Of a stretch of 64,000 nucleotides of DNA, positions 1 through 64,000 are shown one piece after another. A program made the translations under genes and the position numbers. Location: the NCBI RefSeq assembly GCF_014083945.1, contig NZ_CP046444.1, positions 2,170,001 to 2,234,000 on the forward strand, read 5' to 3'. Origin of the DNA: Granulicella sp. 5B5 (GTDB taxonomy: Bacteria; Acidobacteriota; Terriglobia; Terriglobales; Acidobacteriaceae). The notes below the pieces were generated by a model. The model was not told where the DNA came from, made no database searches, and saw only the letters and a program-made list of their open reading frames with translations. Numbering within the stretch: position 1 is the stretch's first letter; each line of letters starts with the position of its first letter.

Positions 1-1471
1 TGTCGAGGAGGCGGAGCTCGGTGAGTGGGACGATGGGGGACTGCTGCCAGGGTTGGAGCGAGGCGAACCAGAGGTTCCAGTCGAAGCGGGGCTGGTAGGG
101 GGCGTAGATGCGGGGGCATGCGTGGACGTCCTGCGGTTTGTAGAGGAAGGGATAAGGGGTCCAGGTCTGGCCGTCGTTGGAGCCCTGGAACTCGATCTCG
201 TAGCGGTGTGGGGTCATTGTGGCGAAGAGGCCGTAGTCGTTGGCGATGCGGAAGGGTTCGAGCGCCGCGGTGGGGGATTGAGGGAGTGGGGATGCCGACC
301 AGAGGGTGGCGATGAGGCCGGCGAAGGTGACGTAGGCGATCCAGGTGAGGAGGACGGTGGTGATCGCGAGGCGGATGGCGCTGAGGTGGCGGCCGAGGCT
401 GGGGCCGTTTGACTCAGGTTCAGTGGCGGGGGCAAATGCAGGTCTCTCTGCTGCGGCGCTGCGCGCCTCCGGTCGAGATGACACATCTTTGGCGGGGGCC
501 TCTTCAGCAGCGGGGAGGATGGTGACGGTTGGGGTACTCGCCGGTGAGTTGAGGCCGGAGCGGAAGCGTTGGGGGACGAAGCGGAGGAGAGTGGCGTCGT
601 CAAGGAGGAGGATGGCGAGGATGAGGACGAGGTAGTTGAGGAAGGCGTAGTTGGCGGTGGCGATGACGCCGATCTGCCAGGCGGTGACGATGAGGAAGCA
701 GGCTAGACGCCAGCCGCGACGTGGGATGAAGGCCATCCAGATGAGGATGAGCTCCATGAAGAGGGTTACGCCGGCGGTTCCGCGCTGGAACCAGTGGGGA
801 AGGTGCTGGAGGTACCAGCCGATCCAGGTGGGGAGCGGGCCGTTTTGGTAGTACTCGTACATGGCGGTGAGGTTGCGCCAGGTGGGGTCGCCGGAGGTGA
901 GTTTGACGACGCCGGATTCGAAGTAGATGCGGAACCACTCCCAGAGCAGAAGGAAGAGGGCGGCGCGGGAGGCGAGAGAGCGGCGGGCCCAGCCGGGGAA
1001 GAGGCCGTTGGGTGCGACGAAGAGGGCGAGAAAGCCGGCTTCGAGGAGCATGCCGTCGGACTGGTACATGGAGAAGTCCTGCGCGGTGGTGACGAAGGAT
1101 AGGAAGCAGAGCCAGCAGACGAGCAGCGCGGTGCGCGGTAGGATGTTGGCGACGACCAGTAGGGATGCGATGAGGCCTGTCCAGATGAGGCCCGTGAGCA
1201 TGGCGTCGGAGGGATGGAGCCAGAGGAGAGATGGTGCGTACCAAAGGCGGATTGGGCCGAGCTGATGGAGCCTCGCGAAGTATTGGGCGGCGGGGAGGAT
1301 GCCCTGGGAGCCGATGAGGCCTTTGACCTGGAAGACGAGAGCGAAGAAGGCGGAGAAGTAGATGAGGCCGAGGGCGCGGAGGAAGAGCCAGCGGGAGATG
1401 AGGCGGTCGGCGGGGCCATGGTCGCGGTCGAATAGCCAGTTGAGGGGCCGGGATGGAGTGATGGAGGTCAC
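1..1471 (-). CDS. Lipase maturation factor (LMF) family membrane protein, 3' end outside window
   Basis: About 490 codons are visible and the frame is still open at base 1, so the C-terminus is missing. The reading frame lies between two longer-looking shadow frames and was found by translating all minus frames. N-terminal hydrophobic segments and the stretch GSQGILPA near residue 60 fit the LMF1 family (PF06762). Towards the end EFQGSNDG and YQPRFDWNLWFASL match the typical C-terminal domain. Eukaryotic LMF proteins help fold lipases in the ER; the bacterial role is unknown. Start: GTG at 1471 is the best candidate because no in-frame ATG lies nearby, and a TTG 24 bases upstream is an alternative; neither has a clear ribosome site. 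A linker at about residues 327-344 is encoded by a copy of a dispersed repeat (439-489). Transcribed divergently from clpB. Confidence 0.8.
   Translation of the reverse strand, partial: MTSITPSRPLNWLFDRDHGPADRLISRWLFLRALGLIYFSAFFALVFQVKGLIGSQGILPAAQYFARLHQLGPIRLWYAPSLLWLHPSDAMLTGLIWTGLIASLLVVANILPRTALLVCWLCFLSFVTTAQDFSMYQSDGMLLEAGFLALFVAPNGLFPGWARRSLASRAALFLLLWEWFRIYFESGVVKLTSGDPTWRNLTAMYEYYQNGPLPTWIGWYLQHLPHWFQRGTAGVTLFMELILIWMAFIPRRGWRLACFLIVTAWQIGVIATANYAFLNYLVLILAILLLDDATLLRFVPQRFRSGLNSPASTPTVTILPAAEEAPAKDVSSRPEARSAAAERPAFAPATEPESNGPSLGRHLSAIRLAITTVLLTWIAYVTFAGLIATLWSASPLPQSPTAALEPFRIANDYGLFATMTPHRYEIEFQGSNDGQTWTPYPFLYKPQDVHACPRIYAPYQPRFDWNLWFASLQPWQQSPIVPLTELRLLD
439..489. repeat. Dispersed repeat family A, copy inside the LMF gene
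   Basis: Shares the block GGTCTCTC...CCGGTCGAGATGACACATCT with copies at 9571, 9840, 10609 and 13017. Here it is read in frame as part of a hydrophilic linker (VSSRPEARSAAAERP) between the membrane part and the C-terminal domain of the LMF-like protein. Confidence 0.75.
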
Positions 1472-1601
1472 GGACGGCTGGGAATTTGGATGCAAAGATG
1501 GGTTTCGATGGAATATGAGTGTAACTCGCTAAGGTTTTGCATCCCTGCGATACGGGGTTGCGTCTAAATATCAACGAGTTTTGTAGAGCGAGGTATTGGT
1601 G

Positions 1602-4241
<2,640 letters not shown>

Positions 4242-4269
4242 GCTGCACTGAAGTTTGCACGCAAATAGA

Positions 4270-4302
4270 GGCCGGAGATGAAAGTCTCCGGCCTTGCTGT
4301 TT
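4270..4302 (+). terminator. Intrinsic terminator after clpB
   Basis: Perfect 9-bp stem GGCCGGAGA (4270-4278) with TCTCCGGCC (4285-4293), six-base loop, followed by a T-rich stretch. Confidence 0.8.
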
Positions 4303-4389
4303 CTGGAGGCACTGTGTCTATGCGATAAGCTGACAGAGGCCTCTGCGGGAGCTGGCTGAGTAAGGTTGCGGCGCGGAGGCAAGGAGACG

Positions 4390-6105
4390 ATGGGCAAGCG
4401 GGCGATCATTATCGGAGCGGGGCCGGCGGGGCTGACGGCGGCGCTGGAGTTTCTGCGGAAGACGGATGTGAAGCCTGTGGTGCTGGAGGCGTCGCAGGAG
4501 ATTGGTGGGATCTCGCGGACGATTCGGTATAAGGGCAACCGGATGGATATCGGCGGACACCGGTTTTTTTCCAAGAGCGATCGCGTGATGCAGTGGTGGA
4601 TGGACCTGATGCCTCCGGAGGATGCAGCGGCGGAGATCAGCTATCAGGGCAAGCAGAGAGTGGTCGCGGTGCCGGCGCATCTGCCTGAGGAGCCTCCGCT
4701 GCGCGGGCTGGGGCCGCTGCATCATGAGCCTCCGATGGAAGAGGACCTGCTGGATGAGGAAGAAGAGATGGTTCCGGATGAAGAGGTCGTCGCGGTGGTG
4801 ACGACGCATGAGCCAGAAAGTGCCGACCTAGTGATGCTGGTGCGGCCGCGGAAGAGCCGCATCTACTATCTGCGGAAGTTCTTCGACTACCCGATCAAAC
4901 TGAGCCGCAGCACGATTGAGAACCTTGGGCCGGCGCGGATGACGAAGATCGGTGTGAGTTATGTGATGAGCCGTGTGCGGCCGATTGAAGAAGAAAAGAG
5001 CCTTGAGGATTTTCTGATCAACCGGTTTGGGCGCGAGCTGTACCTGACGTTCTTCAAGAGCTATACGGAGAAGGTTTGGGGGACGCCGTGCGACAAGATC
5101 TCGGCGGAGTGGGGAGCGCAGAGGATCAAGGGGTTGTCGCTGACGACGGCGCTGAAGCACTTTGTGAAGAAGGCGCTCACTGCGGCTCCGAAGGATGTTG
5201 ATGGCAAGAAGGACATTACGCAGAAAGGAACAGACACGTCTCTGATTGAGCGGTTTCTGTATCCGAAGTTTGGACCGGGGCAGCTGTGGGAGCATGTTGC
5301 GGACCAGGTTGTTGCACTGGGTGGCGACATCCGGATGGGGTGGAAGGTGGTTGGCATCCTGACAGAGAACGGGCGCGTGGTGGGTGTTGAGGCGGTGAGC
5401 GAAAGCGGCGAACGGCAGCAGATTGAGGGAGATTATTTTCTTTCGACGATGCCGATGCGTGACCTTGTGCGCGCGATGGATGCTGGCGGTGCCGCGGTTC
5501 CGGCAAGCGTGCGCGAGGTGAGCGAGGGGTTGGAGTATCGCGACTTTATTACGGTGGGTGTGCTGGCGAACAAGCTCGACGTGACGGAGCCGGACGGCGG
5601 GCTGGTGAAGGACACCTGGATCTATATTCAGGAGCCGGATGTACAGATTGGGCGGCTGCAGATCTTCAATAATTGGAGCCCGTATATGCTGGCCGATCCG
5701 ACGAAGGTGTGGATTGGGCTGGAGTACTTCTGCTACGAGACCGACGCGCTGTGGTCGATGCCGGATGAGGCGCTTAAGACGTTTGCGGCAGGTGAGCTGG
5801 AGAAGATTGGGATTCTGAAGACGGCCGAGGTGCTGGACAGCCATGTGGTGCGGGTGCCGAAGACGTATCCTGCGTACTTTGGAACGTATGACCGCTTTGA
5901 TGAGCTGCGGGTGTGGGTGGATACGTTCGAGAACCTGTACCTGGTGGGGCGCAATGGGATGCACAAGTACAACAACCAGGACCACTCCATGCTGACGGCG
6001 ATGGCCGTTGTGGATGGGATTGCGGCGGGACATGTGGACAAGAAATCGGTGTGGAGCATTAACACCGAGCAGGAGTACCACGAAGAGAAGGCACAGAAGC
6101 AATAA
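4390..6105 (+). CDS. NAD(P)/FAD-dependent amine-oxidase-type oxidoreductase
   Basis: 571 residues. The N-terminal dinucleotide-binding motif [16 protein letters not shown] (residues 5-20), the acidic residue ending the second strand and the GG doublet (EIGGISRT) identify an FAD Rossmann fold of the HemY/UDP-galactopyranose-mutase-like group (COG1232). [12 protein letters not shown] and [10 protein letters not shown] are typical of a bacterial subfamily often linked to polysaccharide or glycolipid genes; its substrate is unknown. A strongly acidic, low-complexity insert lies at about residues 85-140 ([13 protein letters not shown]). The C-terminal FAD contact region [18 protein letters not shown] is intact. 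Start ATG 4390 has AAGGAG at 4381-4386; an upstream in-frame TTG at 4366 is less likely. A small membrane protein follows 17 bases downstream and is probably co-transcribed. Confidence 0.88.
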
Positions 6106-6122
6106 CAACCGGAGGTCTTGCC

Positions 6123-6512
6123 CTGACGTTCAAACGAGGAGTTCTGCTGGGGCTGCTGGTGCTGGCGATGGTCGCGTTCTATTACAGGCAGCAGATTTAT
6201 GTGCGCGATTTTCGGGCGTCGGTGACGCGCAATGGCGTGGTGGAGGACGGCGCGCAGGTGTTCTTCAATCTGAATGACGATGTGCTGCTGGAGAACGACA
6301 ACGCGCCGATGTACATTACGCTGCTGCAGCATGACATGCCTGTGCGCGAGCCGGCGCGGCTGAACTGCGTCCACTTTTTTGTGTGCTTTGTGGCCAACGA
6401 TGGCGCCACGCTGGTGGGTAGCGACGATGGGGCGCGGTTGCTGCAGATGAGCAAGGACCAAGTGACGTATCGGGACAGCGAGGGTAAGACTGCGGTGGTG
6501 TCGTTTCACTAA
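6123..6512 (+). CDS. Small single-pass membrane protein of unknown function, probable CTG start
   Basis: Read from CTG 6123 the protein has 129 residues: a short basic N-terminus (TFKRG), a hydrophobic helix (LLGLLVLAMVAFYY) and a polar domain of about 95 residues with no motif I recognise. The frame contains no ATG, GTG or TTG before GTG 6159, which would begin in the middle of the membrane helix and has no ribosome site. A perfect GGAGG at 6111-6115 sits 7 bases before the CTG, so CTG initiation is my choice. The gene follows the FAD oxidoreductase closely. Its stop (6510-6512) overlaps the stop of convergent folK. Confidence 0.6.
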   Translation: MTFKRGVLLGLLVLAMVAFYYRQQIYVRDFRASVTRNGVVEDGAQVFFNLNDDVLLENDNAPMYITLLQHDMPVREPARLNCVHFFVCFVANDGATLVGSDDGARLLQMSKDQVTYRDSEGKTAVVSFH

Positions 6513-6991
6513 GAAAGCTGCGCGAGTAGCTGGGCGATGGTGCGGTGCTGCGTGGGGTGCAGCATGGTTGGCGCGATTTCTGCGAGCGGTGCGAGGACGA
6601 AGGCGCGCTGGTGCATGGCTAGGTGCGGTAGTGTGAGCTCTGGTGTGTGCAGGATGAGGTTGCCGTAGAGGAGCAGATCGAGGTCGATGATGCGCGGCCC
6701 TTTTGGGGGTGCGTTGGTGCGGTCGCGGCCCATGACGTGCTCGATAGCGAGCAGAGCGCGAAGGAGATCGAGAGGCGGGAGCGGGGTTTTGAGAAGAGCT
6801 GTGGCGTTGAGGAAGCGGGGTTGGTCGACGTAGCCGACGGGGTCGGTTGCGTGGAAGGTGGAGACGGCTGTGATGGCGCCGAGAGTGGCGAGTTGGCGCA
6901 GGGCTTCGTGGAGATTGGCTTGCGGGTCGCCGAAGGGTGAGGAGAGGTTCGAGCCGAAAGCGATGGCTGCTGTGGTGCGGGGCTCAGGCAT
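6509..6991 (-). CDS. folK: 2-amino-4-hydroxy-6-hydroxymethyldihydropteridine pyrophosphokinase
   Basis: 160 residues, the normal size for HPPK, which transfers pyrophosphate from ATP to the pterin in folate synthesis. Seen: IAFGSNLSSPFGDPQANL at the N-terminus (SNL motif), FHATDPVGYVDQPRFLNA (conserved PxGxxDQPxFLN signature), MGRDR and the metal-binding PRIIDLDLLLYG. Start ATG 6991 overlaps the 3' end of lpxC by 8 bases, so translational coupling to lpxC is likely. The 3' ends of folK and the convergent membrane protein overlap at 6509-6512. Confidence 0.94.
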   Translation of the reverse strand: MPEPRTTAAIAFGSNLSSPFGDPQANLHEALRQLATLGAITAVSTFHATDPVGYVDQPRFLNATALLKTPLPPLDLLRALLAIEHVMGRDRTNAPPKGPRIIDLDLLLYGNLILHTPELTLPHLAMHQRAFVLAPLAEIAPTMLHPTQHRTIAQLLAQLS

Positions 6992-7943
6992 GGGATGGAT
7001 GCAGGAGGGGTGAGGCGAGATCCGAGTCTGAGACTTCAGACGCTGGTGTCTCGTCGTAGCGGTGGGCGAGCACCCAAGCGGAGCGGTCTTGTAGAAGGCG
7101 CTGAACGAGGGCGGTGTGCATGGCGTGGCCGGCGCGCTCGGCGACGACGCGGCCCCAGATGCGGCGGCCGGCGAGGGCGAGGTCGCCGATGAGGTCGAGG
7201 ACCTTGTGACGGACGAACTCGTCGGAGAAGCGGAGCGGGCCGTTCTGTACGGTGCCGGGCTTGTCCGGCGTGCTGCGCGTGACGATGATCGCGCTGGAGT
7301 CGGAGACGCCACGGATGAGGCCCATGTCACGGAGCATGGCTTCGTCTTCGCTGAAGCCAAAGGTGCGGGCAGGAGCGATGAGGTTGGCGTAGTCGCCGGC
7401 TTCGAGGTCGCCGATGAAGGTGTCGCGGCCGATGGGCTCGGGGAAGTCGATGGCGTAGTGGATGGAGTAGCCGTCGCCGGGATAGACGCCGATGAACTTG
7501 CTGCCGGCTTTGGATTCCTCGCGGACTTCGACGGGCTTGAGGATCTTGAGATACTCGCGTTTGCGGCGCTGGCGCTTGAGGCCGGAGGCGAGGATGGCGG
7601 TGACGTAAGGGAGGGCGCTGCCGTCGAGGATGGGGACTTCGAGGTTGTCGATTTCGACGATGATGTTGTCGACGCCGAGGCCGATGAGCGCGGAGAGCAG
7701 ATGCTCGGTGGTGGAGATGAGCACGCCCTGGCGCATAAGCGAGGTGGCGTAGCTGACCTTGGCTACGTTGCGGCCGGTGGCGGGGATCTCGTAGTTGTCG
7801 AGGTCGGAGCGGCGGAAGACGATGCCGGAGCCGGCGGGAGCGGGGATGAGCCGCATGGCAACATCGACGCCGGAGTGGAGACCTATGCCGGAGAACTCCA
7901 GCGGCTGGAGAATGGTGTGCTCGAATTGGGGTTCGCTTGCCAG
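6984..7943 (-). CDS. lpxC: UDP-3-O-acyl-N-acetylglucosamine deacetylase
   Basis: Zn-dependent deacetylase for the committed step of lipid A synthesis. Seen: LEFSGIGLHSG near the N-terminus, STTEHLLSAL with a zinc His, PILDGSALPYV, RTFGF, and DEFVRHKVLDLIGDLAL carrying the remaining zinc ligands (HxxxD). The first ATG (7856) would delete the conserved GLHSG segment, so translation must begin upstream. Between the in-frame TAG stop and that segment there is no ATG, GTG or TTG. CTG 7943 gives 319 residues and the N-terminal length expected for the family; ATT 7913 is an alternative. Neither has a strong ribosome site, so a sequencing error or truly non-standard initiation is possible. folK follows with an 8-base overlap. 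Confidence 0.92.
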   Translation of the reverse strand: MASEPQFEHTILQPLEFSGIGLHSGVDVAMRLIPAPAGSGIVFRRSDLDNYEIPATGRNVAKVSYATSLMRQGVLISTTEHLLSALIGLGVDNIIVEIDNLEVPILDGSALPYVTAILASGLKRQRRKREYLKILKPVEVREESKAGSKFIGVYPGDGYSIHYAIDFPEPIGRDTFIGDLEAGDYANLIAPARTFGFSEDEAMLRDMGLIRGVSDSSAIIVTRSTPDKPGTVQNGPLRFSDEFVRHKVLDLIGDLALAGRRIWGRVVAERAGHAMHTALVQRLLQDRSAWVLAHRYDETPASEVSDSDLASPLLHPSHA

Positions 7944-8030
7944 AGAGTGTCCCGAGAACCGACAGACGACAGGCTAAACCCACGGAAGCCAAATTGGGAT
8001 GTGGCAAAGTTGACACAGTAGCGGTCGATA

Positions 8031-8330
8031 CCCTCCCCCCTCCCTATGTAGCGGGGGTTTCTAGCGGAATCAGTTACTTACGGGGTGATCCCCGGGGTAT
8101 GTGGCTGATTCTTTAGATGGTTGCGGGTATGATATTGCTGGTGAAGGGGTTAGCGGGCGTGGCTGGGGTTTGCGGCTTTCAGCTGCCAGTATGCCAGCTA
8201 CCAGTTTGCCAGTTTTCTGTCCTAGTTCCAGTATAGGCGGTGGAGCCTGGGAAAGTGTTTTTGGTTTTGGGGTGTAAGTGGATTGGATTGTGAGGGTTGA
8301 GGGGTGGAGTGGGTGGTTTGGGGTTGACAG
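8031..8330 (-). repeat. Palindromic dispersed element (family D), copy 1
   Basis: About 300 bp related along their length to 14904-15217 and 52654-52952, and in part to 49034-49160. One end is a pyrimidine-rich tract followed by TATGTAG, the other is TTGACAG. Inside lies a hairpin (8067-8111) with arms AATCAGTTACTTAC and GTATGTGGCTGATT, followed by GGTATGATAT. Strand is given so that the TTGACAG end counts as 5' (read as CTGTCAA). It fills most of the gene-free stretch 7944-8376, between the lpxC start and the M20 peptidase. Confidence 0.8.
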
Positions 8331-8376
8331 GTGCGGGGTGTGGCGCGAGTTGCGGCAAAGGCGGTAGCGTAGAGAG

Positions 8377-9528
8377 ATGACGATGCGTGAGGTGGTAGCG
8401 AGGAATGAGTCGCGGTTGCTGAAGCGGCTGCGGGAGCTAGTTGAGGTGGAGTCGCCGAGCGAGGACAAGGCGGCGGTGGATCGTGCGGGTGCGTTGGTTG
8501 CTGGGTGGGTTGCTGAGATGGGTGGCGTGGTGAAGCGGCACAGGCAGAAAGGATTTGGCGATGTGCTGGAGCTGCGGTTTGGGTCGAGCCGCAGCAGGAC
8601 AGGGCGGGTGTTGCTGCTGGGGCATCTGGATACGGTTTGGCCGATGGGGACGCTGGCGAAGATGCCGTGGCGCGAGGCTGACGGGAAAGACGGGATTCGA
8701 AGGATTTGGGGGCCGGGTGTGCTGGATATGAAGGCCGGTGTGGTGATGGCGCTGGAGGCGATTGCGGCGGCGAAGTCGCTTGGCGCGGAGAGGCCGGTGA
8801 CGCTGCTGTTGGTGAGTGAAGAAGAGGTGGGGAGTCCGGTGTCGCGGGCTATTACGGAGAAGGTGGCGCGGGAGTGTGAGGCGGTGTTTGTGCTGGAGCC
8901 TGCGCAGGGCTTGGCCTATAAGACAGCTCGGAAGGGTGTAGGGCACTTTGAGCTGCGGGTGGAGGGCGTGGCGTCGCATGCGGGGGTGGACTTTGAGCGC
9001 GGGCACTCGGCGGTGCTGGAGATGGCGCGGCTGGTGGAGACGGTGTCAGGCTTTACGGATTTGAAGCGTGGGCTGACGGTGAATGTGGGGGTGATCGCGG
9101 GTGGGACTCGGTCGAATGTGATCGCCGCCGAGTGCCGCTGCGAGGTGGATGTGCGGATTGCGAAGGCGACTGACGCTGCGCGTGTAGCACGGATGTTTCG
9201 TGGGCTGAAGGTGACCGATAAGGCCTGCAGACTGACGGTTTCGGGTGGGATCAACAGGCCTCCGATGGAGCGCAAGGCGGGGACGGTGGCGCTGTTCAAG
9301 CAGGCTCGGAAGCTGGCTGCGGAGATGGGGTTGATGCTGGAGGAGGCTTCGACGGGCGGCGGGTCGGACGGGAACTTTACGGCTGGGATTGGGGTGGCGA
9401 CTCTGGATGGGATGGGGGCGGTTGGCGCGGGGGCCCATGCGGACCATGAGCATGTGGTGGTGAAGCATCTGGTGGAGCGGACGGCGATGATTGCGGGGAT
9501 GATCGCGTTTCCCTCCCCGGCGCGATAG
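8377..9528 (+). CDS. M20 family metallopeptidase (glutamate carboxypeptidase CPG2-like)
   Basis: 383 residues with the complete metal site of dizinc M20 peptidases: LLGHLDTVWP (first His and flanking Asp), GPGVLDMKAG (bridging Asp), LLVSEEEVGSP (general base Glu and metal Glu), FVLEPAQG, and GAHADHEHV for the last His. A dimerisation lid domain lies between about residues 185 and 300. No signal peptide, so probably cytoplasmic and used for amino-acid or peptide salvage; the substrate cannot be told from sequence. ATG 8377 is followed by a second ATG two codons later, preceded by a weak AGAGAG. Isolated on the plus strand between a repeat element and a repeat nest. Confidence 0.88.
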   Translation: MTMREVVARNESRLLKRLRELVEVESPSEDKAAVDRAGALVAGWVAEMGGVVKRHRQKGFGDVLELRFGSSRSRTGRVLLLGHLDTVWPMGTLAKMPWREADGKDGIRRIWGPGVLDMKAGVVMALEAIAAAKSLGAERPVTLLLVSEEEVGSPVSRAITEKVARECEAVFVLEPAQGLAYKTARKGVGHFELRVEGVASHAGVDFERGHSAVLEMARLVETVSGFTDLKRGLTVNVGVIAGGTRSNVIAAECRCEVDVRIAKATDAARVARMFRGLKVTDKACRLTVSGGINRPPMERKAGTVALFKQARKLAAEMGLMLEEASTGGGSDGNFTAGIGVATLDGMGAVGAGAHADHEHVVVKHLVERTAMIAGMIAFPSPAR

Positions 9529-9530
9529 GA

Positions 9531-9978
9531 GGTGTACGCTCGCGCCTCCGGCGCATCGCTGCCGCAACTGCAGGTCTCTCCGCTGCGCATCGCAAAAGCG
9601 CGATGCTTCGGTCGAGATGACAGATTTGTGGGTGGGTACGCGAAAGCAAAGCCCGGGGCGGAAGCCCCTTTCTTCTGGGGCGTCTGGTTCAGGGGCCTGA
9701 AGGCCCCTGCTCCCTCCCCGGTGTACGCTCGCGCCTTAGGCTCTCGCTACTGCAAAGGCAAACGCAGAGGGCGCAGAGGAAGCAAAGGTTCGCAGAGAAA
9801 AACAAGCAACGGCAATAGCTACTGCCAATACGGTTTTTTTCTCCGCTCCGCATAGCGATGAAGCTGCGATGCTCTGGTCGAGATGACACATCTGTGGGAG
9901 GGTACGCGAAAGCATACCCAGGGGCTAAAGCCCCCATCGTTTCTTCGAGGCAATGAGACCCGACGCTAAAGCGTCGGG
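9531..9978. repeat. Nest of short dispersed repeats between M20 peptidase and maf
   Basis: This gene-free stretch of about 450 bp consists of repeat units. Two copies of a block built on GTACGCTCGCGCCT (9534, 9721) recur at 14790. Two family A copies are at 9571-9630 and 9840-9898. A run GGCAAACGCAGAGG at 9757 recurs at 14828. There are family B palindromes such as GGGGCTAAAGCCCC (9921-9934). The tail palindrome CCCGACGCTAAAGCGTCGGG (9959-9978) abuts the maf stop codon and could end maf transcription. No convincing coding frame. Confidence 0.75.
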
Positions 9979-10572
9979 CTACCTGGCTGGTGGTGTGGTG
10001 GAGGTCTTCTCAACGACTTGGTTCAGAAGGGCGACAGTGGTGGCGATGGGGAGGCCCATGACGTTGAAGTAGTCGCCTTCGATGCGGCGGACCCAACGGG
10101 AGGCGTAGCCCTGGATACCGTAGGCGCCGGCCTTGTCGAGGGAGTCGCCGGTGGCGAGGTAGTGGGCCAGGTCGGCTTCGGGGATGGGTGTCAGGAAGAC
10201 GCTGGTGGTTTCGAGGTGTTGGAGCTGCTTTGTGGGCGAGACGACGGCTACGCCGGTGTGGACCTGGTGCGTGTTGCCGGAGAGCGCGCGGAGCATGCGT
10301 TCGGCGTCGGCGATGTCGGTGGGCTTGTTGAGGACGGTGCCGTTGAGGACGACGGTGGTGTCGGCGCCGAGGATGGTGGCGTGCGGGTGTCTGGTCTGGA
10401 GCGTGCGTGCCTTTTCGAGGGCGAGGCGCTGCACGTAGGTTGCAGGGTCTTCGTTGGGAAGGCGGGTTTCGTCGATGTCGGCGGGGAGGATGTCGAAGGT
10501 GAAGCCGGCCTGGGTGAGGAGTTCGCGGCGGCGCGGAGATTGTGAGGCGAGGATGAGGCGTGTGGGGTGCAT
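9979..10572 (-). CDS. maf: Maf family nucleoside triphosphate pyrophosphatase
   Basis: 197 residues. The N-terminal LILASQSPRRRELL is the signature of Maf/HAM1-like pyrophosphatases, and ILGADTTVVLNG carries the catalytic Asp. GAYGIQGYASRWVRRIEGDYFNVMGLP matches the C-terminal signature as consecutive segments. The enzyme hydrolyses dTTP/UTP or modified nucleotides and is linked to nucleotide pool cleaning and division arrest. It is the last gene of the minus-strand run that begins with greA. A family A repeat (10609-10653) separates it from the upstream mutarotase gene. Confidence 0.94.
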   Translation of the reverse strand: MHPTRLILASQSPRRRELLTQAGFTFDILPADIDETRLPNEDPATYVQRLALEKARTLQTRHPHATILGADTTVVLNGTVLNKPTDIADAERMLRALSGNTHQVHTGVAVVSPTKQLQHLETTSVFLTPIPEADLAHYLATGDSLDKAGAYGIQGYASRWVRRIEGDYFNVMGLPIATTVALLNQVVEKTSTTPPAR

Positions 10573-10608
10573 GGGTGGTGGCTCAGTGGAGATGGGCAGG
10601 GGCAGAAG

Positions 10609-10653
10609 CAGGTCTCTCCACTACGCTGCGCTCCGGTCGAGATGACACATCTT
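10609..10653. repeat. Dispersed repeat family A copy
   Basis: CAGGTCTCTCC...CTCCGGTCGAGATGACACATC, matching the other family A copies. It lies in the 109-bp gap between maf and the mutarotase gene. Confidence 0.75.
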
Positions 10654-10681
10654 ACTTACTCGGTAACTTAATGAATGAAGG

Positions 10682-11605
10682 CTAAGAAGCGAGCGGGTCG
10701 ACGGTGATGTGGGCTTCCATGGTGTGGGTCTGGGTGGGGGCTAGCTGGATATTGTTCTCCATGGCGTTGACGGTCTCGATGCAGGTCATGGAACGCCAGT
10801 TCTCGGGGGTCATGTCGGCCATCTTTGCAGCGAGTGTGGACCAGGGGTTCCATACGACGGAGGAGTTGGAGTTTGATTTCGCGACGGTGATGCGGCGGTG
10901 GAAGCCGGGGTCGTCGAGTGTGACTGTCTCCGTGGTGTTGAGGTAGAGGCGGTCGGTCTCTTTGGTGATGTGCAGTGTGGGCTCGAGCTGCGTCTTGCGC
11001 TTGAAGCTGTCGGTCTTGTCGAGGTATTCGGTGTTGGCTAGGCCGTTGATGGCGATGGTAGTGGCATCGCTGACGGTGAAGTAGGTGTGGAGAGCTTCCT
11101 CGAAGCGCATGGGTGCGGTGCTCTGGTTGGCGACAGTGAGGCGCATGCGAAGCTCGCGGCCTAGTTTGAGTTCGAAGGCGAGCTGGAAGTGGTCCCAGCC
11201 GAGGGCGCGGCTGGTGTCGCTGGGGCCGAGGGTGAGGGTGAGGTGCATGTCGTCGCCGGCGAGTGCGGCGAAGGCGAGTGTCCACTCGGAGGCGCGGGCG
11301 AAGCCGTGCGCGGGACCGTCGGTGCGTGGGCTCTCAGGTGTGGAGAGGCGGGCACCGAACCACGGGAAGATGATAGGAACGCCGCCGCGGATGGCTTTGC
11401 CTTCGGCGAAGGGTGAGCGCTCGCTGAGGAAGATGACGGGCTTTTCGCCGGTGGGCTGCCATGCTGTGAGGTGCGCGCCTTGCAGGTAAAGTTCAGCCGT
11501 GCAGGAAGGGGTGGTGATGTGCGCGCGAAGGAGGCCGGTGTCGGTTTCGGAGAATTCAAGCGCGCCGGGGATGGCGAAGTTGTCGGTAAGGTTCTGGAGA
11601 GTCAT
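10682..11605 (-). CDS. D-hexose-6-phosphate mutarotase (aldose-1-epimerase-like, YeaD type)
   Basis: 307 residues, the size of YeaD/YMR099C-type mutarotases, which interconvert alpha and beta glucose-6-phosphate. Seen: LYLQGAHLTAWQP, GGVPIIFPWFG, the catalytic His in DGPAHGFAR, MRFEEALHTYF, and the catalytic Glu in MTCIETVNA near the C-terminus. Beta-rich with no signal peptide. It sits in a minus-strand series with nth upstream (22-bp gap) and maf downstream. The family is clear; the exact sugar phosphate is inferred from the family. Confidence 0.9.
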   Translation of the reverse strand: MTLQNLTDNFAIPGALEFSETDTGLLRAHITTPSCTAELYLQGAHLTAWQPTGEKPVIFLSERSPFAEGKAIRGGVPIIFPWFGARLSTPESPRTDGPAHGFARASEWTLAFAALAGDDMHLTLTLGPSDTSRALGWDHFQLAFELKLGRELRMRLTVANQSTAPMRFEEALHTYFTVSDATTIAINGLANTEYLDKTDSFKRKTQLEPTLHITKETDRLYLNTTETVTLDDPGFHRRITVAKSNSNSSVVWNPWSTLAAKMADMTPENWRSMTCIETVNAMENNIQLAPTQTHTMEAHITVDPLAS

Positions 11606-11627
11606 CGATGACCAGTGTAGATGGTGG

Positions 11628-12392
11628 CTACGTCAGCTTGAGTTCGGCGAGGTTGCGCTCGCCGGTTGGGCAGATGTTCAGCAGCGGGCAGTTTGTGCAC
11701 TTTGGCTCGGAGAAGGTGCAGAGGGTTTGCGCGTGGAGCTTGACGAGGGAGTGATGCTCGTCGAGCATGGCGGCGTCCCAGGTTTCAGGAACGAGGCGCA
11801 TGAGGCGCTCCTCGGTGGTGGCGGCGTCGGCGCGCGGGACGATGCAGAGGCGCTGGGCTACGCGCAGATGATGGCTGTCGATGCAGAGGGCGCGGCGACG
11901 CAGGATGGAGAAGTTGACGACGGCGGCGCTGGTCTTGGGGCCGACGCCGGGGAACTGCTCAAGCCAGGCACGGATCTTGTCGGTGCGGTACTTGGCGAGG
12001 AAGTCGAGGGTAAGCGAGCCGTAGCGCTCGCTGATGCCCATGAGTGTTTCCTTGAGCTGAGGGGCTTTTTGCTCGGGGAAGGTGACGATGGCGATGGCGC
12101 GCTCGATCTCGTTGACGGAGGCGTCGCGGACGGGCTCCCAGTTGCCGGGGCCGGCGTTGAATGCCTTTTCGAGGTCGCGCATGACCTGGTGCGAAACGGG
12201 TGTTTTGGTGCGAGCGCTGAGCAGCGAGTAGATGAGCTGCGTGAGCGGGTCCCAGGGTTCGCGCGGTGCGGGCTTGCCGTAGTGGCCGAGCAGCAGGCGA
12301 TGGATGTGCGGAAGCTTGTCGGCCTGCTCGGGTGTGAGCGGGCGGCGGGTGGCTTCGAGATCGGCTGGGTCGGTGAAGAGCTCGGGCGTCAT
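11628..12392 (-). CDS. nth: Endonuclease III
   Basis: 254-residue base-excision repair glycosylase/AP lyase for oxidised pyrimidines. The helix-hairpin-helix reads FPGVGPKTSAAVV and carries the catalytic Lys. The catalytic Asp follows in CIDSHHLRVAQRL. The C-terminal [4Fe-4S] loop is CTFSEPKCTNCPLLNIC (C-x6-C-x2-C-x5-C). ATG 12392 is used; the frame is open further upstream but runs through a repeat. In the usual enzyme the residue before the HhH Lys is basic, whereas here it is Pro. Probably part of the greA-to-maf operon. Confidence 0.94.
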   Translation of the reverse strand: MTPELFTDPADLEATRRPLTPEQADKLPHIHRLLLGHYGKPAPREPWDPLTQLIYSLLSARTKTPVSHQVMRDLEKAFNAGPGNWEPVRDASVNEIERAIAIVTFPEQKAPQLKETLMGISERYGSLTLDFLAKYRTDKIRAWLEQFPGVGPKTSAAVVNFSILRRRALCIDSHHLRVAQRLCIVPRADAATTEERLMRLVPETWDAAMLDEHHSLVKLHAQTLCTFSEPKCTNCPLLNICPTGERNLAELKLT

Positions 12393-12429
12393 TGCGTATC
12401 CCTTATGATGCTGGCCCGCATGGTAGAGA

Positions 12430-12460
12430 AGCAGATTCCTCCGCTGCGCTGCGGAATGAC
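12430..12460. repeat. Short repeat variant related to family A
   Basis: GCAGATTCCTCCGCTGCGCTG followed by CGGAATGACAAG resembles the left half of family A but ends differently. It lies in the 88-bp gap between the isoaspartyl peptidase and nth genes. Confidence 0.5.
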
Positions 12461-12480
12461 AAGACTCAAAAGCAAGACAA

Positions 12481-13590
12481 TTACGGGTTTCGCGTGACGC
12501 CGAGTTGCTGGCCTTCGGCGGTGGCGAGACCCCATGCCATGCGGGGGGTGTTGTGCGCGAGGCCGATGCGGCCGTCAGGGCCCAGGAGAATGATGCCGCC
12601 GTGGCCGCCAAGGCGGGTGTGGAGGTAGTCGATGGCGGCTGTGGCTGCGGCTTGTGGGGCTTCGCCGGCGGCGACGCGGTCGACGGCCCATTTGCCGAGG
12701 ACGAGCTTCATGATGGGTTCTCCCCAGCCGGTGAGGGAGACGGCGGCGGAGAGGTTGTCGGCGTAGCAGCCGCAGCCGATGAGGGAGCTGTCGCCGACGC
12801 GGCCGGGAGCCTTGGAGAGTGTGCCTCCGGTGGAGGTGCCGGCGGCGAGGTTGCCTTGGGCGTCGATGGCGACGGCGCCGACGGTGTCGTGGGAGTGCGA
12901 GGTTGGGTCAGCCTCCGGGGCTAAAGCCCCTTCTTTGGCAGGCGCTGAACGGACGGGCTGAAGCCCGTCCCCTTCAAAGCGGGTCGAGGATTCAGCGCGG
13001 GTGGTAGAAGAGACGCGGGTCTCTCCGCTACGGCCTGCGGCCTCCGGTCGAGATGACACATCTGTGGGGGTGGTGGAGATGTTGGAGGTGGAGTTGCCCG
13101 AGAAGGTTGTGTCGGGGTGGCCTGCGGCTTCGGCGCGCTGGAAGGCCATGAGGCGGTCGCGCTCGCGGGGGACGATGAGCTCGGTGTTGTCGATGAGCGC
13201 CATGCCGTTCTGGCGGGCGAAGCGCTCGGCGCCGGTGCCGACGAAGTAGACGTGTGGCGACTTGTCGAGCACGAGGCGCGCGGCCTGGATGGGGTTGCGG
13301 AGGCGCTCGACGCAGGCGACGCCACCGGAGCGGAGGTCGGCGCCGTTCATAAGGAGAGCGTCGAGCTGGACGCGACCGTCGCGGGTGAGGAAGGAGCCGC
13401 GGCCGGCGTCGAAGGTGTCGTCGTCCTCCATGACGGTGATGGCGGCCTCGACCGCGTCGACGGAGGAGCCGCCGCGGGTGAGCGCGGACCAACCGGCCTC
13501 AAGCGCTGCGGCGATGCCGCGCTCGTGAGCGGCGATGGCGTCGTCGGGCATGGCCCACGCGCCGCCGTGGATGAGGAGGAGAGGTTGCAT
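12481..13590 (-). CDS. Isoaspartyl peptidase / plant-type L-asparaginase (Ntn hydrolase)
   Basis: 369 residues; typical members have about 320. The precursor is expected to cleave itself before a Thr that becomes the nucleophile of the beta subunit: HDTVGAVAID with Thr236, followed by GTSTGG and PGRVGDSSLIGCG, all conserved. The alpha part starts LLIHGGAWA and contains DAGRGS. The excess length is at about residues 172-230, exactly the linker before the cleavage site, and is encoded by repeat DNA (family A at 13017-13070, family B at 12917-12970). It hydrolyses beta-aspartyl dipeptides or asparagine in the cytoplasm. Its start is 5 bp from the stop of the phosphatidyltransferase gene, so the two are co-transcribed. 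Confidence 0.93.
   Translation of the reverse strand: MQPLLLIHGGAWAMPDDAIAAHERGIAAALEAGWSALTRGGSSVDAVEAAITVMEDDDTFDAGRGSFLTRDGRVQLDALLMNGADLRSGGVACVERLRNPIQAARLVLDKSPHVYFVGTGAERFARQNGMALIDNTELIVPRERDRLMAFQRAEAAGHPDTTFSGNSTSNISTTPTDVSSRPEAAGRSGETRVSSTTRAESSTRFEGDGLQPVRSAPAKEGALAPEADPTSHSHDTVGAVAIDAQGNLAAGTSTGGTLSKAPGRVGDSSLIGCGCYADNLSAAVSLTGWGEPIMKLVLGKWAVDRVAAGEAPQAAATAAIDYLHTRLGGHGGIILLGPDGRIGLAHNTPRMAWGLATAEGQQLGVTRNP
12917..13070. repeat. Composite repeat insertion inside the isoaspartyl peptidase gene
   Basis: Contains the palindromes GGGGCTAAAGCCCC (12917-12930) and GGACGGGCTGAAGCCCGTCC (12951-12970), followed by a family A copy (13017-13070) with CCGGTCGAGATGACACATCT. All three frames tolerate the insert and the gene frame is kept. 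Confidence 0.8.
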
Positions 13591-13595
13591 GCTAG

Positions 13596-14231
13596 CTACT
13601 GCGAGGCGATCTCGAGCTTGCGGCGCTCGGTCTCAAGGTAGGTGTAGCGCATGCGATGGATGACGGTGAGGGTGGACATGATTGCGAGTACCCAGAGAGC
13701 CGGAGCCATTGCGCCCCACTTCTCGAAGAGGGCGCCGAGGATGATGAGCACGATGCGCTCGGGGCGCTCCATGAAGCCGACCTTGCAGGAGCCGATGAGG
13801 GCTTCGGCGCGGGCGCGGGTGTAGCTGACCATGAGGCTCGCCGTCATGACGAAGGCCACGAGGAAGACGTAGAAGTAACGGTTGCCGCGGGCGTAGAAGA
13901 CGAGCAGGCCGAAGAAGAGAGCCACGTCGGAGTAGCGGTCGAGTACGGAGTCGAAGAAGGCGCCGAAGACGGAGACCTGGTTGGTCTGACGTGCGACGCG
14001 GCCATCGACCATGTCGAAGAGCCCCGCGCCGATGATGACCAGGCCCGCGTAGAGGAACATGCGGACGTAGTTTCCGGTACGAGCGTAGCCGAAGAAGAAG
14101 GCCGCGACGACGTTGATGATGAGTCCAACGAAGGTGAGTGTGTTGGGCGAGATGCGCGAGAGCGCAAGCCCGTTGACGATCTTTTGTAGCAGCCAGCCGC
14201 TGCCTTTACCGAATGCACTAGTCCAGGTCAT
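13596..14231 (-). CDS. CDP-alcohol phosphatidyltransferase
   Basis: 211 residues with several membrane helices. The family signature D-G-x2-A-R-x8-G-x3-D-x3-D is complete in DMVDGRVARQ...GAFFDSVLD at about residues 73-99. SYTRARAEALI and FMERPERIVL are features I associate with phosphatidylinositol-phosphate and related synthases rather than PgsA, but the acceptor alcohol cannot be decided from the sequence. It acts in the inner membrane in phospholipid synthesis. It lies 39 bp downstream of greA and 5 bp upstream of the isoaspartyl peptidase gene, within one minus-strand operon. Confidence 0.9.
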   Translation of the reverse strand: MTWTSAFGKGSGWLLQKIVNGLALSRISPNTLTFVGLIINVVAAFFFGYARTGNYVRMFLYAGLVIIGAGLFDMVDGRVARQTNQVSVFGAFFDSVLDRYSDVALFFGLLVFYARGNRYFYVFLVAFVMTASLMVSYTRARAEALIGSCKVGFMERPERIVLIILGALFEKWGAMAPALWVLAIMSTLTVIHRMRYTYLETERRKLEIASQ

Positions 14232-14270
14232 TTGTCCGCTTTTAAGTCTATCGCGGATAGACGAAGAGGG

Positions 14271-14750
14271 TTACTTGGCGGAGGGGACGGTGTCGTGGAT
14301 GGTGTACAGCTTGAGGATCTCGAGGACGCGCTTGCCGTTGGGGGTGACGACGGTAGCCTCGTCGCCGACCTCTTTGCCGAGGAGGCAGCGGCCGATGGGC
14401 GAGGTGGTGGAGATGAGGCCCTTGGTGACGTCGGATTCCTCACTGGTGACGAGCTTGTAGGTGATCTCTTCGTCCTTGGTGGTGTCGAAGACGACGACGG
14501 TGGAGCCGAAACCGACCTTGTCACGCGGGATGTTGTCGAGGTTGACCATGGCGAGCTCGCCCATGCGCTTCTTCAGCTGGCCGAGGCGCGCGTTGACGAA
14601 CTCCTGGCGCTGCTTGGCGGAGTGGTACTCGGCGTTTTCGCTGAGATCGCCGAGCGCGACGGCCTTCTTGATCTCTGCCGGAAGCTCGGTGGTGAGTTCG
14701 TATTCGAGAGCCTTGATCTGCTCTTCGAGGGCTTTTTTAATATCTTCCAT
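14271..14750 (-). CDS. greA: Transcription elongation factor GreA
   Basis: 159 residues, the normal GreA length. The N-terminal coiled coil carries the acidic-tip motif ALGDLSENAEYHSAKQRQ at about residues 31-48. The C-terminal FKBP-like domain includes SPIGRCLLGKEVGD. It stimulates cleavage of backtracked transcripts by RNA polymerase. First gene of the minus-strand series greA, phosphatidyltransferase, isoaspartyl peptidase, nth, mutarotase, maf. The upstream region holds a repeat block (14787-14885) and family D element copy 2. Confidence 0.96.
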   Translation of the reverse strand: MEDIKKALEEQIKALEYELTTELPAEIKKAVALGDLSENAEYHSAKQRQEFVNARLGQLKKRMGELAMVNLDNIPRDKVGFGSTVVVFDTTKDEEITYKLVTSEESDVTKGLISTTSPIGRCLLGKEVGDEATVVTPNGKRVLEILKLYTIHDTVPSAK

Positions 14751-14903
14751 GCTTCCCTTAGATTATACGAGTGTGACTGCTCGGGTTGTAGAGGTACGCT
14801 CGCGCCTTTGGCGCATCGCTGCGGTAATGGCAAACGCGGAGGACGCAGAGGGCGCGGCGGTTCGTGGCGGAAGACAGACAGCGGAAGATGCAGAGAAGCC
14901 GAT

Positions 14904-15217
14904 CCCTCCCCCCTCCCCTATGTAGCTGAGGTATCTAGTGGAATCAGTGGCTTACGGGGTGATCCCGAGGGTAAGTGGCTGATTCTGTAGATGGTTGCGG
15001 GTATGATATGGGGAGCAAAGGGGATAGTGTGTAGAGGATAGAGCGAGCTGGGGTTTGCGGCTTTCAGTTGCCAGTTACCCGGTTTTCCAGTGAGCCAGTT
15101 TTGTTTCCCTACTTCCAGTATAGGTGGTGGAGCCTGGGAAGGTGTTTTTCTTTGTGGGGTGTAAGTGGATTGGATTGTTTGGGTTGAGCGAGATATGGAG
15201 TGTGGAGGGGTTGACAG
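14904..15217 (-). repeat. Palindromic dispersed element (family D), copy 2
   Basis: Same architecture as copy 1: pyrimidine tract, hairpin 14941-14985 (arms AATCAGTGGCTTAC and GTAAGTGGCTGATT), GGTATGATAT, GGTTTGCGGCTTTCAG, CCAGTATAGG, GTGTAAGTGGATTGGATTG and a final TTGACAG. The TTGACAG end is 9 bases from the ruvX stop codon. With the preceding short repeats (14787-14885, resembling those at 9534-9780) it fills the gene-free stretch 14751-15226. Confidence 0.8.
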
Positions 15218-15226
15218 CTTCGGAGG

Positions 15227-15715
15227 TCAGGGTTGGTCGGGGTCGGGGAGAAGAGTGGGGCCGTCTTTGGCGAGGTAGCTTTCGAGGATGAGGACGGCGG
15301 CGACCTGGTCGATGAGGTGTTTGCGGTCGAGGCGGGCGGCGTGGCCTGCGGAGCGGTGGAGGCGGCCGGCGTCGTTGAGCAGGGAGTGGGCCTCGCGGGT
15401 GGTGAGGCGCTCGTCGAGCAGATGGTGCTGGAGCGTGGGGTGGGCTTCGCGGAGGGATTGGGCGAAGGCTTCGGATTTGATGGCCTGGGGGCCGGTTGTG
15501 CCGTCGGCGTTGAGAGGATGGCCGACGAGGAGGACCTCTACTTTATGCTGGCGGATGAAGCGGGCGATGGCTTTGAGGTCGGAGCGGAGCCCCGACTTGC
15601 CGCTTGCGCGGTGCAGGGTGAAGAGCGGCTGCGCGGTGAGGCCGAGCTCATCGGTGATGGCGAGGCCGATGCGTTTGTCTCCGACATCGAGAGCGAGAGT
15701 GCGAGGGAAGGCCAC
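15227..15715 (-). CDS. ruvX: Putative pre-16S rRNA nuclease / Holliday junction resolvase-like YqgF
   Basis: 162 residues of the RNase H-like YqgF family. Catalytic acidic residues are visible in LALDVGDKRIGLA (Asp), LLDERLTT (Glu) and HLIDQVAAVLIL (Asp), plus LLVGHPLNADGT. The family matures 16S rRNA 5' ends and was first proposed as a resolvase. It is divergent from mltG with only 59 bp between the start codons, so promoters probably overlap. Confidence 0.93.
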   Translation of the reverse strand: MAFPRTLALDVGDKRIGLAITDELGLTAQPLFTLHRASGKSGLRSDLKAIARFIRQHKVEVLLVGHPLNADGTTGPQAIKSEAFAQSLREAHPTLQHHLLDERLTTREAHSLLNDAGRLHRSAGHAARLDRKHLIDQVAAVLILESYLAKDGPTLLPDPDQP

Positions 15716-15774
15716 GAGAGTTAGTGTACGGCGACTAAAATGCGACTCGGGAGCTATGACGTGAGGGGGTTCGT

Positions 15775-16761
15775 GTGCGGGCTTTGAAGTGGATGCTGTT
15801 GCTGTTGCTGCTGGTGGCCGGAGGGGCCGTCTTTTATGTGCTGCTGCCGTATGGGCCGACGCACGAGACGTTTGTCGATATCGCGCCGGGGAAGGGAAGC
15901 GCGGGGATCGCGGCAGAGCTGGAGAAGGCCGGGATTGTGCGCAGCCGGTACGCGTTCGATGCCGTGCGGCTGGTGAAGGAGTTCAGCGGGCATAGCGGGA
16001 CGCTGAAGGCCGGGGAGTACAAGTTCGATAGGCCGACGTCGGTGCTGGGGGTGTACGACCGGATTCGGCGCGGGGACGTGTTCACGATCGCGCTGGTGGT
16101 GCCGGAGGGGTACAACCTCTTCGACATTGCGAATGCGGTGCAGGCGGCAGGGCTGGGGTCGCGGGATGATTTTTTGAAGGCCGCGCGGGCGAATGTGGAC
16201 CTGATCCAGCGGTGGAGCCCCCATGCGAGCTCGCTGGAGGGATACCTGTTTCCTGACACCTACAGGTTTGACCACCATACGACGCCGGGACTGATGCTGG
16301 CGACGATGGTGCATCGGTTTGGGCAGGAGGTCAGGAAGCTTGGACTGAACGGTACAGATATCGGGCGCACGGTGACGATGGCGTCATTGGTAGAGAAAGA
16401 GGTGCGCTTTGACGATGAGCGCGCCGAGGTGGCGAGCGTGTTCGAGAACCGCCTGGAGGCGGGGATGCCTCTGCAGACTGACCCTGCGGTGATTTACGCG
16501 TCGCTGCTGCGGGGGACGTGGACGGGGGTGATCCACCAGAGCGAGCTGCATTCGGACTCGGCGTACAACACCTATACGCATAGCGGACTGCCACCGGGAC
16601 CGATCTGCAATCCGGGGCTGGCGGCGCTGAAGGCGGCGATGCATCCGGCGCAGACGGACTATCTGTACTTTGTGGCGGATGCGAGTGGGCGAACGAAGTT
16701 CGCGAAGAGCCTGGATGAACACAATGCGAACGTGGCGGCATACCGGAAGAGCCAGCCGTAG
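15775..16761 (+). CDS. mltG: Endolytic murein transglycosylase MltG
   Basis: 328 residues. One N-terminal membrane helix (LKWMLLLLLLVAGGAVFYVL) anchors it in the inner membrane with the catalytic domain outside. The YceG/MltG domain shows VPEGYNLFDIA, LEGYLFPDTYRF, the catalytic Glu in TMASLVEKEV, PLQTDPAVIYA and TYTHSGLPPGPICNPG. It cuts nascent glycan strands. GTG 15775 has a GAGGGGG site at 15763-15769. A strong terminator follows. Confidence 0.95.
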   Translation: MRALKWMLLLLLLVAGGAVFYVLLPYGPTHETFVDIAPGKGSAGIAAELEKAGIVRSRYAFDAVRLVKEFSGHSGTLKAGEYKFDRPTSVLGVYDRIRRGDVFTIALVVPEGYNLFDIANAVQAAGLGSRDDFLKAARANVDLIQRWSPHASSLEGYLFPDTYRFDHHTTPGLMLATMVHRFGQEVRKLGLNGTDIGRTVTMASLVEKEVRFDDERAEVASVFENRLEAGMPLQTDPAVIYASLLRGTWTGVIHQSELHSDSAYNTYTHSGLPPGPICNPGLAALKAAMHPAQTDYLYFVADASGRTKFAKSLDEHNANVAAYRKSQP

Positions 16762-16780
16762 AGAGTCGTTCGAAATCGAC

Positions 16781-16815
16781 AAGGCCCGCTCTATGGAGCG
16801 GGCCTTGGTTGTCTG
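16781..16815 (+). terminator. Intrinsic terminator after mltG
   Basis: Perfect 11-bp stem AAGGCCCGCTC (16781-16791) / GAGCGGGCCTT (16796-16806) with a TATG loop and GGTTGT after it. Confidence 0.85.
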
Positions 16816-16979
16816 CAGAAGCGGGTGCTGGGACGCTTGTGGTGCGGGACGGTTAAGCCCTAGGCCTTGGGGGTGCGTTGTGGAGTTTGAGTTCCGAAAC
16901 AAGGCATGTTCTTGATATGGAGAAGAAAAGGCGAAACTATGAAAGTAAAGCTCACCTAAAATACGCCTAAACTATTGTA

Positions 16980-17002
16980 AAAACTTGATTTATAGAAGTT
17001 TT
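16980..17002. promoter_or_regulatory. AT-rich region with inverted repeat upstream of promoter
   Basis: AAAACTT (16980-16986) and AAGTTTT (16996-17002) form an inverted repeat 21 bp before the -35 box. The surrounding 16915-17010 is much more AT-rich than the rest of the window. It could be an UP element or an operator. Confidence 0.4.
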
Positions 17003-17023
17003 GTCGATCCAGGAAAAATGCTG

Positions 17024-17052
17024 TTGACAGGTGGGGAGCAGGGGTCTATAAA
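17024..17052 (+). promoter_or_regulatory. Consensus-like sigma-70 promoter
   Basis: TTGACA (17024-17029), a 17-bp spacer and TATAAA (17047-17052). This gives a leader of about 260 nt before the zinc-ribbon gene at 17317. Confidence 0.75.
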
Positions 17053-17316
17053 CAGCCCACTTTGCAGAAGAGCAGCTAAGAGAGAGACGTCTTCGGCTCT
17101 TGAGGGGTTGCTCGACTGGCGAGGTATTGTGTTGCGGGGCTGATGATTTTCCAGGTATCGGCCCGGCTTCAAAGCGACAAAAACAGGGCGCTCGGACAGT
17201 GGCCATGCGGCGGAGATCGCGGACACCGGCAAAGTGACCTTATAGCACCTGAATGGGCCCATTCGACCGTTGAAAAGACCGAGGCCCGTTGAGGAGTTGT
17301 ACCTGGAGAGATAAGA
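17053..17316 (+). other. Long untranslated leader of the zinc-ribbon/HTH cassette
   Basis: About 260 nt between the promoter and the first start codon, ending in GGAGAG before ATG 17317. It has no convincing ORF. Several GC-rich blocks could fold, but I cannot define a specific riboswitch. Confidence 0.4.
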
Positions 17317-17511
17317 ATGAACGACTTGCGTGTGGAATTGAAGATCTGCGAAGGATGCGGAGCGCTGTGGTTGCGTCCCGCCAGCCAAGGGAGCTACTGC
17401 CGTGGTTGTGCCTCGTGGTTGTCAGAGTGTCCAGCGCCGCTTACAGGGAAGCGGCGAGGGCGGAAACCGAAGGCCCCACGGGCTGTGGCCTGCGCAGGAG
17501 GTGCCCGGTGA
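17317..17511 (+). CDS. Small zinc-ribbon protein
   Basis: 64 residues. Two knuckles, CEGCG (residues 12-16) and CRGCA (28-32), can bind one zinc. The C-terminal half is basic (GKRRGRKPKAPR) and could contact nucleic acid. No known family function. GGAGAG precedes ATG 17317. Its TGA stop overlaps the GTG start of the next gene (17508-17511), so the two are translationally coupled. The single strong promoter upstream would drive both. Likely a regulator or accessory factor of its partner; this is inference from size, charge and coupling. Confidence 0.7.
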   Translation: MNDLRVELKICEGCGALWLRPASQGSYCRGCASWLSECPAPLTGKRRGRKPKAPRAVACAGGAR

Positions 17512-18098
17512 ACCAGGCACTGAAGAGGGCAAACCAAGGTGCCTCAGGAATGTACCTGGTACGAAAGCCAGTGTGCCGTGTGGAGGCCGAACCGGAGTTG
17601 CGAGAGGGCAGCACGGGCCAGATCGTCGGCAGACGAGCCACGGCTGTGACACTCGAAAGAGTGTGGGCGGTGGCGGCTGCGGACGTTCCGCCGGAGGCTG
17701 CCGCAAAGCCCGAAGCGAAGCCGGCGGTGGAACTGGCGTTCTATCGCAAGTACACGGAGGCGCTGCTGCGGCGGTATCTGCGGCTGTCGATGCAGGCCGG
17801 CAGGGTGCCGTCGCTGATGAGCCGCGAGATCTTTCGTGGGCATGTGACGCACTACCGGGTGCATGGGCTGGAGGATGTGGTGATCTTCTGCCACGACGTG
17901 GAGCAGCGGCTGGCGCGGCTGAACTATACCGAGCAGCAGCTGATCAAACGGCTGATCCTGCAGCAGTACACGCGCGGCGAGGCGGCAGGGATGCTCGGCA
18001 TGAGCCTGAGCCACCTGCTGAAGCGTTACGCGCAGGCGGTGGATCGGCTGACCGGGCTGCTGCTGGAGGCAGGGTTGCTGAATCCGCTGGAGCCGTGA
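17508..18098 (+). CDS. HTH protein resembling a sigma-factor region 4
   Basis: 196 residues from GTG 17508, which overlaps the preceding stop by 4 bases. Residues 1-70 are low-complexity and Ala/Pro/Glu-rich. From about residue 80 the protein is helical with many Arg and Leu (YTEALLRRYLRLSMQ). The stretch LNYTEQQLIKRLILQQYTRG followed by EAAGMLGMSLSHLLKRY looks like the helix-turn-helix of sigma region 4 (E-AA-MLG-S---L--R). There is no region 2, so it is not a complete sigma factor. It probably binds DNA or RNA polymerase; the target is unknown. Its own operon, with a near-consensus promoter and long leader, suggests autoregulation. Confidence 0.65.
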   Translation: MNQALKRANQGASGMYLVRKPVCRVEAEPELREGSTGQIVGRRATAVTLERVWAVAAADVPPEAAAKPEAKPAVELAFYRKYTEALLRRYLRLSMQAGRVPSLMSREIFRGHVTHYRVHGLEDVVIFCHDVEQRLARLNYTEQQLIKRLILQQYTRGEAAGMLGMSLSHLLKRYAQAVDRLTGLLLEAGLLNPLEP

Positions 18099-18239
18099 GG
18101 TGGCGGTTGCCCGATTGCTGTCAAGAGGGGCGGCGGTTGGCGATGGCTGCAAGTGGTTGTTTGCAAGGCGCTTATGCCGTTCAAAATAAAAACATGTTTG
18201 CTTTGTTCGAACTGCTATTCTGAAGAAGTAGAGGAAACG

Positions 18240-18274
18240 CGGGAGACCTTACAGAGGTCTCCCGCTTTAGTTTG
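18240..18274 (+). terminator. Intrinsic terminator after the HTH cassette
   Basis: Perfect 10-bp stem GCGGGAGACC (18240-18249) / GGTCTCCCGC (18257-18266), seven-base loop, then TTTAGTTT. The rest of the gene-free stretch 18099-18540 shows nothing certain; TATACT at 18520-18525 could be a -10 box for the next gene, but no -35 box fits. Confidence 0.85.
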
Positions 18275-18540
18275 AGGGACGGTGAGCGTATTTCGAGGTT
18301 GAGCCTGACGCTGTACGCCAATTTTTACTGAGCGATACGGAATGTGCGATGAGTTTGCAGGCGATGTGCGAATAACCGGATTCGGTTGGTCCGGATTGCC
18401 GTTCGAGCCATCGAACGATAAGGGGTTCCTGAGAGTTGAGGGAGCTGCTGGAACGGTGACGGAGTAGAGTCCTGAATAAGACGATTGTTATGAATCGAAC
18501 AGGAGTTCTGCTGAGTCGATATACTTAGGAAATTGCCTGA

Positions 18541-19434
18541 ATGCTGAAACGCTGTGCGATGTCGATGCTGCTGCTGGGGGTTACTGCCGGGACGACGGGC
18601 TGTTTCTCGACGACGCGCGTGGTGCAGAAGACGCAGGCTCCGGATGTGTACCGGTCCACTTCGGTGGAGAACCTGGAGAAGATCCTTTCGGACCGCGATG
18701 CGGCGATGAAGACGCTGAACCTGCAGGTGCTGGTGACGGCGAGCGTGGGCGGATCGAAGGAAGGCAAGGTCACGGAGTACACCTCGTTCAAGGGGTATAT
18801 CTTCGTCCAGAAGCCGTCGGATGTCCGGGTGATTATGCTGCTGCCGGTGCTGGGATCGCGGGCGCTGGATGTGGTGGGCAATGCGGACACGTTCACACTG
18901 GTTCATGCGACGGCGGGGCATGGCGATGTGTGGATGACGGGGTCGAATACGGTGACGCATCCGTCGAAGAACGGGCTGGAGAACCTGCGGCCGCCAATTT
19001 TTCTGGACTCGCTGCTGGTGCCGGGGGTGAAGGACAACGAGTATGTCTCGCTGTCGGAGTCGACGCGGGTGATTCAGCCGGCGACGAAGCACCAGCCGGT
19101 GGTGGAAGAGCCGGATTATGAGATGACGATCTCGAAGACGGTGACCGACCACATTCTGCGGCCGGTGCGGATTGTGCACATCAGCCGCGTGAACATGCTG
19201 CCGTTTCAGCAGGACATCTTCGATGACCACGGGCAGATTGTGACGCAGGCGACCTATGACGCGTACCAGTCGTATGGTGACCAGGAGTTTCCGACGGTGA
19301 TTACGATCAAGCGGCCGCTGGATGAGTACACGCTGAAGCTCAATGTGACCAAGCTGACACTGAACCAGCCGTTCGATGCGGACCAGTTTGAGCTGAAGAT
19401 TCCGCCGGGGGTGGTGGTGAAGAAGATGGAGTAA
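18541..19434 (+). CDS. Outer-membrane-type lipoprotein of unknown function
   Basis: 297 residues. The N-terminus MLKRCAMSMLLLGVTAG runs into a lipobox-like TTGC with Cys at residue 21, so the mature protein is probably lipidated. The remainder is beta-rich: an early LNLQVLVTASVGG, a middle part with SLLVPGVKDNEYVSL and a C-terminal ITIKRPLDEYTLKLNVTKL. The overall pattern resembles LolA/LolB-like or DUF4292 lipoproteins that bind hydrophobic ligands, but no motif proves it. Monocistronic, with a terminator at 19472. Confidence 0.7.
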   Translation: MLKRCAMSMLLLGVTAGTTGCFSTTRVVQKTQAPDVYRSTSVENLEKILSDRDAAMKTLNLQVLVTASVGGSKEGKVTEYTSFKGYIFVQKPSDVRVIMLLPVLGSRALDVVGNADTFTLVHATAGHGDVWMTGSNTVTHPSKNGLENLRPPIFLDSLLVPGVKDNEYVSLSESTRVIQPATKHQPVVEEPDYEMTISKTVTDHILRPVRIVHISRVNMLPFQQDIFDDHGQIVTQATYDAYQSYGDQEFPTVITIKRPLDEYTLKLNVTKLTLNQPFDADQFELKIPPGVVVKKME

Positions 19435-19471
19435 GAGGCAGGGAATAGGGAGTGGGGAGTAGGGAATAGAA

Positions 19472-19500
19472 AGGCGACCTGATGAGGGTCGCCTGTTTTG
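19472..19500 (+). terminator. Intrinsic terminator after the lipoprotein gene
   Basis: AGGCGACC (19472-19479) / GGTCGCCT (19487-19494) with a 7-base loop, followed by GTTTTG. Confidence 0.75.
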
Positions 19501-19520
19501 TTGCGGGGGAGTGTATTGGG

Positions 19521-20585
19521 TTAGGCCAGGCCGGCGCGGTGGGTGTGGGCGGCGATGTGGTCGTTGATGTCCAGGGCGAGGGCCAGGGCGGCGCGGCCGG
19601 CTTCGCCGGAGACTCGTGGAGGGGTACGGTTCTTGATGGCTTGGAGGAAATCTTCGATTTCGAGGAGGAGGGGTTCGCCTTTGGGGATGTCGGCCTTGGT
19701 GAGGGAGAAGCCGGCGGTGGGGTGCGAAGGGTCGGGTGAAGCGGCTGAGGCCTGGGCGAAGAACTGCGCGGCGAGCTGGGGGTCGTCGGCGACGGCGGCG
19801 AGGCCGGCGACGAGGCGCGGGTCGACGTCGATGGAGAGCAACTCCTGGCGGGCGAAGTCGAGCGAGAGGTACTGGTGGGGCTGAAAGAGGCGGAGCTTGC
19901 GGACCTGCTCGGTGGAGATGCGGCTGGCGGTGAAGTTGGCGACGCAGCCGGATTCGAACTCGACACGGACGTTCGCGATGTCGGCCTTTTGGGAGAGGAT
20001 GGGGATGCCGACGGCGCGGACTTCGTAGACCGGCGAGTTGGTAAGCGAGAGGACGATGTCGAGGTCGTGGATCATGAGGTCGAGCACGACGTCGACGTCG
20101 AGTGAGCGCGGGGTGAAGATGCTGAGGCGGTGGGCCTCAAAGAACATGGGCTTGTTGAGCGCGGCGAGTGTGGCCGTGACCGCGGGGTTGAAGCGTTCTA
20201 AATGTCCAACCGCAAGTATGCGGTCGCGCTCTCGCGCGAGGGACAGCAGGTGATCGGCTTCGGCGAGCGTGGCGGCGAAGGGCTTTTCGATGAGGACGTC
20301 GATGCCTGAGAGCAGGAGCAGCTCGGCCACGGCGGCGTGATGGATGGTGGGCACGCAGACGGAGGCGGCGTCGAGCTGGAGGCCGGTGTCGAGGAGCTCG
20401 TTGACGGTGGCGAAGGCGGGGATGTTGTACTGGCTGGCGTAGAGGGTGCGGCGCTGCTCGTCAGTGTCGACGAAGGCTGCGAGCTGAACGAGGCCGGGGT
20501 GTGCGGCCTCGAGCTCGCGGTAGACACGGAGATGATTGCGCCCGAAGGCGCCTGTCCCGATGACGGCGACGCGTAGAGGGGGCAT
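19521..20585 (-). CDS. Gfo/Idh/MocA family NAD(P)-dependent oxidoreductase
   Basis: 354 residues. N-terminal Rossmann fold VAVIGTGAFGRNHLRVY (residues 5-21), conserved lysine motif VLIEKPFA near residue 120, and LDLMIHDLDIVLSL in the substrate domain. The MIHDLDI form is common in sugar-nucleotide oxidoreductases, for example the UDP-GlcNAc 3-dehydrogenase GnnA that modifies lipid A precursors, so a cell-envelope sugar role is possible; no partner aminotransferase is next to it. A 74-residue protein gene lies 2 bp upstream in the same operon. Confidence 0.85.
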   Translation of the reverse strand: MPPLRVAVIGTGAFGRNHLRVYRELEAAHPGLVQLAAFVDTDEQRRTLYASQYNIPAFATVNELLDTGLQLDAASVCVPTIHHAAVAELLLLSGIDVLIEKPFAATLAEADHLLSLARERDRILAVGHLERFNPAVTATLAALNKPMFFEAHRLSIFTPRSLDVDVVLDLMIHDLDIVLSLTNSPVYEVRAVGIPILSQKADIANVRVEFESGCVANFTASRISTEQVRKLRLFQPHQYLSLDFARQELLSIDVDPRLVAGLAAVADDPQLAAQFFAQASAASPDPSHPTAGFSLTKADIPKGEPLLLEIEDFLQAIKNRTPPRVSGEAGRAALALALDINDHIAAHTHRAGLA

Positions 20586-20587
20586 GG

Positions 20588-20812
20588 CTACTTGGCGGGT
20601 GCGGGTGTGGGGGACTCAACCGCGGTGCGGCAGCGGGCGTAGAGGTCGAAGATCTGGGCGACCTGGTCTTCGGTCTTCGCGGTGGAGGGAACGCCAAAGC
20701 CGGTGGTCGATGCGGCGGACTTGTTGCCGAGGTTGGCGTGCGAAGCGACGAACTTGAGGAGATCGAGAGCGATGTCTTCGGAGCGGCGTGTTGCGGAGTT
20801 GTTGGAGTCCAT
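20588..20812 (-). CDS. Small conserved-looking protein, function unknown
   Basis: 74 residues, first gene of a two-gene operon with the oxidoreductase (2-bp gap). Hydrophilic at both ends with a helical, mildly hydrophobic middle: SEDIALDLLKFVASHANLG and EDQVAQIFDLYARCRTAV. No signal peptide, membrane helix or known motif. ATG 20812 is the only good start. Tight coupling suggests a partner or regulator of the oxidoreductase. Confidence 0.65.
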   Translation of the reverse strand: MDSNNSATRRSEDIALDLLKFVASHANLGNKSAASTTGFGVPSTAKTEDQVAQIFDLYARCRTAVESPTPAPAK

Positions 20813-20931
20813 AAGTGCCTTTCGGTGTGATGCCCTTCAGCAGTGTGCTTTAGCAAGGGACACATGGAGATGGTAGCAGGACGGTGCTTGGATTTTGAGA
20901 GGTGCCCGGAGACGGGGAGGAGAGAGCCATC

Positions 20932-21369
20932 GTGACGAAGATCTTCAGTGAAGTGGTGAAGGGTTTTGAGTGGCTGGGCAAGAAGGTTACGGGCGCGGCG
21001 GGTGAGATCGGCAAGGTGATTGCGATCACGTCGGATGTGGAGTCGGATGCGCAGACGCTGCTGCCGGAGGTGGTGACGGTGATCGACGATGTGGGCGCGT
21101 TTACAGGGGCGATGGTGAAGGACGGTGGGGCCGCGTTCACGCAGCTGCGCCTGTTGAGCGTGGCGGTGCTGGCGGCGTATGCGGCCAAGGGGATGAACTT
21201 CGCCGACGATGCGGCGGTGCTGAGTGCTTTGAAGAGCTTTGGTGAGACGGTGATGGCGCATGGGACATGGCTGGATGTGATCACGGACGGCGAGAAGCTG
21301 GCGACGGACTTCGACAAGCTGGGCTCGTCGGCGGCTGCGGCGCTGCAGAAGCTAAATGCGGACGCGTAA
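20932..21369 (+). CDS. Helical protein at the edge of the virion cluster, unknown
   Basis: 145 residues from GTG 20932, chosen because GGGGAGG lies at 20914-20920; the frame opens further upstream. The sequence is Ala-, Val- and Asp-rich and predicted helical: FSEVVKGFEWLGKKVTGAAG at the start, then LRLLSVAVLAAYAAKGM, long enough for a membrane segment but flanked by acidic residues. No known motif. Position just before the fibre-like gene suggests a role with the prophage-derived locus, but it could be an independent cellular gene. Confidence 0.55.
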   Translation: MTKIFSEVVKGFEWLGKKVTGAAGEIGKVIAITSDVESDAQTLLPEVVTVIDDVGAFTGAMVKDGGAAFTQLRLLSVAVLAAYAAKGMNFADDAAVLSALKSFGETVMAHGTWLDVITDGEKLATDFDKLGSSAAAALQKLNADA

Positions 21370-21473
21370 GCAAGTGGGTGATCGCTAGAGGTGCTGAAGA
21401 TAAGGCCGGTGCGATGTGCATGCTTGCTACCCCGCTCAGGCCTTGGTTGATATCGACATCGGTGGCAGCTTTA

Positions 21474-21499
21474 CCCATGTCCCAAAGTCGGGACATGGG
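21474..21499. repeat. Perfect hairpin repeat upstream of the fibre-like gene
   Basis: CCCATGTCCC (21474-21483) and GGGACATGGG (21490-21499) with loop AAAGTC. It looks like a REP-type extragenic palindrome, and it could also act as a terminator after the 20932 gene. Confidence 0.6.
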
Positions 21500-21553
21500 G
21501 CACCCAGCGTGCGGTGGATTTTGAAGATGAAGCGATGGACGCATGGAGGAGAG

Positions 21554-24500
21554 ATGAGCGGAGTGAGTCGAGGTGTGACGCTGGTGTGTTTGCTGCTGGC
21601 GTTGATGACCGGTTATGGAGCGATGGCGAGAGCGCAGAGCCCCTTGCCGACGACCACTGTACAGGACACGGTCTATAACGCGAGTGGTGCTCCGGTGAGT
21701 GGGACGGTGCTGGTGAGCTGGACGGATTTCACGACAGCTTCGGGCGCGGTGATTCCGGCGGGGACCACGTCCGCAACGATTGAAACGAACGGGGCGCTGT
21801 CGATTGCGCTGGCGCCGAATGCGGGAGCGACGCCGATCGGCAGCTACTATACCGCGACGTTCCACCTGAGCGACGGCACAACAAGCCGTCAATACTGGAT
21901 TGTCCCTGTGACGGTGCCCGGGGGCGGGCCGGCGAAACTGTCGGCCATCCAGAGCCAGGTTTTACCGACGAGCGTGGCGATGCAGACGGTGTCGAAGGCG
22001 TATGTGGACCATGCGATTGCCGCGGCGGTGACGGGGACGCCGGCGGACACGACGTCGGTGTATGTGCTGAAGACGGGCGACACGATGACGGGACCGCTGG
22101 TCCTGCCCGCCGATCCGGTGAGTCCGAACCAGGCGGCGGACAAGAATTATGTAGACGAGAACGTGACGGCGATTGCGAGCGGTGTTGGCGGCAAGGTGAG
22201 CCTTCTGCCGTCGGTGACGCAGGCGGTGTCGCAGCCGAGCGGCACGGAGCTGGATGTCAACAAGCTGAATGGTGAGTTGTATGCGAGCCAGTATCTGAGC
22301 GGTGCCGGGAACAACGGTATCGGCAATGCGCTGGCGAGCGCCGACTGCGCGAGCGGCTGCGATGTGAAGGTGCAGCCGACGTACACGGGTAACGATGGAG
22401 CGAACGCGGCGGGGATGCCGTCGAATGCGGTGGTGATCGACCAGCGGGGCGGAGCGGAGGTGAGGACGACGCTGAATCCGCTGGCTCCGCGGGCGGCGGA
22501 GAACGTGAGTGAGAGTGTCACGCAGACGTCCACGCTTTCGGCGGTGCAACTGCAGCAGGCGAGGCCGGGCGCCCTGGGTGTTGCAGGGTATACGGCGACG
22601 ATGACGGAGAATGCGCTGACGGGCGGCTCGAACCAGTATCCGCAGGGCATTGAGACGCCGCCGTACTTCAAGAACACGTATGGCGTGCTGCAGCTTACGG
22701 GCGTGTACAACACGCAGGGGCAGCATGTGCAGTTCGGCAATGCGCTGTCGTGCTATGGCGTGGGCGACTGCCTTGCGGGTGGTCAGTTCATTACGACGTC
22801 GGGTGGGTATCGAGACAATGCGGATGAGGGGGCGCATCCGTTCGATCTGCAGATCAGTGAAGATCTCCATGTGTTCACTGGGACGTGTACGTCGGGATGT
22901 ATGACAGGAGCGACGAGTCTTTATGTGACGCCGAGCTCGGGCTCGCAGACACAGGGCGATGGCCGGTTTCTGATCGACACGAACCCGGCGAAGACGATCT
23001 CAAGTGGGCAGTTGACGGGGGGAGTGTTCGGGACATCGAATGGGTATCTTCCGTTTGGCGAGGCGACGTTCACGGGAACGAGCTTTCCGGTGAGCGTGTT
23101 CCTGGCGACGAGTCAGGCGGCGGTCTCGCAGCCGGCGAACATGGCGCCGGGGACCGTTACGCTGGCGATCAATACGAGCGGAGTACCTGCCGGTTATGCG
23201 ACGAGCACGACGGCACTCCCTGCCAGCGGTGTGGCCTGTGTTGCGGATGGAGGCGGAGGGAACTCCGACACACCGAACTTTGAGATGGCGAACTACACGG
23301 TGGTGGATGGAAGCCACATCAGCTTGACGCTGAACAAGGTGCATGAGGCGGGTGCGACGGTGGCAGTGGGAGGGCTCTGCGGCTACGGTATCGAGCAGAC
23401 AGTGGATACGCGGTATGGCATTCGCCAGCTGTGGCCGGTGGTGGGTTCGCTGAGCGCGAAGAGCTTGTACTACGCGGAGTCCGGGATGTCGCTGCTTGGC
23501 AACCATGGGGCTGGAAGCACGAGCGCTTATCTCAACCAGTCGTTCCCGATTGCATCCGTCACGAGAGCGAGTGGCGTGGTGACGGTGAACATGGGCGGGA
23601 GCCCGATCTACGACCTGACGGGACTGACGCTGAATGTTGCCGGGGTTGCCGACGCGAGTTATAACGGCAGCTTCCAGGTGTCGATGACTGGGCCGAATAC
23701 GTTCACGTACAACAGCGCTGGTGCGGACGGCACGAGCTCGGGCGGTACGTTGAGCTATGTAACGGGCGGATATGTGCTGTATCCGCTGGCGGAGGTGTTG
23801 AGTGTGTTCAACCCTGCGAACAAGCAGGTGGATGGCACGCTGACGCTGGGAGCGAATACGGTCGCGTGGGCGAGCGGCGATACGGTCGAGGAGCCGCACT
23901 ACTACAAGGCGCAGACATATGCGGACACGGAGCTGATTACGCAGTATGAGCCGCGCCCCACGCAGTTTGTGAGCGCAGGCAAGACGTACGCGGGTCTGAT
24001 GGGTGTGGGCGCGCGGGGCTGGCAGATCACCAATGCGACGCCGGCGAACTTTTACTTCGGTGCCGGTGGGTCCTATAACGTGCCGGACGATGCCTATGTG
24101 GTGTCCGGCCCGTGGGGGAACGACTTCGAGGTGGATGCGGGCGCGAGTGCGGTGATGCGCGTGCATTGCAACCTCTACGGCTGTGGCCGGTGGGACTCGA
24201 GCTACCAACTGTTCGATCTGGATGCTGTCTCGGGAGGCCAGGACTACCTGACGTATTCGCCGCAGTCGAGGACGGCGGCGTGGGATGTTGGTGGGATCTC
24301 GTACTCGTTCTCACCGCAGGCGTTTACGGCGCCGACGATCAACGTGGGAACGTTGAACGCGACGACGATCAATGGCCCGGTGAAGGCGTCGTCGCTGGCC
24401 ACCAACGCAGTGGTGAACACGGCGGCCTTTCAGCACTTTCACGTAACGATGTGCATCACGACGAGTGGTGCCGGGAACTGGTGCGATGCGACAGCAACGT

Positions 24501-24691
24501 TCCCGGTGGCGGAGCCGGACACCAGCTACGCACTGGTGTGCATGCTCAACTCGTCTACCGGGCCCGCGACCAATGCGCAAGCCAGTTTGAGCTATTATGC
24601 CCCGACGACAACGACGGTGAATCTGCGCATGAGCAACGTCGGACCGGCTCCAAACAGCGGTGTCGCGGACTGCACTCTGATCCACGACTAG
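21554..24691 (+). CDS. Large secreted tail-fibre-like protein
   Basis: 1045 residues. ATG 21554 has GGAGG at 21545-21549. The N-terminus is a textbook Sec signal (SRGVTLVCLLLALMTGYG, cleavage expected after ARA). A beta domain follows, then phage tail-fibre repeats: SKAYVDHAIAA, VLKTGDTMTGPLVLP and QAADKNYVDENV at about residues 140-215. The long remainder is Gly/Ser/Thr-rich, beta-rich and carries paired cysteines (CASGC, CTSGC, CNLYGC). The C-terminus reads as a small beta domain. Fibre proteins of phages normally lack export signals, so this is more like an exported adhesin that borrowed fibre modules. It sits before the terminase gene, from which a hairpin separates it. Confidence 0.7.
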   Translation: MSGVSRGVTLVCLLLALMTGYGAMARAQSPLPTTTVQDTVYNASGAPVSGTVLVSWTDFTTASGAVIPAGTTSATIETNGALSIALAPNAGATPIGSYYTATFHLSDGTTSRQYWIVPVTVPGGGPAKLSAIQSQVLPTSVAMQTVSKAYVDHAIAAAVTGTPADTTSVYVLKTGDTMTGPLVLPADPVSPNQAADKNYVDENVTAIASGVGGKVSLLPSVTQAVSQPSGTELDVNKLNGELYASQYLSGAGNNGIGNALASADCASGCDVKVQPTYTGNDGANAAGMPSNAVVIDQRGGAEVRTTLNPLAPRAAENVSESVTQTSTLSAVQLQQARPGALGVAGYTATMTENALTGGSNQYPQGIETPPYFKNTYGVLQLTGVYNTQGQHVQFGNALSCYGVGDCLAGGQFITTSGGYRDNADEGAHPFDLQISEDLHVFTGTCTSGCMTGATSLYVTPSSGSQTQGDGRFLIDTNPAKTISSGQLTGGVFGTSNGYLPFGEATFTGTSFPVSVFLATSQAAVSQPANMAPGTVTLAINTSGVPAGYATSTTALPASGVACVADGGGGNSDTPNFEMANYTVVDGSHISLTLNKVHEAGATVAVGGLCGYGIEQTVDTRYGIRQLWPVVGSLSAKSLYYAESGMSLLGNHGAGSTSAYLNQSFPIASVTRASGVVTVNMGGSPIYDLTGLTLNVAGVADASYNGSFQVSMTGPNTFTYNSAGADGTSSGGTLSYVTGGYVLYPLAEVLSVFNPANKQVDGTLTLGANTVAWASGDTVEEPHYYKAQTYADTELITQYEPRPTQFVSAGKTYAGLMGVGARGWQITNATPANFYFGAGGSYNVPDDAYVVSGPWGNDFEVDAGASAVMRVHCNLYGCGRWDSSYQLFDLDAVSGGQDYLTYSPQSRTAAWDVGGISYSFSPQAFTAPTINVGTLNATTINGPVKASSLATNAVVNTAAFQHFHVTMCITTSGAGNWCDATATFPVAEPDTSYALVCMLNSSTGPATNAQASLSYYAPTTTTVNLRMSNVGPAPNSGVADCTLIHD

Positions 24692-24737
24692 CTTCAGCGG
24701 GAAGGCTGAGGGTGTTGCAGTGCGGCGATAACGGCGT

Positions 24738-24770
24738 GGGCTCCCCTGATGGTTCAAGGGAGCCCGCAGC
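24738..24770 (+). terminator. Hairpin between fibre-like and terminase genes
   Basis: GGGCTCCC (24738-24745) / GGGAGCCC (24758-24765), 12-base loop, followed by GCAGCGTTT. Terminator-like, but with a weak T tract. Confidence 0.55.
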
Positions 24771-24795
24771 GTTTCGGGAAGGGTTGCATGGGGTA

Positions 24796-26298
24796 GTGAG
24801 AGTGGATGACGCATCCGTATTAAAAGAGTTGGGCCAGCTGATGGAGGGTGGTCCTGAAATAAGGATAGCCGTGGCTGCAGAGTTGCTGAGAATACGGCAT
24901 CGTGCGGGCAGTATCAGGCCCTTGATCGCCAACCCGGCCCAGCGCCGGTTTGAGCGGTGGAGCGGACGGCAGAACATCGTGTTGAAGGCCCGTCAGATGG
25001 GCATGACAACGTGGGTGGCCGCGAGGTTCTTTCTGCGGACGATCACGCGGCCTGGCACTGTGACGTTGCAGGTGGCGCATACGCGATCGGCGGCGGAGTC
25101 GATCTTTCGGATTGTGCAGCGGATGTGGGAGGAGTTGCCCGCTGATCTGCGCGAGGGCCCACTGCGCAGGAGCCGTGCGAATGTGGGACAGATGCTGTTC
25201 CCTCGCATCGATAGCGAGTTCCGGATTGCGAGCGCGAGCGATGAGGGTGTCGGCCGCGGGCTGACGATCCAGAACCTGCACTGCAGCGAGGTGAGCCGCT
25301 GGGCCGGAGATGCAGCGGAGACGCTGGCAGGTCTGCGCGCGGCCCTGGCGAAAGATGGCGAGATGGTGATGGAGAGCACGCCGAATGGAGCCTATGGGGC
25401 GTTCTACGACGAGTGGCGTACGGCGTCTGAGCCCGGTGGTAAGGGGGATGGCCTGGTGCGACACTTTCTGCCCTGGTGGCTGGAGCCTGCTTATTGTGGA
25501 GCTGCAGTCGATGCGTCGTCGTTGACGACCGAAGAGTGCGAGCTGGTTGCGAGGCACAGTTTGACGCTTGGGCAGATAAGTTTTCGCCGAGGCCTCGAGC
25601 GCAGTTATGGACAACTGCGCTCGCAGGAGTTTGCCGAGGATGCTGAGACATGCTTCCGGGTAAGCGGATCGTCGTGCTTTGATGTGCAAGCGGTTGAACG
25701 AAGGGTGCTGCAAGCCCCGGAACCGCGAGAGAGGCGTTCGAACGGGGCTTTGCAGATCTGGCTGCCGCCTATGCCAGGTAAGGACTACCTGCTGGCTGTC
25801 GATTCGTGCGGAGGCGGTGGGGAAGGTGATTATGCCGCGGTGCAGGTGCTCGAGGTGCAGACGGGGCTGCAGTGTGCGGAGCTGCAGCAGAGGCTGCGTC
25901 CTGCGGAGCTGGCGAGGGTCGCCGCGGAGGTTGCGCGTGAGTATAACGGTTCCGTGATCGTGGTGGAGAGGAACAACCATGGCGCGGCGGTGATTGCGTA
26001 TCTGCAGACGAACGAGCGGTATGAGCGGCTGTGGCATGATGGCAGCGAGGCCGGGTGGCTGACGAGCTCGGCGAGCAAGCCGGAGATGATTGCGCGGCTG
26101 GGGTCGTTGCTGGAGAGTGCGCCGGAGATGTTCATGAGCCGTCGCCTGCTGGGCGAGTGCAGGACGTTTGTGTCGAATGAACGCGGCGGCAGTGGAGCAG
26201 CGAGTGGGGCGCACGACGACCTGGTGATGGCGATGGCCATTGGGCAGGCTGTACGTGCGCGGATGCTGGAGAGCGGCGGGCGCGGCAGGAGCAGGTGA
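24796..26298 (+). CDS. Phage terminase large subunit (packaging ATPase/nuclease)
   Basis: About 500 residues. The ATPase domain shows RQNIVLKARQMGMTTWVA, a Walker A variant as in many terminases, LQVAHTRSAAESIF, and IQNLHCSEVSRW as the Walker B/coupling region, followed by MESTPNGAYGAFYDEW. The nuclease domain begins with YLLAVDSCGGGGEGDYAAVQV (first metal Asp) and ends with SGAHDDLVMAMAIG (last metal Asp pair). Both catalytic halves therefore look intact. Start is uncertain: GTG 24796, GTG 24802 and TTG 24784 are all in frame, with GGGAAGGG at 24776. No small terminase gene is adjacent. Confidence 0.85.
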   Translation: MRVDDASVLKELGQLMEGGPEIRIAVAAELLRIRHRAGSIRPLIANPAQRRFERWSGRQNIVLKARQMGMTTWVAARFFLRTITRPGTVTLQVAHTRSAAESIFRIVQRMWEELPADLREGPLRRSRANVGQMLFPRIDSEFRIASASDEGVGRGLTIQNLHCSEVSRWAGDAAETLAGLRAALAKDGEMVMESTPNGAYGAFYDEWRTASEPGGKGDGLVRHFLPWWLEPAYCGAAVDASSLTTEECELVARHSLTLGQISFRRGLERSYGQLRSQEFAEDAETCFRVSGSSCFDVQAVERRVLQAPEPRERRSNGALQIWLPPMPGKDYLLAVDSCGGGGEGDYAAVQVLEVQTGLQCAELQQRLRPAELARVAAEVAREYNGSVIVVERNNHGAAVIAYLQTNERYERLWHDGSEAGWLTSSASKPEMIARLGSLLESAPEMFMSRRLLGECRTFVSNERGGSGAASGAHDDLVMAMAIGQAVRARMLESGGRGRSR

Positions 26299-26351
26299 AC
26301 TGTCGTCCATGCAAGCCGCCGTGAACTGCGGTAAGGTTTGCATGGAGGCAG

Positions 26352-27221
26352 GTGCACTTGGCAGTCATGGCGGTACAGGCAATTCGACCGATGCGGGGTG
26401 GAGCGCAGAGCCAGTTGATGCTCGGCGGCGACGGCAAGCTGTGGGTGGTGAAGTTCAAGAACAACCCACAGCATCTGCGTGTGCTGGCGAATGAGCTGAT
26501 TGCGACGCGGATCGCGGAGGCGGTTGGGCTGTCGGTGCCGAAGACGGATGTGGTGGAGGTGAGTGAGTGGCTGATCGAGCACTCGCCCGGCATGATGGTG
26601 AGTGGAGAGCGCGGCGGCCGCGTGCGCTGCGAGCCGGGGCTGCAGTTCGGCAGCCAGTTTGTGGGCGGGCTGATGCCGGGGCAGGTGGTGGATTATCTGC
26701 CGGAGTCGCAGCTGGATGAGGTGCGTAACCTTGCCGAGTTCGCAGGCATGCTGGCCGTGGACAAGTGGACCGGCAACTGCAATGGAAGGCAGGCGGTGTA
26801 TGAACGCAAGCCGCGTGAGAAGCGCTATCGCGCGGTGTTCGTGGACCAGGGCTACTGCTTCAACGTGGGCGACTGGAGCTTCCCGGACTCGCCGCTGCGT
26901 GGGGTGTTTCCGCGCAACCTGGTGTATCGGCAGGTGACGGGATGGAAGAGCTTTGAGCCGTGGCTGGGACGGATCGAGTCGTTCCCGGCGGAGGCGCTGT
27001 GGCAGATCGCCGAGGAGGTGCCGCCGGAGTGGTATGGCGGCGACACGCGGGTGATCGAGGGCCTGATGGAGACGCTGCTGAAGCGGCGAGAGCGGGTACG
27101 GGACCTGATCACGCAGTTTCGGCGCTCGGACAGAGAACCGTTCCCGAAATGGGGCGCGGTGGAGGGTGTCTACGAGACAACGGGCCAGCAACAGCCGCAG
27201 GTGGGCGGATTTATCATGTAG
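26352..27221 (+). CDS. HipA-like kinase domain protein (HipA_2 type)
   Basis: 289 residues from GTG 26352; ATG 26367 is an alternative. LWVVKFKNNPQHLRVLANELIATRIAE looks like the nucleotide-binding lysine and following helix of a HipA-like kinase (K-F then the conserved Glu). LAVDKWTGNCNGRQ corresponds to the catalytic loop (D-x-W-x-x-N-x-N-x-R), and VFVDQGYCFN to the metal-binding Asp. It is shorter than HipA toxins and lacks a HipB partner; this group is usually found with a DUF3037 protein, which is present here two genes on. Cargo between the terminase and portal genes. Confidence 0.75.
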   Translation: MHLAVMAVQAIRPMRGGAQSQLMLGGDGKLWVVKFKNNPQHLRVLANELIATRIAEAVGLSVPKTDVVEVSEWLIEHSPGMMVSGERGGRVRCEPGLQFGSQFVGGLMPGQVVDYLPESQLDEVRNLAEFAGMLAVDKWTGNCNGRQAVYERKPREKRYRAVFVDQGYCFNVGDWSFPDSPLRGVFPRNLVYRQVTGWKSFEPWLGRIESFPAEALWQIAEEVPPEWYGGDTRVIEGLMETLLKRRERVRDLITQFRRSDREPFPKWGAVEGVYETTGQQQPQVGGFIM

Positions 27222-27267
27222 CCTCGCAGAGGCTGATGCGGGCTGGGCGGGAGGATGCGTGCAAGGG

Positions 27268-28251
27268 ATGGCGATGCAGGAGATCGGGACGGGGCTGTGG
27301 GTTGAGCGGCTGCACGAGCTCTGGCAGCAGGCGGTTGAGGGTGGACCCTCCCTGCCGTGGGACCTGCAGGGCACCCTGCTTTGCGGCCTGGAGTTGAACC
27401 ACCTGGAGACACTGCGGTACCTGCACCAGGAACGCCCTTCGTTCGAGGCGTTTAAGGCTTGGGTGTTTGCGCTGAATGGGGAGTATCTGACGGAGGCTGC
27501 ACTTGAGCATTTGGATGCGGCGCTGAGCGAAGCGGAGGTCGCGTCGCCGATTGGGAGTTTGGATGATGTGTCGGGGCTGAGTGAGGATGATCTCTCCCAC
27601 TGGGATGAGCATGGGTATGTGGTGGTGAAGCAGGTTGTGAGTGCGGAAGACGCAGAGGCGGCCGAGCTTGCGATCTACGCGCACCTTGAGATGGACCGCG
27701 ACGATCCAGAGAGCTGGTACTCGGAGAAGCTGGGGCACACGATCTGGGTGCCGCTGCTGCGGCATCCGGTGGTGCGCGCGAACCGCTTTGCACCGCGGGT
27801 GGTGAAGGCGTTCGCGCAGTTGTGGGGGCGGGAAGATCTGTGGGCGACGGTGGACCAGACCGGGCTCAACCCGCCGGAGCGGCCGGGGTGGAGGTTTCCG
27901 GGGCCGCATCTGCACTGGGACACTACGCTGGCGGAGCCTCGGTATCTTGGGATTCAGGGCATCCTGTATCTGGCTGAGACCGAGGCGGCGCAGGGGGCGT
28001 TCTGCTGTGTGCCGGGGTTTCATAAACAGCTTGATGCTTGGCTGGAGGCGCTGCCGCAAGGGGTCGATCCGCGGGCTGAGGCGCTGCGGACGTTGAAGGC
28101 GAAGCCGATCGCGGCAGGGCGCGGCGATCTGGTACTGTGGCACCAGTCGTTGCCGCATGGCAGCAGCCCGAACCGGGCGACGCGGCCACGCGTGGTGCAG
28201 TATATGTCGATGCGGCCGACGAAGTGGGCGTACAACGCGGAGTGGAGGTAG
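27268..28251 (+). CDS. Phytanoyl-CoA dioxygenase (PhyH)-like Fe(II)/2-oxoglutarate oxygenase
   Basis: About 327 residues; ATG 27268 chosen, with GTG 27259 and ATG 27274 also possible. The first 90 residues are helical and unlike PhyH. Then LSHWDEHGYVVVKQVVS starts the PhyH domain. Iron ligands: HLHWDTT (HxD near residue 218) and the distal His in VLWHQSLPHGSSPN near 294; the 2-oxoglutarate Arg is expected in NRATRPRVVQYM. GAFCCVPGFHK is typical. It oxidises an unknown substrate. Sits between the HipA-like kinase and DUF3037 genes (6 bp from the latter) as a cargo operon inside the virion cluster. Confidence 0.8.
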   Translation: MAMQEIGTGLWVERLHELWQQAVEGGPSLPWDLQGTLLCGLELNHLETLRYLHQERPSFEAFKAWVFALNGEYLTEAALEHLDAALSEAEVASPIGSLDDVSGLSEDDLSHWDEHGYVVVKQVVSAEDAEAAELAIYAHLEMDRDDPESWYSEKLGHTIWVPLLRHPVVRANRFAPRVVKAFAQLWGREDLWATVDQTGLNPPERPGWRFPGPHLHWDTTLAEPRYLGIQGILYLAETEAAQGAFCCVPGFHKQLDAWLEALPQGVDPRAEALRTLKAKPIAAGRGDLVLWHQSLPHGSSPNRATRPRVVQYMSMRPTKWAYNAEWR

Positions 28252-28257
28252 AGGGCC

Positions 28258-29079
28258 GTGCCGGAGCGATTGCAATGCGAGTTCTCGCTGGTGCGCTATG
28301 TGCCGGATGTGGTGAAGGGTGAGTTTGCCAACATCGGTGTGCTGCTGCGTGCGCCGGGACCTGAAGGCTTGGTGACGGTGCGGTTCACACGCGACTGGAG
28401 CCGCGTGCGCTGCATCGACCCAGGCGCGGATGTCGCGATGCTGGAATCGCTGGAGGAGGAGATTACGCAGCGGCTGCATGGCGGCGTAGAGCTGAAGGTG
28501 AATGCGAAGCCGGTGCTCGAGACGCTGGAGGATACGCTCTCGAACAGTGTGCAGCTGACCGAGATGCGCGGTACGCTCGCGGAGAGCGTGCCGGCGGAGA
28601 TGGAGCAGCTGCTGCGGATGTATGTGGAGCCGCTGAAGGCTGAGGGTGGACGGCGCAAGGTGAGTGGACGTGCGACGATTGCGGCCGAGTTGAGGACGGC
28701 GTTTGAGCGTGCAGGTGTGTGGCGGCTGATGCGCAAGCGGATCGCGGCTTCGCAATATACGCAGGCGGGTGATCCGCTGAAGCTCGACTGCGGGTATCGC
28801 AATGGGCGCGTGAGGATGTTCCAGGCGGTGTCGCTAGGGAACGATGTGGAGGGCGCGAAGGGCCTGGCGTACTCGGCTGCGGCGCTGCGCGAGGGCGTTG
28901 CGCGCGTGGAGGGCGCGGAGCTGGAGCTGACCGCGGTGGTGGAACGGATTTCAACTGTCAGTGAAGAGGAGCAGTACCGCTTTGGCGTGAGTGTGATGGA
29001 GCGGGAGGCGATTCGGGTGCTGACGGTCGCGGACCTCGGGCGGGTTGCCGAGACAGCGAAGCGGGAGTTGCACGTGTAG
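28258..29079 (+). CDS. DUF3037 family protein
   Basis: 273 residues from GTG 28258 with GGAGGTAGAGG just upstream. The N-terminal segment FSLVRYVPDVVKGEFANIGVLL is the hallmark of DUF3037 (a short YVPD...G.F.N.GV motif). The rest is helical with LRMYVEPLK and FERAGVWRLMRKRI. DUF3037 genes commonly accompany HipA-like kinases, so this may be a regulator, antitoxin or substrate of the protein at 26352; that is an inference from neighbourhood. A strong terminator follows, closing the three-gene cargo. Confidence 0.78.
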   Translation: MPERLQCEFSLVRYVPDVVKGEFANIGVLLRAPGPEGLVTVRFTRDWSRVRCIDPGADVAMLESLEEEITQRLHGGVELKVNAKPVLETLEDTLSNSVQLTEMRGTLAESVPAEMEQLLRMYVEPLKAEGGRRKVSGRATIAAELRTAFERAGVWRLMRKRIAASQYTQAGDPLKLDCGYRNGRVRMFQAVSLGNDVEGAKGLAYSAAALREGVARVEGAELELTAVVERISTVSEEEQYRFGVSVMEREAIRVLTVADLGRVAETAKRELHV

Positions 29080-29102
29080 TCCAACCGAAGACTAGAGACT
29101 GC

Positions 29103-29136
29103 AGGGCGTGGCCAATGGCCGCGCCCTTTGCTTTTG
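29103..29136 (+). terminator. Intrinsic terminator between cargo operon and portal
   Basis: AGGGCG-TGGCC (29103-29113) / GGCC-G-CGCCCT (29117-29127) with an AAT loop, then TTTGCTTTT. The portal ribosome site follows at once. Confidence 0.75.
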
Positions 29137-29147
29137 GAGGCGAAGGG

Positions 29148-30389
29148 ATGGGTTTGGGAACGGTAGTGAAACAGATGTGGGAGCGGATGACCGATGTGGA
29201 GGCTGCGGCCGACGATGTTGGGAGTCGTAAGACGCTGGCCGCGCCGCTGGGGCTGAACTCGATCTTTGCTCCATTTCGTGGCAGCGGTGTGCAGCATCAG
29301 TTGCCCAAGCCGACGGCTGCCAACCTGCGGCGGTTTGCGGAGACGCCGGCGGCGCGGCGGGCGATCAACTGCATCAAGGACAAGATCGCGTGCATGGAGT
29401 GGCGCATCGAAGCGCGTCCCGGCTTGCCGGAGGATCCAAACGGCGACCGCGAGCTTCGCGCGGCGGCGTTGATGCGGTCGTTCGAGACGCCCAACGATAC
29501 GGATAGCTTTCGCACGCTGATTGAGCAGGTGATCGAGGACACGCTGATTGGTGGCTTTGGCGCCGCGGAGGTCGAGATCACGGGAGACGATGCGGCGCCG
29601 GTGCGGCTGTATCCAGTGGATGGCGCGACGATCCAGGTGAACTCGTTCTGGGATGGCGATCCGGGCAATCCTCGTTATGCACAGCTGACCTCGCGTCCGG
29701 GTAGCGAAAAGCTGATCCCGCTGCGGGACGATCAGCTGATGTACGTGAAGCTGAATCCTCGCACGCATACGGTGTTTGGCCTGGGCAAGATGGAGGTCGC
29801 GTTCGAGTCCATCACGCAGTTTCTGCAGAGCCATCGCTATGCGGCGCGGCTGGCTTCGAACAGCGTAGTGCAGTATGCGCTGTGGCTGAATAAGCGCACG
29901 CCGGAGCAGCATGAACGGCTCATTCGCTGGTGGCAGGATGAGGTTGAGGGGACAGGGCGCGTGCCGGTGCTCAGCTCGGAGCAGAAGCCCGAGGTGCTGC
30001 GATTTGCAGGTGGCACGGATGCGGACCTGCGGCTGCAGTGGCAGGAGTTTCTGCTGACGATGATTGCGAATGCGTTCGATCTGCCGTCGATGCTGCTGGG
30101 TGTGACGCAGAATGTGAACCGCTCGACGGCGCAGGAGCTTGCCAACGAGGCGTTTCAGAACGCGGTTGTGCCGCTGGCGAAGCTGATAGCGGAGCACCTG
30201 ACGCGCGATGTGATCGCGAAACGGCTGGGGTGGAACGATCTGCGTTTTGTGTGGAGCGAACTTGGCAGCCGCGATGAGCAGGTGGAGCTCAGCATGCAGC
30301 TGGATCTACTGAAGGCCGGGGTGATCTCCGTTGCTGAAGTACGGTCACAGCGTGGGCTGCCGGCGGTCGCGGAACCAGCGGCGCTCTAA
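29148..30389 (+). CDS. Phage portal protein
   Basis: 413 residues from ATG 29148, with GGAGG at 29136-29140. Features of HK97/SPP1-like portals: AINCIKDKIACMEWRIE near residue 75, DTLIGGFGAAEVE, DQLMYVKLNPRTHTVFGLGKMEVA (wing), FLLTMIANAFDLPSMLLG and STAQELANEAFQNAVVPLAK (crown/stem). It forms the dodecameric DNA channel at one capsid vertex. It is followed by the protease and scaffold-like genes in the usual order, although the cargo genes separate it from the terminase. Confidence 0.88.
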   Translation: MGLGTVVKQMWERMTDVEAAADDVGSRKTLAAPLGLNSIFAPFRGSGVQHQLPKPTAANLRRFAETPAARRAINCIKDKIACMEWRIEARPGLPEDPNGDRELRAAALMRSFETPNDTDSFRTLIEQVIEDTLIGGFGAAEVEITGDDAAPVRLYPVDGATIQVNSFWDGDPGNPRYAQLTSRPGSEKLIPLRDDQLMYVKLNPRTHTVFGLGKMEVAFESITQFLQSHRYAARLASNSVVQYALWLNKRTPEQHERLIRWWQDEVEGTGRVPVLSSEQKPEVLRFAGGTDADLRLQWQEFLLTMIANAFDLPSMLLGVTQNVNRSTAQELANEAFQNAVVPLAKLIAEHLTRDVIAKRLGWNDLRFVWSELGSRDEQVELSMQLDLLKAGVISVAEVRSQRGLPAVAEPAAL

Positions 30390-30428
30390 GAGTTTGCAAA
30401 GGTGTGGTCAGAGAAGAAGGAGGCATGC

Positions 30429-31133
30429 GTGAAGGAAGCAGTGCGGTCGGACCCTGCGTCGAGGAGCCGTTCAGGCCTGGACGTGGGTGGAAGAGTGCGT
30501 CGGCGCTGTAACGGTCGCGAGTTGCGTGCGATGGCGGTGGAGTTTCCTGATGTTGCAGGTCACCCCAACCGGCTTCCGTTTGAGGGCTGCCTGACGCTGG
30601 TGGATGTGCCGAGCGACAAGGCGCCCAGCGGCTCGCGCGGGCACCGCGTTGTGTTGACGCGTGAGGCCGCGGAGGCTGCGATGCCGAGCCTGCTCGGCAT
30701 GGCGGTGGACTACAAGGCAGGCTGGGACGGCCATGATGCACGCCAGAAGTGCGGCATCATCACGGCTGCTCATCTGGAAGGGAAGAAGCTGCTGGTGCGG
30801 GGATATCTCTTTGCGCGGGACTTTCCTGAGTTTAGAGGGCCCGAGTTCAGAGGGCCGGAGTTCGACCGTAGCCAGCTTCATCGCACGGAGGCGTTGACGG
30901 GGGGCTTGAGCGCAGAGGCCCCTACGACGATGGGCATGAGCTACGAACTGGCGGATGCGCACGTTGCCGACATGCGCGCGCCGGTCTGGACGCTGACGCG
31001 GGCCACGTTCACCGGTGCTGCCATTCTGCTGCGTGAGAAGGCAGCGTACAGGGCGACTTCGTTTCATGTTCGGCGCGGCGGCGCTCGAAGCGCAGTGCAT
31101 CGCGCTTCAAGGGTGGCTGCGATGCCGGTGTGA
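30429..31133 (+). CDS. Putative prohead/capsid maturation protease
   Basis: 234 residues from GTG 30429 (GGAGG just upstream). Identified by position between portal and scaffold and by a weak protease pattern: a candidate His in GWDGHDARQKCG, then TMGMSYELADAHV with a candidate Ser, and LTRATFTGAAILLREKAAY, a C-terminal pattern seen in capsid proteases. Residues around 135-150 contain the duplicated block EFRGPEFRGPEFDR, arising from a tandem repeat of about 15 bp. The extreme C-terminus is basic (RRGGARSAVHRASR). Not a confident family match. Confidence 0.55.
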   Translation: MKEAVRSDPASRSRSGLDVGGRVRRRCNGRELRAMAVEFPDVAGHPNRLPFEGCLTLVDVPSDKAPSGSRGHRVVLTREAAEAAMPSLLGMAVDYKAGWDGHDARQKCGIITAAHLEGKKLLVRGYLFARDFPEFRGPEFRGPEFDRSQLHRTEALTGGLSAEAPTTMGMSYELADAHVADMRAPVWTLTRATFTGAAILLREKAAYRATSFHVRRGGARSAVHRASRVAAMPV

Positions 31134-31166
31134 GCGAACGATGTCTCAACAGAAGAGGAGAGTTCG

Positions 31167-31622
31167 ATGAAGGAGAAGACCATGTTGGAGTTGACGGAGA
31201 CGATGGAGCGGCTGGAGGCAGTGGCCGAGGCGCTGGAGCAGGCAGCGGAGCGGATCGCAGAGCAGCAGGTGGCGCTTGCTGCGGAGGCGCAGCAGTCGGT
31301 GGGGCGCATTGTTGCGACCGTGGAGACCGCGCGCGAGGCTGAGCTGGAGCGCCGGCTTGCCGAGGCGGAGGGCCAGATTGCGAGTGCTGAACGGAAGATT
31401 GCCGAGTTGACTGCTGCGGCTGCCTCTCCTGTTGTACAAGGCCGCGTGACGCTGCCTGCGGGGATGGCGACGATGCTCGCGAAGCAGGGTGTCGCTCTTG
31501 ATGCCGGTGGGAGCTTTCCGTCGATGGAGAGCAGCGCGATTGATGGCGCGTTGGCGAGCCTGAGCATCGAGCAGCGCATCGCGGTGAAGTCGGAGCTGCT
31601 ACGCGCCGGGCTGATGAGCTAA
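31167..31622 (+). CDS. Coiled-coil protein, probable scaffold
   Basis: 151 residues, AGAGGAG ribosome site before ATG 31167. Residues 5-90 are almost pure heptad-type helix, rich in Ala, Glu and Gln (TMERLEAVAEALEQAAERIA), and the C-terminal third (LSIEQRIAVKSELLRAGLMS) could bind the capsid protein. Size, composition and location directly before the major capsid gene fit an assembly scaffold. No enzymatic motif. Confidence 0.6.
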   Translation: MKEKTMLELTETMERLEAVAEALEQAAERIAEQQVALAAEAQQSVGRIVATVETAREAELERRLAEAEGQIASAERKIAELTAAAASPVVQGRVTLPAGMATMLAKQGVALDAGGSFPSMESSAIDGALASLSIEQRIAVKSELLRAGLMS

Positions 31623-31661
31623 CTCCGCAACGCAAACGCAACGATGCGGTCTTGCCGTTGA

Positions 31662-31689
31662 AGGCACAGCAGAGCGCTGTGCCTTTTCA
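31662..31689 (+). terminator. Intrinsic terminator before the capsid gene
   Basis: Perfect 10-bp stem AAGGCACAGC (31662-31671) / GCTGTGCCTT (31677-31686), five-base loop, then TT. Confidence 0.75.
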
Positions 31690-31737
31690 TTGCGAGGCCG
31701 CCAACAGAGATGTCTGCACCAACACGAGGAGATACGA

Positions 31738-32709
31738 ATGAACCCGAAGTTTACTGAGATCAGCGCGGCAGCGGATTACATCGGCCCCGGCGCCATTGAA
31801 GTGCCCTTGTACCAGACCGAGATCCTGGACCTGGTACGCCGCCGCGGCCCGCTGGGCCAGCGCATCAAGCAGGTGCCCGCGACCGGACATCCCTCGCGCT
31901 TCTTCGAAGAGACGGCGATCCCGTCGCCTGCTGCGTCGGCAGGTTTTGTCGACCCGCGCAACATCGTTGCGCCGCTTGTGCAGCCCACGCGCGTGGAGCA
32001 CAGCGTGCCGCTGAAGGCGCTGGTTGCGCAGATCAACTACAACCTGTTCGATATCGAGCTGGGCAAGCAGCAGAGCCAGTTCGCGTATCTGCAGGCGAAG
32101 GACCTGACCGACACGGTCGATGGCGTTCTGCGCACGCATGACATCGCGTTGTGGAATGGCACGGACACCAGCCTGAGCTCGCCGACGACGGCGCAGTACT
32201 TCGGCATCGCCGGGCAGATTGCCGCGGGCGGCAACTCGGTCAGCATCGGCACCAGCGAGTCGATCGTCGATGGCTTGAAGTCGACCATCGCGCAGATGCT
32301 GTCGAACACCAGCTTTGGCGTGCGCCCCACGGCCATCTATGCGAACCCGGTGCTGCTTGACCTGATCGACCGCGAGATGAAGGCGGAGTTCAATGTGGTA
32401 CTGAACACCAAGCCAATAGAAGGCGGACTGACAGTGAAAACGCTGAGCACGCAGGCCGGCGACATTCCGCTGATCCCGGAGTGGACGCTGCCGTATACAG
32501 GGACCCCGGGCTCGGGTTCGGCTGTGCTGCCTGCGTATATCGTCACCGAAGACCTGATCGAGTACCACTGGCTCGGCGATCCCAACCCGCGCGTCTTCCA
32601 GCTTGGTCTGCCCGGCTCGCTGGCAAGCAAGTATGGGGTGGTCAAGTTCGGTGCGCCGGTGGTCAAGGGCGCCAACTACGCGCACTACCAGGTGCTGGTC
32701 GACCGCTAA
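31738..32709 (+). CDS. Major capsid protein (HK97-fold, SU10-like)
   Basis: 323 residues from ATG 31738. The N-arm starts FTEISAAADYIGPG. RVEHSVPLKALVAQINYNLF and the long helix LQAKDLTDTVDGVLRTHDIALWNG belong to the spine/A-domain region. TSFGVRPTAIYANPVLLDLID and IEYHWLGDPNPRVFQLGLPG are typical of SU10-type coat proteins. No N-terminal delta domain is evident, consistent with a separate scaffold gene. Hairpins flank the gene on both sides (31662 and 32734), so it may be transcribed as its own unit. Confidence 0.85.
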   Translation: MNPKFTEISAAADYIGPGAIEVPLYQTEILDLVRRRGPLGQRIKQVPATGHPSRFFEETAIPSPAASAGFVDPRNIVAPLVQPTRVEHSVPLKALVAQINYNLFDIELGKQQSQFAYLQAKDLTDTVDGVLRTHDIALWNGTDTSLSSPTTAQYFGIAGQIAAGGNSVSIGTSESIVDGLKSTIAQMLSNTSFGVRPTAIYANPVLLDLIDREMKAEFNVVLNTKPIEGGLTVKTLSTQAGDIPLIPEWTLPYTGTPGSGSAVLPAYIVTEDLIEYHWLGDPNPRVFQLGLPGSLASKYGVVKFGAPVVKGANYAHYQVLVDR

Positions 32710-32733
32710 TCCGCGTCGCAGTCAGCTATGCAG

Positions 32734-32765
32734 CGCAGCGGAGAGTGTCCCTCTCCGCTGCGTTG
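32734..32765 (+). terminator. Intrinsic terminator after the capsid gene
   Basis: Perfect 12-bp stem CGCAGCGGAGAG (32734-32745) / CTCTCCGCTGCG (32751-32762) with loop TGTCC, followed by TTG. Confidence 0.7.
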
Positions 32766-32810
32766 TAACCACTCCCGCAACAATGGGCCGCAGGGCAACA
32801 GGAGAGACGA

Positions 32811-33443
32811 ATGGGATACTTACAGCCCGCAGATTACGCGGCATTTGGGCTGAGCGCCGACACCGCCGATGCGTGGGTCACGGCAGCCTCGGCGATGATG
32901 GAGGCCTACTGCAGGCGGCCCTCGCTGCTCGCAGCCAGTTATACCGAGCGGATGCGTGTGCCACTGCGTGCGCAGACAGTGCGCCTCAGCTACACGCCGC
33001 TCATCAGCGTGGATGCTGTACAGGCGCAGTATGCGCGGCCGCGCTTCGGCGATGAATTCGATGGCGACATGTACGGTGGTTATGGCCCTGGTTTGCTCGC
33101 TGGGCCCTACCTCGCGGCGTTTGCAGCGCCTAACCAATGGGTGCCGGTTGATACCTCAACGCTCGATATCAGCCTGCCTACAGGTGAGTTCCGTTTTGCC
33201 TGGAACATGATGGGGCTGCGTTATGCCTATGCGGAGGTCACTTATACGGCAGGGCTCAACACTGTGCCCGATGCCGTGAAGGTGGCGTGCGCGCAGATCG
33301 TCAAGAACGCACAGGCTACGCCGGGACTCAATGTGAAGTCAAGCCGCATGGACACGCTGCAGACGCAGTATTTCAGCGACTCGCTTCTCGATAGTCAGGT
33401 GCAGGCCATCCTTCGGCCTTATGTGGCAGAGAGGTTGGGATGA
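32811..33443 (+). CDS. Phage head-tail connector protein
   Basis: 210 residues from ATG 32811 with GGAGAGACGA upstream. ADAWVTAASAMMEAYCRRP is the helical start of gp6-like connectors (a domain that contacts the portal). AYAEVTYTAGLNTVPDAVKVACAQIVKNA is the diagnostic beta strand plus helix of the family. It forms a ring under the portal. The stop overlaps the ATG of the next gene (33440-33443). Confidence 0.78.
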   Translation: MGYLQPADYAAFGLSADTADAWVTAASAMMEAYCRRPSLLAASYTERMRVPLRAQTVRLSYTPLISVDAVQAQYARPRFGDEFDGDMYGGYGPGLLAGPYLAAFAAPNQWVPVDTSTLDISLPTGEFRFAWNMMGLRYAYAEVTYTAGLNTVPDAVKVACAQIVKNAQATPGLNVKSSRMDTLQTQYFSDSLLDSQVQAILRPYVAERLG

Positions 33444-33847
33444 CCATGCCTGATATCTCTCAAGGCCCGCCGAATGGCCCAATGCGCATCGCGCAGACGT
33501 CGTTGCGAACGGGGAGTGGTTGCGCCGCGCTGTTGCGCATGCCGGGTCTTGCAGCCTCCGGCGATGATGCCGAGCAGCTAGGGCTGGCAACGCCGCAGTT
33601 TCAAGAGCTCTCGCTGGGGCCGGTGGCCTTCCACAAGGCCAACAACAACACACGGCTTATGGTTTCGGCTGCTGCTGTGCTTGCGCTGGTGCAGAGCTTC
33701 GCCTACGACTCCGCGGACGTGCTGTTTCAGTCCGCTGCCGGAGTGCTGATCGAAGGGGTGTTCTACCTGATCACGAACTGCGTGGCCGCTGAGGCGATGG
33801 ACAAGCCCTACTGCTATTGGTTGACGCTGCAGCCGCCAGCTCGATGA
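33440..33847 (+). CDS. Phage neck / head-closure-like protein
   Basis: 135 residues, ATG 33440 overlapping the connector stop (ATGA). The N-terminal 40 residues are Gly/Pro-rich; the rest is beta-rich (FQELSLGPVAFHKANNNTRL, GVLIEGVFYLITN). Assigned by position and size between connector and tail-completion genes; I see no diagnostic motif. Confidence 0.5.
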   Translation: MTMPDISQGPPNGPMRIAQTSLRTGSGCAALLRMPGLAASGDDAEQLGLATPQFQELSLGPVAFHKANNNTRLMVSAAAVLALVQSFAYDSADVLFQSAAGVLIEGVFYLITNCVAAEAMDKPYCYWLTLQPPAR

Positions 33848-33881
33848 CGCTTACTCGCGGTGTTCAAGACTGGGGGATGAT

Positions 33882-34388
33882 GTGCAGAACGCAAAGGACA
33901 CGTTCTACGAAGTGTTGCGCAACCGGATAGCGGCATTGAATCCGGGCCGCACAACGGTGGTGCGCGGCATCACGCGGCCGGCGATTCTGGTGGAAGAAAA
34001 CGAGCTTCCTACGGAGTTTCATCTGCCTGACTGCTTCCGGGTTCGCTGGTTGCAGATGAGCGCAGATGCCAATGGGTGTATGCCATTGATGATGTTGCCG
34101 TGCGCCATCGAATACGAGACGCCGGGTACGTCAGCCAACGGGGGTATGGATCGAGGGCGCACGCTGGCCGCGCTGGATGGCGAGCTGCTCGCGGTGCTGA
34201 ACCAGTGGCCGCAGAGCGCGCAGAAGAACAACTACACTCCGCTGTCCAATGGCCAGCCTGCCGCACCGATGGCAGCTAACATCTGGTGGGGCGAGCCCGC
34301 TTTTGGAGCGATTGAGGTGAAGCAGGACCGGCTCGCCCGCACCGTGACGGTGGTGGTCATGAGCTATCAGGAGGCAGGTGAACTGTGA
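33882..34388 (+). CDS. Phage tail-completion-like protein
   Basis: 168 residues from GTG 33882. The start DTFYEVLRNRIAALNPGRTTVVRG and the middle MLPCAIEYETPGTS look like proteins that cap the neck, and MDRGRTLAALDGELLAVLNQ is a conserved-looking helix. FGAIEVKQDRLARTVTVVVMS gives terminal beta strands. The assignment rests mainly on order. Its TGA overlaps the GTG of the next gene (34385-34388). Confidence 0.5.
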   Translation: MQNAKDTFYEVLRNRIAALNPGRTTVVRGITRPAILVEENELPTEFHLPDCFRVRWLQMSADANGCMPLMMLPCAIEYETPGTSANGGMDRGRTLAALDGELLAVLNQWPQSAQKNNYTPLSNGQPAAPMAANIWWGEPAFGAIEVKQDRLARTVTVVVMSYQEAGEL

Positions 34389-35329
34389 GTGATTCGATTG
34401 AGACGATGCCGCCGCTTGTGCGCCGGGTGCGTGCATATTTTGCGCCGGTGAATCGTGTTGCACATCAGCCAACTATCTTCGATCCGGCACAGATGGGGCT
34501 GTTTGCGTTCAGCGCACCGCCGGCCCCGTGGATCGACCTGGGCTGGATCACCAAGTTCGCAAGACACAGCGGGACAAAAGTGCTGCCGGTAAGGATGGGC
34601 GCTCCTGCGACAACCTACTTGCAGGCACGGACCGAGGTGGAGGCGACTGTCGGCCTGAACTTTGAAAGCTGGGGTAAGCTGCAGCTTTCTCTCTCGTGCG
34701 GAACGCAGCAGTTGAACCTGTTGCATCCTGCGGCTGGCGCAACCGCCGAAGGCTCAGGAGCCGCTGCTGTATCTGCGGTCGCAATCGAGAGCGGTTCCAC
34801 GGCGAGCGTGCTGCAGGTTGGTACGGCAGCGGCAGCGGCGTTCACTGTAGGTCAGTGGGTTGCCGTTGATGTCGATTGCTCAGGGCAGACGGGCTACCTC
34901 GGTAGCGGAGTCAGCGGTGCGTATGTCAGAACCGCGCTCACGGACGTCGACTATGTTCGTCGCATCACGCTCAACGTTTCGCAGATTACCGCGATTGCCA
35001 ATGGCGCGCTCACGCTGCGCACTGCGCTGCTCGCGGGTGTTCCCACGTCTGCGATGAAGGCGAGCCCCGTTGTCGGCTTCTGTGACCGTGAGGGCTCGAG
35101 CTTCTTCCAGGAGTGGTCCGCGCTCTTCGTCGGCGAAGGCCAGCAGGGAGAGCGTGTGCTGTGGCACTACCCACGCCTGCAGGCGCTCAGTGGTGCTGCC
35201 GAAACCAACGTCGCATCAAGTGGAGGGTACGAAAAAGTGGCGCTAGGCGCTGCATTTCGGGCACTCCCGGTGAAGGACCCCGTTGACGGTGAGACGGTGG
35301 TCTGCTTCCGCAGCTACGTCATCGCGTAA
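34385..35329 (+). CDS. Putative major tail tube / virion structural protein
   Basis: 314 residues from GTG 34385, coupled to the gene before. Beta-rich, with an N-terminal YFAPVNRVAHQPTIFDPAQ and a central Ala/Ser/Thr-rich segment (SGAAAVSAVAIESGSTAS) like an inserted domain. EVEATVGLNFESWGKLQLSL resembles strands of tube proteins. The next gene starts 15 bp further on, so there is no room for the chaperone and tape-measure genes that normally follow the tube gene. Confidence 0.5.
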   Translation: MSDSIETMPPLVRRVRAYFAPVNRVAHQPTIFDPAQMGLFAFSAPPAPWIDLGWITKFARHSGTKVLPVRMGAPATTYLQARTEVEATVGLNFESWGKLQLSLSCGTQQLNLLHPAAGATAEGSGAAAVSAVAIESGSTASVLQVGTAAAAAFTVGQWVAVDVDCSGQTGYLGSGVSGAYVRTALTDVDYVRRITLNVSQITAIANGALTLRTALLAGVPTSAMKASPVVGFCDREGSSFFQEWSALFVGEGQQGERVLWHYPRLQALSGAAETNVASSGGYEKVALGAAFRALPVKDPVDGETVVCFRSYVIA

Positions 35330-35344
35330 CGACAAGGAGAGACG

Positions 35345-37717
35345 GTGCTCATAACGATCGACAATTTGGATGGACATGGCCCGGTCGACTACACCGGTTC
35401 CATCGCTCCGGAGGGACCCATCACGGTGCAGCGTGCGCTGAATAAGCCCTCGCGTTGCACGGTGGAGATCGTCGTCGGCGCGGAGGGATTGCCTTTGCCT
35501 GCGCGCCGCGGACGGGTCACAGTTACAACGCAGGCGGGGACTGCGCTCTTCACGGGTTATCTCGCGACAGAGCCGGTGCAGATATACGCTGGCACGGCCT
35601 CGATGGGCCCTGTCTATCGCGCACGGCTCTCGGCCGTGAGCGATGAGTGGCTGCTCGACAACCTGGGCTCTGGCGGCACTGTGTATGACGCAACATCGCT
35701 TGGGCTCAGCGGAGAAGCGCTGCTTGCGATTCTCGCGGCTCGTGTTCCCGGCGCTCCTGCGTTGCCGGTCAGCGCCGGCGTAGGTACTGTGCAGGCCATC
35801 GGCTCCTTCACGCCCGGCAAGGCAAGCTCCTGGAGTGAGAATGCCGCGCTCGCTGCGAGTGCAGCCTATGCGGGCTATCGCGCTCTCAACGGGGAGTTGC
35901 TGCTGCAGCCCGCAGGGGCAACAGTCCATGACTTCAGTGATGCCGACGGCACACTCTCAGTCGCCGAGCTGCAGACGAGTGCTGTGCGTGAGCTTGCCAA
36001 TGACGTTACGATCACCGGCGCGGGAGAGCCCGCAGCTTATATCGGCGAGCAGTTCATGGGTGATGGCACGACCACTATCTTCGAACTTCGCGAATCGGCC
36101 TTCCGTCCGACGCAACGGACGTTGCTGCGCGATAGCTTCAACGAGCCCGCATTCGACGTAACGCAGTGGACCGTGGCCGATCCTGGCAGCCACTTCTCGC
36201 TTACAGGCGCTGGGCTTACGATGAACGGCGGCAACGGCAACGATGGGCAGACCGTCATCAGCGCGCTCGATGCTGTCGAGATGGGTGGCGCGATCGTTGC
36301 GCAGCTTGGAGGCGTTCTCTTCGGTGCGGCTTCGGACGGCATGCTCGCTTGCATGTATGAAGGAACGCCTGTGCTGGCCAACTGCTTCGCAGGTTTTCGT
36401 GTGCGGCAGAACGCGGGCAACACGGTTGTCGTTCCTGTTGTGAATGGTGTTGAGGTTGGAACGGTGTTCACGCCCATTGCGGGCCACAGCTACACACTGC
36501 GTCTCCGGTTGCATTGTGTGGAGATGCAGCGCGTGATGCAGCCTTACTACTGCATGGTCGATGGTGTTGTGCAGCGCTTTGGTAGCGCCAGTGGCGTCAC
36601 CGCGCCGATGGATCTTGTCTTCGAGCTCGTCGATGAAGGCACTGCTTCGAACACACCGGCTACTGTGCTCTACGATAGTTTCGCTGTCGGCGGAACGGTT
36701 GTCAGCTCGCCGGCCACTTGTGCGTTTGTTCTCGCCAACGCGACGCAGCTCTTTGGGTCGATTGCATCGGTCAGCGTCACGCGGCCGGGCATTATGTGGG
36801 TGGTCAGCACGTTGCCGAGTGGCACACTACAGACACGCCTGATTGGTGTTGCGGGGCAGGGAGTGGATTGCACCGCGACCTACGGCTCGCAGACAGGCAC
36901 GCCCGGCAAAATCACGTTCTTCGCTGGCCGGGTGCCTGTCGCCGGTGAGCGGATCACTGTCTACTACCGCAACCAGCGTCGCTCGGTAGCGCGGCTTGCA
37001 AGCGCGTCGAGCATTGCGAGTGAGTCCTCATCCAATGCGCCGGGCACCAGCCGCTGGCTTGGCGAAGTCCTGCAGCCCGTTGCGCGCAGTACTGCGGACT
37101 GTGAGGCTGCAGCCCAGGCAGTGCTGGCGTTTGCTACCAGCCGGTCTGCAGCTCTAGCGGGAAGTTATACAGCTATCAATCCCACGCAGGACATCTGGCC
37201 AGGCGATGTGCTTGCTATCACCAGCAACGGCGTCACAACGCAGCTGCTGGTCCGCGGTGTTGTTGCCAAGGACTGTGGCGCGCAACCCGAGGTCATCGAG
37301 TATCGCATTGCCTTCGCCAACGATTGGGCCACCGAGTGGGCCGATGGAATAGGTCTCAGGTTGAGCGAGCGTATTGCTGCCAACGCGTGGTTTCCATCTA
37401 TTGCCGCTTCTGCACCGGGGCAGGTGCTTGCGAATCTGCAACAGCTCACGGTGACGAACCTTACCACTTCTGTACTGCAAATTGATACAGGCACAACGCC
37501 ACCGGCGGGTGGCGGGTTCGAGATCAGGCGCAGAGACTGGCTGTTCGGGGCCGGTGTCGACGCAGCCGACCTCGTTATGCGGAGCCCAGTGCGTTCGTTC
37601 TCCATTCCACGCGCGAGCCAACTTGAACAGTATTTTGTCCGCATGTACGACGCGAGCACGCCTCCCGTCTACTCGCGATTTTCCAGTGTTGTGTTCACGA
37701 ATGCTCCAGTGAGCTGA
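35345..37717 (+). CDS. Large virion tail/hub protein
   Basis: 790 residues from GTG 35345. The N-terminal 200 residues (LITIDNLDGHGPVDYTGSIA, RRGRVTVTTQAGTALFTGYL) look like a hub/baseplate domain. A region at about 260-450 (LLRDSFNEPAFDVTQWTVAD onwards) has the layout of a concanavalin-like lectin domain. A return to hub-like sequence with LASASSIASESSSNAPG and INPTQDIWPGDVLAIT follows, then a C-terminal domain. So it appears to be a tail hub carrying an inserted carbohydrate-binding module for host recognition. Confidence 0.6.
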   Translation: MLITIDNLDGHGPVDYTGSIAPEGPITVQRALNKPSRCTVEIVVGAEGLPLPARRGRVTVTTQAGTALFTGYLATEPVQIYAGTASMGPVYRARLSAVSDEWLLDNLGSGGTVYDATSLGLSGEALLAILAARVPGAPALPVSAGVGTVQAIGSFTPGKASSWSENAALAASAAYAGYRALNGELLLQPAGATVHDFSDADGTLSVAELQTSAVRELANDVTITGAGEPAAYIGEQFMGDGTTTIFELRESAFRPTQRTLLRDSFNEPAFDVTQWTVADPGSHFSLTGAGLTMNGGNGNDGQTVISALDAVEMGGAIVAQLGGVLFGAASDGMLACMYEGTPVLANCFAGFRVRQNAGNTVVVPVVNGVEVGTVFTPIAGHSYTLRLRLHCVEMQRVMQPYYCMVDGVVQRFGSASGVTAPMDLVFELVDEGTASNTPATVLYDSFAVGGTVVSSPATCAFVLANATQLFGSIASVSVTRPGIMWVVSTLPSGTLQTRLIGVAGQGVDCTATYGSQTGTPGKITFFAGRVPVAGERITVYYRNQRRSVARLASASSIASESSSNAPGTSRWLGEVLQPVARSTADCEAAAQAVLAFATSRSAALAGSYTAINPTQDIWPGDVLAITSNGVTTQLLVRGVVAKDCGAQPEVIEYRIAFANDWATEWADGIGLRLSERIAANAWFPSIAASAPGQVLANLQQLTVTNLTTSVLQIDTGTTPPAGGGFEIRRRDWLFGAGVDAADLVMRSPVRSFSIPRASQLEQYFVRMYDASTPPVYSRFSSVVFTNAPVS

Positions 37718-37734
37718 GAAGGGCAGGGGAAGGT

Positions 37735-37956
37735 ATGACGGATTTTGAGAGTCAGGTGTTGCAGGAGCTTAGTGCGCTAAAAGCGCAGATGCAACATCTC
37801 ATGGGGATTGGGCAACCGGGCAGGCTGAACCAGCTGGAAGCGCGCGTAGAAGCCCATGAGCGCAGTGTGCAGCAGTTGAAGGGGTTGGGTGCGGCCTTCG
37901 GCGCGGTCCTCACGGTTGTGCATGTGGTGATTGCATACTGGACCGAGCGGCATTAG
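37735..37956 (+). CDS. Small holin-like / XhlA-like membrane protein
   Basis: 73 residues, GGGGAAGG before ATG 37735. A coiled coil at residues 1-48 (LQELSALKAQMQHLM, LEARVEAHERSVQQL) is followed by one membrane helix GLGAAFGAVLTVVHVVIAYW and a short polar tail. This is the architecture of XhlA-type hemolysins and small holins in phage lysis cassettes. It is the last gene of the virion cluster and no endolysin lies beside it; the nearest is at 44618. Confidence 0.65.
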   Translation: MTDFESQVLQELSALKAQMQHLMGIGQPGRLNQLEARVEAHERSVQQLKGLGAAFGAVLTVVHVVIAYWTERH

Positions 37957-37966
37957 CCGTGTACAG

Positions 37967-39301
37967 CTAGTCGTTCGCTGGCGCGTACACGCAGTAGCCG
38001 CGAGGTGGAGCAGGAAACTCAGCGTTGCCATCGGCATCGGTGGTGCGCTCGTCGGGGTGCGCCGTGTCGTGGCCGTCCCATGCGACGGGCTTGAACCGCT
38101 GGCTCTGCCAACGTGTCTTGACGGAGGTGCCACTCCACTTGTCGCCCAGGTTGTTCAACACATACACCAGTCCGCTCTGGCCCTCATTGCCACCGCGCTG
38201 CATGATGTACAGATCTGGATCGACGTGGAGTATGGATGACTCGCCGCCGGCGTGGGCGTGGTGAGCGGCAACCAGCGCGTCGATGCCGTTCGGCATGTTG
38301 GGACGCGCCAACTCGCAGTTGAAGTAGTCGTACCAGAAGACGCATGGATAGCCGTCACCGGTCAGAATGAAGGAGTAGGCGAGCATCTTGTCGTTCACGA
38401 TCTCGTTGCCGCCCATGTCGTGGTTTTCGACGAACGTCACTGCATTGAACGGCCTCGCGGCGACGACGCTTTTGCCATCGGTCAGGTTCATCAGGCTGTA
38501 GCCCAGTTGATCGCAGACGTCCTTCAGCTTGTAACGCAGCGGAAAGTCGAACGCGGCGATCTGCTTGTCGGTCACGGCGCGGATGCGGTCGAGCCAGCCT
38601 TCGATGTCTCCTGGGCCGGACCAGTACTCGCCGACGACGAACGGCGTAAACTCGCGGCCGTCCTTCTTCTGATACTGATACTTGGCCAGCAGGCCGATCA
38701 TCCATGCGCCGAAGCCTTTTACAAAGTCGAAACGGAAGCCGTCGAAGTCCAGGTCTTCAATCATCATCCGCGCATATTCGTACATCGCCTCATACACGCG
38801 CGGGTTGCGGTGGCACAGGTGCGGGAAGCCGGCAAAGTTCTCGCCTTCCCGCATCGCCTGCTCGTAGCGGCTGGGATGAAAGCAGTTCCAATCGCGCGGA
38901 AACTTGCCGCTCTTCGGGTTGAATTTCGTCCATCGCTTCTGCCCGTCGAGAGGGTTCAGCTCTTCCTCGTCCGCGCCGGAGTTGTGATTGATCACCATGT
39001 CGGCGATCGCTCCCATCGAGCGGTCGTGGAGAGCTTTGATCAGCCGCTCCAGCTCGGCACGATTGCCGTAAGCTGTCTTCACTGAACCCTTTTGATCGAT
39101 GTCGCCGAGGTCAAAGTAGTCGTAAGGATCGTAGCCGTTCGAGCTCTGCGTTGGGCACTTGGAGACCGGCGGCAGCCACAGTGCATCAAAACCTGAATCG
39201 GAGAGCTGCGGCACCTTCTCGGCAAGGTAGTTCCACCATTCACCCACCTTGTTCTCTTTTGCCGGGGCGTCCCAGTAGAACGCTTGCATCATCACTGCCA
39301 T
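37967..39301 (-). CDS. Alpha-amylase, cytoplasmic (GH13)
   Basis: 444 residues, no signal peptide, so probably intracellular. GH13 regions in order: IADMVINHNSG (region I), GFRFDFVKGF with the nucleophile Asp (region II), VVGEYWSG with the acid/base Glu (region III), TFVENHDM with the third Asp (region IV). PPVSKCPTQSSNGYDPYDYFDLG is typical of GH13 subfamily 5 liquefying amylases. It degrades glycogen or maltodextrin. Convergent with the virion cluster, 10 bp between the stops; monocistronic. Confidence 0.93.
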   Translation of the reverse strand: MAVMMQAFYWDAPAKENKVGEWWNYLAEKVPQLSDSGFDALWLPPVSKCPTQSSNGYDPYDYFDLGDIDQKGSVKTAYGNRAELERLIKALHDRSMGAIADMVINHNSGADEEELNPLDGQKRWTKFNPKSGKFPRDWNCFHPSRYEQAMREGENFAGFPHLCHRNPRVYEAMYEYARMMIEDLDFDGFRFDFVKGFGAWMIGLLAKYQYQKKDGREFTPFVVGEYWSGPGDIEGWLDRIRAVTDKQIAAFDFPLRYKLKDVCDQLGYSLMNLTDGKSVVAARPFNAVTFVENHDMGGNEIVNDKMLAYSFILTGDGYPCVFWYDYFNCELARPNMPNGIDALVAAHHAHAGGESSILHVDPDLYIMQRGGNEGQSGLVYVLNNLGDKWSGTSVKTRWQSQRFKPVAWDGHDTAHPDERTTDADGNAEFPAPPRGYCVYAPAND

Positions 39302-39390
39302 CGTGCCGCTCCCGTTCTCTTTATCCTTGCCGTAACAACACGGTTGGATGCGGAGCGCGCGCGTTTGGCAGCTTGCCGCGCGAATGGCGC

Positions 39391-39426
39391 AAAGTAAAAC
39401 GGCAGGTCTTGTAGTGGACCTGCCGT
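39391..39426 (-). terminator. Intrinsic terminator after the E2 gene
   Basis: On the minus strand the stem ACGGCAGGTC / GACCTGCCGT (39399-39408 with 39417-39426) is followed by TTTTACTTT, a good T tract, 23 bp after the E2 stop. Confidence 0.8.
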
Positions 39427-39448
39427 GGGTGACCTGCTGTTACAGTGA

Positions 39449-41065
39449 CTAGCCGAGATCCTCGGACCAGTTCTCGAGATAGTTTTTGAAGTCGGTCATG
39501 AACTTGCCTGCGTCCGCGCCGTCGATGGTGCGATGGTCGAAGCCAAGCGTGAACCGCTGGATAGTGCGGATCGCGATGGTGTCCTGGCCGTCCTTATCGG
39601 TCAGCACCACGGGCTCCTTGTTCATGCCGCCGATGCCCAGGATCGCCGACTGCGGCTGCGCGATGATGGGCGTGCCGAACTGCTCGCCGAAGATGCCGGA
39701 GTTGGTCAGTGTGAACGTGCCACCGGCCACCTCATCCGGAGCCAGCTTCTTGTTGCGCGCACGGTCGGCCACATCGACGATCGCACGAGCAATACCGAGG
39801 AAGCTCTTCTCCTCCGTCTGCTTGATGACGGGGACGATCAGACCCCACTCCAGCGCGACCGCGATGCCGATGTTGATGTTCTTGTTGTAAAGGATCGCCT
39901 CGCCTTGCATCGACGCGTTGACGATCGGATGCTTGCGCAGCGCCTGCACGGCCGCGCGTGTGATGAACGGCATGTAGGTCAGCTTTACGCCGTTGCGCTG
40001 CTCATACTTGTTCTTCTCTTTTTCCCGCAGCTTCACGATGCGCGTCATGTCCACCTTGAAGACGGTGTGGACATGCGGGCTGGTGGCCTTGCTCTCGACC
40101 ATGCGTTTCGCGATGATGGAGCGCATCTTCGAGAGCGGAACCAGCTCACCTGGTGTCGGTGCAGAGACGGGAGCGGCAGGGGCCGACGCAGCGGGTTTCG
40201 CTGCAACCGGTGCGGCAGCAGCCAGTGCCGGAACAGCAGCCGGTGCGCCACCTTCCAGGTGCCCCAGGATGTCCTGCTTGGTGATGCGGCCGGAAGCGCC
40301 AGTGCCGGGAACAGTTGTGAGGTCGACGTTGTTCTCCGAGGCGATCTTGCGCACCAGCGGCGACGAACGCGGGGCCTCGCCAGCCGATGCAGAGGCTGCT
40401 GAAGCCGCAGGCGCGGCAGGAGCGGGGGTTGGTGCCGCAACGGGTGCAGCCGGAGCCGCCTTTGCCGCAGGGGCTGCTGCGCCACCGCCAATCACCGCAA
40501 CGATCGAGCCGACCGTAACGGTCTGGCCTTCCTGCACGCGAATTTCGGTCAACGTACCGGCCACGGGCGAAGGGATCTCGGCGTCCACCTTGTCGGTGGA
40601 GATCTCGAAGATGGGTTCATCGCGAGATACCGTGTCGCCGACCTTCTTCAGCCACTTGGTCAGCGTGCCCTCGGTGATGGACTCGCCCATCTGCGGCATC
40701 GGCACCTCGGTGCCGGGGCCAGCCGCTGCTTCAGGGGCCGGGGCCGGAACCGCCGCATCGCTCGCAGCCGTGGTCGTAGCGGCAGGCGTTACAGTCTCTG
40801 CCTTGGGGGCGGCTGCGGGTGCTGAACCGGCCTCTTCAATCGCGCAGACTACCGTGCCGACCGTCACTGTCGCGCCCTCTTCGACCTTGATTGCGCCCAG
40901 AACACCGGCCGCGGGCGAGGGAATCTCGGCGTCCACCTTGTCGGTGGAGATCTCAAACAGCGGCTCGTCCCGCGCGACCGTATCGCCCGGCTTCTTCAGC
41001 CACTTGGTCAGGGTTCCTTCGGTGATGGACTCGCCCATCTGGGGCATTACGACATCAATCGGCAT
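39449..41065 (-). CDS. sucB: 2-oxoacid dehydrogenase E2 with two lipoyl domains (probably SucB)
   Basis: 538 residues. Two near-identical lipoyl domains (residues 1-80 and 117-195), each with the lipoylated lysine in EISTDKVDAEIPSP, are joined by Ala/Pro linkers. A peripheral subunit-binding domain (SPLVRKIASENNVDL, TGASGRITKQDIL) and the C-terminal acyltransferase domain with HRTIDGADA (catalytic His and Asp) follow. Two lipoyl domains and PMPQMGESITEGT point to a 2-oxoglutarate or branched-chain enzyme. E1 is not in the window; lipB and lpdA lie just upstream, so the locus combines the E2, its lipoylating enzyme and the E3. Confidence 0.92.
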   Translation of the reverse strand: MPIDVVMPQMGESITEGTLTKWLKKPGDTVARDEPLFEISTDKVDAEIPSPAAGVLGAIKVEEGATVTVGTVVCAIEEAGSAPAAAPKAETVTPAATTTAASDAAVPAPAPEAAAGPGTEVPMPQMGESITEGTLTKWLKKVGDTVSRDEPIFEISTDKVDAEIPSPVAGTLTEIRVQEGQTVTVGSIVAVIGGGAAAPAAKAAPAAPVAAPTPAPAAPAASAASASAGEAPRSSPLVRKIASENNVDLTTVPGTGASGRITKQDILGHLEGGAPAAVPALAAAAPVAAKPAASAPAAPVSAPTPGELVPLSKMRSIIAKRMVESKATSPHVHTVFKVDMTRIVKLREKEKNKYEQRNGVKLTYMPFITRAAVQALRKHPIVNASMQGEAILYNKNINIGIAVALEWGLIVPVIKQTEEKSFLGIARAIVDVADRARNKKLAPDEVAGGTFTLTNSGIFGEQFGTPIIAQPQSAILGIGGMNKEPVVLTDKDGQDTIAIRTIQRFTLGFDHRTIDGADAGKFMTDFKNYLENWSEDLG

Positions 41066-41202
41066 AAAAAGTAGGGTCTCCGCGGCGATTTACAGCGCTC
41101 CTGGCAGTGCTCAAGGCGCAACACTCGGATTATACGGCGGTAAAACAATCTCTGGCTGCAAAATCGCCGAGTTCCATACTGTTCAGTATAGAAGCGGTGC
41201 GC

Positions 41203-41934
41203 TTAACTTGCAGCTCCAACGGCAAGAAGCTCCTCGGCGGACTCCACCGCAATCATCTGCCGCTGGAAGACCCGCCCAAAGTTTGCTGCCGTGCTGTTGC
41301 CCGCGCGCTCCAGGGTTGGCGGCGGCTCCTGCGCCGACTCCAGCTCCAGCGAGGTTACGCCCTTATCGGTGATGCCGCAGGGTACGATCCAGCCGAAGTC
41401 ACGCAGATCGGTGGTCACGTTCAGCGCAAAGCCGTGCGAGGTCACCGCCTGTGACACGTGGACGCCGATGGCGGCGATCTTCTTCTCGCGGACGGAGCCG
41501 CCAGGCAACGTCCAAACGCCGGTCAGTTTGCAGATGCGTTGCGCCGGTACACCGAAGTCCTTGCAGGTCAGTATCAGGGCTTCTTCCATCAGCCGGACGA
41601 AGTCTACGGGTCCGAGATGCGGGCCGCGCTTACCGGGCAGATCGCCGCGCAGGTCGAAGATCGGGTAGCCCACCAGCTGCCCCGGGCCGTGGTAGGTCAC
41701 ATCGCCGCCGCGGTTGATCTCGTGGATCTCGACGCCGCGCTGCGCGAGCGCCTCATCGCTGGCCAGGATGTTGGCTCGAGTAGCGTTTCGCCCGAGCGTC
41801 AGCACCGGCGGATGCTCCATCAGCAGCAGTGTGTCGCCGATGCGCTGCGCTTTGCGTGCTGCGACGACGTCGTTCATCACCCGAATTCCTTCAGAATAAG
41901 GAATTCGCCCGAGTTGGAGTAGGTGCATGTACAT
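41203..41934 (-). CDS. lipB: Octanoyl-[acyl-carrier-protein]:protein N-octanoyltransferase
   Basis: 243 residues. Signature GGDVTYHGPGQLVGYPI, catalytic Lys in KKIAAIGVHV and catalytic Cys in VPCGITDKGVTSL are all present. It starts lipoyl cofactor assembly by moving octanoate from ACP to target lysines, here presumably those of the neighbouring E2. ATG 41934 and ATG 41928 are both possible; the frame opens at 41964. The Panacea toxin-antitoxin module lies upstream on the opposite strand. Confidence 0.94.
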   Translation of the reverse strand: MYMHLLQLGRIPYSEGIRVMNDVVAARKAQRIGDTLLLMEHPPVLTLGRNATRANILASDEALAQRGVEIHEINRGGDVTYHGPGQLVGYPIFDLRGDLPGKRGPHLGPVDFVRLMEEALILTCKDFGVPAQRICKLTGVWTLPGGSVREKKIAAIGVHVSQAVTSHGFALNVTTDLRDFGWIVPCGITDKGVTSLELESAQEPPPTLERAGNSTAANFGRVFQRQMIAVESAEELLAVGAAS

Positions 41935-42005
41935 TGAGCTAAAGGAGTTGCTCGAGCACAGCACGATGTTAACAGATTAATTCCGAACACATGTGCTCGG
42001 GCGGC

Positions 42006-42040
42006 TTGACACAGTCGGCTATACTTTGTATAGCCGACTG
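42006..42040 (+). promoter_or_regulatory. Promoter with perfect palindromic operator for the Panacea TA pair
   Basis: -35 TTGACA (42006-42011), 17-bp spacer, -10 TATAGC (42029-42034). CAGTCGGCTATAC (42012-42024) and GTATAGCCGACTG (42028-42040) form a perfect 13-bp inverted repeat spanning spacer and -10, as expected for autorepression. A second hairpin TTTCGGT-ATCG-ACCGAAA follows at 42052-42069. Confidence 0.75.
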
Positions 42041-42078
42041 TACTAATGGGATTTCGGTATCGACCGAAAGGATAATTT

Positions 42079-42510
42079 ATGGCTAGAGTTCATGATGTTG
42101 CAGCGTACATCATCGCCAAGTTGCGCTCGGTTGACGCTATGAAGCTTCAGAAACTTCTTTATTACTCCCAAGCGTGGTCATTAGTTTGGGATGAAAAGCC
42201 CCTATTTAGTCCCAAGATAGAAGCGTGGGCTAATGGCCCTGTCGTTCGCAAGGTCTTCAAAACCTATCAAGGTAAATACAAGATTAGCTGTGCGCTTGAA
42301 GGGGACAAATCGGCCTTGACCAAGAACGAGCGCGAAACAGTTGATGCGGTCCTTCGCTTTTACGGCGACAGAGATGGTTTCTATTTGAGCGAACTGACGC
42401 ACAAAGAGCGGCCATGGATAGATGCCCGTAAGGGAATAGCTCCTGGAGAAAAAAGCGATAAGGAAATCACTAAGGCAGCGATGCGGGACTATTACGGTAG
42501 CCTTGTCTAA
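42079..42510 (+). CDS. Panacea-domain (SocA/GepA-like) antitoxin
   Basis: 143 residues from ATG 42079. VHDVAAYIIAKL, MKLQKLLYYSQAWSLVWDEK, SPKIEAWANGPVVRKVFKTY and LSELTHKERPWIDAR are the classic segments of the Panacea domain (DUF4065), the core of a promiscuous antitoxin family. The gene has lower GC than its surroundings and a palindromic operator. Its TAA overlaps the ATG of the next gene by one base, giving the usual antitoxin-first, coupled TA layout. Inserted between lipB and lpdA. Confidence 0.85.
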   Translation: MARVHDVAAYIIAKLRSVDAMKLQKLLYYSQAWSLVWDEKPLFSPKIEAWANGPVVRKVFKTYQGKYKISCALEGDKSALTKNERETVDAVLRFYGDRDGFYLSELTHKERPWIDARKGIAPGEKSDKEITKAAMRDYYGSLV

Positions 42511-42956
42511 TGTGCGCGAAGAGGGATAAGAAGCCTAAAGCGAGAGAAGTCCCTTCTGGAGAAAAAAATCCCAAAATCGCTTCGGAACCATCGCTCTATG
42601 ATGATCGGAAGGCAGCTTGGCGCGTTGCCAAAATTCAGCTGACTGATCCTTATGGTTGGCATGAGATCAGTGCCAATGATGCATCGCAGATTAAAGTAAA
42701 GCTGGCTGTCTTTGAAAAGAATAGCTGGAAGGAATTATTTGTTCGGGATGCTCGTTTCAATCACCGGATTCAGTCTGATCAATTGAAGTGTCCGATAGCG
42801 CGGAAGTGGATGGCAGAAAACATGCCAGATCAACCATATCTATGGACTCTCCGATTATCCGGTTCAGAACGCATATGGGGAATACTGTCTGAAGGCGCCT
42901 ATCAGGTACTATTCTGGGATCCCCAGCACCTGATTTGGGAAGTTCCGCGCACTTAG
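42510..42956 (+). CDS. Putative toxin partner of the Panacea antitoxin
   Basis: 148 residues from ATG 42510, coupled to the antitoxin. The first 40 residues are basic and polar (AKRDKKPKAREVPSGEK). After a mixed alpha/beta middle, the C-terminal strands YLWTLRLSGSERIWGILSEG and AYQVLFWDPQHLIW carry the W/D-P-H pattern found in several small RelE/MazF-like or uncharacterised toxins. I do not recognise the exact family. The function as a toxin is inferred from the neighbouring antitoxin, size, gene overlap and shared low GC. Confidence 0.6.
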   Translation: MCAKRDKKPKAREVPSGEKNPKIASEPSLYDDRKAAWRVAKIQLTDPYGWHEISANDASQIKVKLAVFEKNSWKELFVRDARFNHRIQSDQLKCPIARKWMAENMPDQPYLWTLRLSGSERIWGILSEGAYQVLFWDPQHLIWEVPRT

Positions 42957-42995
42957 TACGACCCGATAAGCAACTAATCTATCGGGGTCGTACTA
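42954..42995. terminator. Bidirectional terminator between the TA pair and lpdA
   Basis: TAGTACGACCCGATA (42954-42968) pairs with TATCGGGGTCGTACTA (42980-42995) with one bulged base. The genes on both sides end here (TA stop 42956, lpdA stop 42999). Confidence 0.75.
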
Positions 42996-42998
42996 TAT

Positions 42999-44477
42999 CT
43001 ACACGTTGATCGCCATGCCCTCGACGCTCGAGAAGCCATCCAGCAGGCTCTCGCTCAGCGTTGGGTGTGCGTGGATGGTGAACATCATCTCTTCCACAGT
43101 CGCTTCAAGCTCCATCGCGGTGACGCACTCGGCGATCAGTTCGGTGGCGTTCGGCCCGATGATGTGCACGCCCAATACCTCGCCATACTTCGCGTCGCTG
43201 ACGACCTTCACAAAGCCGTCGTGCGCATCGAGGATGGTGGCCTTCGAGTTGCCGACGAACGGGAACTTGCCGACCTTCACCTGGTAGCCCTTCTCCTTGG
43301 CTTGCGCTTCGGTTAGGCCCGCGCTGCCAATCTGCGGGTCGCAGTAGGTGCAGCCTGGGACTCGGTCCTTGCGCACAGCCCGTGCATACTTGCCGGCGAG
43401 CTTGCTCGCGACGACCACGCCGGCCATTGCGCCTACATGCGCCAGTTGCGGCAGCCCGGCGACGACGTCGCCGATCGCGTACACGCCTGGCTCAGTGGTC
43501 TCCATCCACTCGTTCACCGGCACAAAACCGCGATCGAGCTGGATCTTCACCTTGTCGAGACCGGCGTCATACGTGCGTGGCCCACGACCTACGGCGACCA
43601 GCACCTTCTCGGCGTCCTTGGTCTGTGTCTTACCCGCCGCGTCGACATACGTGACCGTTGCACCAGCAGCAGTCTTCTCGATCTTCTCGACCTTGCAGCC
43701 GGTGTTCACCTCGATGCCGCGCTTCTTGTACAGCCGCGTCAGCTCCTTGGAGATCTCTTCATCCTCTACCGGCACGATGCGTGGCAGGGCTTCGAGGATC
43801 GTCACCTCGGCGCCAAAGCTCTTGAAGACGGAAGCGAACTCAACGCCAACTGCGCCCGAGCCGATCACGATCAGCGACTTCGGCATCGCGGGCAGAGTCA
43901 GAATCTGCATGTTGGTCAGGATCGTGTCGTCGGCCTGATAGCCCGGCAACATGCGGGCGTCGGAGCCCGTAGCGAGCACGACCTTCTTGGCCTTCACCTC
44001 GGTGACGGTCTGCTGCGTGTAGCCTTCGGCCTGCAGGTCGCGGCCCTTGCCCTTATCTTCATCGGTCACGGAGACGGTAAACACACCCGCCTGCGCTGGC
44101 CCGGTCAAACGGCCATGCCCGCGCACCACGGTGATCTTGTTCTTCTTCATCAGGAAGTCGAGGCCCTTGGTGTGCTTCGTGACGATGTCGTTCTTGCGCT
44201 TCAGCAGGTTGTCCCAATTCAGCTTCGGCGCGCTCACGCCGTCGATGCCGTAGCTTTCGGCGTGCTTCAGGTGATCCCACACCTCGGCTGAAAACAGCAT
44301 GGCCTTGGTCGGGATGCAGCCCCAGTGCAGGCACGTGCCGCCCAGCTTGTCGGTCTTCTCGATGATTGCGACCTTCAGGCCGAGCTGTGCTGCGCGGATG
44401 CCGCAGGTGTAACCGGCGGGGCCGCCGCCAAGGATTGCAAGGTCGTAAACCGTATCTGCCAAGGGAATTCGCTCCAT
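42999..44477 (-). CDS. lpdA: Dihydrolipoyl dehydrogenase (E3)
   Basis: 492 residues. FAD-binding ILGGGPAGYTCGIRAAQLG, redox disulfide GGTCLHWGCIPTK, NAD-binding IVIGSGAVGVEFASVF, second FAD motif VYAIGDVV and the interface catalytic HAHPTLSESLL are all intact. It reoxidises lipoyl groups of 2-oxo-acid dehydrogenase complexes and the glycine cleavage system. A Cys pair in PGCTYCDPQIG beside the interface domain is not part of the usual active site. Its neighbours on this strand, lipB and the E2 gene, are separated from it by the TA pair. Confidence 0.95.
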   Translation of the reverse strand: MERIPLADTVYDLAILGGGPAGYTCGIRAAQLGLKVAIIEKTDKLGGTCLHWGCIPTKAMLFSAEVWDHLKHAESYGIDGVSAPKLNWDNLLKRKNDIVTKHTKGLDFLMKKNKITVVRGHGRLTGPAQAGVFTVSVTDEDKGKGRDLQAEGYTQQTVTEVKAKKVVLATGSDARMLPGYQADDTILTNMQILTLPAMPKSLIVIGSGAVGVEFASVFKSFGAEVTILEALPRIVPVEDEEISKELTRLYKKRGIEVNTGCKVEKIEKTAAGATVTYVDAAGKTQTKDAEKVLVAVGRGPRTYDAGLDKVKIQLDRGFVPVNEWMETTEPGVYAIGDVVAGLPQLAHVGAMAGVVVASKLAGKYARAVRKDRVPGCTYCDPQIGSAGLTEAQAKEKGYQVKVGKFPFVGNSKATILDAHDGFVKVVSDAKYGEVLGVHIIGPNATELIAECVTAMELEATVEEMMFTIHAHPTLSESLLDGFSSVEGMAINV

Positions 44478-44617
44478 TCTTCAGGTGCGCCGGCGCAAAA
44501 CCGTAGCGCTTGTCTTCGACAACTTAGTGTATCGCCGCTGCCTTAACCAACCGTATTGGATGTGCGAGTACCGGCTGCCGATGCAAACCACCCGCGCCCG
44601 CAAGGAGGTGCGCACGC

Positions 44618-45061
44618 ATGAACCACTTCACTTACTCCGACGCTGGCTTCCAGATGACTAGGTCCTTCGAGGGCCTTCGTCTCAACGCTTACCAGGACTG
44701 CGCCGGCATCTGGACCATTGGTTACGGCCACACCGGCCAGGACGTCATCCCCGGCAAGACCATCACCGAAGCCGAAGCCGAAGCCCTGTTGCACGCCGAT
44801 CTCGCAGCTGCTGTCGCCTGTGTCAACCGTGCGGTCAACGTGCCCATCACGCAGGGGCATTTCGACGCGCTCGTGGACTTCTGTTTCAACGCTGGCCGCG
44901 GCAATCTTCTCAGTTCGACCCTGCTGCGCCTGGTCAATCTCGGCGACTACGCGCAAGCGGCCGGGCAGTTCGCTCTCTGGGTACACGCAGGCGGAGAAGT
45001 TGTCTCTGGCCTCGTCCGTCGCCGCAAGGCTGAGGCGGAGCGATTCATCGCCTCGTCATAG
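44618..45061 (+). CDS. GH24 lysozyme (phage endolysin type)
   Basis: 147 residues with an excellent AAGGAGGTG before ATG 44618. Catalytic triad of the T4-lysozyme/RrrD family: Glu in RSFEGLRLNAYQ, Asp/Thr in DCAGIWTIGYGHTG. QGHFDALVDFCFNAGRGNL and SGLVRRRKAEAERF are typical. No signal peptide, so it would need a holin or a SAR-independent route to reach peptidoglycan. It stands alone 6.7 kb from the holin-like gene of the virion cluster, between lpdA and an unrelated secreted protein. Confidence 0.88.
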   Translation: MNHFTYSDAGFQMTRSFEGLRLNAYQDCAGIWTIGYGHTGQDVIPGKTITEAEAEALLHADLAAAVACVNRAVNVPITQGHFDALVDFCFNAGRGNLLSSTLLRLVNLGDYAQAAGQFALWVHAGGEVVSGLVRRRKAEAERFIASS

Positions 45062-45185
45062 CCGAGCGTCGCATGAGCATCGAGCAAATATCTAAGCCAC
45101 GCGTCTACAGTAAGTTAGCCACCGCCGCGAATATAAACCCATCATCGCAACCGCGCTAGACCCCATTTGCGTCAAACTGAATATC

Positions 45186-47996
45186 GTGACGCGCCAGATC
45201 AAGTTCGCTCTCTGCCTTCTCGCTCTCTCGTTCTGCACGGCCCTGCATGCGGACCCCTCCAAGTTCGATCTCACCGGCCCCAAGCTCGACATCCGCGTCA
45301 CGCGCGGCAACGACACCCTGCCCATCGCCGAGGTCCCCAACCTGCAACCTGGCGACAAGCTCTGGATCAAGGCCGACCTCCCGCAGACGCAGTCCAACCA
45401 TCTGCTGATCATCGTGGCCTTCCTGCGCGGCACCACCAACGAGCCGCCCGACAGCTGGTTCACCGAGATCGACACCTGGGACAAGAAGAAGACCAAGGAG
45501 GGCACCACCATTGTCGTCCCGGACGAGGCGCAGCAGGCCATCCTCTTCATCGCGCCCGAGACCGGCGGCGACTTCAAGACGCTGCGCTCCGCCGTCAAAG
45601 GCCGCCCCGGCATCTTCATCCGCGCCGACGCCGACCTCAACGAGTCGTCCTTCGAGCAACAGCGCATTGAGCACTATCTTGATGCCATGAAGACCGTTAC
45701 ACAGAACGATCCCAAGGCGATTGCCGACCACTCTGCCAAGCTCGCCGCTACCCTCGCCCTCAAGCCCAATGCAGACTGCTTCAAGCAGCCCGTCGAGCAG
45801 CAGGTCACGTGCCTCACCCAGTCGAGTGAGCCCGTCATTCTCACCGACGGCCACGGCCAGAGCATCGCGGACGCGCTCTCCTCCGGCGCATCGTCGGACC
45901 TGATCAACAGTGCCTCGCTCACGCAGCAGGCCGGCGGCGGAATCTATTCGGCCTACGTCGGCACCGTCATCGACCTCGTTCACCTCGTCAGCCTCATGCG
46001 CACGGCGCAGTATCAGTACATCCCCGGCCTCAGCTTCCCAGACGATGCAACGATCAACCTGAAGCTCAATGCGCCGCCATCGTTTGTCAACCCAAAGTCG
46101 GTCATCGTGGTTGGCCTGCCTGCCATCCAGCCTGCCAAGCTGCCGCCGCTAAAGCCGCATGACCCCGACGAGGTCGCCTGCCTCCTGCAGCCGAAGATGG
46201 CCCTGCAGCTTGAGGGTGCACCGCTCGTCTTCTCCACCAACTTCGCGCACGACATCATCCTGCACCTCAACCGCACCGGCGCTCCCACCGACATTCCGCT
46301 CAAGCCTGACGCCTTCGAAGGCGGTCTGATCGTCACCAAGGAAGAAGCGCGCAAGGCCCTGAGGCTCGTCAACGATCGCACAAGCGAGGATGCCACCAGC
46401 GCGTCCGGCAACAAGCTGGGCAGCAGTTCCGATCTCGACATCACCGGCACGATCAGCGGCTACTGGGGCTTCGACCCCTTCACCGGCCCCACGCTCAAGC
46501 TGCAGCAGGTCGATGGCAAGGGTTGGAAGATCGTCGGCGACACGCAGCTGATGGCCGGCCAGGACAACCATCTCACGCTCACCGGCGAAGGCACCGCCTG
46601 CGTCCAGAAGGTCGCGCTCACCGACAACAAAAATAAAGATGTCACCGTCAGCTTCAAACCTGCCACCGATGACAGCGACAAGGACAAGCCGAACACGCTC
46701 GCGCTCGATGTCTCGCTCAAGAAGGTGCAGCCCGGCGGTTACTCGCTCGGCATCCGCCAGTACGGAGACGCCACGGCAGACCGCGTCCCGCTCACGGCCT
46801 ATAACGCCGCCATCCACATGGACAGCCTCAAGATCCACACCGGCGACGACACCGCGGAACTCACCGGCTCGGGCCTCGACAACGTCGTCTCCGTCGAGCT
46901 CGACAAGCAGAACTTTACCCCCACCGGCGATGCCAACAGCGACAGCATGGTGCACCTCGAAGCCAAGGATGCCGTCTCACCCGCCAAAGGCTCTGAGGCC
47001 GTCGTCAAGCTCAAGGACGGCCGCACCATGAAGGTGAAGGTCTACGCCGAAGCACCGCGTCCCGGCCTCCAGCTGCTCTCCTTCCACGCAACGCCGGCGC
47101 AGCAGGCAGGCGCTATCCCCGTCACGCTCGGCGCCACGGACGACATCCCGCTCAACGGCAAGCTCACCTTCGTTGTGCAGACCAAAGAGATATTCCCGCG
47201 CAATCAGAAGATCGAGGTAGCTACCGCGGACGGCACCGCGGACACGACGCTTTCGCTCGCCGACAACGACCTCGTCCTGCAGGACGAGCACACCGTGGTC
47301 GCCACGCTCGATCCGCTCAAGGCCTTCGGGCAGTCCGCCTTCGGCCCGCTGCAAATGCGGCCCGTGGCCGCCGACGGCACTCCCGGTGACTGGACGCCGC
47401 TCGGCAAGCTCGTCCGCACACCGCAGATCACCGCCGTCAACTGCACCACAGCGGACGCACCCACCTGCACCGTCAACGGCGACAACTTCTTCCTCGTGCA
47501 GTCTTTTGGTGCCGCGCAGGACTTCGCGAAACCCGCCGATGTTCCCACCGGTTTCGCGGACAGTACCTTCACGGTGCCCACTCCTGCGGATGGAAGCACA
47601 CTCTACCTGAAGCTTCGCGATGACCCAACTGCCGTCGCCAAGCTGACGCTACCCACACCGATTCCGAAGCCCGCACCACCCCCGCCAGCAGCGGCTGCGC
47701 AGCCCGCGCCCGCAGCCCCTGCTTCCACCTCCGCGACTACCTCAACTCCCGCCCCGGCAGCACAGGCATCTCCGGCTGCTGCAACACCGGCGGATTCTGC
47801 CCCGTCCTCGCAAGTGCCTGCAACATCGGTAGCACCGGCGACAACACCTCCGACGTCGACGCCACCGCCTGCGGCCACACCGTCGATTGCCTCGCAGGCT
47901 CCGCCAACTCCATCGGCCACCGCGCCTGCCGCAACGCCGTCGACGGCGTCAGCGACGCCTCCGGCAGTTAAGACAGCGATCCAACCGCAGTTGTGA
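45186..47996 (+). CDS. Large secreted protein of unknown function with Pro/Ala-rich tail
   Basis: 936 residues from GTG 45186. Signal peptide: RQIKFALCLLALSFCTAL, cleavage probably after LHA. The body is beta-rich, with segments that could be Ig/IPT-like modules (DTAELTGSGLDNVVSVELD; TAVNCTTADAPTCTVNGDNF). The last 120 residues are a Pro/Ala/Thr/Ser low-complexity tail (PAPAAQASPAAATPADSAP), perhaps a flexible cell-wall or surface spacer. No enzymatic motif. Codons end strongly in C, unlike most plus-strand genes of the first 31 kb. Confidence 0.7.
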   Translation: MTRQIKFALCLLALSFCTALHADPSKFDLTGPKLDIRVTRGNDTLPIAEVPNLQPGDKLWIKADLPQTQSNHLLIIVAFLRGTTNEPPDSWFTEIDTWDKKKTKEGTTIVVPDEAQQAILFIAPETGGDFKTLRSAVKGRPGIFIRADADLNESSFEQQRIEHYLDAMKTVTQNDPKAIADHSAKLAATLALKPNADCFKQPVEQQVTCLTQSSEPVILTDGHGQSIADALSSGASSDLINSASLTQQAGGGIYSAYVGTVIDLVHLVSLMRTAQYQYIPGLSFPDDATINLKLNAPPSFVNPKSVIVVGLPAIQPAKLPPLKPHDPDEVACLLQPKMALQLEGAPLVFSTNFAHDIILHLNRTGAPTDIPLKPDAFEGGLIVTKEEARKALRLVNDRTSEDATSASGNKLGSSSDLDITGTISGYWGFDPFTGPTLKLQQVDGKGWKIVGDTQLMAGQDNHLTLTGEGTACVQKVALTDNKNKDVTVSFKPATDDSDKDKPNTLALDVSLKKVQPGGYSLGIRQYGDATADRVPLTAYNAAIHMDSLKIHTGDDTAELTGSGLDNVVSVELDKQNFTPTGDANSDSMVHLEAKDAVSPAKGSEAVVKLKDGRTMKVKVYAEAPRPGLQLLSFHATPAQQAGAIPVTLGATDDIPLNGKLTFVVQTKEIFPRNQKIEVATADGTADTTLSLADNDLVLQDEHTVVATLDPLKAFGQSAFGPLQMRPVAADGTPGDWTPLGKLVRTPQITAVNCTTADAPTCTVNGDNFFLVQSFGAAQDFAKPADVPTGFADSTFTVPTPADGSTLYLKLRDDPTAVAKLTLPTPIPKPAPPPPAAAAQPAPAAPASTSATTSTPAPAAQASPAAATPADSAPSSQVPATSVAPATTPPTSTPPPAATPSIASQAPPTPSATAPAATPSTASATPPAVKTAIQPQL

Positions 47997-48034
47997 CGGA
48001 AGAGTCAGCGCGCAAGAGATAATGTGTTTACCGC

Positions 48035-49009
48035 ATGCCTCCTCAGCGCACAGTCCTCATCGACACCGATACCGCATCCGACGACGCCGTTGCGCTCATC
48101 ATGGCGCTGCGCTCGCCTTATGTCTGCGTCGCCGCTATCACTGTCGTCGCCGGCAACGTCCCGGTGGAGCAGGCCACCCGCAACGCACTCGTTACGGTAG
48201 AGCTCTGCGGCGCTGAGGTTCCGGTCTACACCGGCGCCGCAAAGCCGCTGTGTCGCGAACTCGAAACAGCCACGTGGTTTCACGGTATGGATGGCCTCGG
48301 CGACTGCGGTTACGCTCCCTCGCACCGCAAAGCCGAGTCGATGCACGCTGTCGACGCAATCATCGCCACCGCGCTCGCCAATCCCGGGCTTGAGGTCATC
48401 ACCCTCGGCCCGCTCACAAATCTCGCACTGGCCATTGCGAGAGAGCCGCGCATCGTCGCCAGCATCAGCCGCTGCGTGGTTATGGGCGGCGCACCCTGCT
48501 GCGAGGGCAACGTCACGCCCGCCGCGGAGTTCAACATCTGGGTCGATCCTGAAGCCGCCCGCATCGTCATGCTCTCGGGCCTTCCTGTCGAACTCGTCGG
48601 GTGGCAGCTTTCGCGCTACGACGCTGTGCTCAACGCGCATGACATAGACCTGGTTCTCGCCATCGGCACGCCACTCGCAGAGTTCGCCATCCGCTGCAAT
48701 GGCCGCGCCCGCGAGGCCTACTTCGAGCAGACTGGCGAACACGGCATCTCGCTGCCTGACCCCGTCGCGATGGCGCTGCTACTGGAACCGGGGCTGGCTC
48801 TCGAAGCCAGCGACCACTTTGTCGAAATCGAAACCGCCAGCCCGCTCACCCGAGGCATGACGGTCGTCGACAAGCTCGACGCCACCGGCGATACCCGCAA
48901 TGCGCCCGTATGGGCGGATGCGCGTGCTCGCAGCCGTAAGGCGAATGTGGTCTGGAAGCTCAACGTCCCCGGCTGGAAACGCCTGCTAATGGCGACGCTC
49001 ACTGCTTGA
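48035..49009 (+). CDS. Inosine-uridine preferring nucleoside hydrolase family protein
   Basis: 324 residues. The N-terminal calcium/substrate-binding cluster VLIDTDTASDDAVAL (D-T-D-x3-D-D) defines the family; VITLGPLTNLALAI, VVMGGAPCCEGNVTPAAEFNIWVDPEAA and LPDPVAMALLLEP are the other conserved segments, read in order. It splits N-glycosidic bonds of nucleosides for salvage. Cytoplasmic, no signal peptide. Probably monocistronic; family D copy 4 begins 25 bp after the stop. Confidence 0.92.
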   Translation: MPPQRTVLIDTDTASDDAVALIMALRSPYVCVAAITVVAGNVPVEQATRNALVTVELCGAEVPVYTGAAKPLCRELETATWFHGMDGLGDCGYAPSHRKAESMHAVDAIIATALANPGLEVITLGPLTNLALAIAREPRIVASISRCVVMGGAPCCEGNVTPAAEFNIWVDPEAARIVMLSGLPVELVGWQLSRYDAVLNAHDIDLVLAIGTPLAEFAIRCNGRAREAYFEQTGEHGISLPDPVAMALLLEPGLALEASDHFVEIETASPLTRGMTVVDKLDATGDTRNAPVWADARARSRKANVVWKLNVPGWKRLLMATLTA

Positions 49010-49033
49010 AGATCAGACTGCAGCGGGTCCTTC

Positions 49034-49160
49034 GAGCTAAACCCAATCGATTCCTTATCATACCCACAACTGCATATGGAATCAGCCACTTACCCCCGGG
49101 ATCACCCCGTAAGTGACTGATTGTACAGATCACCCTATCTACATAGGGAGGGGGGAGGGG
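49034..49160 (+). repeat. Palindromic dispersed element (family D), truncated copy 4
   Basis: Opposite in orientation to copies 1-3. It begins at GAGCTAAACCCAA, which matches an internal position of copy 3, and continues TATCATACCC, hairpin 49080-49122 (arms AATCAGCCACTTAC and GTAAGTGACTGATT), CTACATAGGGAGG and a G-rich end. The TTGACAG half is missing. Confidence 0.78.
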
Positions 49161-49167
49161 TCAGCCG

Positions 49168-50154
49168 CTACAACAACTTCGCCGCATCCTTGGCAAAGTA
49201 GGTCACGATAAAGTCCGCGCCTGCGCGCCGGATGCTCAACAGGCTCTCCAGCATTGTGCGCTCCGGCTCCAGCCAGCCACGCTCGAACGCCGCATGCAGC
49301 ATCGAGTACTCACCCGAAACCTGATAGGCACCCATCGGCAGATCGTAGCGGTTCCGCGCCTCGCGCACCACATCCAGGTACGGCATCGCAGGCTTCATCA
49401 GCAGCATGTCAGCGCCCTCGGCGATGTCCTGCTCGATCTCGCGCATCGCTTCCCGCAGGTTGGCACCATCCATCTGGTACGTGCGACGGTCTCCAAACTG
49501 CGGGGCCGAGTCCGCCGCCTCGCGGAACGGACCATAGAACGCCGAGGCAAACTTGGAGGCATAACTCATGATCGGCGTGTTCTGCTTGCCTGCATCATCC
49601 AACGCCATGCGCATCGCCGCGATGCGTCCATCCATCATGTCGCTCGGAGCCACGATGTCCGCACCAGCCTCTGCCAGCGAGGCAGCCGTCTTCGCCAGCA
49701 GTGCAACGCTGGAGTCGTTCTCAACCATGTAATGCTCGCCGTCACGGGCCACAACACCGCAATGCCCATGCGAGGTGTACTCGCACAGGCAGACATCCGC
49801 AATCGTCACTAGCGACTCGGCAGCTTTGGTCGCCTTGATCGCCCGTAGCGCGCGTTGCACGATACCGTCGCTGGCATAGGCGCCACTGCCCAGCTCGTCC
49901 TTCTGCTCTGGAAGACCAAAGAGCAGCAGACCGCCGACACCAAGCGCCGCGCACGCCTCGACCTCCTTCAATGCCTCGTCGATGGAGAGGTTGAAGACAC
50001 CGGGCATTGAGCCGATGGGCTTGCGCACGCCGCTGCCCTCGCAGATGAAGAGCGGATAGATCAGCGCGCCGGGATGAAGGTGCGTCTCGCGCACCAGAGA
50101 GCGCATGGCAGGGGTTGAGCGCAGCCGCCGCAGTCGTGTTGCCGGGAACTCCAT
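49168..50154 (-). CDS. hemB: Delta-aminolevulinic acid dehydratase (porphobilinogen synthase)
   Basis: 328 residues. Active-site lysines in [15 protein letters not shown] and [12 protein letters not shown]. The zinc site is [13 protein letters not shown], i.e. the three-cysteine, Zn-dependent type. N-terminal [17 protein letters not shown] and C-terminal [18 protein letters not shown] are typical. It joins two 5-aminolevulinates in haem synthesis. Start ATG 50154; a longer open frame upstream overlaps mutS2 in antisense and is not used. Divergent from mutS2 (43-bp gap). Confidence 0.96.
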
Positions 50155-50197
50155 GCTCTCTATCTTACGTTGCGGCGAGACTCCGTAAGATGGAGAG

Positions 50198-52648
50198 ATG
50201 CAGTTGCTGCCTGAGATACCGAACGTCCTGACCGACCGCGGCGGCGCGTCGCTCCAGTGGGAGACGCTCCGCGCCCGTATTGCTGCGGCTGCGCACTCGC
50301 CACTTGGAAGAGAGTGGATCGCCGCGCTGGAACCGAGCTCCAGCGCGGGCTGGATTGAGACACAGCAGGGACGCAACGCAGAGATGCAGCGCATGTTGGT
50401 GAGCGGTGGCAGCTTCGACTTCCACGGCATCTTCGATGTGACTGATCTGCTCGACAAGGCACGGATCGAAGGCTCTGCGCTGGAAGCACTGGAACTGCGC
50501 TCCCTGATCGTCCATGCCGAGCGCGTCGGAGCATGGCGCAACGTGGTGCTCGCACCGCCGGATGGTGACCGCAACGCATGGCCGGAGACGCAGGCGCTAT
50601 CCGCACCGTTACTTGAGTACGACCTCGAAGACCTGCTGCGGCAGTTGAGCGGCAAGATCGAGCCGGACGGAACCCTCAGCGACGACGCCTCACCCGAGTT
50701 GCGCCGTATCCGCCGTGCATTGGAGCAGCAGCACCGTGCCATCGAGGCCAGCCTCCGACGTGCGCTGGCGCGGCTCTCCGACGATGACAGCGCGCAGGAT
50801 GCTGTGATCACCGTGCGGGGCGAGCGGTTCGTCATCCCCGTCAAAGCGGAGTACAAACGCAAGGTGGGCGGCGTCGTCCACGGCTCCAGCTCCACTGGAC
50901 AGACCGTCTTCGTCGAGCCGATGGAGACCATTGAGCACAACAACGAGATGGCGCGACTGCTGGATGAAGAGCAGGCCGAAGTTCATCGCATCCTGGTCGC
51001 GATGACCCGCGCGGTTGCTGCCAACGCTGACGCACTATTGCTTGGTGCATCCATCCTTGCTGAGGTCGACGCGCATCAAGCGATTGCTCGCTTCGCCTTG
51101 GAGATGCAGTGTGTTCGTCCGGCCTTCAGTGAAGCGCTGGACGCCGACTTTGCACTTGTCGCTGCACGTCATCCATTGTTGGAGATGCGGCTGCGTGCCG
51201 AGCAGGGCAGCATTGTTCCGCTGACTATCTCCTTCCTTGAGGGCAAGCGGCAGATCATCATCAGCGGCCCAAACACGGGCGGCAAGACGGTTGCGCTCAA
51301 GACCTCAGGCATTCTCGCGGTGATGGCTCAGGCTGGCTTGCCGGTGCCGGCGGAGCAGGCGCAGTTGCCGATCTTCACCGCGATCTATGCGGATATTGGC
51401 GATGCGCAGTCGATTGAGCAGAACCTGTCGACGTTCTCGGCGCATGTTGTGAATGTGAACCGCATCGCAAAACATGCGGACGAGCGATCACTGGTGCTGC
51501 TGGATGAGTTGGGGTCGGCGACGGACCCGGAGGAGGGTGCGGCACTGGCGGTTGCGGTGGCGGAGCACTTCCTGCTGCGGCATGTGTGGAACATCATCAC
51601 CACACATCTGACCTCGTTGAAGGTGTATGCCGCGAAGCATGAGGGCGTGCTCAACGCTGCGGCTGGGTTTGATGAGGCAGCGCTGGCGCCGACGTATGAG
51701 CTGCGGCTGGGAGTGCCCGGAGCTTCGGCGGGGTTGAACATCGCGGCGCGGCTGGGGCTCGATCCGGCCATTGTGGCTCGGGCCCGGGCACAGATGACGA
51801 CGCAGCAGGTCGATATCGGGCGGTTTCTGGAGGAGTTGCACACGCAACTGTCGGCGGCGAACGTGGATCGCGAGCAGCTTGCGGCTACACAGAAGGAGCT
51901 GGACCGTGAGCGGACGCGGTTGGAGCAGGAAGGCCGCATGGAACAGCAGAAGCGGACTCGTGAGCTCGAGCGGCAGTTGAAGGCGATGATCGAGGAGTTC
52001 GAGGGGCAGCTGCGTGGGACGGTGAAGGCCATCGACGACAAGACGGTGGCGCAGAAGATCGCGCGCGACTCGGCACTGCGGATTGCGCAGCTCAAGCGCG
52101 AGTTCTCTGAGCAGTTCCAGTCGACGGTGAGTGCCCATGCACCAGAGAAGGCGCAGGCGAAGGCGATGGAACGGCAGCGGGAGCCTAAGGCCGGGGACCT
52201 GGTGCGGTTGAAGTCCCTGAACCGCGAGGGTCGCGTGGTGCGGGTGATCGACGCCAAGTCTTTGGAGGTTGCGGTGGGACCGATGAAGACCCGGGTGCCT
52301 CGCAGCGATGTGGCTGAGGTGATCGCTGTGGCGGAGAAGCCGGTGGAGGCTGCCAGGCGGCGCGGTGTGAATGTGAGTAGTCCCGCGAGTGACGATTCGG
52401 ATTACGTCAGCTCCGAGATCAATGTGATTGGGAAGACGGCTGACGAGGCTGAGAGCGAAGTGGAGCGGTTTGTGGAACATGCCTTTCTGGCCGGGTTGCG
52501 GCGGATTCGGGTGGTGCATGGGGTGGGCATGGGTATCCTGCGGCGGACGCTGCGGGACTACCTGAGGAAGCATCCTCATGTGCTGTCGGTGGCCGAGCCG
52601 CCTTATAACGAAGGCGGCCAAGGGGCGACGATTGTGGAGTTGCGATAG
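50198..52648 (+). CDS. mutS2: Endonuclease MutS2
   Basis: 816 residues. Core MutS-like ATPase: Walker [16 protein letters not shown] near residue 357 and [18 protein letters not shown] near 433 (Walker B and signature). A long coiled coil at about 520-640 precedes a KOW-like segment and the C-terminal Smr nuclease domain ([19 protein letters not shown]; final [11 protein letters not shown]). It suppresses recombination or acts in ribosome rescue, depending on organism. The first half prefers C-ending codons, the second half from about 51.45 kb G-ending ones. Confidence 0.95.
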
Positions 52649-52653
52649 TGATA

Positions 52654-52952
52654 CCCCCATCCCCCTCCCTATGTAGCATGGGAGCGATCCAGGAAAATCA
52701 GTCACTTACGGGGTGATCCAGGGGGTAAGTGACTGATTCTGTATATAGTTACGGGTATGATATGGAGCACGTTGGGTTTAGCTCCGGGAACCCGTGCCGA
52801 TGCGGTTTCAGGCGGCCGGTTTGGAGTTCTGAGTTCTTTTGCCTCTAATTCAAGTATAGAGAGCCCATCCTAAGAACGTGTTTTTGTTTTCTGGCCATAG
52901 CCTGATTGTTTTGAGTGGGTTATAGGTATGGCAAGGCTGTGGGGCTTGACAG
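52654..52952 (-). repeat. Palindromic dispersed element (family D), copy 3
   Basis: Full-length copy filling the gap between mutS2 and the next gene. The hairpin is perfect here: AATCAGTCACTTAC (52696-52709) with GTAAGTGACTGATT (52725-52738), followed by TATAGTTACGGGTATGATAT. The terminal TTGACAG (52946-52952) directly touches the stop codon of the minus-strand gene. Confidence 0.82.
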
Positions 52953-53450
52953 CTATTTGTGGGTTGGGCGGTGGGGAGTGGGGACTCGCTGGGCTTCGAA
53001 GTAGACGCCGCAGGCGCTGCCGAGGATGCGGTTGGGGGCGACGAGGAGGACGGAGTCGCCGGGGACCTCGGTGCTGCCGCCGGTAATGTCGGCGTCTTCG
53101 TGCTGGAGATTGACCTCGGTGACAATCGGCTGCTTGATCTGCAGCTGGGCGAAGTCGGCAGGTTTGGGGTCGCCGTCGAACTCGGCTTTGAGGTCGTTCT
53201 CGTTGATCATGCGGGTGACTATGCCGGTGAGCGGGACGTCGCCGCCCTGCCAGTGCAGGGTCTTTGGGGAGTAGGTGAGGGTGGTGCCGACGAGGAACTG
53301 GGCGCGGGCAGAGTCCCAGCAGCCCATATTGGTGGTGGGGATGAGGCGCGCGATGCGCCAGGTGCCCTGAAGTTGCGCGGGCAGAGGGTCGGCGAGGCTC
53401 GTTGCGGAGCCGATGAGGAGCACGGTCACGAGTGAGACGGAGACCCGCAT
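52953..53450 (-). CDS. Small secreted protein, unknown
   Basis: 165 residues from ATG 53450 (the frame opens at 53507, but the ATG places a signal peptide at the very start: RVSVSLVTVLLIGSATSLA). Mature part about 145 residues: LQGTWRIARLIPTTNMGCWD resembles the first strand of lipocalin-like or small beta-barrel proteins, then LVGTTLTYSPKTLHWQGG and DSVLLVAPNRILGSACGVYF with two cysteines that may pair. No known function. The stop codon is fused to the end of family D copy 3. Confidence 0.6.
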   Translation of the reverse strand: MRVSVSLVTVLLIGSATSLADPLPAQLQGTWRIARLIPTTNMGCWDSARAQFLVGTTLTYSPKTLHWQGGDVPLTGIVTRMINENDLKAEFDGDPKPADFAQLQIKQPIVTEVNLQHEDADITGGSTEVPGDSVLLVAPNRILGSACGVYFEAQRVPTPHRPTHK

Positions 53451-53834
53451 CCCAGCAAGAGGCCGAGACGCTTTTCCTGGTTTGTATGCGGGACCGAGCG
53501 TGAACACATTCTTATCTTAGCTTTATCTCCGGTGAGGATCGGTACAGCCGCCAGTACGGGCCGATGCCTTTCCGGTTCAGGCACTTGCGGGTGTAGGGGT
53601 GAGGTTTTTGAGGTGCTCCGTTGAGCTGCCAATTGTCACCGTTCGCTGCTGCATATTACCGTTTGCTGTTTCTTTCACGACTTCGTCTCGCGAGTTGAAT
53701 AGCTTAGAGAAGGGAAATTACCGCCCGTGCGTCCGACCATTGAAGGCCTGCCGCAATGCCGGTAACCAGAGTTTGAATTGAAGGGACCGTTGCAACGGAG
53801 TTTGCGCAGCGGCCTTACCTCAGGAGACGGATTC
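53451..53834. other. Gene-free stretch between secreted protein and radical SAM genes
   Basis: About 380 bp holding the divergent promoters of both flanking genes. The ribosome site AGGAG (53821-53825) of the radical SAM gene is clear. I could not identify a convincing -35/-10 pair, repeat or RNA gene here. Confidence 0.4.
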
Positions 53835-55931
53835 ATGGGAAAAGCGACGAAGGTTTTCGAAAAAGGGATTGTGATGACTGCGAAGGCAGGTTGGGCAGTC
53901 TTCGACAAGCTGAATTCGATCAGCCCGAACAAGAGTTTCACGCCGAAGTGGTCCGATAAGCCGCTCCTGAAGAGCTACCAGAAGGAGAAGCCGCCCCTCG
54001 GCTGGCCGCGCACGACCGACTCGCTGTGTCCGAAGTGCGTTCCTGAGATCCGCCAGCAGATCGTGGACGGCAAGCTGCCCCACGAGATCCTGCTGAACGA
54101 GAAGGTCGGCGAGATCAAGGCGCAGATCATCGAACGCGATGGCCAGATCCTGATGATCAAGGACTGCCCGATCCACGGTCACTTTGAAGACGTGATGTCG
54201 ATCGACCCTGCGATGATGAAGCACCTCGAGGATGTATTCCCGGGCCGCGACATCCGCGCGCACAACGACAAGGGCCTGCACAACCACGGGACTTCAACCG
54301 TCACGCACGGCCGTGGTTCCGTTCTGACGATCGATCTGACGAACCGCTGCAACATGATGTGCGACCCGTGCTTCATGGATGCGAACCAGGTGGGATTTGT
54401 CCACGAGCTGACGTGGGACGAGATCAAGACCATGCTGGACAACGCGATCACCATCAAGCCGAAGCGCCAGATGTCGGTGCAGTTCTCGGGCGGTGAGCCG
54501 ACGCTGAGCCCGTACTTCCTGGATGCTGTGGCTTATGCGCGCAAGGTTGGTTACAACTCCGTGCAGGCTGCGACGAACGGCATCGAGTTCGCGAAGTCGA
54601 AGGAATTTGCAAAGGCTTCGGCTGAGGCGGGTCTGCGCTATGCGTACCTGCAGTTCGACGGCATCGGTAACGCCGCGAACTCGCACCGCAAGGTGGGCAA
54701 CGCGTTCGACGTGAAGCTGCAGGCGATCCACAACCTGCATGAGGCCGGTGTGGACATCGTTCCGGTGACCACGATCGTAAACGGCATCAACAACGAGCAG
54801 GTTGGCCGCATCATCCAGTTCGCGCTCGACAACCCGAAGAAGATCAACTTCCTTTCGTTCCAGCCGGTGAGCTTCACGGGCCGCGACGAGGCTGTTTCGG
54901 ATGAGCGTCGCGCGGCGCAGCGTTACACGCTGTCGCATCTCGCACACGACATCCGCAACCAGACGGGCCTTGGCGAGAGCACGCGCGACTGGTTCCCGAT
55001 CTCGTTCATGAGCACCTTCTCCGATTGGGCTGACCTGGTGCATGGACCGCAGCACGAGTGGGGCCAGCTGAGCTGCGGCTGCCATCCGAACTGCGGCATC
55101 GGCATGGCGCTGATGATCGACAAGGAAACCAAGGAAGCGGCGCCGGTGACGGCGTTCCTGAATGCGACGCAGCTGGCCAAGGACATTGCGAAGGTCAACG
55201 ATGCGGCACGCGGCAAGACGCTCACCGTGGTTGGTGCGGCGCTGGCGCTGATCCGCAACTACGAGCCGAAGAATGCACCTACGCATTTCAGCATCTTCTC
55301 GTTGCTGGAGAAGTTCGATAAGTGCTTTGGCGCGACGGGCCGCAACTATGGTAAGGTGACCGCGGACCGCACGATGGAAGATATCGAGAAGCGCCGCGGC
55401 GATCGCTGGAACTTCTTGTTCATCGCGGGCATGTGGTTCCAGGACTTGTTCAACTATGACTTCCGCCGGACCGAGCAGTGCATCATCCCGTACGCGACGC
55501 AGGAGGGCGAGATCAGCTTCTGCGCGTACAACACGGGTGTGGGCTGGCGCAACATCATCGAGAAGATGCACATGACGAGCTCGCTCACCAAGTGGTACGA
55601 GGAGCACGGCCGTCACGAGATCTTCGCCGGTGGTAAGAAGGTCGGCATCGAGAAGCAGGAGAAGTATGACCTGGTGCTGAACCAGGCACATGTGGACTCG
55701 GCTGCGAACGATACGTTCGACAAGAGCGGCATCGCGAAGAACGCGCGCGAAGAGAAGATTCGGGCGCGCGATGCGAAGCTGAAGGCGGAAGCCGAGAACG
55801 CCCGCATGGCCAAGCTGTATCGCAAGGAAATCCTGAAGGAACCGGAGCTTCCGGGCGGATTCGTGGCTCTGGGCGAGATCAAGGCTGCAACGGCGAAAGC
55901 AGAGGACAAGGACCTCGTCGCTGGCGACTAA
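53835..55931 (+). CDS. Radical SAM enzyme, candidate membrane-spanning lipid synthase (Tes/MSS-like)
   Basis: 698 residues from ATG 53835. An N-terminal metal-binding region has SLCPKCVPE (near residue 65) and IKDCPIHGHFEDVM (near 110). The radical SAM cluster is TNRCNMMCDPCFMDAN (C-x3-C-x2-C near 172-179), followed by FSGGEPTLSPYF. Further Cys clusters at LSCGCHPNCGIG (~413), EQCII and FCAYN (~548-560) suggest additional iron-sulfur centres. This layout matches archaeal tetraether synthase (Tes) and related bacterial radical SAM proteins that join lipid tails tail-to-tail, e.g. iso-diabolic acid in Acidobacteria. The C-terminus is a charged helix. The specific reaction is inferred. A terminator follows. 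Confidence 0.75.
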   Translation: MGKATKVFEKGIVMTAKAGWAVFDKLNSISPNKSFTPKWSDKPLLKSYQKEKPPLGWPRTTDSLCPKCVPEIRQQIVDGKLPHEILLNEKVGEIKAQIIERDGQILMIKDCPIHGHFEDVMSIDPAMMKHLEDVFPGRDIRAHNDKGLHNHGTSTVTHGRGSVLTIDLTNRCNMMCDPCFMDANQVGFVHELTWDEIKTMLDNAITIKPKRQMSVQFSGGEPTLSPYFLDAVAYARKVGYNSVQAATNGIEFAKSKEFAKASAEAGLRYAYLQFDGIGNAANSHRKVGNAFDVKLQAIHNLHEAGVDIVPVTTIVNGINNEQVGRIIQFALDNPKKINFLSFQPVSFTGRDEAVSDERRAAQRYTLSHLAHDIRNQTGLGESTRDWFPISFMSTFSDWADLVHGPQHEWGQLSCGCHPNCGIGMALMIDKETKEAAPVTAFLNATQLAKDIAKVNDAARGKTLTVVGAALALIRNYEPKNAPTHFSIFSLLEKFDKCFGATGRNYGKVTADRTMEDIEKRRGDRWNFLFIAGMWFQDLFNYDFRRTEQCIIPYATQEGEISFCAYNTGVGWRNIIEKMHMTSSLTKWYEEHGRHEIFAGGKKVGIEKQEKYDLVLNQAHVDSAANDTFDKSGIAKNAREEKIRARDAKLKAEAENARMAKLYRKEILKEPELPGGFVALGEIKAATAKAEDKDLVAGD

Positions 55932-55951
55932 GCGATAGACAACACACACAC

Positions 55952-55985
55952 AACGGCCACCAGCTATGGTGGCCGTTATGTTTTG
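55952..55985 (+). terminator. Intrinsic terminator after the radical SAM gene
   Basis: Perfect 11-bp stem AACGGCCACCA (55952-55962) / TGGTGGCCGTT (55967-55977), loop GCTA, then ATGTTTTG. Confidence 0.85.
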
Positions 55986-56067
55986 CAGAGAACATTGCGT
56001 TCTTTACAGTCGTGTAACGATGTAATGGTTCGGTGTATATCCGTTGAAACAGTTTTGAGATACCTTG

Positions 56068-57189
56068 ATGTCACGGCAGCGTTTCAACAGACCCCCGTAT
56101 TTTGATTTTGGAGACCATGTGACAGAGGCGTACATCAACCGCATTGCGACAGCAGTACCTGATTCGGACGTTCACGGGGCATTCGTCGCCTTTGCCGGGA
56201 ACATGATTGAAGATCCACGTCTGCAGAATGTGTTTTACCGGATGGCCCAGCGTTCAGGCATCCGGCGGCGGTTTTCGGTGTTGACACCGAACACTCCGCA
56301 CACGGAGTTTCATGTGGACCCGTACAAGTTTTATGTGCGCGGCAGCTTTCCAAGCACGGCGCAGCGGATGGAGATCTTTGAGCGTCTGGCACCGCGGCTG
56401 GCGCAAAAGACGCTGGACAAGCTGGCGCTGAGCGAGGAGGAGCGGCGCGGGATTACTCACGTGCTTGTAACGTGCTGCACGGGGCTGTATGCGCCGGGGC
56501 TGGACTTCGACATCCTCGATCACCTGGGGCTGGACACGACGGTGGAACGGACGATGATCGGGTTCATGGGGTGCTATGCGGCGATTAACGGCCTGAAGCA
56601 GGCGCGGCATATTGTGCGGTCGGAGCCAAACTCGAAGGTGCTGATGGTGAACCTGGAGCTGTGCACGCTACATCTGCAGGAGACGCAGGACCTGGAACAG
56701 GTGCTGAGCTTCCTGGTTTTCGCGGATGGGTGCTCGGCGAGCCTGATTACGGCTGAGCCGAAGGGCTTTGCGATGGACAGCTTCCGGGCGGTGCTGATCC
56801 CTGAGACGCGTGGGCTGATTACGTGGAAGATCAGGGGTTCGGGGTTCGATATGCTGCTCTCGGGGCAGGTGCCGGTTGAGATTGGCAAGGCGCTGACCGA
56901 AGGCGGTCAGCAGGTGCTGAATGAACGATGCAAGGAAGAGATCGCGCTGTGGGGTGTGCACCCGGGTGGGAAATCGGTACTGGATGCGGTGGAGCGCGGG
57001 CTGGAGTTGCCGGAGCACGCGCTGCAGTCGTCGCGCGAGGTGCTGGAGTGCTTTGGCAATATGAGCTCGGCGACGGTGATGTTTGTGATGGAGAAGTTAA
57101 TGCAGCGGGCAAAGCCGGGTGACAAGGGCTGTGCGATGTCGTTTGGACCAGGGCTGACGGCGGAGACGATGCTCTTTCATGCCGTCTAA
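56068..57189 (+). CDS. Type III polyketide synthase (chalcone synthase-like)
   Basis: 373 residues. Catalytic triad: Cys in GFMGCYAAI (about residue 169), His in WGVHPGGKSVLD, Asn in CFGNMSSATV. It condenses acyl-CoA and malonyl-CoA units to alkylpyrones or alkylresorcinols. The N-terminal 60 residues before ITHVLVTCCTGLYAPGLD are typical of bacterial enzymes. ATG 56068 used. The 3' end overlaps a methyltransferase gene by 11 bp, so the pair probably makes a methylated polyketide, perhaps a membrane phenolic lipid. Confidence 0.92.
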   Translation: MSRQRFNRPPYFDFGDHVTEAYINRIATAVPDSDVHGAFVAFAGNMIEDPRLQNVFYRMAQRSGIRRRFSVLTPNTPHTEFHVDPYKFYVRGSFPSTAQRMEIFERLAPRLAQKTLDKLALSEEERRGITHVLVTCCTGLYAPGLDFDILDHLGLDTTVERTMIGFMGCYAAINGLKQARHIVRSEPNSKVLMVNLELCTLHLQETQDLEQVLSFLVFADGCSASLITAEPKGFAMDSFRAVLIPETRGLITWKIRGSGFDMLLSGQVPVEIGKALTEGGQQVLNERCKEEIALWGVHPGGKSVLDAVERGLELPEHALQSSREVLECFGNMSSATVMFVMEKLMQRAKPGDKGCAMSFGPGLTAETMLFHAV

Positions 57190-57904
57190 GCCGATCGACT
57201 TTAGCCGGAGAGTTGCGCCAGTAGATCTGCCGGAGTGGCTGGACGACCCATGCACGTATGAGCAGCTACGGTCGTATCTGGGTGACCTGGAGCAAGTGAA
57301 TACGCTGTCGTTTGGGGCGCGGCCAACGGTGCAGTGGCTTGGGCAGTTGCTGGAGCGGCATGGCGGGCAGGCGCTTCGTATTGTGGATGTGGGTTGTGGC
57401 GGTGGTGACATGCTGCGGCGGATTGAACGCTGGGCAAAGCGGCGCGGACTGGCAGTGGAGTTGGTGGGGATTGACCTGAACCCGGAGGTGGTGCGGGCGG
57501 CGCGGGAGATGACGCCTTCGGGTTCACGAATTGAGTGGATCAGCGGCGATGTGTACTCGTACACGGAGGGCGCGGATGGAGTGATCAGCGCGCTGCTGAC
57601 ACACCATCTGGAAGAGATAGAGATCGTGCGGTTCCTGACATGGATGGAGGCAACGGCGCGGTGCGGTTGGTACATCAATGATCTGTGCCGGGAGGCGACG
57701 CCGTACAAGCTGTTCAGTATGGTGGCGATTCTCGCGCGGTGGCACAAGGCCGTGCGGCATGATGGGCCGGTGTCATTCCGGAGAAGCTTCCGGGAAGACG
57801 ATTGGCACCGGATGTTGGCGTCGGCTGGGGTTGCTGTTGAGCATGTGGAGGCACGGCGGTGGACGCCGGGGCGCCTTTGCGTGGGGAGAACCAAGAGTGC
57901 GTGA
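57179..57904 (+). CDS. SAM-dependent methyltransferase
   Basis: 241 residues from ATG 57179, overlapping the polyketide synthase gene by 11 bp. Class I fold: RIVDVGCGGGDMLRRIERW (motif I near residue 68), LVGIDLNPEV (motif II), ADGVISALLTHHLEE (post-motif), and CGWYINDLCREATPY. This group regularly accompanies type III polyketide synthases and probably methylates the product. No oxidoreductase third gene, often present in such clusters, is found here. Confidence 0.85.
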   Translation: MPSKPIDFSRRVAPVDLPEWLDDPCTYEQLRSYLGDLEQVNTLSFGARPTVQWLGQLLERHGGQALRIVDVGCGGGDMLRRIERWAKRRGLAVELVGIDLNPEVVRAAREMTPSGSRIEWISGDVYSYTEGADGVISALLTHHLEEIEIVRFLTWMEATARCGWYINDLCREATPYKLFSMVAILARWHKAVRHDGPVSFRRSFREDDWHRMLASAGVAVEHVEARRWTPGRLCVGRTKSA

Positions 57905-57977
57905 GCGCTAAGGTTGTCATCGTTGGGGGTGGAGTTTTGCGGTAGACTGACGCTCAAATCCTCAGGAGGGCCTGGCG

Positions 57978-58625
57978 ATGGCGAAGAAGGGTGCGGCGGG
58001 GGAGTACAGCGTAGCGGTGGATGCGTATATTGCCAAGGCAGCGCCGTTTGCGCAACCGGTGCTGGAACATCTGCGGCAGGTGATGCATGAGGGTGCGCCT
58101 GGTGTGGTGGAGACGACAAAGTGGTCGATGCCGTTCTTTGAGTACACGGGACCGAGCGGGAAGACGGTGATCCTGGCAAATATGGCAGCGTTCAAGGCGC
58201 ATTGCAGCTTTGGTCTTTGGGGAGCGGAACTGGCGAAGGAGATGCGCGCGGACGGTGTGGTGGCAGGCGGGTCGATGGGGTCGTTCGGAAAGATTACGAG
58301 CGTGAGGGACCTGCCGTCGAAGAAGCAGCTTGTGGGCTATGTGCGCGAGGCAGCGCGACGGATCGCGGAGGGCGAGCGGACAAAGGCTTGGAGCCGGCCG
58401 AAGGTGGTGAAGGCTGAAGTTCCGATGCCGGAGGCGCTGGCAGCCGCTCTGAAGAAGAACAAGGCGGCGGCGAAGGTGTTTGAGGGGATGAGCCCGAGCT
58501 GTCGCAAGGAATACAACGAGTGGATTGCGGATGCGAAACGCGAAGAGACGCGTGAGAAACGTGTGGCGCAGGCGACGGAGTGGATCGCGGAAGGGAAGAG
58601 CAGGAACTGGAAGTATGAGAAGTAG
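57978..58625 (+). CDS. DUF1801 / YdeI-OmpD-associated family protein
   Basis: 215 residues; CAGGAGG lies upstream of ATG 57978. The N-terminal DUF1801 domain shows YIAKAAPFAQPVLEHLRQV, WSMPFFEYTG and FKAHCSFGLWG. The C-terminal YdeI-like part has the M-P-E-A-L-A-A-A-L motif, FEGMSPSCRKEYNEWI and REKRVAQATEWIAEGKSRN. Widespread but uncharacterised cytoplasmic proteins. Separate from the preceding polyketide pair by 73 bp. Confidence 0.82.
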   Translation: MAKKGAAGEYSVAVDAYIAKAAPFAQPVLEHLRQVMHEGAPGVVETTKWSMPFFEYTGPSGKTVILANMAAFKAHCSFGLWGAELAKEMRADGVVAGGSMGSFGKITSVRDLPSKKQLVGYVREAARRIAEGERTKAWSRPKVVKAEVPMPEALAAALKKNKAAAKVFEGMSPSCRKEYNEWIADAKREETREKRVAQATEWIAEGKSRNWKYEK

Positions 58626-58717
58626 TTGTCGCGCTTCGAGATGTTTGCGTGAAGAGGGACATCCTGAGGGAGACATGAGTTTGAACGCAGATGCAGTCTC
58701 GTTAGACTGGCTGAGGC

Positions 58718-59788
58718 ATGTCGACTGCGGGCAAGGGAAGAAAAAAGGCAGGTACGGTGGGATTGTCCAGCGCGGCGCTTGAGGCGTTTCGCGAGAGGCT
58801 CGGGCAATGGTATCAGAAGAGTGCGCGTGTGCTGCCATGGCGTGGCGTGGAAGATGCTTACGCGACGTGGGTGAGTGAGGTGATGTTGCAGCAGACCCGC
58901 GTGGCGACGGTGATCGAACGGTATACGGAGTTCATGGAACGGTTCCCGACGGTGCAGGCGCTGGCGCTTGCGGAGGAGAGCGACGTGCTGGCGCTGTGGA
59001 GCGGACTGGGCTACTACAGACGAGCGCGGATGCTGCATCGCGGGGCAAGGTTTGTAGTGAGTGAACTTGGTGGCGTGATGCCGCGGACCGCGCTGGAGCT
59101 GCGCGTGTTGCCGGGAGTGGGGGAGTACACGTCGGCCGCGATTGCGAGCATAGCGTTTGGCGAGAGCGTGGCGGTGCTCGATGGGAATGTGGAGCGTGTG
59201 TTGCTACGGGTGCTGGGTGAGGCCGAAGAGAAGAGCAGCGCGGCGAAGGCGAGGCTGATGACGGTGGCGCAGGCGCTGGTGCCGGAAGCTACTCGCAGGG
59301 GCAACGCGCCAGGAGATCATAACCAGGCCATGATGGAGCTGGGTGCGACGGTGTGTGTTCCGCGGGGGCCGCTTTGTCTGCAGTGTCCGGTGATGGAGCT
59401 TTGCAGGACGCGGGGAGAGCATGCGACGAGAAAGCGAGATGCGCAGAAGCAGCGGCGCGTGGCGCATCTGCTGCAGACTCGAAAGAACGGAACGGAGGTG
59501 CTGCTGGAACGACGTGCGAGTGATGCGAGCCTGATGGCGGGGATGCTGGAGTTGCCTCCGCTGGTGCTGGAAAGCGTAAGCCGGTATGAGCCAGTGCTGC
59601 GTGTGAAGCACTCGATTACGAACACGAACTACGAGGTAGAGGTGTTCGAATCGGAGGCGCTGAAGAAGGAGATTCCGGCGGCGAAGAAGGCGCTGGAGTG
59701 GGTGGCTGTGAGTGCGCTAAACGAGGTGCCTTTGACAGGGCTCGCGCGCAAGGTGCTGGTGAAGCTTGGTGTGCTGGCGAAACGGTAG
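58718..59788 (+). CDS. mutY: Adenine DNA glycosylase MutY
   Basis: 356 residues. Catalytic Glu in [12 protein letters not shown], HhH motif [12 protein letters not shown], catalytic Asp in [13 protein letters not shown], iron-sulfur loop [17 protein letters not shown] (C-x6-C-x2-C-x5-C), and a C-terminal NUDIX-like 8-oxoG recognition domain with [20 protein letters not shown]. It removes A opposite 8-oxoguanine. The start could also be downstream of the basic N-terminus (GKGRKK). Confidence 0.95.
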
Positions 59789-59829
59789 TGCTTATACTGC
59801 GAATGATTCGTATTCTTGAGGTGACGACG

Positions 59830-61518
59830 ATGGGTCGAGGAGTTTGGCTGGGTATTGCGGTTGCAGTGATGGCGACGGGCGGCTGTGCGCTAGCTCAAGG
59901 TACGCCAATGATTCCGGCGAGTCCGATCTCGAAGGCTGAGGCGATGGTGAGCGCGGCGAATCTTCGTGAGCAGGACAAGTTCATCTCCGATGACTTGTTT
60001 GAGGGGCGGTATCCAGGGCTGCGCGGGGGAGAACTCGCGGCCAAGTATATTGCCAGCCAGTTTGCGATGGACGGGTTGCAACCTGCCGGCGACGATGGGA
60101 CGTTTCTGCAGCAGGTGAACTTCGTTGGCATGAAGGTGGTGCCGGAGAAGACGAAGTTCGAGCTAGTGCCTGCACAAGGCAACGCCGAACTACTGAGCTT
60201 TGGCGATGACTACACGGTGAGCAACGAGACGTTGACGCCGGAGACGATGTTGGATGCTCCGATTGTGTTTGTGGGGTATGGCGTGGATGCGCCGGAGTAC
60301 CAGTGGAACGACTATGCGGGCGTGGATGTGAAGGGCAAGGTGATCCTTTGCATTGTGGGCGACCCACCGAGCGATGACCCGAAGTTCTTTGCAGGGAGGG
60401 CGCTGACGTACTACGGGCGGTGGACGTACAAGTTTGAGGAGGCCGCGCGCATGGGCGCGGTGGGTGCGTTGATTATTCATCGCACGGATCTGGCCAGCTA
60501 CGGCTGGAACGTGGTGAAGAACTCGAATACAAGCGAGAAGACGTATCTACGTGATGATGCGAACCCGAGGCTGAAGGCGGCGAGCTGGATTCAGCTGGAG
60601 GTGGCTCGAAAGCTGTTTGCGGAGAGCGGGCTGGACCTCGACAAAGAGTTTGCGGCAGCGGGACAGCGGGGGTTCAAGGCTGTCGAGTTGCCAGTGAAGC
60701 TGAAGGCGACGATTGCCAGCACGGTGCGGCGGTTCCAGAGCCCGAATGTGGTGGCGATGCTGCCGGGTGCGAACGTTGCGGCACATGCTCCGGACCGGGC
60801 TGTTCTGTATACGGCCCACTATGACCATCTAGGCTTTGTGCCGGGGATGAAGGGCGACAACATCTACAACGGCGCTGCAGACAATGGCACCGGTGTGGCG
60901 ATGATCCTGGAGATGGCTCGCGTGTGGAGCGATGCGGTGCATGCCGGTGAGCTGAAGCTGCCGCACTCGGTGATCTTCTCGGCTGTGACGGCGGAGGAGC
61001 AGGGGCTGCTGGGCAGCGAGTACCTGGGGCAGCATCCACCGATCCCGGCGAAGGAGATTGCGCTGGACATCAACTACGACATGCTGCTGCCGATTGGCGT
61101 GCAGAAGGAGATCAACGTGAACGGGGCGCAGCGGACGACGTTCTATCCGGAGGTAGAAGCGACGGCCAAGCGGTTTGGGCTGACGATTGTGCCGGACCCA
61201 AGGCCGGAGGCTGGCAGCTACTATCGCAGCGACCACTTCTCGCTGTCGCGGGTAGGAATTCCGGCGTTCAGCGTGGATGCCGGGACGCTGTATGAAGGAC
61301 ATGATCGCGCGTGGGGTGAGGCGAAGGAAAAGTACTTCAACGAGAACAACTACCACAACTTTTCAGACAACTTCGATCTGACGTGGGACTTCAACGGCGA
61401 TGCGAAGCTGGTGCAGTTTGGGATGGACCTGGGCTGGCAGGTGATCCATCTGTCGCACGCGGTGGAGTGGAAGCATGGTGATGAGTTTGAAGCCGCGCGG
61501 CTGAAGAGCGAGCAGTAG
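59830..61518 (+). CDS. M28 family zinc peptidase, exported
   Basis: 562 residues. ATG 59830 has GAGG 8 bases before it; ATG 59803 is an alternative. A signal peptide (GVWLGIAVAVMATGG) ends in a lipobox-like TGGC or is cut after LAQ. A PA-type insert (AMGAVGALIIHRTD-like segment ARMGAVGALIIHRTD near 215) precedes the metallopeptidase core: TAHYDHLG, NGAADNGTGVAMILE, TAEEQGLLGSEYLG, NYDMLLP and YRSDHFSLSRVGIP supply the zinc ligands and catalytic Glu. It probably trims peptides in the periplasm. Confidence 0.88.
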   Translation: MGRGVWLGIAVAVMATGGCALAQGTPMIPASPISKAEAMVSAANLREQDKFISDDLFEGRYPGLRGGELAAKYIASQFAMDGLQPAGDDGTFLQQVNFVGMKVVPEKTKFELVPAQGNAELLSFGDDYTVSNETLTPETMLDAPIVFVGYGVDAPEYQWNDYAGVDVKGKVILCIVGDPPSDDPKFFAGRALTYYGRWTYKFEEAARMGAVGALIIHRTDLASYGWNVVKNSNTSEKTYLRDDANPRLKAASWIQLEVARKLFAESGLDLDKEFAAAGQRGFKAVELPVKLKATIASTVRRFQSPNVVAMLPGANVAAHAPDRAVLYTAHYDHLGFVPGMKGDNIYNGAADNGTGVAMILEMARVWSDAVHAGELKLPHSVIFSAVTAEEQGLLGSEYLGQHPPIPAKEIALDINYDMLLPIGVQKEINVNGAQRTTFYPEVEATAKRFGLTIVPDPRPEAGSYYRSDHFSLSRVGIPAFSVDAGTLYEGHDRAWGEAKEKYFNENNYHNFSDNFDLTWDFNGDAKLVQFGMDLGWQVIHLSHAVEWKHGDEFEAARLKSEQ

Positions 61519-61533
61519 TCGGTGGCCGGGGAG

Positions 61534-62676
61534 TTACTGCGGCGACGGTTCCACGAGGACCGTCGCCGCTTTGCTTTCGTTGTTGTTGCCGTCGACGGCG
61601 GTGACGCTGTAGCGGTAGGTAGTCGCGGGGTCGGCGGTGGGGTCGTGGAAGCTGGGTTCCGGTACGGGGGCTTGGTTAAGGCGGGTGCGGGCGGAACTGC
61701 CGTCGGCGGGTTCGCGGTAGATGTTGTAGCCGGTGAGCGGCGCCGCAAGCGTAGGTGTGGTGTCGGCGTCGGAGACAGGCTGCCAGATGAGGTCAATGGC
61801 GTAGTGCGGGGTTTCCGCAGAGCCAGACGTGGCTGGCGGCGTGAAGCCGGTGGCAGCAAGGCTGGTTGGCGTTGCGGGTGGGTAGATAGGGCGGAGGGTG
61901 AAGTCTATCGGTGTCGAAGGGATGCTGCGGAGCTCGACAGTGTGCGTACCGAAGGTGAGGATGAGGCGGCGTTCGGCAGTGTAACGGTAGGGAGCGTTAG
62001 CGGTTACGGTGGCGTCGAGTGTGCGATTGGCGGAGTTGGCGTTGAGCCAGAGGTCCGTGGTGTGTTTGGTTGTGGGTGCGAGGGCAGTGCGGTGGAGCAG
62101 CACATCGCCGGAGGCGGTAGAGGACCAATCGAGCAACGCGCCGGAGCGGGTGCCGGTGGCGCGGAGCGCTTCGACGGGGGCAGGTGCAGGGCCGGTGGCG
62201 GTGAAGGCCGTGTTGGAGGGGCCGGCAGATTTGCCCTGGGGGCTGAGGAACTCGACCTGGTAGCGAAGCGGATGGGGCTGCCCGGTAGTGAGACCGGTGG
62301 GCAGAGACTCGTGCCAGATGAACGCCTTCGGGTCGGTTGCCGTGAGCGGGATGTCTAGTGTGGCGACGGTGGTGCAGCTGCCGGTCGTCAGTCCGCGGCA
62401 GACCGTGCCGTGAAGCGTGGTGTGGTGGTGGCGCGGATTGTAGAGTGGCAGCTTGTCCGTTGAGCGATGAGGAACAGTGAAGCGGAGTTCGACTGTGTTG
62501 CCGGTGCGGCTGACGGTGAGATCAGAGACGGGTTGGGGCAGGTTGAGCGAGGGTGCTCGGGGTGGGCCGGGGCTGGCGCAACCTGCGGCGAAGAGTGAGC
62601 CGATGGCGAGGGCGGCGAGTCCCCGAAAGCGACGGTGCGAGGGGACAGAACGTGCTGGCCGACGGATAAAACCCAT
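61534..62676 (-). CDS. Lipoprotein with fibronectin type III-like domains
   Basis: 380 residues from ATG 62676. Signal and lipobox: RGLAALAIGSLFAAGC with Cys near residue 31. Two or three FN3-like beta domains: LPQPVSDLTVSRTGNTVELR near 50, PAPVEALRATGTRSGALLDW near 145, and a last one with IWQPVSD, GYNIYREPADG and TYRYSVTAVDGNNNES. It is likely anchored in the outer membrane as a binding or structural protein. Convergent with the M28 peptidase gene (15-bp gap). Confidence 0.8.
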   Translation of the reverse strand: MGFIRRPARSVPSHRRFRGLAALAIGSLFAAGCASPGPPRAPSLNLPQPVSDLTVSRTGNTVELRFTVPHRSTDKLPLYNPRHHHTTLHGTVCRGLTTGSCTTVATLDIPLTATDPKAFIWHESLPTGLTTGQPHPLRYQVEFLSPQGKSAGPSNTAFTATGPAPAPVEALRATGTRSGALLDWSSTASGDVLLHRTALAPTTKHTTDLWLNANSANRTLDATVTANAPYRYTAERRLILTFGTHTVELRSIPSTPIDFTLRPIYPPATPTSLAATGFTPPATSGSAETPHYAIDLIWQPVSDADTTPTLAAPLTGYNIYREPADGSSARTRLNQAPVPEPSFHDPTADPATTYRYSVTAVDGNNNESKAATVLVEPSPQ

Positions 62677-62914
62677 GCGTTCGAGCGTAGCATCCGAGCC
62701 TGAGAATGAGCTTGATGTTAGCGAATTCGTAGAAGTACAGGTAGGCGAGGGCCTGTTCTGGTGGGTATTGTGAGTTTGAACGTGGCAGGCGGTTGATGTT
62801 GAGCCCGGCGGTGAAGATTTCGGTGGCGTCCAGAGCATCTTTTCGTGCCACTTCAACATCTGTTTACGTGACGAAGTGAGCGGTCCCTGAGAGCGAACTT
62901 CGAAGGAACGAAGC

Positions 62915-63703
62915 ATGGGCGTCTATCCCGGAACGATCACCGAAGCGTCAGTCCCTCCAATGAAGCGCAGCCGCGAGTTGGCTGAGGGCAAGGTGTCCGC
63001 ACAGATGCTGCCGCCGGGTGAGGTGGACGTTCTGGACGAACCACCGGTGAGCGCTGAGGCTGCCGAAGAGTTCATCGAGAGCAAGCGGATCGGGGAGCGG
63101 ATCAAGTATCTGCGGCAACGGAAGCAGATGGGGCTAGTGGAACTGGGCCGCCATACGGGGCTTTCAGCAAGTTTTCTGTCGCAACTGGAGACAGGGCGCG
63201 TGGTGCCTACGCTGCGCAACCTGGCGCGGATTGCAATGGTGTTCTCCAAGGACATGAGCTACTTCTTCGAGCCTGAGCGCCCGGAGTTGTTCCGGATTCT
63301 ACGTGCCGGTGATCGCCTGCGGCTGCCGCAGACCGGAGCGGACGAGCCGGGATACTACTTCGAGAGCCTGGGGCAGGTGCCTGTGGAACAGACGATCACG
63401 CCGTACATTGCGGAGTTTCTGCCGGCGAACGAGAAGCGGGTGCCGAAGAGCCATCGGCATAGCGGGAACGAGTTCCTGTATGTGTTGTCGGGCGAGCTGA
63501 AGCTGGAGCACGACTCCCAGGTGGATGTGCTGGCTGAGGGAGACGCGGTGTTCTTCAACGCGGAGGCCGTGCACAGCTACGAGAAAGCTGGTGGCGAACA
63601 GTGCTCGGCGCTGATTCTGACGATGCCGGAGCCGCTGCGCGGAGTCCATGCCGGAGCCCGGATTTCGATGGTGGCCGGCGCTAAACCGGTGGCGAAGAAG
63701 TAG
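62915..63703 (+). CDS. XRE-family transcriptional regulator with cupin domain
   Basis: 262 residues, GAAGGAACGAAGC upstream of ATG 62915. HTH at about residues 65-120: ERIKYLRQRKQMGLVELGRH, TGLSASFLSQLETGRVVPTL. A C-terminal cupin_2 domain: PKSHRHSGNEFLYVLSGELKL with metal His and Glu, and AVFFNAEAVHSYEKAG. This architecture is typical of regulators sensing a small metabolite or metal; the target genes are unknown. The 62-residue N-terminal extension is acidic and probably disordered. Confidence 0.9.
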   Translation: MGVYPGTITEASVPPMKRSRELAEGKVSAQMLPPGEVDVLDEPPVSAEAAEEFIESKRIGERIKYLRQRKQMGLVELGRHTGLSASFLSQLETGRVVPTLRNLARIAMVFSKDMSYFFEPERPELFRILRAGDRLRLPQTGADEPGYYFESLGQVPVEQTITPYIAEFLPANEKRVPKSHRHSGNEFLYVLSGELKLEHDSQVDVLAEGDAVFFNAEAVHSYEKAGGEQCSALILTMPEPLRGVHAGARISMVAGAKPVAKK

Positions 63704-63849
63704 GTGCTATTGGTGACCCTCCCCCCGGTTTTGGGGCTAAGATCCGCAGCGGATTGGGGTTAGGCTTGTATACCCTTTGGTGCGCACTTTTGTCGTAAGC
63801 AAACATTCTGGTGGTTATGCCTTTTGGCCAAACTGGATTTTCAAAGAAC

Positions 63850-63880
63850 AAAGGCCCGGCGGTTGCCGAGCCTTTCCTGT
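63850..63880 (+). terminator. Terminator-like hairpin after the XRE-cupin gene
   Basis: AAAGGC (63850-63855) / GCCTTT (63870-63875) with an inner GGC/GCC pair, then CCTGTTCC. Moderate stability. The region 63704-63840 shows no ORF. Confidence 0.5.
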
Positions 63881-63941
63881 TCCTATTCTATCGTGCGTGT
63901 CAAGCGTTGTAAGTGACATTCTAAGCCTGACGGCAACCAAG

Positions 63942-63980
63942 AGGGCGATGGCTTGATGCCGTCGCCCTTCTGCTTTGGGG
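63942..63980 (+). terminator. Second terminator-like hairpin near the window end
   Basis: AGGGCGATGGC (63942-63952) / GCCGTCGCCCT (63958-63968) with a single G-T wobble and loop TTGAT, then TCTGCTTT. It may end a transcript arriving from either direction. Confidence 0.6.
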
Positions 63981-64000
63981 TGTGCTTTTTTTCGCTTTGG

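Follow-up and report, generated by a model that had tools for sequence, protein, structure and literature searches.

A probable HipAD-type defence pair within a phage-derived locus of Acidobacteriaceae

Why should a protein kinase, an oxygenase and a protein of the DUF3037 family be encoded between the terminase and portal genes of a virion cluster? This arrangement is found in a 64,000-nucleotide stretch of the Granulicella sp. 5B5 genome (contig NZ_CP046444.1, positions 2,170,001 to 2,234,000; hereafter, the window). A first-pass annotation of these letters took terminase and portal to be normally adjacent, and suggested that the three intervening genes may be one module—for defence, persistence or fitness—carried as cargo by the element. 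As that annotation had it, the three genes do lie between terminase and portal; none of the five ORFs is disrupted, and their order is TerL, HipA_2, PhyH, DUF3037, portal (Table 1). The kinase may start at 26352, 26358 or 26367, the position of 26358 being used by most relatives, and for the portal 29148 is a likelier start than 29115, because the latter falls within a terminator-like hairpin. Among the head and tail genes, searches of Pfam and PHROGs recognised terminase, portal and adaptor but no tape measure, and the capsid is presumed. The 1091-aa ORF left of the terminase, kept in many relatives, had no family match in these databases, and the ORFs of the right block other than portal and adaptor had no convincing one. 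The same searches detected no integrase or replication gene among 16 ORFs (20902-37956), ten of which lacked any informative match. Both host borders are syntenic in relatives; in the window, an alpha-amylase gene is situated between the virion cluster and the E2 gene.

Table 1 Features of the virion locus and its borders (positions within the window)
Feature	Position	Strand	Match or basis
Left host border: GFO/IDH/MocA oxidoreductase and small conserved ORF	19521-20812	-	PF01408 1e-26
Tail-spike/fibre-like long ORF, 1091 aa	21416-24691	+	Function inferred from size and place
Terminase large subunit (TerL), left virion block	24796-26298	+	PHROG 2 E 3e-26; Terminase_6C E 3e-6
HipA_2-family protein kinase, 289 aa	26352-27221	+	PF20613 E 8e-8; PHROG 3162 3e-12
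PhyH-like Fe(II)/2-oxoglutarate oxygenase, apparent lineage-specific insertion	27268-28251	+	PF05721 E 4e-15
DUF3037 protein (273 aa), the kinase's presumed partner as antitoxin/sensor	28258-29079	+	PF11236 E 3e-24
Intrinsic terminator-like hairpin after DUF3037, closing the pair's unit	29103 to ~29137	+	
Portal protein, right virion block	29148-30389	+	PF04860 E 9e-47; listed ORF start 29115
Remaining virion cluster: 243 aa, 151 aa, 339-aa presumed capsid, small ORFs, 314 aa, 790-aa tail-like, 73 aa, and the adaptor below	30402-37956	+	Named by place and conservation, except the adaptor
Head-tail adaptor	32811-33443	+	PHROG 442 6e-17
Right host border: 2-oxoacid dehydrogenase E2	39449-41065	-	PF00198 1.5e-82

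The expectation that terminase and portal adjoin one another failed in the relatives, in nearly every one of which the kinase-DUF3037 pair separates the two. Both HipA_2 and DUF3037 are found just upstream of the portal in 80 of the 88 Acidobacteriaceae genomes carrying this portal gene, and each of the 64 named-genome loci whose upstream sequence runs to 3.5 kb or more has the pair ahead of the portal. Within the 80 linked relatives, the kinase adjoins DUF3037 in 78, with PhyH intervening in the other two (the window genome and G140). DUF3037 is present in 130 of the 131 genomes that match the portal strongly, and a further view of its distribution comes from 17 genomes that have DUF3037 without such a match. 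Intact pairs with virion genes absent on both sides occur in two clades of genus g1, in g32, in g51 and in G113, amounting to at least three lineages and probably four or more, although recombination may have replaced the entire site at such loci, with no loss of virion genes. In this family the pair is a regular component of the locus and, judged by these distributions, is more durable than the virion cluster, which it often outlives. The notion of a cargo interrupting a normal phage finds no support here.

The virion cluster itself behaves as an inherited, prophage-derived locus, possibly akin to a gene transfer agent (GTA). Portal distances followed those of the host marker MutS2 closely (Mantel r 0.861 over 21 genomes; none of 2000 permutations as high), and the cluster occupies one chromosomal site in many genera. 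Since the locus tracks its host and shares this site across genera, we rejected a mobile prophage carrying cargo. In genus g35, the four virion genes measured are under purifying selection, with a median dN/dS of 0.082 for the portal; the medians for the pair were 0.059 for HipA and 0.109 for DUF3037, next to 0.065 for the host PDH_E2. In g32, where the pair persists without virion genes, the values were 0.045 for HipA, 0.066 for DUF3037 and 0.055 for the host GfoIdh, from three pairs each. Virion genes of the window's own genus reached medians of up to 0.34, as against 0.134 for the host E2. A tree of the host flanks agreed poorly with that of the pair and placed outgroups among the g1 genomes; given these flaws, we put weight on the midpoint-rooted MutS2 tree and on two separate pair-only clades that appear in both trees.

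What, then, might the pair do? PADLOC matched the kinase to PDC-M66A (1e-7) and the DUF3037 protein to PDC-M66B (1.6e-14). Kinase residues K34, D137, N142 and D165, whose catalytic roles we assume from HipA, are invariant in 24 of 24 sequences, window included, and the predicted kinase fold resembles CtkA (Z 13.4), HipT (Z 10.6) and HipA (Z 10.5). The predicted C-terminal half of the DUF3037 protein bears a weak likeness to the restriction-endonuclease fold (best Z 9.0); Foldseek returned no match for this protein at E 0.001, and PDB sequence searches with the kinase, DUF3037 and PhyH gave nothing useful. Pairs of this type (DS-6/HipAD) acted as anti-phage kinase-toxin/antitoxin systems in earlier experiments, as described in the accessible parts of two reports (PMC12548924, PMC13092281): deleting the kinase of a homologous pair abolished defence and deleting DUF3037 was toxic in the former, and a catalytic kinase mutant lost defence in the latter. 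The PADLOC match and these tested homologues place the two proteins in a defence or toxin-antitoxin type and to that extent uphold the first-pass annotation. We consider it probable that kinase and DUF3037 form a HipAD-type (PDC-M66/DS-6) toxin-antitoxin defence pair, inherited vertically within the virion locus.

Neutralisation, trigger, target and defence we infer for this pair from the experimentally tested homologues. The DUF3037 protein would bind the kinase and hold it in check. Once DUF3037 is disturbed, by a phage or by phage genes being strongly expressed, the released kinase would phosphorylate a host target, so that growth stops and phage spread is limited. The whole would represent an abortive-infection module of HipAD type embedded in a domesticated virion locus. 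Several observations sit uneasily with a defence pair. In G054 and G135 the kinase and DUF3037 genes are divided between contigs, and in G108 42 kb separates them, which is odd for an obligate toxin-antitoxin pair; G032 has virion genes while its pair is relocated elsewhere, and in G051 the portal match is split and the pair has no match. DUF3037 distances fit the host marker less well (r 0.43) than those of the portal, and the virion genes of the window's genus are, as noted, less constrained than the host E2. DS-6B carries DUF1829, whereas the DUF3037 protein of the window had no Pfam match to this domain at E 0.1, its requirement for PDC-M66 not being stated. Lastly, a purely host-serving defence role does not predict the near-absence of virion loci free of the pair.

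A question of origin, compatible with defence, is whether the pair descends from superinfection-immunity genes of the ancestral phage that the host kept after the virion decayed. We regard this as possible, yet doubtful. A precedent exists in the five Gratiaviridae phages that, in the accessible part of their description, carry a HipA-family kinase between portal and major capsid genes, read there as superinfection immunity (PMC8008677); PHROG families exist for both the kinase and DUF3037, too. In IMG/VR, the portal query retrieved one locus, DUF3037 alone none, and a kinase alignment 23 contigs, 22 of which have the order TerL-HipA-DUF3037-portal. The host E2 gene was found in 0 of these 23, in a search without positive control that cannot separate virus from chromosome. 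Two of the longer contigs appear, from ORFs read without a family scan, to bear genes from other phages next to the locus, and so constitute no proof of a free virus. Against a phage origin, a tblastn search of 50,697 phage records with kinase and with DUF3037 yielded nothing at E 1e-3. Two sister-family loci lack virion genes and have a phosphatase adjoining HipA-DUF3037, and of the 14 sister-family genomes that contain DUF3037 none matched the portal. Farther afield, seven of ten DUF3037 loci have a kinase next door but no portal, as would suit a pair that predates the virion cluster.

Alternatively, the pair may serve the virion locus, as a kinase-DUF3037 switch gating particle production or packaging—a control module of GTA-like kind, without which the locus is not kept. 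The place of the pair between terminase and portal, the retention of DUF3037 in all but one genome with a strong portal match and the purifying selection on g35 virion genes speak for this, but at least three lineages retain the pair where virion genes are absent, with strong selection on it in g32, and 15 of 21 DUF3037-portal gaps contain a terminator-like hairpin that sets it apart from the portal. We deem this reading unlikely. The hairpin of the window, where the first-pass annotation put a terminator (29103-29136), has an 11-bp stem, a loop of 3 and a T-run (29103-29127, tail to ~29137). Terminator-like sites in the region are no more frequent than in shuffles (3 versus 3.0). Hence only the stem length (11 pairs) and recurrence in relatives—no more than 1 in 40 base shuffles equalled the hairpin in those 15 gaps—favour a terminator. 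A scan of the region for sigma-70-type promoters, which says little in Acidobacteriota, found none. In a wider version, the pair is the obligatory core of a family-wide GTA-like locus formed around a pre-existing host module of phosphatase, kinase and DUF3037; as virion genes are kept almost only with the pair, it would then be a switch or safety device for the particles. This, too, strikes us as improbable.

Plain addiction would have the pair persist with no defence role, simply since losing DUF3037 first is lethal. The toxicity of DUF3037 deletion in the homologous system, as given in the accessible part of PMC12548924, and the survival of the pair without virion genes would agree with it, yet loss does occur: G205, G214 and G236, of the window's genus, have neither portal nor DUF3037 match. 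We rate addiction as quite unlikely.

The PhyH gene has another history. It is intact between kinase and DUF3037 only in the window genome (G000) and two congeners (G140, G224), that is, at 3 of the 12 loci examined in g1; of the 80 family genomes in which the pair is linked, 2 have it there. This position is as unusual as first suspected. One further genome holds a truncated remnant, and homologues in G032 and G074 lie far from the pair and on another contig, respectively. H217-x-D219, H298 and R309 are invariant in 5 of 5 sequences, and PF05721 matched at 57 bits against a cut-off of 22; we take H217, D219 and H298 to be the iron ligands (HxD...H) and R309 the 2-oxoglutarate arginine. Going by its distribution, PhyH is a late, separate local insertion outside the pair's module. 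The comparison proposed at the outset, with relatives whose terminase is next to the portal, gave a divided answer: it speaks against a chance insertion of the pair, but favours insertion where PhyH is concerned. Although kinase, PhyH and DUF3037 follow one another on one strand, ahead of a terminator-like hairpin, a single three-gene fitness or defence cargo is very improbable, and we rejected it on the distribution of PhyH.

Going by the genomes sampled, the kinase-DUF3037 pair is seated within a phage-derived cluster in most Acidobacteriaceae. An anti-phage pair described only recently is in this way connected with a virion locus that is old and inherited, in a common soil-bacterial family. 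Should that locus make particles, it would be a candidate gene transfer agent of Acidobacteriota centred on a kinase module; otherwise there is still a defence pair that has persisted several times where the surrounding phage genes are gone. Both outcomes are testable in culturable strains.

Among known systems, classical HipBA shares the HipA-like kinase fold (predicted here), but the locus proteins scanned include no HipB-like neighbour or Couple_hipA domain, the latter occurring in the genome only elsewhere (3384348-3384662; 3.38 Mb). Gene transfer agents such as RcGTA resemble the locus as vertically inherited, selected virion clusters with no integrase detected, but no tape-measure gene was recognised here, and particles or packaged host DNA are hypothetical for the present locus. 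The acidobacterial 'prophage cluster 153' (Eichorst et al. 2018; PMC5900883, Fig. 3B legend) has two entries that, by scaffold name and interval, contain portal loci of our set—KBS 89 scaffold00005 60-90 kb (L287) and Terracidiphilus gabretensis LAIJ01000009 700-740 kb (L352). The accessible part of that paper describes such prophages as a new viral group and, within that part, does not mention the kinase pair, the common chromosomal site or vertical inheritance. The Gratiaviridae gut phages likewise have a HipA-family kinase among head genes, but theirs, as far as the accessible part of PMC8008677 goes, is accompanied by an ATPase and a glycosyltransferase, without DUF3037, and belongs to a phage rather than an inherited locus. 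While the pair of the window differs from HipAD/DS-6/PDC-M66 in lying within a vertically inherited virion locus and in being split by a PhyH gene, it shares both protein families with that system, side by side in most relatives, with the catalytic residues kept and the PADLOC models matched.

This stretch of a closed 3.93-Mb genome has three genes between terminase and portal, for HipA_2 kinase, PhyH oxygenase and DUF3037 protein in that order, with a terminator-like hairpin after the last, confirming the arrangement described in the first-pass annotation. Its suggestion that the trio forms a defence or fitness module is supported in part, for two of the three genes: kinase and DUF3037 protein matched the two PADLOC models of PDC-M66 (1e-7 and 1.6e-14, respectively), a known kind of anti-phage pair, and PhyH—which matched neither model—is a late insertion.

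Coordinates of features in the window and in fetched loci (L numbers)
Feature	Location	Match or remark
Spike-like ORF	window 21416-24691	
Terminase	window 24796-26298	
HipA_2 kinase	window 26352-27221 (start uncertain)	
PhyH oxygenase	window 27268-28251	
DUF3037 protein	window 28258-29079	
Portal	window 29148-30389 (probable start)	
Presumed capsid	window 31690-32709	conserved above all other element proteins measured, at 69-90% identity to 14 relatives; unmatched in Pfam and PHROG
SocA/Panacea-type antitoxin gene and small unmatched downstream ORF	window 42079-42956	PF13274 7e-20 (antitoxin)
Phage-type lysozyme	window 44618-45061	PF00959 1e-49
Second, partial DUF3037 match (genome G147)	L118:8480-8851	between kinase and full-length DUF3037
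Dual-specificity phosphatase	L213:7806-8363	PF00782
Dual-specificity phosphatase	L123:8669-9127	PF00782
Dual-specificity phosphatase	L117:18668-19105	PF00782

The kinase–DUF3037 pair belongs to the virion locus. Each protein was searched against 150 Acidobacteriaceae genomes; DUF3037 was reported from 102 genomes, the kinase from 109, the portal from 91 and PhyH from seven. After three weak portal matches were dropped, 88 portal genomes were counted, 80 of which had a linked pair—upstream of the portal on the same contig and strand, with DUF3037 within 5 kb and the kinase within 8 kb—at DUF3037–portal gaps of 39–1431 bp. Among the eight others, pair and portal lie at contig ends (G089) or on different contigs (G008), a partial DUF3037 lies upstream and a kinase match is absent (G081, G122), the portal is a fragment at a contig start (G080, G087, the latter without any pair match), or the assembly is in 590 contigs, its portal match split and the pair unmatched (G051); in the closed genome G032, the pair is 3.7 Mb from the portal. 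For named genomes we took the best 80 of 224 portal loci found: the pair was present in all 64 that extend 3.5 kb or more upstream, and 63 loci, each with that much upstream, showed the full terminase–kinase–DUF3037–portal order. Four of the 16 loci with shorter upstream stretches lack the pair, three of them having fewer than 10 bases there and L353 2 kb. Relatives from this search include Bryocella, Granulicella, Edaphobacter and Terracidiphilus (all Acidobacteriaceae), and two of the 80 records (L286, L315), both environmental genome assemblies, are titled as other phyla. IMG/VR yielded 23 contigs carrying the kinase; 22 show the same gene order and the last stops within that gene.

Several variants of the locus were seen. 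In genus g35 (L101, L103, L218, L219, L242-L247, L249-L253), the block that ends with a 314-aa ORF precedes the spike-like ORF instead of following the portal, and the pair still sits between terminase and portal. The partial DUF3037 match of G147 is apparently a tandem duplication, and HipA_2-like kinases have expanded in genus g51, G134 having nine matches to the kinase over several contigs and one to DUF3037. A 55.8-kb IMG/VR record (L254-L256) places the virion locus beside genes that, judged from ORFs by eye, resemble those of Mu-like phages.

PhyH is a newcomer to the locus. Kinase and DUF3037 are at most 512 bp apart in 77 of the 80 linked genomes; the gap is 970 bp in G147, with the partial second DUF3037 match inside, and it widens to about 1,050 bp in G140 and the window genome, whose gaps hold PhyH. 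A third congener (G224) has PhyH in the gap, the other nine loci examined in the window's genus (g1) lack it, and one further genome (L314) holds a truncated remnant there. Iron and 2-oxoglutarate ligands of PhyH are unchanged across five homologues; its median dN/dS (0.358; three pairs, 0.22–0.39) is the highest measured in g1, with tail-like ORF (0.337) and portal (0.329) nearby.

The virion locus itself is inherited, and in many genera its host neighbours are a GFO/IDH oxidoreductase plus small ORF (left) and a pyruvate dehydrogenase-type E2 (right). In 17 of 31 genomes with portal and MutS2 on one contig, MutS2 lies on the portal's strand, 15–23 kb downstream; because it is farther off, upstream or inverted relative to the portal in the remaining 14, this neighbourhood is not universal. 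Distances across 21 genomes correlated with those of MutS2 at r 0.861 for the portal, 0.699 for the kinase and 0.425 for DUF3037, values reached by none of 2000 permutations in each case. Of 396 genomes sampled across the phylum, 36 matched the portal strongly, all of them Acidobacteriaceae, and three others gave weak matches. Median dN/dS in g35 was 0.059 (kinase), 0.109 (DUF3037), 0.133 (terminase), 0.082 (portal), 0.077 (tail-like ORF) and 0.065 (host E2). Virion genes are less constrained in g1, where, at high dS, their medians run from 0.118 (presumed capsid) to 0.337, with 0.134 for host E2, 0.176 for the kinase and 0.159 for DUF3037. Among the cluster's 16 ORFs, ten of which had no informative match, neither an integrase nor a replication gene was recognised.

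Farther along the window, the phage-type lysozyme gene, surrounded by host genes about 7 kb past the virion cluster, might function in particle release. The SocA/Panacea-type gene and its downstream ORF, both of low GC3 relative to most neighbours, might be a toxin-antitoxin pair of recent acquisition.

The pair also survives where the virion genes are gone. In a 200-genome sample of the order, the portal matched strongly in 131 genomes and DUF3037 matched strongly in 130 of these, all but G243, whose portal is fragmented; DUF3037 occurred without a strong portal match in 17 further family genomes, four of them (G015, G054, G135, G241) with a weak one. Five g1 genomes (G196, G206, G216, G222, G242) lack a portal match and have kinase and DUF3037 adjoining the small left-border ORF, with E2 on the other side in four; in G206, the flanking gaps are ~155 and ~230 bp. 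Similar pair-only sites, some with intervening host genes, occur in genus g32 (G116, G128, G148, G248) and in g51, and G116 has an additional virion-linked pair on a 3.6-kb contig. The g1 pair-only genomes form two separate clades in both pair and host-flank trees, and those of g32 stand beside a virion-bearing congener in a midpoint-rooted MutS2 tree, arguing therefore for three losses of virion genes. The same tree groups g51 with virion-bearing G023 and G113 with G018, and losses would number four or five if these count. Neither portal nor DUF3037 matched in three g1 genomes. Without virion genes, the g32 pair evolves at the slow rate of a host gene (dN/dS 0.045 and 0.066 versus 0.055).

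A dual-specificity phosphatase gene, found in 12 of 148 loci, precedes the kinase, immediately or at a short distance, in sister-family loci (L213, L214) and most g51 loci; other genes separate the two in L125, and in L137 they are neighbours and DUF3037 is absent. In virion-bearing G023, G018, G032 and L329, it lies past the terminase or spike-like ORF, which puts it at the left end of the virion genes. Phosphatase, kinase and antitoxin possibly constitute one module. DUF3037 occurs in 14 sister-family genomes, none with a portal match; in seven of ten loci from farther afield, a kinase adjoins DUF3037, none of them with portal or phosphatase within the stretch fetched. The simplest history would have a host phosphatase–kinase–DUF3037 module first, with virion genes later coming to flank it, but virion genes may instead have been gained early and then lost in the sister family.

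As to function, an alignment of relatives shows that the kinase keeps its catalytic residues, whose roles we take to be those in HipA. Its predicted model (mean pLDDT 73) resembles CtkA, PI4K-II, HipT and HipA; the DUF3037 model (pLDDT 87) had no strong PDB match, its C-terminal half approaching restriction-endonuclease-like folds (best Z 9.0, near usual background). According to two reports (PMC12548924, PMC13092281), a homologous kinase is required for defence and its DUF3037 partner against toxicity, and the two are proposed to be a toxin-antitoxin system. In 15 of 21 genomes a hairpin with T-run, equalled by at most one of 40 base shuffles, comes after DUF3037, and transcription of the pair probably ends separately; a general terminator scan of the window region gave three sites versus 3.0 in shuffles, no excess. 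From catalytic residues, predicted folds, tested homologues and this hairpin, we infer that the pair would act as an abortive-infection module.

The pair as a fixed part of the locus was not found in open-access literature on DUF3037 with HipA, HipAD or PDC-M66, nor in that on Acidobacteria gene-transfer agents or domesticated prophages and on HipA with terminase and portal. The virion locus is already in print as prophage cluster 153 (PMC5900883), two of whose listed intervals contain loci found here. HipA-family kinases among phage head genes are described for Gratiaviridae (PMC8008677). The window holds a known kind of defence pair in an apparently new setting, plus a late insertion.
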